Shown: in pieces, positions 1 to 43,629 of the stretch | Layout of the letters: each line of letters starts with the position of its first letter | Position numbering within the stretch: the first letter of the stretch is position 1 | From: Alphaproteobacteria bacterium | Lineage (GTDB): Bacteria > Pseudomonadota > Alphaproteobacteria > Micavibrionales > Micavibrionaceae | Length of the DNA stretch: 43,629 nucleotides | NCBI GenBank assembly: GCA_009995045.1 | Contig: JAACQG010000015.1 | Span: forward strand, 1-43,629 | Direction: 5' to 3' | The notes under the pieces: model-generated | Databases searched by the model: none | The model's input: the letters and a program-made list of their open reading frames with translations, nothing else | What the model was told of the DNA's origin: nothing | Made by a program: the position numbers and the translations under genes

Positions 1-1
1 C

Positions 2-1084
2 GCACGCGGTATAGATTTACCCGGTCTTGCGCTGGTAGTTCATGCCGATCTGCCCAAAAACAAAGACATCCTCCTCCACCGCTCTGGTCGAACAGGGCGC
101 GCAGGATCAAAAGGCGTAAGCGCGCTCGTTGTGCCGCATAACATGCGCGGCAAGGCCGAGCGTTTGCTCAACAACGCTAAGATCAATGCGAATTGGGGCA
201 AACCCCCGTCAATCGAAGACATCACAAAACGCGACCAAGAACGCTTCCTCGCTGATCCCGCACTCGTTGAGCCGATCAAAGACGATGAAAAAGAAGCCGC
301 GGATAAATTGCTAAACGCTTATGGCGCGCAACAAATCGCTGCCGCGCTGCTTCGCATGCACAACAAGCAAAAACCCGCCCCTGAAGAGCTTCTTGATTTT
401 GTCCCATCGGAAAAACACGACAAGAAAAAACGCCATGAAGATTTCGCCAACAGCGTCTGGGTCTCTCTATCCATCGGGCGCGACGACAACGCCGAACCGC
501 GCTGGATCGTGCCCATGCTATGTGGCGCAGGGAACATGACCAACCGTGAAATCGGCTCAATCCGCATCCACGCAAAAGAGAGCTACGCTGAGCTAAGTGC
601 TGATTGCGCCGATAAGTTTTTTGAACTGGTTGGTGATGGCGGCACGTTGGAAAAAAACATCACGGTGACACGCCTCAATTATGTGCCCGAAGCCCCCAAA
701 GGCAAAATAGATCGCAGCAACAGACCCAATAGAAAAGCCGACAGACAAGGTGATAGGGGCGGCGAAAGATCCAATGATAGAAAAAAACCATTCGCAGATA
801 AAAAGCCGTATGGCGATAAAAAATCATTCGACGATAAACCCAAAGACGGTTTTAAGAAAAAACATAAGCCTCAATCTAGCGAAAGCGCATGGGGCGATAA
901 ACCCGATGGCGATAAGCCAAAAAATGACGGCTATAAGAAAAAGCATAAGGGCAAATCCGGTGACAAGCCAAAAAGCGATAAACCCAAAAGCGAACGCTCC
1001 AAAGGCCCACACATCAAAAAAGACGGCGCACCATTAGGCGGCAAGAAAAAGAAAGTGTTTAAAGGCAAAAAAAAGAAGGATTAA
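2..1084 (+). CDS. DEAD-box RNA helicase, C-terminal part (gene cut by window start)
   Basis: ATP-dependent RNA helicase of the DeaD/CsdA/DbpA group, probably acting in ribosome assembly or mRNA remodelling in the cytoplasm. The reading frame is open from base 2, so the start and the DEAD motif lie outside the window. Visible parts in order: motif V (ARGIDLPG), motif VI (HRSGRTGRAG), a linker, and a DbpA-type RNA-binding domain (around bases 480-690, with WIVPMLCGAGNMTNREIG). A tail of about 120 residues follows that is almost all Lys, Asp, Gly, Pro and Ser with repeated DKP/KKKHK units. Such basic tails bind RNA non-specifically in this family. The gene converges on the YaiI gene with a gap of nine bases. 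The family is certain; the exact paralogue is not. Confidence 0.93.
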   Translation, partial: ARGIDLPGLALVVHADLPKNKDILLHRSGRTGRAGSKGVSALVVPHNMRGKAERLLNNAKINANWGKPPSIEDITKRDQERFLADPALVEPIKDDEKEAADKLLNAYGAQQIAAALLRMHNKQKPAPEELLDFVPSEKHDKKKRHEDFANSVWVSLSIGRDDNAEPRWIVPMLCGAGNMTNREIGSIRIHAKESYAELSADCADKFFELVGDGGTLEKNITVTRLNYVPEAPKGKIDRSNRPNRKADRQGDRGGERSNDRKKPFADKKPYGDKKSFDDKPKDGFKKKHKPQSSESAWGDKPDGDKPKNDGYKKKHKGKSGDKPKSDKPKSERSKGPHIKKDGAPLGGKKKKVFKGKKKKD

Positions 1085-1093
1085 CCTGACCTT

Positions 1094-1540
1094 TTATCGT
1101 CTTTGCGCCAAGAGCCGATCAAGCTCATTGGCGAATTTCTGCCGCTCTTTCGCGCCAAAACCGCTTGGACCACCTGTGGGAACACCCGTGCCGCGAAGCT
1201 CATCCATGAAATTACGCATATCTAGAATCTGCCCGATATTATTGGCATCATATAATGTGCCCCGCGGATCAAGCGCCACCGCGCCCTTTTCAACCACACG
1301 TGCCGCAAGTGGAATATCCGCAGTAATCACAAGGTCTTCGGCTGCACAGCGCTGCGCGATCTCATCATCCGCCACATCCGGTCCATCGCCGACCTGAACC
1401 ATCTCGATTGTGTTTGATTGCGGCAAATGCAGATATTGGTTGGCAACAAAAATCACCGCAATTTTAGTGCGCGCAGACACGCGATATAAAATCTCTTTGA
1501 TGCCTTTCGGACACGCATCGCCATCAACCCAAATCTTCAT
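1094..1540 (-). CDS. YaiI/YqxD family (UPF0178, DUF188) protein
   Basis: A protein of 148 residues whose whole length matches the YaiI/YqxD family, a PIN-like fold of unknown cellular role. It opens with the family signature MKIWVDGDACP. Conserved acidic and structural motifs follow: GDGPDVADDEI near residues 52-62, LVITADIPLA near 70-79, and the end motif GGPSGFGAKERQKF. The PIN-like architecture suggests nuclease activity, but none has been demonstrated that I know of. The gene starts four bases after the stop of the small RRM gene on the same strand, so the two probably share a transcript. It converges with the RNA helicase. Confidence 0.93.
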   Translation of the reverse strand: MKIWVDGDACPKGIKEILYRVSARTKIAVIFVANQYLHLPQSNTIEMVQVGDGPDVADDEIAQRCAAEDLVITADIPLAARVVEKGAVALDPRGTLYDANNIGQILDMRNFMDELRGTGVPTGGPSGFGAKERQKFANELDRLLAQRR

Positions 1541-1544
1541 CGGC

Positions 1545-1781
1545 CTAATCCGCTTTTTTCACGCGAATTTTTTCCTTGCCTTGTTTGGATCCGTGAAGCG
1601 CCTTAATCGCGATCTCACCTTCATGCTCCAACGCCATCTCGACAAAGCCAAAGCGTTTGGATTTACCCGTCTTTTCATCCATCACAAGGGTGCATCCCTT
1701 GATGTTGCCATAATTTTTGAAAAGCCGTGCCAACGTATTTTCATCCATATCACGTGGAAGATTAAGGGCCATGAGTTTCAT
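1545..1781 (-). CDS. small RRM-domain RNA-binding protein
   Basis: A 78-residue protein that is essentially one RNA-recognition motif. It has the RNP2-like strand MKLMALNLP at the start and the RNP1-like stretch KSKRFGFVEM near residues 45-54. The end is lysine-rich, as in cyanobacterial and proteobacterial small RRM proteins. I chose the ATG at 1781 because a GGAG ribosome-binding site sits six bases upstream and the RRM begins there. A longer frame back to 1880 adds a cysteine-rich stretch that does not look like part of the fold. Small bacterial RRM proteins are often cold-induced, and the cold-shock gene next door and an RNA helicase nearby fit an RNA-handling neighbourhood. The specific RNA target is unknown. 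Confidence 0.88.
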   Translation of the reverse strand: MKLMALNLPRDMDENTLARLFKNYGNIKGCTLVMDEKTGKSKRFGFVEMALEHEGEIAIKALHGSKQGKEKIRVKKAD

Positions 1782-2093
1782 AATATGCTCCGATATGAAA
1801 AAGATTAACTGCCTGAGTATCATAGGACATTCGCGTTGAAAAGGACATAAACAATGCTCATCCTTATGCCTATAGCTCAATATAAAACGCTGATATTATT
1901 TAATTGTCTTGACGTACGGCCCAAATTCAGGCCTAGTCTTCTTAAGTTTGATTATTATTATAAATAACACCCGTTTTCCCTTTCACAATTGTTCGGTTCA
2001 ACTGAGGTAGATGATGTAGTTCATTATCAAACACAAAACTTCAGTTGCAATATTGCGGCTGATAACACCGACATTGCATAAGGAGAATTTTCA
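1782..2093. other. intergenic region with the cold-shock gene promoter and leader
   Basis: About 310 bases without a convincing gene between the divergent RRM and cold-shock genes. A TTGACG hexamer at 1909-1914 is the best -35 candidate for the cold-shock gene, though the matching -10 is poor. The transcript would then carry a leader of roughly 150 bases. The leader holds an inverted repeat (CAACTGA at 1999-2005 and TCAGTTG at 2041-2047) and a palindrome GCAATATTGC just after it. Long structured leaders are typical of cspA-type mRNAs. Confidence 0.4.
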
Positions 2094-2300
2094 ATGGCAA
2101 CAGGTACAGTAAAATGGTTTAACCCAACTAAGGGTTTTGGTTTCATCGAGCCTACAGACGGAAGCGGCGATGTGTTCGTTCACATCACAGCAGTCGAGTC
2201 TTCAAGCCTTAATGGTTTGAACGAAGGCGACAAAATCGAATTCGATATTCAAGAAGAAAAAGGTAAGCAATCAGCTACCAACTTGAGAGAAGCCGCTTAG
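2094..2300 (+). CDS. cold-shock domain protein (CspA family)
   Basis: A 68-residue single-domain cold-shock protein that binds single-stranded RNA and DNA and melts RNA structure. It shows the family core: GTVKWFNPTKGFGFI with the RNP1 aromatic patch, DVFVHITAV (RNP2), and the C-terminal stretch QSATNL. The length matches CspA proteins. An AAGGAG ribosome-binding site lies eight bases before the ATG, and a strong intrinsic terminator follows 30 bases after the stop, so it is a single-gene unit. Several Csp paralogues usually occur per genome, so I give no specific symbol. Confidence 0.97.
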   Translation: MATGTVKWFNPTKGFGFIEPTDGSGDVFVHITAVESSSLNGLNEGDKIEFDIQEEKGKQSATNLREAA

Positions 2301-2329
2301 TTTTAAGCAGTTTTTTATAAGATTTCTAA

Positions 2330-2364
2330 AACACGGATTGCCTTTGGGCGGTTCGTGTTTTTTT
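2330..2364 (+). terminator. intrinsic terminator of the cold-shock gene
   Basis: AACACGGATTGCC pairs with GGCGGTTCGTGTT around a TTTG loop, with four pairs being G-U or adjacent weak pairs, followed by a run of seven T. It lies right after the cold-shock stop codon. Confidence 0.88.
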
Positions 2365-2426
2365 ATGTGGGATGCTGATATACGGTGACAGCTTTAAATA
2401 AATGACGTTAAGAGGAGAATAATGAA

Positions 2427-2510
2427 ATGATGAGCCACCTTAATATTAGCAACCCTATATTCATCATAAATTGTTTCAAGCATTATATTTTACAACAAAC
2501 CGCCCACTAA
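2427..2510 (+). CDS. possible 27-residue peptide or upstream ORF
   Basis: A short frame starting at two adjacent ATG codons, with an AGGAG ribosome-binding site nine bases upstream. It ends 21 bases before the start of the HTTM gene. The HTTM gene itself has no clear ribosome-binding site, so this frame could deliver ribosomes to it. The peptide has no recognisable domain, and such a frame can arise by chance in AT-rich DNA. Confidence 0.2.
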   Translation: MMSHLNISNPIFIINCFKHYILQQTAH

Positions 2511-2531
2511 ATAAGATATGCTTAGAGTGTT

Positions 2532-4331
2532 ATGAAATGCAAAATACAACCTCAGAAATACAAACAATATAACCGTGCACTTCTGAAAAGCATAATTCCT
2601 AATTCTCAGGCATTGTCGTTGTTTCGTATATGTTTTGCTCTTCTTTTATTATTTGATCTATTTTCATATACCCTACCATTTCGTGAGTTCGTATATAGCG
2701 CGCAAGGTATTTTCACTGCGCATGAAGACTATAATTACACAACTAACGGCATCTCTTTTTTTTCCTACTCTGATAATATCATTTATCAAAATATCCTCTT
2801 TACAGCATATTTTTTAGCTTTAATGGGGATTTTGATAGGGATAAGAACTAGAACATGCTGTTTGATCGCCTATCTCATTTTCATATCGCTTATGGACAGG
2901 ACGCCAGCTGTCAATTCGAATATCGAAGTTCTTATGGCTGCTTTCCTGTTTTGGAGCTGCTTTATGCCGTTAGATCGATATTGGTCATGGAACGCCGCAA
3001 TGAGGGAGCCTGAACCGGATAATGCGGATCATATGAAATGGCCAATTATACCTTTAGTGGCAATGAAGCTGCAAATAGTCGTGGTATATATGCATTCAGG
3101 TCTTTTTAAGCTCAGCTCAGGTGACTGGACCAGCGGCGTAGCGTTAAAATATGTAGTCAGGGATGAGTACTATGGCAACGCACTCGGGCTTGGTGCGATA
3201 GACCTGCTGCCTGACAATGTTTTACATGTATCGACATGGGCTATTATAATTTTTCAATTGTTATTTAGTTTTCTGGTTTACTTCCCTGTTAAAAATAATT
3301 TTTTCAGGGCTTTAGCATTGCTAGGCGCATCTATAATGCATATAGGATTTGCCATTTTTCTACAGGTTGGTTTATTCCCATATCTTTGCGCTACATACCT
3401 TATCTTACTAATTCCCGATCAGTGGCTTAATGGCTTACTTAAAAAAAGGCGCAAACGATTGTCCAATATTCATGTTTACTATGATGCTGATTGCGGATTT
3501 TGCAAAGCAACGGCAAGGCTATTTGGTTCATTTTGTCTCGGACCAGCAGCTATAATAGAGCCTTCATACGCAAACAAAACGGCAGATGGTCTTCTTAAAA
3601 AGCATACAAGCTGGGTTGTTATGTCACCAGATAAACATTATTTAAAATGGGAAGCAGTGTCTTTTGTGCTGAAGCAATCACCCATATTTTGGATTTTTGG
3701 ATTTCTTACAGATATCGCTTTCATTAAGCCGCTTATGGCTAAAGTTTATGATAGCATTGGCAAGAACCGACATAAACTCAGCAAGGTTTTTGGCTCTTTA
3801 CTTCGTAAACAGGTCGAGCATTGGCCGGATGTGACACAACAAACGCTATGCCTAATATGCGCTGTCTTAATGCTTGCTTACACAACAATGACGATACCCC
3901 AGTCCCCTATCGTACCACCAAAAAGCCTATATTCTTTTCTCGCGCAACTAAAACTCAGTCAGAAATGGGATTTATTTGCCCCTAATATTGCGTCATATGA
4001 TCGAGAATTCAAAATATCAATGACCGATAAAAGTGGACAAGATATTGATTTATTGCCAATTTTAACGCAGCTCTACACGCAGGACGAATATGGGTATAAA
4101 CATTTCAGCACGCACAAAATACTGAGATATTTTGATGCATTATTACGAAAAAATAATCCGCGTCATAGATTGGGTTTCGCTCGATATATATGCAATAAAA
4201 CACAAAATCAAAACCCCGATATCGTAACCATGAAGATATATTTCAGACATAAATTCCGTAAAGACGATTATTACATAAGCAATATGGTATTTTCTTGTGA
4301 TGATATTGTAACAAAAGGTGTGTCCAGATAA
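2532..4331 (+). CDS. HTTM-domain membrane protein fused to a DCC-type thiol oxidoreductase domain
   Basis: A 599-residue multi-pass inner-membrane protein. Residues 25-300 contain about seven hydrophobic segments and match the HTTM family (horizontally transferred transmembrane, related to vitamin K-dependent gamma-carboxylase). Typical stretches are the LFRICFALLLLFD start and the VVVYMHSGLFKLSSGDW region. A DUF393/DCC domain follows from about residue 313. Its motif DADCGFC gives D318, D320, C321 and C324, the redox-type D-x-D-C-x-x-C. A C-terminal globular part (about 435-599) begins with another hydrophobic helix. No true vitamin K carboxylase activity is expected in a bacterium; the substrate is unknown. 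The gene is clearly richer in A and T than its neighbours, which suggests transfer. It stands alone between two intergenic gaps. Confidence 0.82.
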   Translation: MKCKIQPQKYKQYNRALLKSIIPNSQALSLFRICFALLLLFDLFSYTLPFREFVYSAQGIFTAHEDYNYTTNGISFFSYSDNIIYQNILFTAYFLALMGILIGIRTRTCCLIAYLIFISLMDRTPAVNSNIEVLMAAFLFWSCFMPLDRYWSWNAAMREPEPDNADHMKWPIIPLVAMKLQIVVVYMHSGLFKLSSGDWTSGVALKYVVRDEYYGNALGLGAIDLLPDNVLHVSTWAIIIFQLLFSFLVYFPVKNNFFRALALLGASIMHIGFAIFLQVGLFPYLCATYLILLIPDQWLNGLLKKRRKRLSNIHVYYDADCGFCKATARLFGSFCLGPAAIIEPSYANKTADGLLKKHTSWVVMSPDKHYLKWEAVSFVLKQSPIFWIFGFLTDIAFIKPLMAKVYDSIGKNRHKLSKVFGSLLRKQVEHWPDVTQQTLCLICAVLMLAYTTMTIPQSPIVPPKSLYSFLAQLKLSQKWDLFAPNIASYDREFKISMTDKSGQDIDLLPILTQLYTQDEYGYKHFSTHKILRYFDALLRKNNPRHRLGFARYICNKTQNQNPDIVTMKIYFRHKFRKDDYYISNMVFSCDDIVTKGVSR

Positions 4332-4465
4332 TGCAATTGGATCGAAGTGGCCTTAGCTAAGAAATTATTCGCTTTATAAAGATTGTCCCACGTTAGGAAA
4401 TGCTGAGAACAATTTTCGATTTCTTCTGAAGTCACGTTAAAACAGATAATCGACTTACAGAAAAG

Positions 4466-4480
4466 TATGCATCATGCATA
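4466..4480. promoter_or_regulatory. 15-base palindrome in the gap before the Tsx-like gene
   Basis: TATGCAT, one base, then ATGCATA: a perfect inverted repeat. A second, looser pair (TTTGAT and ATCAAA, nine bases apart) lies just downstream. Together they could form an operator about 100 bases before the Tsx-like start. AT-rich palindromes also occur by chance. Confidence 0.3.
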
Positions 4481-4582
4481 TTTGATGATTTCTTAATCAA
4501 ATAATGAAATAATTCTCATCTGGAAAATAATAAAACGCACCCTACCCATTAGAATTCAGGCGTCTCAAAGGAATTAGAAACG

Positions 4583-5323
4583 ATGAGTATTTTTTATAAG
4601 CTGCAGTTTTGGGGTGTATTATCTATTGTATTGATCATAATGACGCCAGCAAATGCACGTGACCTCATACAATGACAATCAACAAATGTTCAATATTTGC
4701 GTGGGCATGATTATGAATTGGGAAAGCGACAAAGAAGTATCGTTACAGTTGAGCATGCAAACGCATGGAAATACGGCGATAACTTTGCCTTTGTTGACTT
4801 TATATTTCCTGACGGCAAGGATTCTGCATATTACATAGAAATATCACCGCGTCTTTCATTGAGCAAAATGACTGGCAAGGATTTTTCTTTTGGTATTGTT
4901 AAAGACGTATTGATTTCTACAACGTTTGAAAAAGGCCGTGGGCAAGGGCCGCAATACCTATATGGCGGTGCGGTTAACCTCGATATCCCATCATTTCGCT
5001 TTTTATCCATTAATGCCTATGTGCATGACAGCACGCAGTTAGATGGACAAACATGGCAATCAACAGTGGCATGGAACAGCCCAATCAAAATCGGCAATGA
5101 AAAATTTGTATTTGAGGGGTTCTCAGATTTTCAAGGACGCGAAGATACATCACATGCCAATCAACTGATCGTACCACGGTTTTTATGGGATGCTGGAAAT
5201 GCTGGTGGGTTTGAGGCGAATAAATTTTTTATCGGGATGGAATATCAATACTGGCATAATAAATTCGGCATTCGAGGAAAAACAGAATCTGTGCCACAAT
5301 TACAATTGAAAAGGGCCTTATAA
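4583..5323 (+). pseudogene. Tsx-family outer-membrane channel, interrupted by an in-frame stop
   Basis: The intact protein would be an outer-membrane beta-barrel of the nucleoside channel Tsx family. The frame starts at the ATG at 4583 with an AAAGGA site upstream and encodes a clean signal peptide ending in ANA. It is cut by TGA at 4673 after 30 codons. The same frame then continues without interruption to 5323 with Tsx-like motifs: YLRGHDYELG, NAWKYGDNFAFVDF, SPRLSLSKMTGKDFSFG, YLYGGAVNLDIP and FIGMEYQYWHNKFGIRG. The natural C-terminal phenylalanine is also missing. Removing one A from the AAAA run near 5309 would give an end in YNF followed by TGA. I read it as a decayed gene. A sequencing error or a downstream TTG start (4697, without signal peptide) are alternatives. 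Confidence 0.62.
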
Positions 5324-5325
5324 TT

Positions 5326-8300
5326 TTGAACATATCAGCACGACATATTGGTGGGATTTTTCTGTTGGCGGCTGCGTATTTTGTGGCTGCAAAGCTGTTT
5401 GTTTTTCTTGCGCAAGCACCTGATTATATATCACCCGTTTGGCCCGCTGCTGGGATTGCACTCGCTGGTATATTATTGGGTGGGTATAGATATGCTATCG
5501 GCGTCTTTATTGGCGCTTTGGCGTATAACTTATGCCTTACATATGTCTTTCAGATGCGGAGCGGCGCAACGCCCCCATTTATTATGGATATTGCCCTTTC
5601 CTCAATTGCAACTTTGCAGGCTATTATTGGCGCGTGGCTTATACTGAAATACGTAAAAATGCCCACACGACTTACCAAAGAGAGGAGCATTTTCATGCTG
5701 CTGTTGTGGGGCGGGCCAATCGCCTGTTTAATCGGCGCTGGCATTGGGTGCACCATCTTATATGGTTTCGGCTTAGTCTCACCTGAAAAGCTTGGCGCAG
5801 CGGCAATGAAATGGTGGGTTGGCGATGTGATCGGGGTGGTTTTATTCGCACCGATGTGCCTAATTTTAATGGGAAAACGTATCTCCGTTACGCGCAAGGT
5901 TTTGGTGATCGTGCCGCAATTGCTGTTATGCATGATCGTTGTGATTGTTTTTAATTACACGCAAGAGGCACAGAAAAGCAAAAATGTTGCCCGGCTCGCC
6001 GAGATATCTACTCCATATGTTGATGACATACGTTTAAATTTAGAAGGGTCGCAGGAAATTATTAAATCCATGCGACGCTATTTCAATGCCTCAGATCATG
6101 TTAGCAGAGAAGAGTTTAAGGCATTCGTTTATAATATTTTTAATGAACGTGACGGTATACAAGCGCTTGAATGGATACCCCGTGTCACGCGAGAGGAGCG
6201 CGCTGAATTTATAGAGCAAGCGCGAAAAGACGGATTTCATGATTTTGATATCACCGAAAAACTCAACGGGAAATCTGTTGTTAGCGTCGAACGCGATGAA
6301 TATTTCCCTGTCTACTATGTTGAACCATATGTCGGTAATGAAAAAGCTTTAGGATTTGATCCCGGACACAGCAATTCATCGCGGCAAAAGGCGTTAGAGC
6401 AAGCACGCGATAGCGGCAATCAGATTGCAACAGAAAAAATTGTACTGGTTCAAGAAGAGCAAGGGCGATATGGGTTCTTAATTTTTGAACCTGTCTACGA
6501 CACACTTATTTCGCCTAATACCGTACAAGAAAGGCGCAATACTTTGCGTGGGTTCGCCCTCGGCGTATTTCGTATTCAAGATTTAGTGGGCGCCACACTT
6601 GAGCGGATCGAAAACGATAATATCAGTCTTTACATCGTCGATACGACGAATAACCCAGACTCTCATGATGTGATATATGGTGAGATGCCACAAGATAATT
6701 TGCTGTCATATCGCGTTCCCATTAACTTTTCAGAGCGCCAATGGACGCTTGTCTTTTCGCCAACGGCTTCTTTCGCTGTTGACGGCGTTGGTGTTTCGAG
6801 TTGGTGGGTCTTGATTGGTGGTCTCGTTTTCTCTGCGATGTTTGGTGCATTTTTGTTATTAGTGTCCGCGCAAACGGAGACAGAGGCACGCGAGCTTTAT
6901 GACGAAAAACGCGAAGAAAAAAGCGTTAAGATTTATATCATACCGATCCTGAGTGGTTTTTTGACAATGGCATTAACCTTCGCGCTTTTTTTACAATTTG
7001 AGCGCCAACAATATAATAATCTTTCCGAAATATTACATCAGCAGGAAACCCTTATCCATAAAGTGATTAAGGATAATGTTACAAGCTCCGTCATGGCGTT
7101 GCGCCGCATGGCAAACCGATGGGAAATTGCGAAGGGCACGCCTAAAACTGTATGGGACAATGATGCTCTTAATTATGTCTCTGACAATAAGGCGCTCACA
7201 ACGGTTGAGTGGGTCGATGAGAGTTATCATGTCAGATGGGTGCAGCCATTAGAGGGCAATGAGAATGCTGTGGGGCTGGATATTGCGTTTAATGATGAGC
7301 GTAAAGAAGCACTCGATGGTGCCTCTGCAAAAAATACGGTGACATTGACGGCTCCTCTTGATTTGGTGCAGGGCTATCGCGGGATGATCGCCTATATACC
7401 CATCTATATTGATGACCAATTCAAAGGCTTTATTGTTGGCATTTATGATCTAAAGATGTTTTTGGAAAACACTTTGCCCGCCGAATATAAAGGCGCCCTG
7501 AACCTTAAAATTTATGACGAGGATAAGGACATATTCGAGATCAATGATGGCGAACGCACCAGTCTTTATAACCTTCGTTTAACAGAAAAAATTCATTTGT
7601 TTAATCGCACATGGACAATTGAAGTGTCTCCAAACGCTTTTTTTATGAGCCGCAACCAAACATGGCTGCCGCTTATTATCCTGCTCAGCGGTTTTATAAT
7701 CTCACTCTTAATGAGCTTTGCGATTTTTTATGCAACGACTGCGCGAAGACGCAGTAAGCTTTTGAAACAAAAAGCAGCGTCTTTGATTGAAACGGAAAGT
7801 CGCAATCGCGCTATTTTATACAATACAGTTGATGCTATTTTAACGATCAATAAAGATGGCATCATTCAAAGTTTTAACCCTGCCGCAGAAAAAATGTTTG
7901 GCTACACAATGAGCGAAGCGGTGGGCAAGAATGTAAATATTTTAATGCCGCATCATTATGCACATGAACATGATGGGTATTTGCAAAACTTCATTGATAC
8001 GCAAGAAGCCAAAATCATCGGTACAACCAGAGAACTTGAAGCCAAACATAAAGATGGTTCAATCTTTCCAATCCAGCTTTCCGTCAGTGAGATCGTATTG
8101 GAGAGCGGGATATTATTTAGCGGTATTATCCGCGATATTTCCGAACAAGTGGAAGCCGAAGAGAAGCTAAAAAATGCCCAGCATTTTCAGACGCTGATTA
8201 CCAACACCATCCCTGATCTGATTTTTGTAAAAGATTCTGAATTCCGTATCGTTCAAGCCAATGATGAATTTTTGAAGGTCTATCCAAAGGAGCAGAGAGC

Positions 8301-9783
8301 ATCCATTATCGGCACAACAACTGTTGAAAAATTCGATGAAGAAAAAGCAAAGTTATTTTTAGAACACGACAAAAAAGCTATGGAAGACGGCTATTCAGAA
8401 ACCGAGGAGCAGATTACATTTCCCGATGGTCGTGTGCGTATGTTGCTCACCAAGAAAGTGCGTTTTTTCGACGAAGACGGAGAGACATTCATTCTTGGTA
8501 TCTCTCGGGATATTACTGCTTATAAAAATGCGGAAGCAGAGATATTAAAAGCCAATAGAGACATGAGTCAGGCCAAAGAGGAGGCAATGCGCGCCAATGT
8601 TATGAAGTCAGAATTTCTGGCAAATATGAGCCATGAAATCAGAACACCATTAAATGGTGTCATCGGCGCAGCTGACTTGCTGACCAGAACGGACATATCG
8701 GAAAACCAAGAAAAGTATCTTCAGATAATCAAAGGATCCGGCGATACGCTATTGGCGCTGATCAATGATATTCTCGATATTTCAAAAATCGAAGCAGGAG
8801 AGCTAAGCATCAATCCAGAGCCCGTGGTCATTAATGATCTGATACGCGATAGCATGCATGCCATCGCCCCTAAGGCCACGCAAAAAGGTCTAGAACTGCG
8901 GGTTGATTATGAAGGCAATGTTCCAGGTTCTGTTTTAGCCGACCCCGTTCGATTGGGGCAGATTATGGTGAACCTGCTTGGCAATGCAGTTAAATTTGTC
9001 GAGAATGGACATATTCGTGTTTTAGTAAAATCGCTCAAGACCACAAAAAGTAAGGTGACGTTACGCATTGAGGTGGAAGACACCGGCATCGGAATCCCTG
9101 AGGACAAGCTGGACAGTATTTTTGATAAATTTTCACAAGCTGATGCGACAACCACAAAGAAATATGGCGGAACAGGCTTAGGTTTGGCGATAACGCAAAA
9201 ACTGGTTGAGATGATGGGCGGTAAGCTTGGTGTGAATAGCGACGTTGGGGAGGGCACGACCTTCTGGTTCGAGCTAACTTTGCCGATTATAGATGAGAAA
9301 CCAGCTTCAGAGCCAAAACAAAAGGACGTTAAGAAAGCGCCTGTCTATAATCGTGAAGACGGCAGCATGCAATTAAATGCCCGTATCTTGCTGGTCGAAA
9401 ACGAGATGGTCAATCAAATGGTGGCCATGGATATGTTGGAAGGCATGGGATGCAGCGTTGATCTGGCTGAAAACGGTCAAAAGGCTATTGAAATGTTACA
9501 AGCGGCGACCCATCACCCCTATGACATTACATTGATGGATTGTATGATGCCCATAATGGATGGTTTTCAAGCCACTGAAAATATTCGCAGTTTAGAAAAA
9601 GAGGGTGAATTGGACACAGGAAGAGGCGCCGCCCAAATTATTATCGCGATGACCGCCAACGCCATGGCCGGTGAAAAAGACCGCTGTCTTGAGGTCGGGA
9701 TGAATGATTATCTATCCAAGCCTGTGAAAGAGATAGACTTATACGCCAAATTGAATGCTTATCTAAAGAAGGGAGATAGTTAA
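5326..9783 (+). CDS. large hybrid sensor histidine kinase (MASE1, two CHASE-type sensors, two PAS, HisKA, HATPase, REC)
   Basis: A 1485-residue membrane sensor. Residues 1-215 form a MASE1 multi-helix membrane domain. Residues 228-480 are a periplasmic CHASE domain. Two membrane helices follow (about 490-513 and 535-558), then a second CHASE-like periplasmic region (565-770) and another helix (778-802). Two PAS domains follow, at 826-942 (FixL-like) and 950-1068. The HisKA box NMSHEIRTPLNG carries phospho-acceptor H1103. The ATPase domain has its N, G1 and G2 boxes (LGNAVKF, DTGIGIP, GGTGLGLAI). The C-terminal receiver has acceptor D1405 in LMDCMMP. The start is a TTG, chosen because MASE1 begins at once. 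The next gene, one base downstream, is the HPt partner. The final response regulator is not nearby. The signal sensed is unknown. Confidence 0.92.
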   Translation: MNISARHIGGIFLLAAAYFVAAKLFVFLAQAPDYISPVWPAAGIALAGILLGGYRYAIGVFIGALAYNLCLTYVFQMRSGATPPFIMDIALSSIATLQAIIGAWLILKYVKMPTRLTKERSIFMLLLWGGPIACLIGAGIGCTILYGFGLVSPEKLGAAAMKWWVGDVIGVVLFAPMCLILMGKRISVTRKVLVIVPQLLLCMIVVIVFNYTQEAQKSKNVARLAEISTPYVDDIRLNLEGSQEIIKSMRRYFNASDHVSREEFKAFVYNIFNERDGIQALEWIPRVTREERAEFIEQARKDGFHDFDITEKLNGKSVVSVERDEYFPVYYVEPYVGNEKALGFDPGHSNSSRQKALEQARDSGNQIATEKIVLVQEEQGRYGFLIFEPVYDTLISPNTVQERRNTLRGFALGVFRIQDLVGATLERIENDNISLYIVDTTNNPDSHDVIYGEMPQDNLLSYRVPINFSERQWTLVFSPTASFAVDGVGVSSWWVLIGGLVFSAMFGAFLLLVSAQTETEARELYDEKREEKSVKIYIIPILSGFLTMALTFALFLQFERQQYNNLSEILHQQETLIHKVIKDNVTSSVMALRRMANRWEIAKGTPKTVWDNDALNYVSDNKALTTVEWVDESYHVRWVQPLEGNENAVGLDIAFNDERKEALDGASAKNTVTLTAPLDLVQGYRGMIAYIPIYIDDQFKGFIVGIYDLKMFLENTLPAEYKGALNLKIYDEDKDIFEINDGERTSLYNLRLTEKIHLFNRTWTIEVSPNAFFMSRNQTWLPLIILLSGFIISLLMSFAIFYATTARRRSKLLKQKAASLIETESRNRAILYNTVDAILTINKDGIIQSFNPAAEKMFGYTMSEAVGKNVNILMPHHYAHEHDGYLQNFIDTQEAKIIGTTRELEAKHKDGSIFPIQLSVSEIVLESGILFSGIIRDISEQVEAEEKLKNAQHFQTLITNTIPDLIFVKDSEFRIVQANDEFLKVYPKEQRASIIGTTTVEKFDEEKAKLFLEHDKKAMEDGYSETEEQITFPDGRVRMLLTKKVRFFDEDGETFILGISRDITAYKNAEAEILKANRDMSQAKEEAMRANVMKSEFLANMSHEIRTPLNGVIGAADLLTRTDISENQEKYLQIIKGSGDTLLALINDILDISKIEAGELSINPEPVVINDLIRDSMHAIAPKATQKGLELRVDYEGNVPGSVLADPVRLGQIMVNLLGNAVKFVENGHIRVLVKSLKTTKSKVTLRIEVEDTGIGIPEDKLDSIFDKFSQADATTTKKYGGTGLGLAITQKLVEMMGGKLGVNSDVGEGTTFWFELTLPIIDEKPASEPKQKDVKKAPVYNREDGSMQLNARILLVENEMVNQMVAMDMLEGMGCSVDLAENGQKAIEMLQAATHHPYDITLMDCMMPIMDGFQATENIRSLEKEGELDTGRGAAQIIIAMTANAMAGEKDRCLEVGMNDYLSKPVKEIDLYAKLNAYLKKGDS

Positions 9784-9784
9784 G

Positions 9785-10159
9785 ATGTCGACGATTGATA
9801 AAGATCTTTTTTATAAGTTAAAAGAACGCATGAAGGTGAAATTCCCGATTTTACTAGAGGGTTACCTTCGCGATGCAAAACAATATTTAGCCACGATCGA
9901 CACCCATTTGTCCGATGGTGATATCGATCAGGTCATAGGTGCAGCCCATAGCTTTAAATCATCAAGTGGGTTGCTCGGTATCGTGGGTGTGAGTGAAATC
10001 GCAAATAAAATAGAATATGATGCCAAAGCGATGAAAGATGCAGGTGGTAATGACCTTGAAAAATTAAGACCTGATTTTGACGCTTTGCAAAATAGTTTTT
10101 CTTCAGCAGAAGATGATTTACGCATAGAATTAAGCAAAGCTAAAAATCAGGCTATTTAA
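9785..10159 (+). CDS. histidine phosphotransfer (HPt) protein
   Basis: A 124-residue all-helical HPt protein that carries phosphate from the receiver domain of the preceding hybrid kinase to a separate response regulator. The HPt motif AAHSFKSSSGLLG places the phospho-histidine at H55, with the usual lysine three residues on. The gene begins one base after the kinase stop codon with a GGGAG site inside the kinase 3' end, so the two are translated from one message and almost certainly work together. No output regulator is encoded next to it, so the target must be elsewhere in the genome. Confidence 0.9.
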   Translation: MSTIDKDLFYKLKERMKVKFPILLEGYLRDAKQYLATIDTHLSDGDIDQVIGAAHSFKSSSGLLGIVGVSEIANKIEYDAKAMKDAGGNDLEKLRPDFDALQNSFSSAEDDLRIELSKAKNQAI

Positions 10160-10196
10160 GGCGAAGACGTATAATATCATTGCTGCGTGTCGCCTT
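10158..10196. terminator. weak hairpin between the converging HPt and ABC-F genes
   Basis: AAGGCGA pairs with TCGCCTT, with an inner ACG/CGT extension after a bulge and a loop of about 16 bases. It overlaps the HPt stop and has no good T run, so it is at best a weak bidirectional terminator. Confidence 0.3.
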
Positions 10197-10223
10197 TGGT
10201 GATGATCCTGCTGATATATATAA

Positions 10224-12092
10224 TCAACCCGCCTGCAACTCCAACCATTGCGCTTCCACGTCTTCTAAATCGCTGACCACTTTTGCGTGTTTATCTTGCA
10301 CCTTGGCCATCTCGTCGTGGGGCTTGGTATAAAACCCTTCTGCGGCCATGAGTGTTTCTAGCTCGCTTTTCTTACCTTCTAAGCTCACGATTTTCTTTTC
10401 CAGCTTTGCAATCGCTTGTGGGTTCACGGCGGGCTTGGGCTCGTCTTTGGGGGTTTCGGCCACGGCGTTATCGTTTTTGGCCTCTTTCTTCTTCTTGTCT
10501 TTTTTACGATCCTCGCGACGTGCCTGCATCGTGAAATTGCGGTAATCCTCTAAGTCCCCGTCAAAATGCTGACACTCGCCATCACGCACAACCCACAGAC
10601 GATCAGCAACGCGTTCAACCATATTCGGATCATGACTAACAATCACAATCGCCCCTTCGTAATTATTCAGCGCCTGCACCAAGGCCTCACGCGCATCAAT
10701 GTCCAAATGGTTCGTCGGCTCATCAAGCAATAAAAGATGCGGCGCATCAAAGCTCATAATCGCAAATAAAAGCCGCGCTTTCTCGCCCCCACTCAATGAT
10801 TTAATCGCATTATCAGCAAGCTCTTTCGAAAACCCAAACGCACCAAGCTTTGCCCGCACTTTAGGCTCAGTCACATTCGGATTAGACACCCGCATGAGTG
10901 TCATCATCTCTTGATAAGGCGTTGATTCCACATCCAGCTCTTCTGTCTGGTGCTGCGAGAAATAGCCTATGCGCAGCTTGGTTGAACGACGCACTTCACC
11001 GCTCATCGGCGCAAGCTTATCCGCGATCAGCTTAATAAGCGTCGATTTCCCATTCCCATTTGCGCCAAGCAACGCAATGCGGTCATCATTATCAATATTC
11101 TCATGCACACGGCGCAGGATCGGCTGCCCCGCCGTATATCCAATATCCGCCTTATCAATCGAAATCATGGGCGATGCAATTTCCTTGGGGTTAGGGAACG
11201 TGAAATGCACAGCGCGTGAAGAGATCACCGCATCAACAATATCCATTTTCTCCAATGCTTTCATGCGGCTTTGCGCCTGACTGGCTTTGGAGGCTTGCGC
11301 CTTAAAGCGATCAACGAATTTTTGCATGTGCGCGCGCTCGGCTTGTTGCTTTTCATGCATCTTTTGCTGCAATCCAAGCGCCTCTGCCCGCTCGCGCTCG
11401 AACGTGTCATAATTGCCCGTATACATTTTAAGCTTTTGCGCATCGACATGGATCACATGATCAATACATTTATTCAAAACCTCACGGTCATGCGAGATAA
11501 TCAGCAATGTGTGCGGATAACTGGCTAGATAAGCCTCCAGCCACATAATCGCTTCCAAATCTAAATGGTTTGTCGGTTCATCAAGAAGCAGAATTTCTGG
11601 CTCCACAAATAGCGCCGCAGCAAGTGCAACGCGCATGCGCCAACCTCCACTAAAGGATGAAAACGGCTCGCTCAATTGATCCTCGCTAAAGCCCAGCCCT
11701 GTTAAAAGGCGTGATGCCTTTGCCGGCGCTGAATACGCGTCAATATCAGCAAGCTTTTCATAGATTTCGGCAATCTTATTCGGATCTTCTTCGGTCTCCG
11801 TGGCTTTCCAAAGAGCGGCCATCTCTTCATCCGCTTCTAGCACCAGATCAAGCAACGATGTCTCAACTTCTGGAATGTCCTGCCGCACCATTCCCATGCG
11901 CTGCTTTGCGTTCTTTTCAACAATGCCGCCATCGGGCATCAAATCGCCGGAAATCAGCTTGAACAACGTGGACTTGCCCGCGCCGTTAAGGCCAACAACA
12001 CCCACTTTCCAATTATCCATGATCGTCACGCTGCATTCATCCAAAATGGTGCGTGCGCCGATTTTATAGGTCAGGTCTGTTACGCTTAACAT
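10224..12092 (-). CDS. ABC-F family ATPase (YheS/Uup-like)
   Basis: A 622-residue soluble protein with two ABC ATPase domains and no membrane segments, the plan of ABC-F proteins that act on the ribosome. The first Walker A is GLNGAGKST (34-42) with signature FSGGWRMR and Walker B ILLLDEPTNHLD. The second is GANGNGKST with signature LSGGEKAR and LLLLDEPTNHLD. A charged linker between the domains (RAHMQKFVDRFKAQASKASQ) matches the P-site interaction motif region. The C-terminus is a lysine-rich stretch followed by a coiled coil. The second-domain sequence IGYFSQHQ resembles E. coli YheS most. The gene stands alone and diverges from the ribosomal oxygenase gene. Translation-factor or rescue function is inferred from the family. 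Confidence 0.93.
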   Translation of the reverse strand: MLSVTDLTYKIGARTILDECSVTIMDNWKVGVVGLNGAGKSTLFKLISGDLMPDGGIVEKNAKQRMGMVRQDIPEVETSLLDLVLEADEEMAALWKATETEEDPNKIAEIYEKLADIDAYSAPAKASRLLTGLGFSEDQLSEPFSSFSGGWRMRVALAAALFVEPEILLLDEPTNHLDLEAIMWLEAYLASYPHTLLIISHDREVLNKCIDHVIHVDAQKLKMYTGNYDTFERERAEALGLQQKMHEKQQAERAHMQKFVDRFKAQASKASQAQSRMKALEKMDIVDAVISSRAVHFTFPNPKEIASPMISIDKADIGYTAGQPILRRVHENIDNDDRIALLGANGNGKSTLIKLIADKLAPMSGEVRRSTKLRIGYFSQHQTEELDVESTPYQEMMTLMRVSNPNVTEPKVRAKLGAFGFSKELADNAIKSLSGGEKARLLFAIMSFDAPHLLLLDEPTNHLDIDAREALVQALNNYEGAIVIVSHDPNMVERVADRLWVVRDGECQHFDGDLEDYRNFTMQARREDRKKDKKKKEAKNDNAVAETPKDEPKPAVNPQAIAKLEKKIVSLEGKKSELETLMAAEGFYTKPHDEMAKVQDKHAKVVSDLEDVEAQWLELQAG

Positions 12093-12142
12093 GGCTTTAA
12101 AAAACTCTCTATTGTCATCAAATTTGCTATTAAAGGGTGCTT

Positions 12143-13378
12143 ATGCCACAGAAACGCGGCAAGAGAAAGGGGGCGCTTGCTCTGCATGTATCGCCAGTGG
12201 TAGAACCATGTATGATTTTAGAGACATTCCCCACCGCCGAAGAATTTTACAAAACCTATTGGGGCAAAAAACCCTTTATCGTGCGCGAATATATCCCCGC
12301 CGCACTCATCGATGACATGATTGACGGTGACTCTCTTGCAGGGCTTGCCTTAGAAGAGGATATCAAATCGCGCATCATCACCAACAATGATGCAGGCAAT
12401 GAATGGACATGCGAACATGGCCCTTTCGAAGATGACCGTTTCGACGATATCGGCGATAAAAACTGGAGCCTTCTTGTACAAAATGTGGAGCAATACCACA
12501 CCGAAACAGCCGCGCTTTTGAAATATTTCCAAATATCCCCGCGCTGGCTTTTAGATGACATTATGATCAGCTTCTCTGCCCCCGGTGGCAGTGTTGGCCC
12601 TCACACCGATAGCTACCACACGTTTCTGGTGCAAGGGACAGGCAAGAGAACATGGAAAATCAGCGCAGATAAAATCAACGACCAACGTTTCGCCGACAAC
12701 CCGCATGTGAAGGTGCTTAAACATGGTTTTGAGGGTGAAACATTTGAGGTCAATGTTGGTGACGTCATCTATATGCCGCCTTTCTTCGGGCATGAAGGAA
12801 AAACAATCGACGCAGCAATGACGTTTTCCGTCGGCTTCCTCGGCCCTAAATTATCTGAGATGCTCGGTGACTACGCGCAATATCTGGAAGAAAACGAGGA
12901 TTTGAACCCACGCTATCTCGCTGAATCCCTTGGTCGCCAAAGCACTGGCTTTTCACTGGGGCAGGGGGCGCAAGACGTGATCAAAGGCAATGTAATAGCG
13001 GCAATCGAATCCGATCATTTCGCCTGCTGGATGGCGTCTTATTTTTCCAAGCCCACCCATGAGGAGATTGATCCCATTGAAGAGGATGACCTTACGGAGA
13101 GTGAATTATTGGCGCAGCTTAAAGAGGGCGAAACATTATTCCGACCCGAGCATATTAAGCTGACGATCACGATATCCAAAGACGGTTCGTTCAATCTGGC
13201 GGTCTACGGTGACACAATTTCCATTCCCAAAGCCCAAGCAAAAATAATTGAAACCCTGAACGCAGGCAATGATTTGGCATATGATGATATAGCAGGCTTG
13301 AATGATAAAGATCACGCAATCACCCTGGTAACCGCTCTATACAACAGAAATGTTCTTGTCTTTAATGAGGATAATTAA
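12143..13378 (+). CDS. cupin/JmjC ribosomal oxygenase (YcfD/RoxA-like, uL16 arginine hydroxylase family)
   Basis: A 411-residue Fe(II)- and 2-oxoglutarate-dependent oxygenase. E. coli YcfD hydroxylates an arginine of ribosomal protein uL16, and this protein shares its layout. The iron triad is visible as H154 and D156 in GPHTDSYHTF, and H217 in FFGHEGKT. The motif VQGTGKRTWKI holds the 2-oxoglutarate-binding basic residue, and AMTFSVGFLGP closes the cupin. A dimerisation and winged-helix-like C-terminal part follows. I prefer the ATG at 12143, with AAAGGG five bases upstream, to the GTG at 12137. The neighbouring divergent gene is the ribosome-associated ABC-F ATPase, which fits a translation theme. 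The substrate is inferred from the family. Confidence 0.9.
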   Translation: MPQKRGKRKGALALHVSPVVEPCMILETFPTAEEFYKTYWGKKPFIVREYIPAALIDDMIDGDSLAGLALEEDIKSRIITNNDAGNEWTCEHGPFEDDRFDDIGDKNWSLLVQNVEQYHTETAALLKYFQISPRWLLDDIMISFSAPGGSVGPHTDSYHTFLVQGTGKRTWKISADKINDQRFADNPHVKVLKHGFEGETFEVNVGDVIYMPPFFGHEGKTIDAAMTFSVGFLGPKLSEMLGDYAQYLEENEDLNPRYLAESLGRQSTGFSLGQGAQDVIKGNVIAAIESDHFACWMASYFSKPTHEEIDPIEEDDLTESELLAQLKEGETLFRPEHIKLTITISKDGSFNLAVYGDTISIPKAQAKIIETLNAGNDLAYDDIAGLNDKDHAITLVTALYNRNVLVFNEDN

Positions 13379-13398
13379 AGGGGCTAAAGAGCTTGATT

Positions 13399-14010
13399 TT
13401 ACACATTAAATTGTCTGAAAAACTGAACGATTAAATGCTCCGCGTTCTTTTCTAAATCAATGCTTTCCGGGTTATTGAGATATTCAATAATAATACCTTT
13501 AAGGTAACAGCGCACAGAGATCGTCAAAAACATAGGATCTGCACATTCTGGTAAAGTCCCATCGGCTTTTGCCTTTTCAAAGTATTTTGCAAACAGCTGC
13601 AAACTTTCTTCTTTTTTTGCTAAATGTGGTTCTTTATATTTCGCAATATCGCCTGTATAGTTCCAGTGAAGTAAAAACAAGGTCATCATTTGACGCTTCG
13701 ATGTGTCTTGTGTGATGTCCAATAATAGCTTAACGCATAAATTACTGAGTAATTGTAGGGGGGCTTCTTCCTCGCTATGCAGGTCTTGCAGGATTATCTC
13801 GGATAATGGTTGAAAGACACTTTCATGCAGAGCGTTAAAGATTTCCCCTTTATTTTTAAAATGCCAATAAATGGCGCCCCTAGTAACATTTGCGGCCTTG
13901 GCTATTTCTTCCAAGGAAACATTGGAAATACATTTTTCTGCAAAAAGGGCGGCAGAGGCATTTAAAATTGCGTCATATGTTTTTTGTGCGTCTTGTTTTG
14001 TTCGGCGCAT
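13399..14010 (-). CDS. TetR/AcrR-family transcriptional repressor
   Basis: A 203-residue TetR-type repressor. The N-terminal helix-turn-helix is textbook AcrR/TtgR: ALFAEKCISNVSLEEIAKAANVTRGAIYWHFKNKGEIF, read here as residues about 21-58. The rest is a helical ligand-binding domain resembling AcrR (LHWNYTG and the YLKGIIIEYLNNP region). The gene diverges from the efflux adaptor, and the shared gap of 132 bases holds an AcrR-like palindrome, so local repression of the pump and probably of itself is the expected role. Inducers are likely to be pump substrates but cannot be read from sequence. Confidence 0.93.
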   Translation of the reverse strand: MRRTKQDAQKTYDAILNASAALFAEKCISNVSLEEIAKAANVTRGAIYWHFKNKGEIFNALHESVFQPLSEIILQDLHSEEEAPLQLLSNLCVKLLLDITQDTSKRQMMTLFLLHWNYTGDIAKYKEPHLAKKEESLQLFAKYFEKAKADGTLPECADPMFLTISVRCYLKGIIIEYLNNPESIDLEKNAEHLIVQFFRQFNV

Positions 14011-14031
14011 AAGCTAATTACCTAACGTGTA

Positions 14032-14063
14032 ATATTGACAATATACATACATGAATGTATATT
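14032..14063 (+). promoter_or_regulatory. promoter of the efflux operon overlapped by AcrR-like operator
   Basis: TTGACA at 14035-14040, 17 bases, then TATATT at 14058-14063: a near-consensus sigma-70 promoter pointing at the adaptor gene. An inverted repeat ATATACAT / ATGTATAT (14041-14062) fills the spacer and the -10 box, and resembles the E. coli AcrR box with its TACATACAT and GAATGTAT halves. A second palindrome, ATATTG-A-CAATAT (14032-14044), covers the -35. Bound TetR protein would block polymerase directly. Confidence 0.8.
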
Positions 14064-14142
14064 AATGATATAGATAAATTTATTTTTTGTCCAGTTTTGA
14101 AGAAAAATACTGAGACACACACATGAAACAGAGGCCGTCGCC

Positions 14143-15327
14143 ATGAAAAAAAGTTTGATTATTATACCCGCTCTATTGGTTGTCGCATGCGGCGCGGCCT
14201 ACTATTTTTATACGCAGCAAGGTTCGCCAGCCAAAGAAGCAAGCGCCATGGCCCCCGCCGCTGGCGCACCAGCACAGGCGGTATCCGTTCTCGAAGTATC
14301 CGAACAAGAAATCTCCAAGACGCGCTCCCTACCGGGACGAATTTCTGCATTCCGCCAATCCCAAGTCCGCCCACAAGTAAACGGCATCATCACCGAAAGA
14401 TTATTCGAAGAGGGGGCAAATGTTGAAAAAGGCCAGCAGCTATACCAAATTGATGATGCACGCTTCAAAGCAGCTTTATCAAGCGCTGAAGCAGACCTCA
14501 GAAGCGCGCAATCAATGATTGGATCCGTAAAGGCCAAGAGTGAACGATACAACAAGCTTGTTAAAATTGACGCAGTCAGCCGTCAGGAATTTGACGATGC
14601 AAAAGCACAACTCGATCAGGCGTACGCATCCGTCGCCGTGGCAAAAGCTGCTGTCGATGTGGCAAAAGTAAATTTGGGCTACACTAAAGTCTACGCCCCG
14701 ATCTCTGGCCGCATCGGTCGCTCATTGGTCACAGAGGGCGCACTGGTCACAGCCAACCAAGCACAATCACTTTCAGTCATCACACAGCTCGACCCAGTCT
14801 ATGTCGATATGCAACAGCCCAGCAGCGAAGCAATGCTTTTACAGCAATCCATGCTAGATGGGCGTGATGAGGTTCCTGTAACGGTTATGTTGGGTGAGGG
14901 CAATCAAATCGCATATCCGCATGAAGGAAGCCTGAAATTCTCAGAAGTTACGATTGATGAAACAACAGGATCAATAACGCTGCGTGCAACTGTTCCAAAC
15001 CCTGATAATGTCTTGATGTCCGGCTTATTCGTACGTGCATCACTCGATATGGGCAAAACAACCGCAGTGTTGGTGCCGCAACGCGCAACAACGCGTAATC
15101 CTGATGGCTCCATCGGTGTATGGGTTGTGGGCGACAATAACAAAGCCGAGCAACGCATCATCAAAGTCGGCGATGCCTATGAAGATCAATGGATCGTTAA
15201 ATCTGGCTTAAAACCAGGTGAGTCCGTCATAGTCGAAGGTTATCAAAAAGTACAGCCGGGCGCAGAAGTATCACCCAGCCCATGGAAATCCAAAAATGCG
15301 ACAAATGAAGATGCGCGCAGCGAGTAG
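14143..15327 (+). CDS. RND efflux periplasmic adaptor lipoprotein (AcrA/MexA type)
   Basis: A 394-residue membrane-fusion protein linking the RND pump to the outer-membrane channel. A lipobox VVAC places the lipidated cysteine at C16, so it is anchored in the inner membrane. The family's barrel-sandwich and hairpin parts are visible: [19 protein letters not shown]-like lipoyl start near residue 60, the alpha-hairpin at about 100-170, and [20 protein letters not shown] as the second lipoyl half. Membrane-proximal beta domains end in [16 protein letters not shown]. An AGAGG site precedes the ATG. It is the first gene of a three-gene operon, 11 bases before the pump gene. Confidence 0.95.
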
Positions 15328-15338
15328 AAAGTAATATT

Positions 15339-18300
15339 ATGGCCCGTTTTTTTATTGATCGTCCGGTTTTTGCCTGGGTTCTTGCTATCATCACAATGCT
15401 GGCGGGAATTCTCGCCATTCGCTCACTCCCCATTGAGCAATATCCAAAGGTCGCGCCACCCACGGTCAGCGTCAGCGCGGCTTATCCCGGTGCATCCGCC
15501 GAGACGGTCGAAAACGCAGTCACGCAGATCATTGAACAGCGGCTAACCGGTATCGACAATTTACGCTATTTCTCCTCAAACAGCGCAGACGGCACAATGA
15601 GCATCACGCTCACCTTCGAACCCGAAGCAGACCCCGACACCGCGCAAGTTCAAACACAAAATAAAGTGCAAGGCGCAATCCCGCTTCTTCCCCAAGAGGT
15701 GCAGCAACAAGGTGTAACGGTCACCAAATCCAATGACACATTCCTTTTGGTCGTCGGCTTGTATTCAGACGATGAAAGCTACTCCCAAGGTGAGCTTAGT
15801 GATATACTCGTCTCGGATTTCCGTGACACCCTATCACGCGTAAACGGAGTGGGGAGCGTTCAGGTCTTTGGCTCTCAACATGCAATGCGCATATGGCTCG
15901 ACCCCGCCAAACTCTATAGCTATAACATGACACCGATCGATGTCAGCGCCGCCATTCAAGTGCAAAACACCGATGTTTCTGCGGGACAATTAGGCGGCAT
16001 GCCCGCAGTCGAAGGCCAGCAAATCAACGCGACAATCAACGCACAATCGCGCTTGCAAACAGCTGAAGATTTCAAAAACATCATTTTACGTGTCAACGAA
16101 GATGGCTCACAAGTGCGCCTAAGTGATGTATCACGCGTAGAAATCGGCTCGGAATCATATGACCGCATCGTGCGCTATAAGCGTAAACCCGCCAGTGGTA
16201 TCGCGATCAGTTTGGCGACGGGCGCAAATGCGCTGAAAACCGCCGACCTTGTCAAGGAGCGTGTCGCCGAATTACAGGAATTCCTGCCCCAAGGCGTTGA
16301 AGTTATTTACCCTTACGATACAACCCCCTTCGTTGAACTATCAATTGAATCGGTTGTACACACCCTTATCGAAGCCGTGTTCCTTGTGTTCTTGGTGATG
16401 TTGCTGTTTTTACAAAATTTCAGGGCAACCTTGATCCCGACTATCGCTGTTCCGGTGGTTTTGCTCGGTACATTCGCGATTTTGGCCGCGTTCGGCTTTA
16501 CGATTAACACTCTGACAATGTTCGCCATGGTCTTGGCAATCGGTCTTTTGGTTGATGACGCGATTGTTGTGGTCGAAAACGTTGAACGCATCATGAGCGA
16601 AGAGGGGTTATCCCCGAAAGAAGCCACGCGTAAATCAATGGATCAAATCACGGGCGCACTGATCGGTATCGCTGTCGTTCTGTCGACGGTCTTTATTCCT
16701 ATGGCCTTCTTTAGCGGGTCTGCTGGCGCGATTTATAAACAATTTTCCATCACAATCGTGTCTGCGATGGTGCTATCTGTGGCTGTTGCCTTGATCTTGT
16801 CACCATCATTATGCGCCACAATCCTTAAACAGGAAAAAGAAGGAAAACGTAGAAAAGATACAGGCTTCTTCGGCGCGTTTAACCGCGGCTTCAATAAAGT
16901 CCGCAGCGGATATGAGAAATCAACATCATATATTGCCCGCCGCGCGATCCGCTTTTTTGTTTTGTATTTGGTTTTGATCGGAGGACTTGTTTACGGCTTC
17001 ATGAGCATTCCGTCATCATTCCTGCCGGATGAAGATCAGGGCTTTTTGTTCATGATGGTTAACACCCCTGCTGGCTCTACCGCGTCACGCACCTTGGAAT
17101 CAGTCGTTCAAGTTGAAGATTACCTCCTCGCGCAAGAAAAAGTGGAACATCTCTTCACGGTTGTTGGTTTCAGCTTCGCCGGATCCGCGCAAAACGCCGC
17201 ATTCGGATTTGTCGGTTTAAAAGACTGGGCCGAACGCACTGGTGAAGGCGAAGATGTAAAATCAATCTCCGGTAAAGCGATGGGCGCATTTTCACAAATC
17301 AAAGATGCAAGTGCTTATGCCTTCTTCCCACCGCCAATCCGTGAATTGGGTAACGCATCCGGCTTTGACTTCCAACTTGTCGACCGCGCAGGGTTGGGGC
17401 ATGACACCCTTATGAATGCGCGTAACCAGCTCTTAGGCGCCGCAGCGCAAGATCCGTTGCTTGTTGGTGTAAGACCAAATGGTTTGAATGACGTGCCGCA
17501 ATTTAAGATTAAAATTGATAATGAAAAAGCATCCGCAATGGGCGTATCCATAAGTGATATCAACCGCACATTACAAATCGCGTGGGGCTCTAGCTACGTC
17601 AATGACTTCGTTGATGAAGGACGGATCAAAAAGGTATACATGCAGGGCGACACCCCGCACCGCATGATGCCGGAAGATTTAAATGACTGGTATGTGCGCA
17701 ACACCGCGGGCGAAATGGTTCCCTTCAATGCATTTGCAACGACTGAGTGGACATATGGCTCACCCAAGCTTGAGCGCTTTAACGGCAAATCTTCCCTGAA
17801 TATCCAAGGCGGCGTCGCTCCCGGTGTCAGTACAGGCGACGGCATGAACCAAATTGAAAAAATCGTCGGTAATTTGCCTGAAGGTATCGGGATTGAATGG
17901 TCAGGAATATCCTATGAAGAACGCGCCGCAGGATCACAAGCTCCCGCGCTTTATGGTCTTTCTGTCTTGATCGTGTTCCTCTGTTTGGCTGCACTATATG
18001 AAAGCTGGGCGGTTCCGCTTGCTGTTATGCTCGCTGTGCCTCTTGGTGTTTTGGGCGCAGTCTTGGCCAGTAACATTTTTGGCATGTCGAACGATGTTTA
18101 CTTTCAGGTCGCGCTTTTGACCACCGTCGGCCTTTCCGCAAAGAACGCAATCTTGATTGTAGAATTTGCCAAGGAACTCAAAGAAGAAGGGCATAGCCTT
18201 ATGGAGGCTGTCGCAACGGCGGCGCGTTTACGCTTCCGTCCTATCATTATGACCTCCATGGCTTTCACGCTTGGCGTTACCCCGCTTGCTCTTGCAAACG

Positions 18301-18452
18301 GCGCAGGCGCAGCCAGCCAGAACGCAATTGGTATCGCCGTGATGGGCGGAATGCTCGCTGCAACGTTTTTAGCGATATTCTTTGTTCCTATGTTTTATGT
18401 TACAGTCGAAAAAGTATTCCATAAGGAAAAAGTGCAAGAGGAAGACGCATAA
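15339..18452 (+). CDS. RND multidrug efflux pump, HAE1 family (AcrB/MexB type)
   Basis: A 1037-residue inner-membrane proton-driven exporter, full length for AcrB. The start [14 protein letters not shown] and the [13 protein letters not shown] stretch are standard. The proton-relay aspartates are present as D406 and D407 in [14 protein letters not shown], equivalent to AcrB D407/D408, and the partner lysine is in [17 protein letters not shown]. Two large periplasmic loops carry the porter domains. The C-terminal membrane half ends at about residue 1028. The stop overlaps the ATG of the outer-membrane factor by one base, so translation is coupled. With the adaptor and channel it forms a complete tripartite drug pump under the divergent TetR regulator. 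Confidence 0.96.
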
Positions 18453-19876
18453 TGAAGCCAGTATTAAAATTGACAGCACTACTTGCGTTGGGCACTAGCC
18501 TCCCTGCATGCACGATGATCCCTGACTATGTGAAGCCCAGCTTTTCATCCGCCAAGGAATGGAGCAGCATTCCCGGCTACACCACAGTTGAAGGAAACAT
18601 GGCGGCGCAAAGCCTAAGCTGGAAAGAGTTTTTCAATGACCCGGCGCTCTATCAATTGATTGAGATATCGCTTGAAAATAACAAAGACCTAAAGCTCGCG
18701 GCGCTCAATATTCAAGAAGCAAGAAGCCTATACCGCATCGAAAGAGCCGACATCCTCCCATCGCTCAATGCAAATGGCGGCGCGACATATAGAAACTCCT
18801 CCGATGAAAGCAGCCCAACAGGGCGCGCCGCAAAAAGCGAAACATACGAAGCCAATTTGGGCATTACCTCATACGAAATCGACCTCTTCGGACGCCTTCG
18901 CAGCCAAAACGAAGCCGCTTTGAATGAATATTTCTCAACACAAGCCGCGCGTGATGTTGTTCAAAACGCGCTCGTCGCCGAGGTCGCAAATGCCTACCTT
19001 CAATTGCTAACCGACCAAGAGCTACTGGCTCTGACCGAACAAACGCTTGAGGCGCAACTCAATACATATGACCTTCTTTCAAGAACACGTGATGAGGGCA
19101 TCGCAACGGAATCCGATGTATCTCGCGCACAAACGGCCGTAGAAACCGCGCGTGTGAATTTGCATCAATACCGCCGATTTGTACAACAAGACAAAAATGC
19201 GCTTACACTCCTATTGGGCGTTGCGCATGATGACGCGATGATCCCTCAGTCAGATATTGAAAATATCCAATTGCCCGAAAATATCGGCGTTGGCCTCCCC
19301 TCAGAAGTGTTAATTGGTCGCCCTGATGTACGCCAAGCCGAATACACTCTGATGGCACGTAACGCCGATATCGGCGCAGCGCGTGCAGCTTTCTTCCCAA
19401 GCATATCGCTCACCGGAAGCTATGGCTTCGCAAGTGAGGGCCTCTCCAAACTCTTTACCAGCGGCGGCCTGGGCGCATGGGCATTTTTGCCGCAAATTAC
19501 ATTGCCAATCTTTAATAACGGATCAAACCAAGCGAACTTAGATTTAGCTGAAATCCGCAAGGAAAAGGCGATTGTACAATATGAACAAGTTGTGCAAACC
19601 GCATTCCGTGAAGTCGCGGATGAGCTTGCCGCTCGTGCAACCCTGACCGAACAGCTAAACGCACAAATACGTTTGGTCGAAGCGGCGCAACGCGTCTATG
19701 ACGTATCCGAAGCACGCTATAAATCAGGTATCGATAGCTTCCTAAGCGTTCTCGATGCTCAACGCGAGCTATACACCTATCAGCAACAAGAGATTGAGGT
19801 AAAGCGCCAGCGCCTATCCAATCTCGTCAATTTGTACAAGGTTGTAGGCGGCGGCGTTTCGGAGGATCGTCCTTAA
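18452..19876 (+). CDS. outer-membrane efflux lipoprotein (OprM/NodT type)
   Basis: A 474-residue outer-membrane factor of the TolC superfamily. A signal peptide with lipobox LPAC gives lipid-anchored C20, then DYVKP and WKEFFNDPALYQLIEISLEN typical of NodT proteins. Two internal repeats of long helices and strands follow (about 60-250 and 260-465), with GRPDVRQAEYTLMARNADIGAA at the repeat junction and the FPSISLTGSYG strand. It shares one base with the RND stop codon. It is the only outer-membrane factor in the window, so it may also serve the second RND pump encoded just downstream. Confidence 0.94.
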   Translation: MKPVLKLTALLALGTSLPACTMIPDYVKPSFSSAKEWSSIPGYTTVEGNMAAQSLSWKEFFNDPALYQLIEISLENNKDLKLAALNIQEARSLYRIERADILPSLNANGGATYRNSSDESSPTGRAAKSETYEANLGITSYEIDLFGRLRSQNEAALNEYFSTQAARDVVQNALVAEVANAYLQLLTDQELLALTEQTLEAQLNTYDLLSRTRDEGIATESDVSRAQTAVETARVNLHQYRRFVQQDKNALTLLLGVAHDDAMIPQSDIENIQLPENIGVGLPSEVLIGRPDVRQAEYTLMARNADIGAARAAFFPSISLTGSYGFASEGLSKLFTSGGLGAWAFLPQITLPIFNNGSNQANLDLAEIRKEKAIVQYEQVVQTAFREVADELAARATLTEQLNAQIRLVEAAQRVYDVSEARYKSGIDSFLSVLDAQRELYTYQQQEIEVKRQRLSNLVNLYKVVGGGVSEDRP

Positions 19877-19900
19877 CTGATCTCATTGAAAAAGCTGAAT

Positions 19901-19930
19901 AAATTATAATTTCGAAGGGAATTATAATTT
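19901..19930. promoter_or_regulatory. paired AT palindromes upstream of the second efflux operon
   Basis: AAATTATAATTT at 19901-19912 is a perfect palindrome, and AATTATAATT recurs at 19920-19929, 19 bases further on. Read together they can also fold into an 11-pair hairpin with the loop TCGAAGGG. Because there is no G-C core and no clean T run, tandem regulator sites fit better than a terminator. A weak TTGATT, 16 bases, TATCTT promoter lies just downstream (19946-19973). The rest of the 298-base gap to the next gene holds nothing else I can support. Confidence 0.4.
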
Positions 19931-20174
19931 TATGCGTATCACGTATTGATTATTGGAGTGCGAGTTTTATCTTACTTCTATGATACTTAATTAATGCGAA
20001 GTGGTATAAAACCCTTGATACAAAAGCCTTACAAAAAAGACTGGTTAATAGGGAACGATTCTATACCCAAATTTTCTGCCTCCGCATCAATAATGCTTAT
20101 GCACTATTGCGTGCTGTCCCAAACCGATACTCAAAATCTCTCGCCCATTCTTCTCAATAAAAAGGATTACAACA

Positions 20175-21278
20175 ATGCGCACCCTTAAACTGGCGTTATG
20201 CATGATCACCTTTGCAACAAGCATAAGCGCGGCGGCTCTTGCGCAAGACAAAGCAGAATCCGCAACACCGGTCGTTGTGACCGAAGTCAAACGCAGCTCT
20301 TTTGCTGACGAAGTTGAAGCCCTTGGCACACTTAAAGCCAATGAAAGTGTCGATTTAGCCTCTTCTGTGACAGAATTGGTGACAAAAATTTCCTTTGAAG
20401 ACAACCAAACCGTAAAACAAGGCGATATCCTTTTAGAAATGGACGCCGCAGAAGAATTAGCGGAGCTTGAAGAGCAAAAATCTTTCTTGAATGAGGCCGA
20501 GCGTCAAGTCAACCGCCTCTCTCCACTCGTATCCAAGGGAGCCGCATCCGCATCTGTTCTTGATGAAAGCAAACGCGTAGCCGCCGGCGCAAAGGCACGT
20601 GTCGACGCAACCCAAGCCCGCATCAATCAGCGTATCATTAAAGCCCCCTATGATGGAGTTCTAGGCCTACGCAATATTAGCGTCGGCGCACTTGCTCAAC
20701 CCGGATCTATGATCACCACGATTGATGACGTCACCGTAATGAAGCTGGATTTCTCGGTGCCGGAAGTTTTCTTATCGACCCTAAAGCCAGGCGTAATTAT
20801 TGAAGCAACAACACAGGCCTATCCTGAGGATGTATTCAAAGGCGAAATCGCAAATGTCGACAGCCGCATTGATCCAGTGACACGTTCAATTGAAGCCCGC
20901 GCAATCATTGATAACGCAGATGGCAAGCTAAAGCCCGGCCTATTAATGCATGTGGTACTACAAAAAAATCCACGAAAAGCCCTGATCATCCCCGAAGAAA
21001 CATTAACCGCCAATGGCGCTGATAACTATGTGCTTGTTGTCACCACAACGGACGGAAAAACGAGTGCAGAGCGCCGTAAGGTTGAGCTAGGCGCACGTCA
21101 ATTCGGCAGTGTAGAAATTTTATCAGGCCTCGAAGAAGGCGAAAAAATTGTGACCCACGGCACTATGCGTGTACGCCCCGGTGCACCGCTTAAAATCACC
21201 GCTGTTCAAAAAGATAACGAGCCGCTCAAAGAGTTATTAGAGCAAAACAATTCCGACCAGAAAAAGGCCGCGCAATAA
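20175..21278 (+). CDS. RND efflux periplasmic adaptor (second pump)
   Basis: A 367-residue membrane-fusion protein. It has a cleavable Sec signal peptide ending in ALAQ instead of a lipobox, unlike the first adaptor. The lipoyl start reads VEALGTLKANESVDLASSV and the second half reads KAPYDGVLGLRNISVGALAQPG. A hairpin of about 70 residues lies between them, shorter than in AcrA. The beta-barrel part carries the VDSRIDPVTRSIEARA motif common to MexH/VexE-like adaptors, followed by LKPGLLMHVVL. The C-terminus is a charged tail. Its stop overlaps the RND ATG by one base. The exported compounds are unknown. Confidence 0.94.
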   Translation: MRTLKLALCMITFATSISAAALAQDKAESATPVVVTEVKRSSFADEVEALGTLKANESVDLASSVTELVTKISFEDNQTVKQGDILLEMDAAEELAELEEQKSFLNEAERQVNRLSPLVSKGAASASVLDESKRVAAGAKARVDATQARINQRIIKAPYDGVLGLRNISVGALAQPGSMITTIDDVTVMKLDFSVPEVFLSTLKPGVIIEATTQAYPEDVFKGEIANVDSRIDPVTRSIEARAIIDNADGKLKPGLLMHVVLQKNPRKALIIPEETLTANGADNYVLVVTTTDGKTSAERRKVELGARQFGSVEILSGLEEGEKIVTHGTMRVRPGAPLKITAVQKDNEPLKELLEQNNSDQKKAAQ

Positions 21279-24200
21279 TGCTAATTTCCGATATCTCCGT
21301 AAAACGCCCCGTTTTCGCCAGTGTTATATCGCTGTTGCTCATCGCATTTGGCCTTGTGTCATTTGACCGTTTATCATTGCGCGAATATCCTGACATAGAC
21401 CCTCCCATTGTCACCGTTGAGGTCGAATATCCCGGCGCGCCCGCCAATGTCGTGGAAACCCGTGTTACAGAATTAATCGAAGAACGCATCGCGGGCGTGG
21501 AGGGGATTGAATTTGTTGAATCATCCTCACAAGACGGCCAATCAAACGTTACCATCCAATTTTCAATCAACCGCGATGTGAACGAGGCCGCCAATGACGT
21601 GCGCGATCGCATATCCGGCATCCAGGACAATCTGCCCGAAGAAGCAGAACCACCAGAGGTTCAAAAAGTCGACAGCAACGATGACGTTATCATTTGGCAA
21701 AACCTATCCAGCGACACCATGACCGTGCCAGAGCTAACCGATTATGCGGAGCGCTATCTGGTTGATCAATATTCTGCCTTAGACGGGGTTGCACGTATCC
21801 GCGTTGGCGGCGGCTTGCGCTATGCTATGCGCGTCTGGCTGGATCGTAAAGCTCTGGCGGCGCGCAATCTGACCGCGAACGATGTGGAGCGTGCGATGCG
21901 TTCGGAAAACGTGGAACTTCCCGCAGGAAGCCTGCAATCAGACGAGCGCATTTTCAAAGCACGCGTTGAGCGCAATTTCCAAGCCCCCGAAGATTTCGCA
22001 AAATTAGTGCTAGCGCGCGGTGATGATGGATACCTTGTGCGCTTGGGTGATGTGGCGCGCGTGGAAAAAGGTGTCGAAGAAGACCGCATCATGTTCCGCG
22101 GCAATGAAATACCCATGGTTGGCATCGGCGTCATTAAGCAATCAACCGCCAACACAATTGATGTATCTGACGCCACCAAACAACTGACCGATAAACTGGT
22201 GAAAAGCCTGCCCGAAGGGATGAATATCTCACAAAGCTACGACGCGGCAGTCTTCATCGAGGCATCAATCGCGGAAGTCTATAAGACATTATTCATCGCA
22301 ATCGGCTGCGTTGTGTTTGTAATTTATATATTTTTAGGGAGCGTCCGCGCGATGCTCATCCCTGCCGTAACCGTGCCCGTCTCGGTAATCGCATCTTTCA
22401 TTGTTATTTACGCGCTCGGCTTTTCAATCAACTTGTTGACCCTGTTGGCGCTGGTGCTGGCGATTGGCTTGGTCGTGGATGATGCGATTGTCATGCTCGA
22501 AAATATCGTACGCAGGATACAGGAAAAAGGCGAAACCCCTTTGGTTGCTGCCTATAAAGGCGCACGCCAAGTTGGCTTTGCCGTTGTCGCAACAACGCTT
22601 GTTTTGATTGCAGTGTTTGTGCCTATTACCTTTCTAGAAGGGGATATCGGACGCCTCTTCACCGAATTTGCTCTTACCATTGCCGCCGCGGTCGGTTTCT
22701 CATCGCTCGTCGCTTTGACCCTTGTGCCCGTCATGGCATCAAAGATTTTGAAAAAGGCAGACCCTGAAAACGATAAACCCAATGCTTTTTTACGCACAAT
22801 TGAATCCGTATTCGGTGCAATGCGACGCGGATACATGACAGTTTTGATAAAATGCCTGCGCTATCCGCTCGTTATGATCGCAATGTTTCTTGCTCTCTTT
22901 GGCGGTGCAGGATGGCTGTATTTCAATGTCACTCAAGAATTCACCCCCCAAGAAGATCGCGGCGCATTCTTCGTCATTGTTAACGCCCCCGAAGGTTCAA
23001 GCTATTCCTATATCGAGGAATATATGGATGTGATCGAAGAGCGCCTTATGCCATATGTCGATAGCGGTGAATTTAAGCGCCTCCTCATCCGCGCGCCACG
23101 TGGCTTTGGTAATATCGAAAACTTCAACAGCGGCTTTGTGATTGTTATCTTGGAAGATTGGGCAAGCCGACGTTCCGCGTTTACGATCATGGATGAAGTG
23201 CGTGTGAAACTCTCTGACCTACCCGGCATACGTGCCTTTCCCGTGATGCGACAAGGCCTCGGCGGCGGCGCGCAAAAGCCCGTACAATTCGTGCTCGGCG
23301 GATCAACCTATGAAGAACTGGCCGAGTGGCGCGATATTATCTTGCAAAAAATTGAAGAGAATAACCCCGGATTCGAAGGGTTGGACAGTGATTACAAAGA
23401 AACACGCCCACAAATTGATTTCACCGTCGATTACGACCGCGCCGCAGATTTAGGCGTCAGCATCTCGGAAATTGGTGAAACCTTGCAGACATTAATGGGC
23501 GGGCGAAACGTCACGACATTCATGGATAATGGCGAGGAATACGACGTTGTGATCGAAGGTGGGCGAAGCACACAAACATCATTCAGCGATATCAAAAGCA
23601 TCTATGTTCGATCAGAACGCACAGGAGAGCTGATCCCGCTGTCTAATCTGGTCAAGATCACCGAATACGGCGCAGCGGAAACATTGTCCCGTTACAACCG
23701 CATCCGCGCAATCACATTGGAAGCAAATTTGAAAGAAGGCTACGCACTCGGCGACGCATTGACGCATTTAGAAAATCTAGTGCGCGAAAATTTGCCCGAA
23801 GAAGCGGTCATCGACTATAAAGGGCAAAGCCGTGATTTTATCACCTCCGGCAATTCCATCATATTCGTCTTCATGCTCGGCCTCGCTGTGGTGTTTTTAG
23901 TCCTCGCCGCACAATTCGAAAGCTACATCCATCCGCTTGTTATCATGCTGACTGTGCCACTGGCGACTGGTGGTGGCTTGTTCGGGCTATATGTCATGGG
24001 CGGCACGCTCAACATATATTCCCAAATCGGATTGATCATGCTGGTCGGCCTTGCCGCTAAAAATGGAATTTTGATTGTTGAATTTGCCAACCAATTGCGC
24101 GACGAGGGCGTCAGATTTTCACGCGCCCTCGTGCAGGCATCAGAGGTGCGTTTCCGTCCCATCCTTATGACGGGTTTAACAACCATCGCCGGAACCATCC

Positions 24201-24385
24201 CGCTTATCTTATCCAGTGGTGCAGGTGCGGAAACACGCATATCAATCGGCATCGTTGTCCTTTTCGGTGTTTTGGCCGCTACCATTTTCACACTGTTTAT
24301 TGTGCCAGCCGCCTACAGCCTCATTGCGCGCAAAACCGGCTCCCCGAAAGCGGTGGCAGAGCGCCTTGAAAATGAAATGGAATAA
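21278..24385 (+). CDS. RND efflux pump, HAE1 family (second pump)
   Basis: A 1035-residue inner-membrane RND transporter. Visible are the start SVKRPVFASVISLLLIAFG, the REYPDIDPP motif and the proton-relay pair D401/D402 in LVVDDAIVMLENI. The partner lysine is in VGLAAKNGILIVEFANQ, and two large periplasmic loops are present. The sequence resembles the MexI/VexF-like branch more than AcrB. It is coupled to its adaptor by a one-base overlap, and no outer-membrane factor follows. Instead TamA starts 73 bases later on the same strand. The pump may borrow the OprM-type channel encoded upstream. Substrate is not predictable. Confidence 0.95.
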   Translation: MLISDISVKRPVFASVISLLLIAFGLVSFDRLSLREYPDIDPPIVTVEVEYPGAPANVVETRVTELIEERIAGVEGIEFVESSSQDGQSNVTIQFSINRDVNEAANDVRDRISGIQDNLPEEAEPPEVQKVDSNDDVIIWQNLSSDTMTVPELTDYAERYLVDQYSALDGVARIRVGGGLRYAMRVWLDRKALAARNLTANDVERAMRSENVELPAGSLQSDERIFKARVERNFQAPEDFAKLVLARGDDGYLVRLGDVARVEKGVEEDRIMFRGNEIPMVGIGVIKQSTANTIDVSDATKQLTDKLVKSLPEGMNISQSYDAAVFIEASIAEVYKTLFIAIGCVVFVIYIFLGSVRAMLIPAVTVPVSVIASFIVIYALGFSINLLTLLALVLAIGLVVDDAIVMLENIVRRIQEKGETPLVAAYKGARQVGFAVVATTLVLIAVFVPITFLEGDIGRLFTEFALTIAAAVGFSSLVALTLVPVMASKILKKADPENDKPNAFLRTIESVFGAMRRGYMTVLIKCLRYPLVMIAMFLALFGGAGWLYFNVTQEFTPQEDRGAFFVIVNAPEGSSYSYIEEYMDVIEERLMPYVDSGEFKRLLIRAPRGFGNIENFNSGFVIVILEDWASRRSAFTIMDEVRVKLSDLPGIRAFPVMRQGLGGGAQKPVQFVLGGSTYEELAEWRDIILQKIEENNPGFEGLDSDYKETRPQIDFTVDYDRAADLGVSISEIGETLQTLMGGRNVTTFMDNGEEYDVVIEGGRSTQTSFSDIKSIYVRSERTGELIPLSNLVKITEYGAAETLSRYNRIRAITLEANLKEGYALGDALTHLENLVRENLPEEAVIDYKGQSRDFITSGNSIIFVFMLGLAVVFLVLAAQFESYIHPLVIMLTVPLATGGGLFGLYVMGGTLNIYSQIGLIMLVGLAAKNGILIVEFANQLRDEGVRFSRALVQASEVRFRPILMTGLTTIAGTIPLILSSGAGAETRISIGIVVLFGVLAATIFTLFIVPAAYSLIARKTGSPKAVAERLENEME

Positions 24386-24458
24386 GAATTCTAAGCTTAA
24401 ACCCATAATAAAGGCGTTTTGCAATTGTAGAAAATGCAGAACATTGTATGTTTAAAAA

Positions 24459-26243
24459 ATGCTTATACGCCGCGGCTTTTTCTTACGATCCACTATGTTG
24501 TTCGCCAGCATCATAGCCCTTAGCGCATGTCTCGACGACGCGCTTCTCGGTCAGAGCGTAGATTACACAATCCAAGGAGTAAGCGACGACAGCGATGTAA
24601 AAGAATATCTCGATACAATCATCACCGATCGTACCGTTGAAGCCATCGCCTATGACGCTGGCACGGCCAGTTTCGAGCGTGCAGAAACCGCAAGAGAACA
24701 ATCAATCGAAGCGGACCTCCTCAAAGCTTTAAAAGCCAAAGGATTTTATGATGCCCGCGTTCAATTTGAAGACAATCAATCACAAGCCTTAACGGGCATC
24801 TATACGATAGATACAGGAGAAATCTTCACGATATCCGATGTAACAATCGAGCCTGAAAATATGGCGCAATATTTCAACAATGATAGCGTCAGCGCAAACC
24901 AGCCGCTTAAAGCCTTACCGATTTTAAACGCGCAAGCTAAGCTTTATGAGAATGTTCAAAAAGATAAATGCTACTTTTCCATCAATGTAGATCATGAAGT
25001 GATTTTGAACAAAAACACAAAAACCGCTGCGCTAAAATATATCGTGGATGTAGGCGCGCCCGCCACTTTTGGCAAAACAACATTCCAAGGACAAGAAAGC
25101 GTCAAAGACAGCTATCTAAAAAACCTGATGCCATGGAAAGAAGGCGCATGTTTTCGGCGTGAAAAAATCATAAGCCTGAGGAATGCACTCCTCCAAACCG
25201 GATTATTCGTCCGCGCGGACAGCACCTTACCCGAAGCACCCGATGAAAACGGAAATGTCGATATAACCATTACCCTCAAAGAACGCGCCCACCGTAGCGT
25301 AAAAGCAGGCGTTAGCTATTACACCGACGAAGGGGCAGGGATCGTTTTAGGGTGGGAGCATCGCAATTTACGCGGCGGCGGAGAAAAGCTAAACGCAGAG
25401 CTTAATATGAGCCAAATCAACCAAAGCCTAGACGCGGATTTCTCGCAACCTTATTTCTTGCGTAAAGATCAAAGCCTTGAATTAAGCACTGCCCTGCGCA
25501 TGCAAGATACTGACGCGTTCGAAGAAACCGCCCTCGATTTAGGCGCAAGCATCAAACGCCAATTCACCAAAACCCTCTCTGGCAATACAGGTGTGAATTT
25601 AACATTCTCCGAAATCACGGATGAAGAAAGCACCGATACATTCGGTCTCGTGTCATTCCCAAACAGCATCCTATTTGATAATCGCGATGACCCGCTCGAC
25701 CCGCATAAAGGATGGCAGTTAAAGGCAAGCATAGAACCGTTCTATGACGTGCTAGGACAAAGCGATCCCTTCACCAAATTCGAAGCAGGCGGCAGAACTT
25801 ATATTGATCTCAGTGATAAGCCGGATATTGTTCTGGCGGTGCGCGCAAACGCAGGAAGCATTGTCGGCGGCAGTGTCGATGACATCCCTGCAACCGAACG
25901 TTTTTACGCAGGCGGTGGCGGTTCAATTCGCGGCTTCGGCTATCAAGAGGTTGGCCCCTTTAACGATGGCGACCCATCGGGCGGACGTTCGCTCGTAACA
26001 AGCGCGGCCGAGTTTCGTTGGAAATTCACCAAAACCCTTGGCGCCGTTGCCTTCGTCGACGCGGGAAGCGTATCAGAAAGTGTTTCCCCCGATATGAGCG
26101 ACCTATCAATCGGCGCAGGTTTAGGAATGCGCTATTACACAGATTTCGGCCCATTGAGGTTTGATGTGGCGATCCCGATCAACCAACGTGAGAATCTCGA
26201 TCAAAATTATCAATTCTACATTAGCATCGGTCAGGCGTTTTAA
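24459..26243 (+). CDS. tamA: TamA, Omp85-family translocation and assembly outer-membrane protein
   Basis: A 594-residue Omp85 protein that, with TamB, helps insert outer-membrane proteins or move lipids between membranes. After the signal peptide there are about three POTRA repeats (residues 35-270; for example GIYTIDTGEIFTISDV and VGAPATFGKTTFQG). A 16-strand barrel follows, with the lid-lock loop motif GGGGSIRGFGYQEVGP and a C-terminal phenylalanine. The signal peptide ends in LSAC, a lipobox-like motif with C24, which would make it a lipoprotein; I do not know this as a usual TamA trait. The TamB gene follows after 11 bases. The start is the first ATG; no clear ribosome-binding site is visible. 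Confidence 0.92.
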   Translation: MLIRRGFFLRSTMLFASIIALSACLDDALLGQSVDYTIQGVSDDSDVKEYLDTIITDRTVEAIAYDAGTASFERAETAREQSIEADLLKALKAKGFYDARVQFEDNQSQALTGIYTIDTGEIFTISDVTIEPENMAQYFNNDSVSANQPLKALPILNAQAKLYENVQKDKCYFSINVDHEVILNKNTKTAALKYIVDVGAPATFGKTTFQGQESVKDSYLKNLMPWKEGACFRREKIISLRNALLQTGLFVRADSTLPEAPDENGNVDITITLKERAHRSVKAGVSYYTDEGAGIVLGWEHRNLRGGGEKLNAELNMSQINQSLDADFSQPYFLRKDQSLELSTALRMQDTDAFEETALDLGASIKRQFTKTLSGNTGVNLTFSEITDEESTDTFGLVSFPNSILFDNRDDPLDPHKGWQLKASIEPFYDVLGQSDPFTKFEAGGRTYIDLSDKPDIVLAVRANAGSIVGGSVDDIPATERFYAGGGGSIRGFGYQEVGPFNDGDPSGGRSLVTSAAEFRWKFTKTLGAVAFVDAGSVSESVSPDMSDLSIGAGLGMRYYTDFGPLRFDVAIPINQRENLDQNYQFYISIGQAF

Positions 26244-26254
26244 AGGCAGGAGGT

Positions 26255-29200
26255 ATGAAAGCAATGATAAAATCAATACTCATAAGCCTCGGCACAGTGT
26301 TCGAACGCTTTTCAAAGCTCATCATATGGAGCCTATCGATCATTTTCGCGCTGTTTTTAATGGTCGAACTCGCCTTTCTTGGGGGCGTTGTGTGGCTCAA
26401 TAGCCAAGACGGAAAAGACTGGACAAAAACACAAATCATGGCCGCAACTGAAGCATCAGGGTATAACATTGATTACCAAAAATTATCATACCACACCCCG
26501 CAAAGCATCCGCCTCATCGGCCTTGAGATATCAGACGAACAAGGAATGATCGCACAAGCCGATGAGATTACACTCCATCCCGATGTGATAGGCGTGATCG
26601 GCATGCGTCGCCTTGGCCTGTCGTTAGGAATAAAAACCTTAACCCTCCACCGCTTACCAGAAAGCAAAACCAAGGAAGAGGATAAAGAGCCAACCACCTT
26701 ATCGCCGTTTTCATTGCCCGATATCTATTTCAAATCCCTCGCGATAAACAGCTTCGATATCGAAACACTCAACATCAATGAAAAAATATTCGGAACGGCG
26801 CTCACTCTCTCGCCAAGCCTCAACGCAAAGCTTAATCTAAGTAAAATTGCGCAATTAAACGCTGCCCTCAATATAACTCAAGCCTCCTCCCCGCTCCCCG
26901 CATGGCTGCCTGAAAACGTAAAAATAGACGCAAATTTTGACCCGCAATCTCTACTGCTCACCCTGAACAAGGCCAACGCAGATAATGCTAATTTGGATGC
27001 GAATATTATGGGGGATATCAATTTGGGAGAAGACAGAAGCGTTGATATCACTGGCAGCGCGCATGTCAAAGAGTTATCAGCATTCGCAAGTGGCATAAAC
27101 GGCAATGCGCAGATCAAGGCATCATTATCCGGTCCCTTCGACACCTTAAAAATAGATGCATCTGGCGGCGCGAGCGGGGCATTCTTATCCGAGAGAGGTT
27201 TAGGTGATGTCGAGTTCACGATCATTGACGATAACATCGCCGCATCCCCGCTAGGCCAGGCATCCCTGAATACAACCTATAAAGAAAAACCGATTAAAAT
27301 AAGCACATTGTTTGATAAGAAAAAAGATACGATCCGTATCAAAAATATAAATGCTACCGCACCCGATATAGCATTAAACGGCAATGTAATGATCAATACG
27401 AAAACAAGCATCGCGGATGGCCTAATAACAGTAAAGGCATCAAATCTATCCCCCTATAGCGACCTGATCGGCACCAATATCGCAGGCAGTATCAACGCCG
27501 ATATAACATTGTCAGATCAAGAAAACACACAAAGCGCGGCGATAAAAGCCTCCATTAACAATGCAGCCTATGACACCATAACCCTAAAAACCGCCGATCT
27601 AACGGCCACCATCAAAGACATCAAAACGCCATGGCCAAGCGCAATGACGCTAAAGGCAAACGGTCTGCGCCCCACGTCAGATATCATTATGACATCAGTG
27701 GACGCGACCATCACACAAAAAGAAAACGATGTTTATGCCCTCGCGCTCAACATGAATGGTAACGCGCTTCAGGATTTCAAGGCCAATGGCGGTGCGACAA
27801 TAAGCGGCATTCAAAAATCAGAGATCAGCGCGAATGACATTAATCTCAAATTTACAACCAAAGGCTCCCTTATAACTTTAAACGGAATGGCCAACACGCA
27901 AGAATTGGATGTGACACTGAAATCAAATGCATTCAATCTCGCAAACTTACCCATCCCTCTGCCTGAACAATTTACAAATCTATCCATGAATGCGGATGCA
28001 AAAATCTCGGGGGCAATGAACGCACCACAAATCATGGGTAATTTCGATTTAACCCCCATCGCCATCACAAAAAATGCCGATATAACCCTCTCTGCGAAGG
28101 CTAACTATAATAATGGTGAGGCGAGTTTAAATGTGACGGGTGTCGGTGACGCTGTTGAAACAATGCGTGCATCCGCCGCCATCCCGTTAAAATTATCGCT
28201 TAACCCCTTCATATTTGAAATGCCGCAATCAACACCGCTCAGCGGTAAAGCCGATATCAATGCATCGGCAAAAACACTATCTGCGATCTTACTGCCCGTG
28301 GGGCAGAAAATGAGCGGTGCTATCTCCGCCCAGGCCACAATCGGCGGGACAGTTGGCGCGCCCGACATCACCGCAGATGTCTTGATGGAAAACGGTACAT
28401 ACACAATGGATGAATACGGCATCGCCCTGTCAGATATAAATATGACAGCAGGCGCGGACGAATATATGCTCACCGTTAAATCGCTCACCGCCATTGATGG
28501 CAAAGGCGGTACGTTAGACGCAAGTGGACAGGTCCACTACACCAATCCAGAAAACACAAAAATAGATATGAACGTGAAGGATTTCTTACTCCTCGACAGT
28601 GACCTCGCTAAGGGCTCATTATCCGCGTCACTCGACCTTGAGGGTCGTGCGAAAGGATACGCAGTGTCTGGTGATATCGACCTCGGCGAATTTAACATCA
28701 ACATCCCCGAACGCTTCCAAAGCACAATCCCGGAGCTGAATATCGTTGAAAAAAATAATAGCGCTGGACAAACCGAGAGCCTTAAAAGCATAACGCTCGA
28801 TATGAAAATAAACGCCAAAGACCGCATATTCGTACGCGGATGGGGGCTAGATGCAGAATTTGGCGGAAAGCTGGATGTGGATGGCACGCTGGATGATCCG
28901 AAAATCAACGGCGAATTCAGCTCTAAACGCGGACGTTACGAAGAATTTGGCCGCCGCTTTACCCTTGATCGCGCGCTGTTACGCTTCTTGGGAAGCGTCC
29001 CGCCATCACCATATCTGGACATTGTCGCCACAACTGACGCGGATGACATTAAAGCATCAGTGAACCTAACAGGCGAAGTTCAAAACCCAGAGATTAAGCT
29101 GACATCCGTGCCGTCACTGCCCCAAGATGAAATCATGTCACAAATTCTCTTTGGACAAAACTTGACCAAAATCTCACCCTTTCAAGCCATTCAACTCAAA

Positions 29201-29497
29201 CAAACACTGGATCGCTTTACCGGAAAAGGTGGTGGCGGACTCGACCCATTGGGCACTTTACGCAATATTACTGGGCTGGATGATATTCGCATCGACACCA
29301 ATGATGAAGGCGAAGCAACCGCAGGTGTTGGAAAATATCTGAGCGAGGATGTTTATCTTGAATTGGAAAAAGGCGCAGGCGAACAATCAGGCACAGCAAA
29401 AATTCAGGTCGAGCTTACCCCTAATATCAACCTGGAAAGTGAAGTTGGCCAAGACGCGCAAGCCGGGGCAGGGGTGATGTGGAAATGGGATTATTAA
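26255..29497 (+). CDS. tamB: TamB, inner-membrane-anchored translocation and assembly protein
   Basis: A 1080-residue protein of the TamB/AsmA-like group. One N-terminal membrane helix (about residues 22-48) precedes a very long periplasmic beta-rich region, seen as many short alternating strands, that forms a groove spanning the periplasm. The C-terminal DUF490 domain is clear: GRRFTLDRALLRFLGSVPPSPYLD, then DEIMSQILFGQNLTKISPFQAIQL and the KYLSEDVYLELEKG stretch, ending in MWKWDY. It is somewhat shorter than the E. coli protein of about 1259 residues. An AGGAGG ribosome-binding site lies in the gap after tamA. It functions with TamA at the outer membrane. Confidence 0.94.
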   Translation: MKAMIKSILISLGTVFERFSKLIIWSLSIIFALFLMVELAFLGGVVWLNSQDGKDWTKTQIMAATEASGYNIDYQKLSYHTPQSIRLIGLEISDEQGMIAQADEITLHPDVIGVIGMRRLGLSLGIKTLTLHRLPESKTKEEDKEPTTLSPFSLPDIYFKSLAINSFDIETLNINEKIFGTALTLSPSLNAKLNLSKIAQLNAALNITQASSPLPAWLPENVKIDANFDPQSLLLTLNKANADNANLDANIMGDINLGEDRSVDITGSAHVKELSAFASGINGNAQIKASLSGPFDTLKIDASGGASGAFLSERGLGDVEFTIIDDNIAASPLGQASLNTTYKEKPIKISTLFDKKKDTIRIKNINATAPDIALNGNVMINTKTSIADGLITVKASNLSPYSDLIGTNIAGSINADITLSDQENTQSAAIKASINNAAYDTITLKTADLTATIKDIKTPWPSAMTLKANGLRPTSDIIMTSVDATITQKENDVYALALNMNGNALQDFKANGGATISGIQKSEISANDINLKFTTKGSLITLNGMANTQELDVTLKSNAFNLANLPIPLPEQFTNLSMNADAKISGAMNAPQIMGNFDLTPIAITKNADITLSAKANYNNGEASLNVTGVGDAVETMRASAAIPLKLSLNPFIFEMPQSTPLSGKADINASAKTLSAILLPVGQKMSGAISAQATIGGTVGAPDITADVLMENGTYTMDEYGIALSDINMTAGADEYMLTVKSLTAIDGKGGTLDASGQVHYTNPENTKIDMNVKDFLLLDSDLAKGSLSASLDLEGRAKGYAVSGDIDLGEFNINIPERFQSTIPELNIVEKNNSAGQTESLKSITLDMKINAKDRIFVRGWGLDAEFGGKLDVDGTLDDPKINGEFSSKRGRYEEFGRRFTLDRALLRFLGSVPPSPYLDIVATTDADDIKASVNLTGEVQNPEIKLTSVPSLPQDEIMSQILFGQNLTKISPFQAIQLKQTLDRFTGKGGGGLDPLGTLRNITGLDDIRIDTNDEGEATAGVGKYLSEDVYLELEKGAGEQSGTAKIQVELTPNINLESEVGQDAQAGAGVMWKWDY

Positions 29498-29501
29498 TGT
29501 G

Positions 29502-30767
29502 ATGAAAGATTACGAGCAATTATTAAAAGACAGCTTTAAAGCGGTATATGAAAGCGTCCATCCCGATATCTGCCTAAAACCCTTCATCCCAAAGCCCCAA
29601 GAGGGTCAAAAGATAATCGTAATAGGCGCGGGCAAAGCATCCGCCGCCATGGCCTGCGCATTTGAAAGAGATTATGAAGGACAATGCGAAGGCATTGTGG
29701 TCACGCGATATGGACATAGCGCCCCCACCAAAAACATCAAAATCTTAGAAGCCTCTCACCCCGTCCCCGATGAAGCCGGCGCATCGGCTGTTGAGGCGAT
29801 TATAAACTGCCTGAAAACGGCATCGCCCGAAGACATCATCATCTGTCTCATCTCAGGCGGTGGCTCTTCACTCTTAACTGCGCCCATAGACGGCATCCCA
29901 TTCAAAGCGCTTCAGGATCTTAATAAAATGCTCTTGTCATGCGGCGCACCCATCCAAGACATGAACGTCGTACGCAAACACGTCAACAAAGCGTTAGGTG
30001 GAGGATTGGCAAAATACGCAGGCAACAATAAGCTGATCACACTCGCCATTTCCGATGTCACAGGGGATGATCCCGCCATCATCGCATCCGGCGCAACCGT
30101 CGCTGATCCTTCCACCCTGAATGACGCAAAATCCATCATAAAGCGTTACGCCATTAAACCCGCCCCATCAATTCTCGCCGCATTAGAAAACCCAGCCAAC
30201 GAAACCCCAAAACCAAACGATCCGATTTTTAAAAACCATGAATACCACCTCATCGCCACACCAAACCACGCCTTAAAAACCGCCCAAAACTTCTGGCAAG
30301 AACAAGGCTTTCACACGCATATCCTTAACGCTGAAATGCAAGGCGATACAAATCAATGCGCCCATGAGCATGTTGATTTTATAAAGAAAATTTATAACGG
30401 CGAGACAAATATTAAACTGCCATGCGCGCTTTTGTCAGGCGGTGAAACAACCGTGCACATCACCGGAAACGGCGCGGGCGGGCCCAATACACAATTCATG
30501 CTCCAATCCGCCATGCTGTTAGAACAAGACCCCAAAATATACGCTATGGCCTGCGACACCGATGGCATAGACGGCAGCGTAGATAACGCTGGTGCGCTGA
30601 TCACGCCAGGCACATTAAAACATGCCAAAGAAAATGGCTTAAACCCAGCCGAATATTTATCGAACAACGACTCCTATCATTTTTTCCAACAGATAAATGC
30701 ACTTGTTAAAACGGGGCCAACCTTCACGAATGTAAATGACTACCGCGTTTTCCTGCTATTGCCATGA
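29502..30767 (+). CDS. glycerate 2-kinase (MOFRL family)
   Basis: About 421 residues. The enzyme phosphorylates D-glycerate to 2-phosphoglycerate with ATP, returning it to glycolysis. The N-terminal DUF4147 domain has VIGAGKASAAMA and the SGGGSSLL loop, and the C-terminal MOFRL domain has LSGGETTVHITGNGAGGPN and DTDGIDGSVDNAGA. Both signatures are intact. I take the ATG at 29502 over the GTG at 29499. It follows tamB by four bases, so it may be cotranscribed, but function ties it to the next gene. The glucosylglycerate phosphorylase downstream would release glycerate, the substrate of this kinase. Confidence 0.93.
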   Translation: MKDYEQLLKDSFKAVYESVHPDICLKPFIPKPQEGQKIIVIGAGKASAAMACAFERDYEGQCEGIVVTRYGHSAPTKNIKILEASHPVPDEAGASAVEAIINCLKTASPEDIIICLISGGGSSLLTAPIDGIPFKALQDLNKMLLSCGAPIQDMNVVRKHVNKALGGGLAKYAGNNKLITLAISDVTGDDPAIIASGATVADPSTLNDAKSIIKRYAIKPAPSILAALENPANETPKPNDPIFKNHEYHLIATPNHALKTAQNFWQEQGFHTHILNAEMQGDTNQCAHEHVDFIKKIYNGETNIKLPCALLSGGETTVHITGNGAGGPNTQFMLQSAMLLEQDPKIYAMACDTDGIDGSVDNAGALITPGTLKHAKENGLNPAEYLSNNDSYHFFQQINALVKTGPTFTNVNDYRVFLLLP

Positions 30768-30833
30768 CCTACATGAAGGATAAGTAAAATAAGCGCTGAT
30801 GACTTTTCGGGGCAATGTGGTAAATACTATGTG

Positions 30834-32579
30834 ATGGCTATTGAAACTCTAAAACAAAAACTCATTAATCACATCAAACGCATTTACCCTGAACGCAATC
30901 ACGAGCGCTTGGCCGATGAGATTATCTCAACTTTCTGGCCAACATCAGGCGGAAAGAAAGCAAAAGAATCACATCTCCCTGGAAAAGGCGCATGGTCTGA
31001 GCAGACAACACTTTTAATCACATATGGCGATACGATCAAAAAAGCGGGGCAAGAGCCGCTAAAAACCCTGCACACTTTCCTCAAAGAAGAATTAGACGGC
31101 GCAATCAGCGGCGTCCACATCCTCCCCTTTTTCCCATACAGCTCCGATGACGGGTTTTCCGTGATGGATTACCACGCCGTGCGCGAGGATCTAGGCGACT
31201 GGGAAGATATCAAAGCGATCGGCGCTGATTTCCGCTTAATGTCGGATATCGTCATCAACCACGCATCCGCCAAAGGCAATTGGTTTGACGGCTTTTTAAA
31301 AGGCGAGGAGCCGTATAAAGACTATTTCTTTACGGCAAATACCGATGATGATATCTCCCGCGTGATAAGGCCGCGCCCATCCCCCTTATTGACCGAATAT
31401 CAAACCGCCGACGGCCCAAAACATCTCTGGTGTACCTTCGGCCCCGATCAGGTTGATTTGGATTTCACCAACCCTGATGTCTTGCTTGCCTTTATTGACA
31501 TTATGCGCGTGTATCTAAATAACAATATTCGTATCTTTCGCCTTGATGCGGTCGCCTTCCTCTGGAAGGAAATCGGCTCTGAATGTATTCATCTGCCGCA
31601 AACACACGAAATCATACGCCTGTTCCGCACGCTCATTGATTATTACGAGGAAGATGTCCTCATCATTACCGAAACAAATGTCCCCAACCATGAAAACCTG
31701 ACCTATTTCGGCAATCAAAACGAAGCGCATCTCATTTATAACTTTTCCCTGCCGCCGCTTTTGATACAGGCGCTTTTGACGGGCAATGAATATTATTTGA
31801 AAAAATGGCTGATGGAATTACCGCCAACCCAACAAGGCTGTGCATATCTGAACTTTGTCGCGGGGCATGACGGCATTGGTCTTCGTCCTGCCGCGGGTAT
31901 TTTAATGGATGAAGATTTCGAGGAAATGATCGAAACCGTGCGCAATTTCGGCGGAGAAATCAGCATGCGCACCGGCGAAGACGGCACAGAAAAACCCTAT
32001 GAGATGAATATATCGCTCTATGACGCACTTAAAGGTACGATCAACGGCGAAGATAATTTCCAAAGCGAGCGTTTCATCGCATCTCAAACCATCATGCTAG
32101 GGTTAGAGGGGGTTCCCGCTTTTTATATCCATTCCCTCTTGGCAACCCCAAATGACCATGAAAAATACAAACGAACAGGCAGCAAGCGCGGTATAAACCG
32201 CCATCAATATAATTACGATGATCTATACGCGGCGCTGAACGATCCTAAATCTGAAAAATCATACATCTTCAATGAAATCAAACGCATCATCACTATACGC
32301 ACACAACAACCCGCATTTCATCCCAACGCAATCCAATTCACACTCCAACTCCCTGAGGGCTTCTTTGGGTTCTGGCGTCAAAGCGAGGATCGCAAACAAC
32401 ATTTGTTTTGCATCACAAACATCACAAACAAAGACCGCGAAATCGCGCTGCATCATTTGAACCTGTATTCAGGGGTGAAATGGAAAGATTTGCTGACCGA
32501 TCAGGTGTTTGAAAACCGCGAAAACGACCTCATCATCGCGCCCTATCAAAGCATGTGGATCACAAATATAGCCAAATAA
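30834..32579 (+). CDS. GH13 subfamily 18 phosphorylase, probably glucosylglycerate phosphorylase
   Basis: A 581-residue glycoside phosphorylase of the sucrose phosphorylase subfamily of GH13. It would split 2-O-alpha-glucosylglycerate with phosphate to glucose 1-phosphate and glycerate. GH13 motifs are visible: LMSDIVINHAS, the nucleophile D238 in FRLDAVAFLW, the acid/base E280 in IITETNVPN, and NFVAGHDGIGLRP. The start HILPFFPYSSDDGFSVMDY is characteristic of the subfamily. Relatives include sucrose, sucrose 6-phosphate and glucosylglycerate phosphorylases. The kinase for glycerate upstream and the glucosylglycerate synthesis genes facing it decide for glucosylglycerate. A GTG at 30831 is an alternative start; neither has a strong ribosome-binding site. 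The gene ends 18 bases from the converging synthase gene. Confidence 0.88.
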   Translation: MAIETLKQKLINHIKRIYPERNHERLADEIISTFWPTSGGKKAKESHLPGKGAWSEQTTLLITYGDTIKKAGQEPLKTLHTFLKEELDGAISGVHILPFFPYSSDDGFSVMDYHAVREDLGDWEDIKAIGADFRLMSDIVINHASAKGNWFDGFLKGEEPYKDYFFTANTDDDISRVIRPRPSPLLTEYQTADGPKHLWCTFGPDQVDLDFTNPDVLLAFIDIMRVYLNNNIRIFRLDAVAFLWKEIGSECIHLPQTHEIIRLFRTLIDYYEEDVLIITETNVPNHENLTYFGNQNEAHLIYNFSLPPLLIQALLTGNEYYLKKWLMELPPTQQGCAYLNFVAGHDGIGLRPAAGILMDEDFEEMIETVRNFGGEISMRTGEDGTEKPYEMNISLYDALKGTINGEDNFQSERFIASQTIMLGLEGVPAFYIHSLLATPNDHEKYKRTGSKRGINRHQYNYDDLYAALNDPKSEKSYIFNEIKRIITIRTQQPAFHPNAIQFTLQLPEGFFGFWRQSEDRKQHLFCITNITNKDREIALHHLNLYSGVKWKDLLTDQVFENRENDLIIAPYQSMWITNIAK

Positions 32580-32599
32580 AGCGCCGATCCTCCGCGCTT
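32579..32599. terminator. possible bidirectional hairpin between converging genes
   Basis: AAGCGC and GCGCTT pair around nine bases and overlap the stop codons of both converging genes. There is no T run, so termination would be weak. Confidence 0.28.
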
Positions 32600-33821
32600 A
32601 TTCTTCATTGTCCAATCTTACCGCTTCCGCAATCTGCTCCATAATATCAGGGATAGCATATTTCACGCGGTTCCAACGCGGCACAAATGGCGCGTCGGTG
32701 GGGTGATTAAGAAAATCATGGCCTGCTTCGATAATATTGGCGGCAAATAATTCAACCGTTTTTTCTTCCAAATGCACATTATAAGACAGCCCATTAATGG
32801 TCGCGTCATGCTTATACATCTCGACCATATCCATCGCAGTGCGCAAATACGTGGCCTTGACTGAGCGTAAGCTTTCTTCGGAGATAATATGCCCATCCGT
32901 GGCCATCTTTCGAAAGATCGAGACAATGATATCAATGCTCATCTTCGATAATCCCTTGCTCGAATCCTCGCTAGAGACGTCTTGATGTTTATGATCATAA
33001 TTATCCGCCAATTCGACCTGACAGATCACATTGGTTGAATAATTCCGGCGAATTTCTGACAGCGTACCAATCTCCAAACCCCAATCATTGGGAATGCGAA
33101 TATCGGACATCGCATCCACATGCATCGCAAATTCCCCCGCAAGCGGATAACGAAACGCGGCTAAATACTCAAGATACGGATCATCGCCATAAACTTTGCG
33201 CATCGCCTTAATCAGCGGCGTAACAAGCATGCGCATCACGCGTCCATTCATTTTCCCTTCCGCAATGCGGGCATAATATCCCTTGGAAAAAATATAGCTG
33301 AAATTGGGATTGGCTACGGGGTAAAACAAACGCGCAACCATGCCGCGCTCATAGGTTAAAATGTCACAATCATGCAGGCCAACAACTTTGGTCTCTGGAC
33401 ATCCCGCCAAAACATAACCAAAGCAATACCACACATTGCGCCCTTTACCCGGCGCAAGCGGCGCCAAATCCTGCGCGGCCAATTGCTTATCAATCGCACG
33501 CAATCGCGGCCCGTCATTCCATAAAATTGTATGCTTTTGCGGCAATGTAGAAAAATAATTCTTCGCATATTGAAATTGCTCGCGATCCGCCTGATCCAAT
33601 CCAATGACAATATTATCAAGATAAGGAACATGGGAAAGCTCATCGACAATATGCTTAAGCGCATCTCCCTCAAGCTCCGAAAAGAGCGAAGGCAAAACAA
33701 GCGTCATAGGGCGCTTTTTTGAATATTTCACCAGTAATGTTTCTAATTCTTCAACCGGACGGTTGGTTAAATTGTGAAGCGTTGAAACAACGCCATTTTG
33801 ATGAAAATCAGCCATACGCAA
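32598..33821 (-). CDS. gpgS: glucosyl-3-phosphoglycerate synthase (GT81-like)
   Basis: A 407-residue GT-A glycosyltransferase. It would transfer glucose from an NDP-glucose to 3-phosphoglycerate, the first step of glucosylglycerate synthesis. The donor- and metal-binding DxD motif is D151-C-D153 in GLHDCDIL, preceded by PGKGRNVW. Later blocks match the synthase family: KGYYARIAEGKMNGRVMRM, the acceptor-site region AAFRYPLAGEFAMH and DWGLEIGTLSEI. The length fits. It follows the phosphatase gene by 19 bases on the same strand, forming the synthesis pair. A mannosyl version cannot be fully excluded, but the phosphorylase next door favours glucose. It converges on that phosphorylase gene. Confidence 0.87.
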   Translation of the reverse strand: MRMADFHQNGVVSTLHNLTNRPVEELETLLVKYSKKRPMTLVLPSLFSELEGDALKHIVDELSHVPYLDNIVIGLDQADREQFQYAKNYFSTLPQKHTILWNDGPRLRAIDKQLAAQDLAPLAPGKGRNVWYCFGYVLAGCPETKVVGLHDCDILTYERGMVARLFYPVANPNFSYIFSKGYYARIAEGKMNGRVMRMLVTPLIKAMRKVYGDDPYLEYLAAFRYPLAGEFAMHVDAMSDIRIPNDWGLEIGTLSEIRRNYSTNVICQVELADNYDHKHQDVSSEDSSKGLSKMSIDIIVSIFRKMATDGHIISEESLRSVKATYLRTAMDMVEMYKHDATINGLSYNVHLEEKTVELFAANIIEAGHDFLNHPTDAPFVPRWNRVKYAIPDIMEQIAEAVRLDNEE

Positions 33822-33840
33822 ATACCATAGTAAATTTTCC

Positions 33841-34629
33841 CTAAAAAGACAATCTCTCTAACAATGCAAGCATAGACAGGTTCCAACCCTCTGGTCCTGC
33901 TTTGGGCGCATCAATAATCTTTCCTCGCGCATCAGAGATGCTAAAATCATGGCCGCTGGCATTGGGAATTTTAATCCCGTAATCAACCGATGCCAACATA
34001 TCCGCATCATTGGGCCCATCACCAAGCGCCACGGTTATAAAATTCGTGTCAGGCTCCGCGTCTTTCCACTGAGTGATAAGCATATGAATAGCTTTATCTT
34101 TTCCGCCGCATGCGCTCATCAAGTGATAAAAACGCCCCCCCTGAACAATCATCAATCCTGCATCCTGAGCACGGCTTTCTAGGGCGCGAAATCCCGCCTG
34201 ATCGCCGCCCCATAAAAACGGTTCACTGCCCAATCGATCTTTGGCCAATACCGCTTGTTGTTCAGAAAGTCCCGTATGTTCAATAACATCCTCAACATGC
34301 ATATCGCCAAATCCAACAATATGCCTGCGCATTGCATCTGGAACGCTATCCAAAAATTGACGTATCTCGCCGTAATCCATACCCACTGCATTGTGGTCAT
34401 ACCCATCAAAAACCACAGTTCCATTTTCCGCAATGCGCGCCTGTCCAACAAAGGGCAAATTCAACGCATCAATTTCCGCCAGTGTTTTGCTCGTCGTTGC
34501 AATAACAGGAATATTAAGTGTTTTTAAACGCTCTAAAGCATGCAGAGCTGGGCTGTAATCATAGCTATCATGGTCAAGAAAACTGCCATCTAAATCAGTA
34601 AATACAACGATTTTGTCACGTTTGATCAT
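33841..34629 (-). CDS. glucosyl-3-phosphoglycerate phosphatase (HAD, mannosyl-3-phosphoglycerate phosphatase family)
   Basis: About 262 residues. A Cof-like HAD phosphatase that would remove phosphate from glucosyl-3-phosphoglycerate to give glucosylglycerate. HAD motif I is D12-L-D14 in VVFTDLDGSFLD, and motif II is in VIATTSKT. The motif with a conserved lysine is SACGGKDKAIHML, and motif IV is ALGDGPNDADML. The cap domain has the family's GFGDM and LWGGDQAGF. The enzyme family is named for the mannosyl substrate, but members act on the glucosyl form too, and the adjacent synthase decides. The ATG at 34629 starts directly before the first strand; a GTG at 34650 in frame is the alternative. 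Neither has a good ribosome-binding site. Confidence 0.87.
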   Translation of the reverse strand: MIKRDKIVVFTDLDGSFLDHDSYDYSPALHALERLKTLNIPVIATTSKTLAEIDALNLPFVGQARIAENGTVVFDGYDHNAVGMDYGEIRQFLDSVPDAMRRHIVGFGDMHVEDVIEHTGLSEQQAVLAKDRLGSEPFLWGGDQAGFRALESRAQDAGLMIVQGGRFYHLMSACGGKDKAIHMLITQWKDAEPDTNFITVALGDGPNDADMLASVDYGIKIPNASGHDFSISDARGKIIDAPKAGPEGWNLSMLALLERLSF

Positions 34630-34713
34630 ACTATTTTCATAGCATATCACATGCTACATGCCATCTTTTTACTGCAAAAATTGATAAATTTAAAAAACTT
34701 ACAAATGAACAAA

Positions 34714-34739
34714 GGAACTAAAAAACGTCGCTAATCGTA
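34714..34739 (+). promoter_or_regulatory. EcfG-type stress promoter of the Pmp3-family gene
   Basis: GGAAC at 34714-34718, 17 bases, then CGTA at 34736-34739, one base off the alphaproteobacterial general stress consensus GGAAC-N16/17-CGTT. It lies 50 bases before the ATG of the membrane peptide. Confidence 0.65.
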
Positions 34740-34788
34740 GGAGGGCACAAGACAACAATAAATAAAAAACAAGTAAAGGAGAATTTAA

Positions 34789-34980
34789 ATGCCACTAGCA
34801 AGAACAAATGACAGCCTACTCAGCGATGTAATCAAAATCATTTTAGCCGTAATACTTCCACCCCTTGGTGTATTCTTTGAAGTCGGTTTGACAAAACATT
34901 TCTGGATTAACATCATTTTGACAATTTTCGGTTTCGTGCCCGGTATCATTCATGCGGTTTACATCATCGCAACGCGTTAA
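34789..34980 (+). CDS. Pmp3/YqaE (UPF0057) family small membrane protein
   Basis: A 63-residue peptide with two membrane helices, matching the Pmp3/UPF0057 family that is induced by salt, cold or osmotic stress in many organisms and affects membrane potential. The family core is ILAVILPPLGVFFEVG for helix one and INIILTIFGFVPGIIHAVYII for helix two (residues 42-62). An AAGGAG site lies eight bases before the ATG, and an EcfG-type promoter lies upstream. It sits next to the glucosylglycerate genes, which fits osmotic stress control, although those genes lack such a promoter. Confidence 0.93.
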   Translation: MPLARTNDSLLSDVIKIILAVILPPLGVFFEVGLTKHFWINIILTIFGFVPGIIHAVYIIATR

Positions 34981-34994
34981 TGCATTGTAAAATA

Positions 34995-36092
34995 TCAACA
35001 ATCTTCAAATATAAAGATTTGAGATTGATCTAAGAAAATATCGTGAACATCGTGCCGTGTGTCAAGAAAAGCACCCGGCACGCGCGCATGTATGTGAATT
35101 GTATCATGATCTTTATGATCAATATCATGTGTGTCCATGTGAACGAGCGTGGAACGCCCTAAATATTTCCTTTCACTCACGCGCACATGAGCATGTTCAT
35201 ACTCTGGCTGATTATGATCAATATCGGGCGTGTGCGCCGATAATTTCAGCGCCTCTGGTCGGATAATAATATTCACATATGTGCCATCACTAAAATCAGG
35301 CGCAGGGATATTTCCAATCGACGTCCGAACGCAGCCCTGCACAACTTGCCCTTTTAACACATTCACATCCCCGAAAAACGAAGCAACAAAAGCATTCTTA
35401 GGATGGCTATAAACATCATGCGGTGTGCCAATTTGCTCAATTTTCCCATCATTCAAAATCGCAAGCCGATCCGCAAATTGCATCGCTTCTTCTGGATCAT
35501 GTGTCACCAAAACCGCGGCAACACCCGCTTTTCTAAGAATATGCATGACATCATCACGAATCTTTGAACGCCGCCCTGCATCTTGCGCCGCAAATGGTTC
35601 ATCCATCAAAATCAAATCAGGGGCAGCCGCCAAGGCACGCACAACCGCCAAACGTTGCTTTTGACCGCCGGATAATTCATGTGGCGCCGCGTCACCCTTA
35701 TCGCATAACCCCGCCAGCGTTAACATTTCATCAATGCGCGCTTGTTTGTCTTTACGCGGATAACGCCGTAGGGCATAAGCGATATTGCCACGGACGCTCA
35801 TATGGGGGAACAAGGCGAGGTCTTGAAAAACCATCCCAACCTTTGGCGCGGATGCGTGTCCATCAGGCGCGCTAATCATACCATGAGCAGGATCTTCCAG
35901 CCCCGCAATCAGCCGCAACAGCGTCGTCTTGCCACAGCCCGAAGGCCCAAGCAAACACAAAAACTCACCCTGATAGATATCAAGCGAAATATGCTTTAGC
36001 ACACCCAAAGCTTTTTTCTGCTTTTGCGCATAAGAAAAATTCACATCATCGATTTTAAGTAAAATCTCTTGTTCTGGTGCGTGAGGCGACAA
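34995..36092 (-). CDS. iron(III) ABC transporter ATP-binding protein (FbpC/FutC-like)
   Basis: A 365-residue ATPase that powers periplasmic iron(III) uptake. Walker A GPSGCGKTT is at 49-57. The signature LSGGQKQR, Walker B LILMDEPFAAQD and switch histidine in LVTHDPEEA follow. A TOBE-type regulatory domain begins near residue 240 (IIIRPEALKLS). The end is remarkable for about a dozen histidines with many aspartates in some 70 residues, including HMDTHDIDHKDHD. The start codon is TTG with an AAGGAA site upstream. It diverges from the binding-protein gene and could share its Fur-like control. The permease gene is on the same strand but separated by the oppositely oriented binding-protein gene. 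Confidence 0.9.
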   Translation of the reverse strand: MSPHAPEQEILLKIDDVNFSYAQKQKKALGVLKHISLDIYQGEFLCLLGPSGCGKTTLLRLIAGLEDPAHGMISAPDGHASAPKVGMVFQDLALFPHMSVRGNIAYALRRYPRKDKQARIDEMLTLAGLCDKGDAAPHELSGGQKQRLAVVRALAAAPDLILMDEPFAAQDAGRRSKIRDDVMHILRKAGVAAVLVTHDPEEAMQFADRLAILNDGKIEQIGTPHDVYSHPKNAFVASFFGDVNVLKGQVVQGCVRTSIGNIPAPDFSDGTYVNIIIRPEALKLSAHTPDIDHNQPEYEHAHVRVSERKYLGRSTLVHMDTHDIDHKDHDTIHIHARVPGAFLDTRHDVHDIFLDQSQIFIFEDC

Positions 36093-36106
36093 AATAAAAT
36101 TCCTTA

Positions 36107-36155
36107 TTGATCTCGGATATATATACAGATATAGAGCAGATAAGAATAATTCTCA
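36107..36155 (+). promoter_or_regulatory. promoter and Fur-like box of the iron-binding protein gene
   Basis: TTGATC at 36107-36112, 17 bases, TATAGA at 36130-36135 form a fair sigma-70 promoter. TAAGAATAATTCTCA at 36141-36155, at the expected transcription start, is an imperfect palindrome. Read on the other strand it matches 11 of the 14 defined positions of the Fur 7-1-7 motif TGATAAT-N-ATTATCA. It would block transcription when iron is plentiful. Confidence 0.55.
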
Positions 36156-36181
36156 ATCACAAACAAAAAAAGGCATCAATA

Positions 36182-37225
36182 ATGTTGAAAAATATCGCTT
36201 TAACGCTGACTTTGCTATCATCTTTTCTTATATCATACGCCGCAAGCGCGCAGGAAAAAGCAGCCAAAGATGAAAACATATTGCATATATATTCATCGCG
36301 CCATTACGACACCGATGAAGCCTTATACGATGATTTTACGGCGCAAACAGGGATCAACATCAAACGCGTAGACGGCAAAGGCGACGCGCTGATCGCCAGA
36401 TTAGAACAAGAAGGCGACCTAAGCCCCGCTGATCTTCTTATCACTGTGGATGCCGGCATGCTCTGGCGCGCTGAAGAAGCAGGATTATTCCAGCCAATCA
36501 ATTCTGAAATACTCAATGAAACAATCCCCGCCAATCTTCGCCACCCCGAGGGCCAATGGTTTGGCTTTTCGACTCGCGCCCGTGTGATAGCCTACAACAC
36601 CGAAAAAATCAGCGAAGGCGAAATCACATCATATCAAGATTTAGCAGACCCAAAATACAAAGGCCGCGTCTGCGTGCGCTCATCCAGCAACATCTACAAC
36701 CTCTCACTCCTATCAAGCATGATCGCACAAGACGGTGAGCAGGCAGCAACCAAATGGGCGCAAGGTGTATTGGATAACCTCGCCAGAAAACCCCAAGGCG
36801 GTGACACTGATCAAATCAAAGCAGTTGCCCGTGATATATGTGATATCGCGCTGGTAAACAGCTACTATCTCTTTCGCATGCAACGCTCCGATGCCGCTGA
36901 AGACAAGGAAATCGTCAAAAACATTGGCGTCGTATTCCCTGATCAAAACGGGAAAGGCACACATATAAACATCTCTGGCGCAGGCGTTGTAAAACATGCC
37001 AAAAATAAAGAAGCTGCTGTGAAATTCTTGGAATACCTCACATCAAAAACCGCGCAAGCCTATTTCGCTGACGGTAATAACGAATATCCGGTCGTCGACG
37101 GTGTCAAGGTCAATGAAACAGTAGAGGCCAATAAAGATTTCAAAGCGCAGAACATTAATGTGCGCGAATTTGGCGTAAATCAAAAACGTGCCAAAATGAT
37201 TTTCGACACAATTGGTTTCCAATAA
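36182..37225 (+). CDS. iron(III)-binding periplasmic protein (FbpA/FutA-like)
   Basis: A 347-residue solute-binding protein that captures ferric iron in the periplasm. The ATG at 36182 begins a good signal peptide ending in ASAQ; the frame extends upstream to 36107 but that part lies inside the promoter. Family motifs are strong: IYSSRHYDTDEALYDDF, PADLLITVDAGMLWRAEEAG, VRSSSNIYNLSL and THINISGAGVVKHAKNKEAA. Probable iron-ligating tyrosines are in SRHY and the paired YY of NSYYLFRM, as in FutA/FbpA. The ATPase gene diverges from it, and the permease gene converges on it with a single base between the stop codons. Confidence 0.94.
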   Translation: MLKNIALTLTLLSSFLISYAASAQEKAAKDENILHIYSSRHYDTDEALYDDFTAQTGINIKRVDGKGDALIARLEQEGDLSPADLLITVDAGMLWRAEEAGLFQPINSEILNETIPANLRHPEGQWFGFSTRARVIAYNTEKISEGEITSYQDLADPKYKGRVCVRSSSNIYNLSLLSSMIAQDGEQAATKWAQGVLDNLARKPQGGDTDQIKAVARDICDIALVNSYYLFRMQRSDAAEDKEIVKNIGVVFPDQNGKGTHINISGAGVVKHAKNKEAAVKFLEYLTSKTAQAYFADGNNEYPVVDGVKVNETVEANKDFKAQNINVREFGVNQKRAKMIFDTIGFQ

Positions 37226-37226
37226 A

Positions 37227-38813
37227 TCAAGACGACAAGCGTGTGTAACGTTGCAAAAGCGTAATCGGAATGCATCCGGCTAAAACAATGAACAAAGCCG
37301 GAAACGCCGCTTCCGATAACCGCTCATCAGAGGCAAAATTATACGTACGAATAGCCAGCGTATCAAAATCAAAGGGCCGTAATATAAGCGTGAGAGGCAA
37401 TTCTTTAATCACCTCCACGCTTATCAGCAGCCCCGCGCTAATCATTGCCGGAAAAAGCAGCGGCAATTTGATTTTCCACGCATCATAAAATGACCCATAT
37501 CCGCTCAAACGCCCTGCATCATCAATCGAGGGACTAATTTTCTCATATCCTGCATCCAACCCTTTGATTGATATATTCAAAAACCGAATGAGATAGCCAA
37601 TGATCAAAAACAAAAATGTGCCTGTAACCAATATCTCCATGCGTGAAAATATGATCGACATCAGCAACAACCCAAGCCCAAGAATAACCCCCGGCAGCGC
37701 ATAGCCAAACCCACAGATGCTCAATAAAAAGGCATGAAATGCACTATCATGTTTGCGCTTATACGTCGTAAGAACAAAGGACAATGTTATCGCCAATAAT
37801 GCCGCGATAAAACAAACCGCTAACGTGTTGTATAAATACGGCAATGTGGCAATGATCTGATCCAAAATGTTATCACTGCTTAATACCATGCGAAGCAATA
37901 AAAACATCGGAAATATAAACCCCAACATCACTGGAATAAAACACCAAATGCTTAACAGCACACTGCCGCGCTGCGTGGCTGAATGCGTAATTTTTGACAC
38001 CTCAAGGCTGTAAAATCGCATTTTTTTGCGTTGTTGTTTTTCAAACCAAACAAGGCAGAGAACAAACCCAAGCAATAAAATCGACAGCCGCGCCGCGGCC
38101 GTAATATCGCCATATCCCGCCCACGCGTCATAGACAACGGTGGAGAACACTTTAAGGCCGAAATAATCCATCGTTCCATAATCGGCGAGTATTTCCATGA
38201 TCACCAACATCAGACCGACAATGATAAACGGTCGCGACGCAGGCAATGCAATGTCAAAAAATCGTGAGAACCGACTAGCGCCAAGCATAGTGCCGCTTTC
38301 AATCTGACTGCGCGAACCGCTCAAAAACCCATTGCGCGCAAAGATATAAACATAGGGGTAGAGGCAGAATGTTAAAATAAAAGACGCGCCCCAAACCGAT
38401 CGAAAATCAGGCAATAAAAATTGCCCGTCAATACGCTCCAACCAAGCTGAAAAACCACCCGCCGCATCAAAAAAATTCGTGTAAAGATAAGCAAGGATAT
38501 AAGCGGGAAAAACAACGGGCATCATCAATAAAAACCCCAATACGCCTTTCCCGAAAAAATTATAATGCACATGGACCCACGCGCAACTAACGCCAAAAAC
38601 CAAAACGCCAACGCTGGTAAAGATAACGATAATCAGAGAATTGAGCAGAACGTCATCCAGTACATTGCGCACTAAAAACAGGAAAACCTCGCTATCGCCT
38701 GATGCACTCTCAACACCTAAGGCCATAAGGGGGAAAAGAATAAGTATAGCCGTAATGGTAAAAAAATATTTCAAACAAAAGATCCTATGAAAACAAAGCC
38801 ATGGCAAACCCAT
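37227..38813 (-). CDS. iron(III) ABC transporter permease (FbpB/FutB-like)
   Basis: A 528-residue inner-membrane permease with two fused halves of about six helices each, the plan of FbpB/FutB. The binding-protein-dependent motif occurs twice, recognisable around EAA-like loops in GTMLGASRFSRFFDIALPASRPFI and SPSIDDAGRLSGYGSFYDAWKIKLPLLFP (positions near 185 and 440). The first ATG lacks a ribosome-binding site. A TTG at about 38774, with AGGA upstream, is a possible true start just before the first helix. The gene lies on the opposite strand from its binding protein and ends one base from it, so the transporter is built from three separately transcribed units. Confidence 0.91.
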   Translation of the reverse strand: MGLPWLCFHRIFCLKYFFTITAILILFPLMALGVESASGDSEVFLFLVRNVLDDVLLNSLIIVIFTSVGVLVFGVSCAWVHVHYNFFGKGVLGFLLMMPVVFPAYILAYLYTNFFDAAGGFSAWLERIDGQFLLPDFRSVWGASFILTFCLYPYVYIFARNGFLSGSRSQIESGTMLGASRFSRFFDIALPASRPFIIVGLMLVIMEILADYGTMDYFGLKVFSTVVYDAWAGYGDITAAARLSILLLGFVLCLVWFEKQQRKKMRFYSLEVSKITHSATQRGSVLLSIWCFIPVMLGFIFPMFLLLRMVLSSDNILDQIIATLPYLYNTLAVCFIAALLAITLSFVLTTYKRKHDSAFHAFLLSICGFGYALPGVILGLGLLLMSIIFSRMEILVTGTFLFLIIGYLIRFLNISIKGLDAGYEKISPSIDDAGRLSGYGSFYDAWKIKLPLLFPAMISAGLLISVEVIKELPLTLILRPFDFDTLAIRTYNFASDERLSEAAFPALFIVLAGCIPITLLQRYTRLSS

Positions 38814-38843
38814 CGAAACTATTCATAGCATAATTACCCAAAG

Positions 38844-38867
38844 AAAAAAGCCACCTAAAAAAGTGGC
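38844..38867 (-). terminator. intrinsic terminator of the anti-sigma-like gene
   Basis: On the minus strand GCCAC pairs with GTGGC around an eight-base loop and is followed by six T. It sits 30 bases after the stop codon of the small gene. Confidence 0.75.
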
Positions 38868-38897
38868 CTGTGATGTCTGTATCTATGTCGCTTGAGT

Positions 38898-39077
38898 TTA
38901 AGTGGATTTCTTATATTTCCACCAAGACTGAAGCATTCTCTTCTGTTGTGCTAATGTATCGTGACGTTTCAGCGCATCTTTATTCTTTTGAATATAGTTT
39001 CGAACAACCTTGGAATCTTCATAATTTAACTCATTATCAATAAGCGCCTGTATATCATAATCAGTAAATGTTCTCAT
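38898..39077 (-). CDS. small anti-sigma-factor-like protein
   Basis: A 59-residue soluble protein. Its N-terminal half (FTDYDIQALIDNELNYEDSKVV, positions 4-25) resembles the start of anti-sigma factors, where a short acidic helix pair follows a D-x-x-LxAYxDxEL pattern. The zinc ligands and membrane helix of full anti-sigma proteins are absent. The ATG at 39077 has a GGGAG site eight bases before it; the longer frame from 39101 would start inside the promoter. The gene is driven by an EcfG-like promoter back to back with that of the DUF1328 gene, and an ECF sigma gene lies 2.7 kb away. It does not show the NepR signature. Function as a sigma-factor antagonist is inference. Confidence 0.65.
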   Translation of the reverse strand: MRTFTDYDIQALIDNELNYEDSKVVRNYIQKNKDALKRHDTLAQQKRMLQSWWKYKKST

Positions 39078-39104
39078 AGCCTTAACTCCCTTTCCACTCA
39101 CTCC

Positions 39105-39130
39105 AATGCGTAAACTGGCTATTTAGTTCC
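39105..39130 (-). promoter_or_regulatory. EcfG-like promoter of the anti-sigma-like gene
   Basis: On the minus strand GGAAC (39130-39126), 17 bases, then CATT (39108-39105), one base off CGTT. It lies 28 bases before the chosen ATG and 13 bases from the outward-facing promoter of the DUF1328 gene. Confidence 0.5.
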
Positions 39131-39143
39131 ACCGTAAATAAAA

Positions 39144-39168
39144 GGAACTTATTTTTATTTGGCACGTT
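39144..39168 (+). promoter_or_regulatory. EcfG-type stress promoter of the DUF1328 gene
   Basis: GGAAC at 39144-39148, 16 bases, CGTT at 39165-39168: an exact match to the alphaproteobacterial general stress sigma-factor consensus, 33 bases before the ATG. Confidence 0.78.
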
Positions 39169-39201
39169 GGAACAAGCAGACCAAGAATAAAGGAGAAAAT
39201 A

Positions 39202-39378
39202 ATGTTAAATTGGGCTGTTACATTTTTAGTGATCGCACTAATCGCTGCGGTATTAGGGTTCGGTGGTATTGCCGCTGCGTCTGCAGAAATTGCAAAAATC
39301 GTGTTTGTTGTGTTCCTCGCGCTGTTTGTTATTAGTTTAATAATCAATGCTTTAAGAGGTAAAGCACCACCAGTATAA
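39202..39378 (+). CDS. DUF1328 (YtjA-like) small membrane protein
   Basis: A 58-residue peptide with two hydrophobic helices (about residues 4-24 and 31-49). The first, [20 protein letters not shown], begins right after the start. The [12 protein letters not shown] loop is typical of the DUF1328 family, small inner-membrane proteins that are frequently members of stress regulons. AAGGAG lies before the ATG. An exact EcfG-type promoter and an intrinsic terminator bracket it, making a single-gene unit. Its molecular role is unknown. Confidence 0.9.
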
Positions 39379-39394
39379 ACAATAATATTTCACC

Positions 39395-39427
39395 AAAAAG
39401 CGGCATTCTAACGGATGCCGTTTTTTT
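39395..39427 (+). terminator. intrinsic terminator after the DUF1328 gene
   Basis: CGGCAT (39401-39406) pairs with ATGCCG (39415-39420) around TCTAACGG, flanked by five A and seven T. The first in-frame ATG of the next kinase gene lies inside the stem. Confidence 0.88.
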
Positions 39428-39462
39428 ATTGGTATTTCAGCAATTTAAGCGTATGGTCACGC

Positions 39463-41697
39463 ATGCCCATCGTGTTTATAAGAAACTATTTGATTTTTAG
39501 CGCAATTATGCTGTCTTGCGCATTGGCGCTGGGCTATGTTCTCGTTTCCGGCGATCGCAAAATCGCAGAATCAGATAGCTGGATCACACGCACCCATGAA
39601 ACAATCATCGCCTCTCAAGAGCTAAGCGGCCTTGTCTCTAGTATGCTAGCTTCGCAGCGCGGATATTTAATTTCTAGCGAAGAGAGTTTTTTAAATCAAT
39701 ACGAAAACCAAAAAGCACAAGTCTCAAGACATTTAGCAGAGCTTAGCGAGCTAACCGCAGATAGCCCCTCACAAGAAAGCCGCTTGCAAGAATTAAGAGA
39801 ATATTACGTTAAGTTTTCGGAGCATTTGGAAAACAGCACCAACAAAAAAGAAGCCAATAACACACTAATAAAGTTAGAAGACGTAAATGTTATCGACAAA
39901 ATTCGTACAGATATATCGCGCGTAAACGATGATTTTGTTGCCGAAGAATACGCATCTCTCGATGCCCAAGTGCGCATTGTTGAAGATAAAAAGAACCAAT
40001 ATCTCTTCACGCTTCTTATCGGCGGCGGTACAGCGCTGATTCTCATCATGATTTTCAATGCCTATCTTCTGCGCGCGCAATCAAAACGATCAGCAGCCGA
40101 AACAGCGCTCAATGAGCGCGAAGAGGTCTTCCTTCTTGCGGTGGAAGCGACGCAGGATGGTATCTTTGATTGGAACATTAAAACCAACGAAGTATTCTAC
40201 TCCCAGCAATTCATGGAAATGCTGGGCTATAAAGCAGGCGATTTTAACGGGCATTTAGATGACTCTGTCAGTAAATTGCATCCCGATGAAAAAGACCAAG
40301 TCATGGAATATCTTGATTTATACCTCAATGGGCAACTCTCCGAATATTCGAATACATTTCGTATGCAGCATAAATCTGGCCGTTGGATATGGGTCAATGC
40401 TCGCGCTAAATTGGTAAATGACTCCAATGGAAAGCCCATCCGCTTAATTGGATCCCAAACAGATATCAGCGCATCAAAAGAATATGAACTTCGTCTTCAA
40501 GAAGCAAAAACAAAAGCAGAAGAGGCAAACCGCGCAAAAACAGATTTCCTTGCTCATATGAGCCATGAAATCAGAACACCTCTCACAACCATCAGCGGCG
40601 CCGCCGAGATTTTGCAGCAATCAAAAGAAGGCCTTGATGACAAAAAACAAAAACTAATCAGCGTACTCAGCGCAAGTTCAACAACACTGAAAGACTTGAT
40701 TTCAGATATCCTTGATTTTTCAAAAATCGAAAGCGGTGAATTAGAATTAGAAGAAGTCTCGTTTGATTTAGAAGAGTCATTTCAACACATCGTCAGCATT
40801 ATGTCTGTGCGCGCGAACGAAAAAAAGCTCGATTTTGTCTTTGATTACGAAGATGTCAAAGGCACACATTTGTATAATGACCCCATCCGCCTAAGACAGA
40901 TTTTGATCAACTTGATTGGCAACGCCCTTAAATTCACCGACGAGGGCCATATTCACGTCAAAGCATCAAAACAAGAACTTGATGCAGGAGATGTCTTGCG
41001 CATAGACGTAGAAGACACAGGGATTGGCCTGGCTAAAGATCAATTCGGTTTAGTCTTTGAACGCTTTAAACAAGCAGACGCCTCAGTATCACGCAAATAC
41101 GGCGGCACTGGCCTTGGCCTTCCTATCTCTCTTAAACTTGCAACCCTTATGGGCGGCACCATTAAGCTTGAGAGCAAAAAAGGCAAAGGATCAACATTCT
41201 CGCTCATCATCCCATTCACGGAAGTAGAAGGCACGCAAGAAGATCACGATCAAAACGAAGCGCGTAAAAACAAGATCAATGACAAGCTAAAAGCCGCGAT
41301 CAGCGCAAAAGACAAAGTGCTTCTCGTTGAAGATTACGAAGGTAACATCGTTGTATTAAGTTATATCCTCGAAGAAATGGACATGGAATTCGACGTGGCC
41401 AGAACAGGCCTAGAAGCACTTAATCTCTGGAGAGAAAACCATTACGATTTACTGTTGATGGATATCCAAATGCCCGAAATGGACGGTTTCACATCGACTG
41501 CGCAAATCCGTAAAATCGAAGAGGAGCAGGATTTAGACCGCACACCCATTATCGGTATGACCGCCCACGCATTGGTCGGAGATAAAGATAAATGTATCGC
41601 TGCGGGAATGGATGCGTATTTACCTAAGCCAATCAATGAAAACGATCTTAAAAAGACCATGCTTAGGTTCTTAAGATTGCGCGGAAATGTGTCATAA
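39463..41697 (+). CDS. hybrid sensor histidine kinase (CHASE3, PAS, HisKA, HATPase, REC)
   Basis: About 744 residues. A membrane helix (near 8-30) leads into a periplasmic CHASE3 domain (about 35-185, with the MLASQRGYLISSEESF core), then a second helix (about 187-207). A PAS domain follows (225-345, WIWVNARAKLV). HisKA carries the acceptor H368 in HMSHEIRTPL. The ATPase has IGNALKF, DTGIGLA and GGTGLGLPI. The C-terminal receiver has D667 in LLLMDIQMPEMDG. I prefer the ATG at 39463, because the upstream ATG at 39415 lies in a terminator stem. The gene neighbours an ECF sigma gene and a response regulator. Control of stress signalling is likely but its partner is not proven. Confidence 0.9.
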   Translation: MPIVFIRNYLIFSAIMLSCALALGYVLVSGDRKIAESDSWITRTHETIIASQELSGLVSSMLASQRGYLISSEESFLNQYENQKAQVSRHLAELSELTADSPSQESRLQELREYYVKFSEHLENSTNKKEANNTLIKLEDVNVIDKIRTDISRVNDDFVAEEYASLDAQVRIVEDKKNQYLFTLLIGGGTALILIMIFNAYLLRAQSKRSAAETALNEREEVFLLAVEATQDGIFDWNIKTNEVFYSQQFMEMLGYKAGDFNGHLDDSVSKLHPDEKDQVMEYLDLYLNGQLSEYSNTFRMQHKSGRWIWVNARAKLVNDSNGKPIRLIGSQTDISASKEYELRLQEAKTKAEEANRAKTDFLAHMSHEIRTPLTTISGAAEILQQSKEGLDDKKQKLISVLSASSTTLKDLISDILDFSKIESGELELEEVSFDLEESFQHIVSIMSVRANEKKLDFVFDYEDVKGTHLYNDPIRLRQILINLIGNALKFTDEGHIHVKASKQELDAGDVLRIDVEDTGIGLAKDQFGLVFERFKQADASVSRKYGGTGLGLPISLKLATLMGGTIKLESKKGKGSTFSLIIPFTEVEGTQEDHDQNEARKNKINDKLKAAISAKDKVLLVEDYEGNIVVLSYILEEMDMEFDVARTGLEALNLWRENHYDLLLMDIQMPEMDGFTSTAQIRKIEEEQDLDRTPIIGMTAHALVGDKDKCIAAGMDAYLPKPINENDLKKTMLRFLRLRGNVS

Positions 41698-41731
41698 AAA
41701 AAACCGATTAAGCTGACTTAATCGGTTTTTT
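41698..41731. terminator. strong bidirectional terminator between kinase and ECF sigma gene
   Basis: AAAAAACCGATTAAG pairs perfectly with CTTAATCGGTTTTTT around a CTGA loop. The A run and T run make it work in both directions for the two converging genes. Confidence 0.92.
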
Positions 41732-41754
41732 AAGGGTGGTGGAGGAAGAATAAC

Positions 41755-42300
41755 TTATGCTGCGATAGCAGCGTTACCTAAGCTTTTAGCATTACCTGTA
41801 ACGGCATAACTATCTTTTGCGCTTGGCGTATCCAACAAATTCTGAAGCTGATCACGCGCTCTTGATAAACGTGATCTGACTGTGCCTACAGGAATGTCCA
41901 AAGCGTCAGCGACTTCTTGGTAGCGCATACCTTGAACGCAAACATATACAAGAACGTCACGGTGCTCTTCTGAAAGCAAGCTCATCGCTTCATTCACTTT
42001 CATAAGCTCCATCTCTGATTCTTGTGATGGCTCAACAGTTTGTTTTTCTAAATAATTTTCTGGATCATATTGTGTCTCAAATTTAACTTTACGACGATAA
42101 TTAGAGACAAAAAGGTTATACATCATCTTCGATGTCCAGCTAAAAAGATTTGTGTCTTCTTTATAGAGGTGCTTTTTTTCCATCGCTCTTAGCAACGTTG
42201 CCTGTAATAAATCATCTGCATCATGTTGCTTGCGTGTAAGCTTCATCGCAAATTTTTCCAAGCGTGGCATTTGTTCAGTAAGTTCTGCATTGTTAAACAT
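41755..42300 (-). CDS. ECF-type RNA polymerase sigma factor (EcfG-like)
   Basis: A 181-residue group 4 sigma factor. Region 2 reads LEKFAMKLTRKQHDADDLLQ, then ATLLRAMEKK and NLFSWTSKMMYNLFVSNYRR. Region 4 reads LSEEHRDVLVYVCVQGMRYQEVADALDIPVGTVRSRLSRAR (about 110-150), with a linker between. No sigma-1.1 region is present. The pattern is close to EcfG (ECF15) members, which recognise GGAAC-N16/17-CGTT promoters, and three such sites in this window support that. AAGGAGC lies before the ATG. I see no EcfG-type promoter of its own. A PhyR-type regulator and NepR are not next to it, so EcfG identity is likely, not proven. Confidence 0.85.
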   Translation of the reverse strand: MFNNAELTEQMPRLEKFAMKLTRKQHDADDLLQATLLRAMEKKHLYKEDTNLFSWTSKMMYNLFVSNYRRKVKFETQYDPENYLEKQTVEPSQESEMELMKVNEAMSLLSEEHRDVLVYVCVQGMRYQEVADALDIPVGTVRSRLSRARDQLQNLLDTPSAKDSYAVTGNAKSLGNAAIAA

Positions 42301-42461
42301 AATTTAGCTCCTTTAAGTCGCGATTTGTTTCGCTGTTAAAGATGAGCTTAAGCAGACTCTGTAACTGTGATTTGTCGGCAATGTAATAGTTTTGAAATAG
42401 TTTGTATCATTTATGTAACAAAACAATTATAAGAATAGAGTGTTAATATAGGAAGACGCCC

Positions 42462-43184
42462 ATGAATAAAGGGATTGTGCTATCTGTCGATGATGACGAA
42501 GGCTTACAAACCGTTTTGAAACATTACTTAGAGAGTGAGAACTACGTTGTCGCCACCGCAAGTAATGGCATGCAATTGAATGATAAGTTGGAAGATGTAA
42601 ATGCGGATGTAATTTTACTCGACCTTGTCTTGCCCGATATTGATGGCCTTGCCCTCATTCCGCAAATTCGTGCAAAGACACAAGTGCCGATTATCGTCCT
42701 AAGCGGTAAAAGCGACACAACAGAGAAAATTGTCTGCCTCGAAATGGGCGCTGATGACTATATGACCAAGCCATTCGAAATGCGTGAGCTAGCTGCGCGC
42801 ATTAAAGTTGTAATGCGCCGCAATGTATCAGGTGCCAATACAAACGATAAAGCGTCGCAGGCATCATCCGCTAAAAATGAAACAATCAAATTTGGCGACT
42901 TTATATTAGACCGAAATCAATTCCAGCTTTTCGATGCCGATAATAAGTCATTGGAAATCACCACCGGAGAATTTCAATTATTAGAAGCCCTCGTGCTTGC
43001 GAATAACAGAGCGTTAAGCCGTGAGCAGTTATTTGAATTAACCCGCGACGGTGAGTTTGATTCGTATGATCGTGCAATTGATATTCAGATTGGCCGTCTA
43101 AGGAAAAAACTCGGTGACAATGGCCCCAATATCATAAGAACAGTGCGCGGTGTTGGGTACATGTTCACCCCACCTAAAACATAA
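42462..43184 (+). CDS. OmpR/PhoB-family response regulator
   Basis: A 240-residue two-domain regulator. The receiver (about 1-120) has the acidic triad at D10-D12, acceptor D54 in VILLDLVLPDIDG, and the lysine in YMTKPFEMRELAARI. After a short linker, the winged-helix DNA-binding domain (about 140-236) has LEITTGEFQLLEALV, RALSREQLFELTRDGE and AIDIQIGRLRKKLGDNGPNIIRTVRGVGYMF. It diverges from the ECF sigma gene across a 161-base gap with no EcfG box. No dedicated non-hybrid kinase is adjacent; the hybrid kinase upstream could act through an HPt. Its regulon is unknown. Confidence 0.93.
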   Translation: MNKGIVLSVDDDEGLQTVLKHYLESENYVVATASNGMQLNDKLEDVNADVILLDLVLPDIDGLALIPQIRAKTQVPIIVLSGKSDTTEKIVCLEMGADDYMTKPFEMRELAARIKVVMRRNVSGANTNDKASQASSAKNETIKFGDFILDRNQFQLFDADNKSLEITTGEFQLLEALVLANNRALSREQLFELTRDGEFDSYDRAIDIQIGRLRKKLGDNGPNIIRTVRGVGYMFTPPKT

Positions 43185-43200
43185 TGGTTTAAATTTATAA

Positions 43201-43225
43201 GGAACTTTTTTTCGTATGTCCCGTT
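43201..43225 (+). promoter_or_regulatory. EcfG-type stress promoter of the DUF883 gene
   Basis: GGAAC at 43201-43205, 16 bases, CGTT at 43222-43225, an exact consensus match. A frame beginning at 43216 would lie inside it, so translation must start at 43261. Confidence 0.78.
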
Positions 43226-43260
43226 GGCAAGGCATATCAAACGAAAAGGAGTTTATTATT

Positions 43261-43548
43261 ATGCCCAAGTCAAAAAGCAATTACCCAGAATTAAATGAAA
43301 TCAGACAAGATATTGATTCTCTCAAAGACAATGTTGTCGCGCTTACAAAGCATGTTCAAAAAGATGGCGTCAATCAGGTAGACGAAATTAGCGACATAGC
43401 AAAAACGCGCTTGGCAGAGATTCAACAAAAAGGACAAAAAGAAATCCTTAAAGTTGAAAAGCAGGTTAAAGCAAAACCAGCACAAAGCGTTGCAATCGCA
43501 TTCGCTGGTGGTCTTATCGCAAGCTTGCTTCTACGCGGTCGGAGATAG
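43261..43548 (+). CDS. DUF883 (ElaB/YqjD-like) membrane-anchored protein
   Basis: A 95-residue protein with a long amphipathic helix (residues 10-75) and a C-terminal membrane anchor ending in a glycine-rich helix and RGRR (AFAGGLIASLLLRGRR). E. coli relatives ElaB and YqjD are tail-anchored, stress-induced and bind ribosomes or the membrane. AAAGGAG lies nine bases before the ATG, and an exact EcfG-type promoter precedes it, so it should be induced under general stress. The next reading frame starts three bases after its stop, suggesting an operon. Ribosome binding here is only a family-based guess. Confidence 0.88.
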   Translation: MPKSKSNYPELNEIRQDIDSLKDNVVALTKHVQKDGVNQVDEISDIAKTRLAEIQQKGQKEILKVEKQVKAKPAQSVAIAFAGGLIASLLLRGRR

Positions 43549-43551
43549 ATC

Positions 43552-43629
43552 GTGAAAGCTCTAATCCCATTGATCGAACAGATTGTTATAAACGGAATGA
43601 TGAGCAGCAAAGCGCCCATGATGCGTAAA
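43552..43629 (+). CDS. start of an unknown protein (cut by window end)
   Basis: Twenty-six codons from a GTG with a GGAG site seven bases upstream, translating as a mixed hydrophobic start (MKALIPLIEQIVINGMMSS). It lies three bases after the DUF883 stop and probably belongs to the same stress-induced operon. Genes of small membrane proteins often follow DUF883 genes, but too little is visible to name it. Confidence 0.6.
   Translation, partial: MKALIPLIEQIVINGMMSSKAPMMRK

Follow-up and report, generated by a model that had tools for sequence, protein, structure and literature searches.

A predicted block for making and recovering glucosylglycerate in a Micavibrio-type alphaproteobacterium

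According to a 2020 review (PMC7178133), genes for 2-O-alpha-glucosylglycerate phosphorylase (GGaP) are frequently accompanied by the companion genes considered here, and the exact metabolic function of the enzyme was without experimental confirmation. The GGaP neighbourhoods of Meiothermus silvanus, Spirochaeta thermophila and Escherichia coli (Franceus et al., as relayed in the available part of PMC7178133) serve as our comparison systems; for E. coli, no synthase, phosphatase or glycerate kinase is found among the 19 features listed around ycjM. In Prochlorococcus NATL2A, the available text of PMC11631117 describes synthesis and recycling genes in one operon with an adjoining transporter gene. 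Among alphaproteobacteria, Rhodoalgimonas zhirmunskyi (Roseobacteraceae) has a putative GGaP with the motifs PYELN and TETN, plus a GT81 enzyme (available text of PMC10608839), and SAR11 offshore genera synthesize glucosylglycerate, which the authors tie to nitrogen limitation, the accessible portion of that report mentioning synthesis alone (PMC12636525).

The window, by which we mean the whole 43,629-nt stretch of DNA analysed, comes from a Micavibrio-type genome rather than from the Roseobacteraceae, as R. zhirmunskyi does. Compared with the neighbourhoods of Franceus et al., as far as these are relayed, it brings all four genes together and places the two halves on opposite strands. It resembles the Prochlorococcus operon in co-locating synthesis with recycling and, in contrast to what is mentioned for SAR11, has recovery genes too. 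Whereas the Prochlorococcus operon adjoins a transporter gene, the ABC transporter beside our genes (34995-38813) is of the ferric-iron type, its binding protein matching 6g7n (E = 1.7e-112) and the iron transport protein 2pt1 (2.1e-105), and we therefore rejected it as a glucosylglycerate importer.

Four intact genes, with all reading frames open and complete, occupy positions 29502..34629. On the plus strand are a class II glycerate kinase (DUF4147 plus MOFRL; 29502..30767, 421 residues, ATG at 29502 and stop at 30767, with a GTG directly before that ATG at 29499) and a GH13_18 phosphorylase of the GGaP clade (30834..32579, ATG at 30834, 581 residues). The minus strand carries a GT81-like glucosyl-3-phosphoglycerate synthase (32598..33815, 405 residues) and a HAD-IIB glucosyl-3-phosphoglycerate phosphatase of the MPGP family (33841..34629, 262 residues). 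The sequence-only reading had described four genes in two tail-to-tail halves with 18 bases between the stops; reading-frame coordinates and family matches agree with this, and the gap (32580..32597) is exactly 18 nt. Beyond the phosphatase lies a 159-bp divergent intergenic region (34630..34788), the probable site of a promoter for the synthesis genes, though a promoter scan gave no more than shuffled sequence, followed by a pmp3/yqaE-type membrane proteolipid gene in the opposite direction (34789..34980, plus strand; PF01679, 4.5e-23), which is a neighbour outside the conserved block.

The phosphorylase matches the Pfam Alpha-amylase family (2.8e-25), is 37-40% identical to E. coli YcjM and has 7qqi, which carries no name beyond 'Aamy domain-containing protein', as its best solved chain (1.5e-54). 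Glucosylglycerol and sucrose phosphorylases come next among the solved chains, and the top NCBIfam match is a sucrose phosphorylase model, at 208 bits under a cut-off of 334, so that another GH13_18 specificity, for sucrose or glucosylglycerol, might be suspected. Yet both published GGaP marks are present: TETN (residues 279-282, 31668..31679), the acid/base loop signature (PMC7178133), and PYExN, here PYEMN (residues 388-392, 31995..32009), whose loop A Glu is GGaP-specific (PMC7178133; available text of PMC10608839), most other GH13_18 clades having Gln (PMC7178133). TETN and the loop A Glu are each invariant across 23 aligned rows, as are the motifs that hold the catalytic residues, RLDA (Asp238), TETN (Glu280) and HDG (Asp346), whose roles follow from an alignment with solved phosphorylases. 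Because of the GGaP motifs, and with a kinase and glucosylglycerate synthesis genes adjoining, we discard the sucrose phosphorylase reading and regard any other GH13_18 specificity as highly improbable. The earlier family assignment thus holds as far as sequence goes, and the enzyme is a predicted glucosylglycerate phosphorylase (EC 2.4.1.352).

The synthase aligns over residues 3-404 with the GpgS_Meth model NF040724 (1.2e-106). Its 357 bits fall below the cut-off of 700 bits; because that cut-off is for the equivalog group, the shortfall weakens the name but not the likeness. A Pfam search returned no match for the synthase. It reaches solved GpgS (7pdo/7p5l) at 5.2e-4 as a single sequence and at 3.1e-6 with profile A1, and an HDCD motif (residues 148-151) is invariant in 25 aligned rows. 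It is conceivable that this half instead makes mannosylglycerate, or both solutes, and that the phosphorylase half is an independent pair for glucoside utilization, adjacent by chance. The phosphatase family takes its name from mannosyl-3-phosphoglycerate, the matches of the synthase profile include 3f1y, a chain named as a mannosyl-3-phosphoglycerate synthase, and in the fold comparison the mannosyl enzymes 3kia and 2zu8 score within 1 Z of GpgS, 2zu8 covering more of the model. Given this tie, predicted fold failed as an arbiter of the donor sugar. Solved GpgS nevertheless heads both fold comparisons, the best sequence model, nearly full length, is a glucosyl-3-phosphoglycerate synthase, and the bifunctional mannosyl-3-phosphoglycerate synthase/phosphatase model NF011072 gives the synthase no match (E 0.001), while its neighbour's product does match. 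The company kept by the synthase gene also argues against a mannosyl function: phosphorylase and synthase are fused into one 992-residue chain in locus L053 of Verrucomicrobiota JB023, as assembled; galU, for UDP-glucose formation, precedes the two genes on a Qingshengfaniella plasmid; and subsite -1 of GH13_18 enzymes accommodates a glucosyl group (PMC7178133). In our judgement a mannosylglycerate synthase beside an unrelated pair is very unlikely. The proposed synthase family is thus upheld by the GpgS_Meth match, while the proposed donor is nearly tied by fold between glucosyl and mannosyl; we infer NDP-glucose.

Phosphatase and kinase fall in the families previously named for them. The phosphatase exceeds the cut-off of TIGR01486, the mannosyl-3-phosphoglycerate phosphatase family (190.6 against 164.75 bits), and matches solved 1xvi at 7e-37. 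The kinase matches DUF4147 (7.5e-72, 242 bits, cut-off 23) and MOFRL (3.5e-38, 130.5 bits, cut-off 28.3), and its closest solved chain is 2b8n, 'glycerate kinase, putative' (4.7e-76). It stays below the equivalog cut-offs of both NCBIfam 2-kinase models (226.6 of 550 bits for NF041176; 165 of 670 for NF040791), and because of this the position it phosphorylates is an inferred one, with 2-phosphoglycerate as the likely product.

Taken together, the four genes would very probably encode a complete intracellular glucosylglycerate cycle and travel as a block. The synthase would join NDP-glucose to 3-phosphoglycerate and the phosphatase would then release glucosylglycerate; the phosphorylase would convert glucosylglycerate and phosphate to glucose 1-phosphate and D-glycerate. 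Glycerate would re-enter glycolysis as 2-phosphoglycerate through the kinase. If these are the substrates in vivo, and salt or nitrogen stress is the physiological trigger, a nitrogen-free solute would bank carbon under stress and permit its cheap recovery.

The same four genes, in identical order and orientation, occur in four other Micavibrio-type genomes, and a phosphorylase-synthase-phosphatase core is found in many other alphaproteobacteria; chance is therefore excluded. In a sample of 385 genomes of the class, 12 have the synthase, and in 10 of these 12 GGaP lies beside or near it, a frequency that again speaks against an independent glucoside pair. The pairing of synthesis with phosphorolysis, initially thought unusual, is on this count not rare, and the clustering is already in print (PMC7178133). 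The sequence-only reading missed the recurrence of the block as a unit amid changing neighbours. The five Micavibrio-type copies keep their gene order within unlike flanks, even between two sister genomes. The convergent layout of phosphorylase and synthase spans several alphaproteobacterial orders and forms one clade with one exception. The trees behind this cover a subset of the loci, with 25 rows for the synthase and 30 for the phosphorylase (7 partial), and do not include the two plasmid loci. A convergent block also sits on a conjugative plasmid, and convergent cassettes occur in cultured Parasphingorhabdus flavimaris and Leisingera methylohalidivorans. One viral contig contains a synthase match at 55% identity.

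The constant gene order amid unlike flanks suggests that the block moves as a unit between genomes, perhaps by direct transfer. Genomes G004 and G007 share 93% identity in the synthase and 89% in the phosphorylase, with 69% in the kinase and 63% in the phosphatase; recombination inside the block is not required, since the outer genes are more divergent in every other pairwise comparison too. An exact empty site was sought in G007 and not obtained. The comparison that includes RecA and BamA omits the RecA rows of G003 and G006 (wrong-frame matches of 16-71 residues) and has neither a RecA nor a BamA row for the window's own genome, whose RecA is a weak partial match only; RpoB is absent for G001 and G005. 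The RND gene that immediately precedes tamA shares 83-84% identity with a same-genus genome; the contig therefore fits its genus, and we dismissed contamination.

A further suggestion was that the layout suits opposite regulation of the two halves, which our results do not show. The kinase begins 4 nt past the tamB stop, and therefore the degrading half probably shares tamAB transcription in this genome; promoter-like sites, at 13 against 12.4 (sd 3.6) in shuffles, show no excess. A short GC-rich hairpin, not conserved in relatives, can form from the 18-nt gap and its edges. Folding energies of the gap region vary widely (-8.7/-12.7 kcal/mol in the window; 0.0 to -17.9 elsewhere, leaving aside the 842-nt stretch of L123), and a conserved terminator between the halves was rejected on this ground. 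Alternatively, the tail-to-tail layout may itself be a regulatory device, in which interference between the making and breaking transcripts limits expression to one half at any given time. Among the 26 convergent loci measured, the phosphorylase and synthase stops lie at most 35 nt apart in 25, and 16 show a 4-nt overlap that leaves no room for a terminator. However, compact genomes often have converging genes with short gaps or 4-nt stop overlaps, the clade may merely retain an ancestral convergent layout, nine loci carry synthase and phosphorylase in one direction (with a read-through fusion in L053 only), and the breaking half in the window follows closely on tamAB. We consider such interference unlikely, and similarly doubtful is the bolder proposal of a portable make-and-recycle cassette spreading between alphaproteobacterial orders, with mutually antisense transcript ends as a built-in switch against futile cycling.

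Our findings favor a glucosylglycerate cycle whose genes travel together. Clustering of GGaP with synthesis genes was already known; the Micavibrio-type host and the behaviour of the block are new. The lineage is known chiefly for its predation on other bacteria. A marine Micavibrionales metagenome-assembled genome has also been proposed to be photoheterotrophic (available text of PMC9933672). The full glucosylglycerate cycle, as predicted here, would now extend to Micavibrio-type bacteria, with synthesis and recovery genes appearing to move together in a conserved convergent layout, and the cultured carriers P. flavimaris and L. methylohalidivorans make the role of GGaP testable.

The glucosylglycerate cycle encoded in the window is real, complete and biochemically ordinary. 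All four genes of the module proposed by a sequence-only reading are intact at 29502-34629, on both strands as described and each in an open, complete frame: glycerate kinase (29502-30767) and phosphorylase (30834-32579) on the plus strand, and a probable glucosyl-3-phosphoglycerate synthase (33815-32598) and phosphatase (34629-33841) on the minus strand. The 18-nt gap claimed between the converging stops is exact. The kinase carries DUF4147 and MOFRL domains, and its best solved chain is 2b8n ('glycerate kinase, putative', 4.7e-76); its matches to both NCBIfam glycerate 2-kinase models fall below the cut-offs. The phosphorylase has an alpha-amylase domain, and its top solved chain (7qqi, 1.5e-54) bears no function name; those ranked 2-13 are named as glucosylglycerol, sucrose or sucrose 6F-phosphate phosphorylases. 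Against the NCBIfam sucrose phosphorylase model it scores 208 bits, under the cut-off of 334. According to the available text of PMC7178133, glucosylglycerate phosphorylases (GGaPs) are told apart from sucrose phosphorylases by (T/S)ETN and by a Glu in loop A, and that of PMC10608839 gives the loop as PYELN. The window enzyme has TETN and PYEMN, and TETN and PYExN are invariant in an alignment of 23 sequences including E. coli YcjM, a characterised GGaP in the available text of PMC8950772. Placement among the sucrose phosphorylases, the case named as telling against the module, is thus not what we find, since both motifs are GGaP marks.

The pairing of synthesis with phosphorolysis is not unusual. 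In a draw of 385 genomes from the class the synthase is present in 12, and in 10 of these, the window's genome and its congener G007 included, the phosphorylase gene lies adjacent or close by, four times convergently and six times in one direction; the loci L120 and L122 have no phosphorylase within a flank of about 1.5 kb. Such clustering is also in print: the available portions of the papers report that GGaP genes often have glycerate kinase, synthase or phosphatase genes as company (PMC7178133) and that a Prochlorococcus operon combines glucosylglycerate synthesis and recycling (PMC11631117). Synthesis of the compound is already on record for offshore SAR11 (PMC12636525).

Among 27 loci found through the phosphorylase in the genome collection, 23 are convergent with a synthase, two (L052 and L053) have both genes in one direction, and in two (L054 and L055) the DNA examined contains no synthase. 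Within the 23, a MOFRL kinase precedes the phosphorylase on the plus strand in the four Micavibrio-type loci, and 14 sphingomonad loci carry it on the opposite strand; in the other five it was not found in the flank examined. Over 26 convergent loci (the window, these 23, L114 and L123), the stops overlap by 4 nt in 16 and lie 6 to 35 nt apart in nine; the distance is 842 nt in L123, one of the four convergent loci of the class draw. In a 25-row synthase tree, 17 convergent rows form one group (support 96/96), the sole convergent row outside it being L123, which served as outgroup. A 30-row phosphorylase tree without L123, drawn with open forks and flagged by the program for long branches, groups its 19 convergent rows (82/86). 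Two rows titled Kordiimonas nest in the sphingomonad group of both trees, which could reflect transfer between orders or assemblies filed under the wrong title.

The genome containing the window (1.89 Mb, 32 contigs, 93.75% complete) has its closest phosphorylase relatives in the collection in Micavibrio sp. ARS33 (73%), Micavibrio sp. UBA6929 (69%) and two MAGs titled Alphaproteobacteria bacterium (69%), and we therefore regard the host as a Micavibrio-type alphaproteobacterium. Four of eight genus genomes have a full-length phosphorylase and synthase; the four without the pair are listed as 92-100% complete. The synthase is absent from every other of 58 relatives searched, among which weaker GH13 matches reach 38%, 32% and 28% (best three). 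The five Micavibrio-type blocks agree in gene order and orientation. No neighbour common to them was found in the flanks sampled, which span 5 to 30 kb on each side (0.3 kb at the phosphatase end of the G005 block). The sole flank likenesses are general paralogs at different positions: the window and G007 each have an RND pump (36%), and histidine-kinase domains match at up to 39%. Two close sisters, G004 and G007 (RpoB 96%, RecA 94%, BamA 91% identical), have blocks matching over 15040-20155 of the G004 stretch, from phosphatase end to kinase start, and no further, the right flank having been compared with G007:C5:50000-85000 and C7:1-38000 only. On the left, 7.5 kb of G004 matches another G007 contig, stopping 2.4 kb short of the block.

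In the window, the block sits between tamAB and a pmp3-like gene followed by a ferric-iron ABC transporter. The tamA and tamB genes (24459-29497) lie directly before the kinase. In the seven other genus genomes the iron-binding protein has no match, tamB has none in a first-pass search that may miss divergent copies, and tamA has BamA-grade matches only (26-29%); this stretch therefore seems to be variable within the genus. A 63-residue Pmp3/YqaE-type proteolipid gene (34789-34980) is divergent from the phosphatase gene. Such proteolipids are associated with salt tolerance; the G005 relative is on a different contig from the G005 block. The transporter (34995-38813) consists of genes for an ATPase (-) and for a permease with two transport domains (-), with the gene for a FutA/FbpA-type binding protein (+) placed between them on the opposite strand. 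Farther upstream, 14143-24385 holds two RND efflux sets in tandem, the second with an adaptor 70% and a pump 83% identical to those of G001.

Opposite regulation of the two halves, which the layout had been taken to suit, gains no support from the features scanned. The kinase ATG lies 4 nt downstream of the tamB stop, so the recovery half is likely read here from tamAB or a tamB-internal promoter. The kinases of G005 and UBA6929 likewise lie behind a same-strand gene; in G004 and G007 the gene upstream is divergent. Promoter-like sites (13 versus 12.4 in shuffles) and terminator-like sites (9 versus 7.4) are not above shuffles, and comparison of the 26 convergent loci ruled out the small hairpin of the gap as a conserved element. 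Because of these scans, the hairpin result and the closeness of the kinase to tamB, we treat opposite regulation as hypothetical. Left uncontrolled, the cycle would spend roughly two to three nucleotide triphosphate equivalents on each turn, so some form of control is expected.

Related blocks occur on plasmids. Among 72,556 plasmid records the synthase is in 11, four of which were looked at. A Leisingera methylohalidivorans plasmid typed as conjugative (NC_023146.1) carries a phosphatase-synthase-phosphorylase block with a 10-nt convergent gap, with conjugation genes (mobF and one for a type IV secretion DNA-binding protein) on one side and a urease cluster on the other. A Qingshengfaniella plasmid has the same core, with an 8-nt overlap, behind galU; a Psychrobacter plasmid has phosphatase and synthase, and its record lists no phosphorylase in the 3 kb following the synthase; and on a Pseudoalteromonas plasmid the genes are all co-directional. 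The last, from Pseudoalteromonas sp. CuT4-3, bears a kinase fused to a phosphatase (L128:5263-7008, +). That kinase is 45% identical to a D-glycerate 3-kinase-type gene product (6ckg, 2.7e-23) in L052, whose gene shares 4 nt with that of the phosphatase (L052:3888-5620, +). Here the MOFRL kinase gives way to one that would yield 3-phosphoglycerate. A viral-collection contig (IMGVR_UViG_3300037574_000405) holds a full-length synthase relative (55% identity). In Verrucomicrobiota bacterium JB023, a single 992-residue frame (L053:5732-8710, +) joins synthase (residues 3-404) in frame to glucosylglycerate phosphorylase (from about 424). This frame may put the making and breaking enzymes on one chain, the alternative being a stop lost through assembly error; read-through occurs in this locus only among nine one-direction loci checked. 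Titles and abstract openings of the papers found by a literature search pointed to no such fusion.

A search of the available literature on glucosylglycerate and Micavibrio found no paper. The host, a Micavibrio-type bacterium, is new. Taken together, the results provide evidence for a cassette that is maintained and moved as a block.
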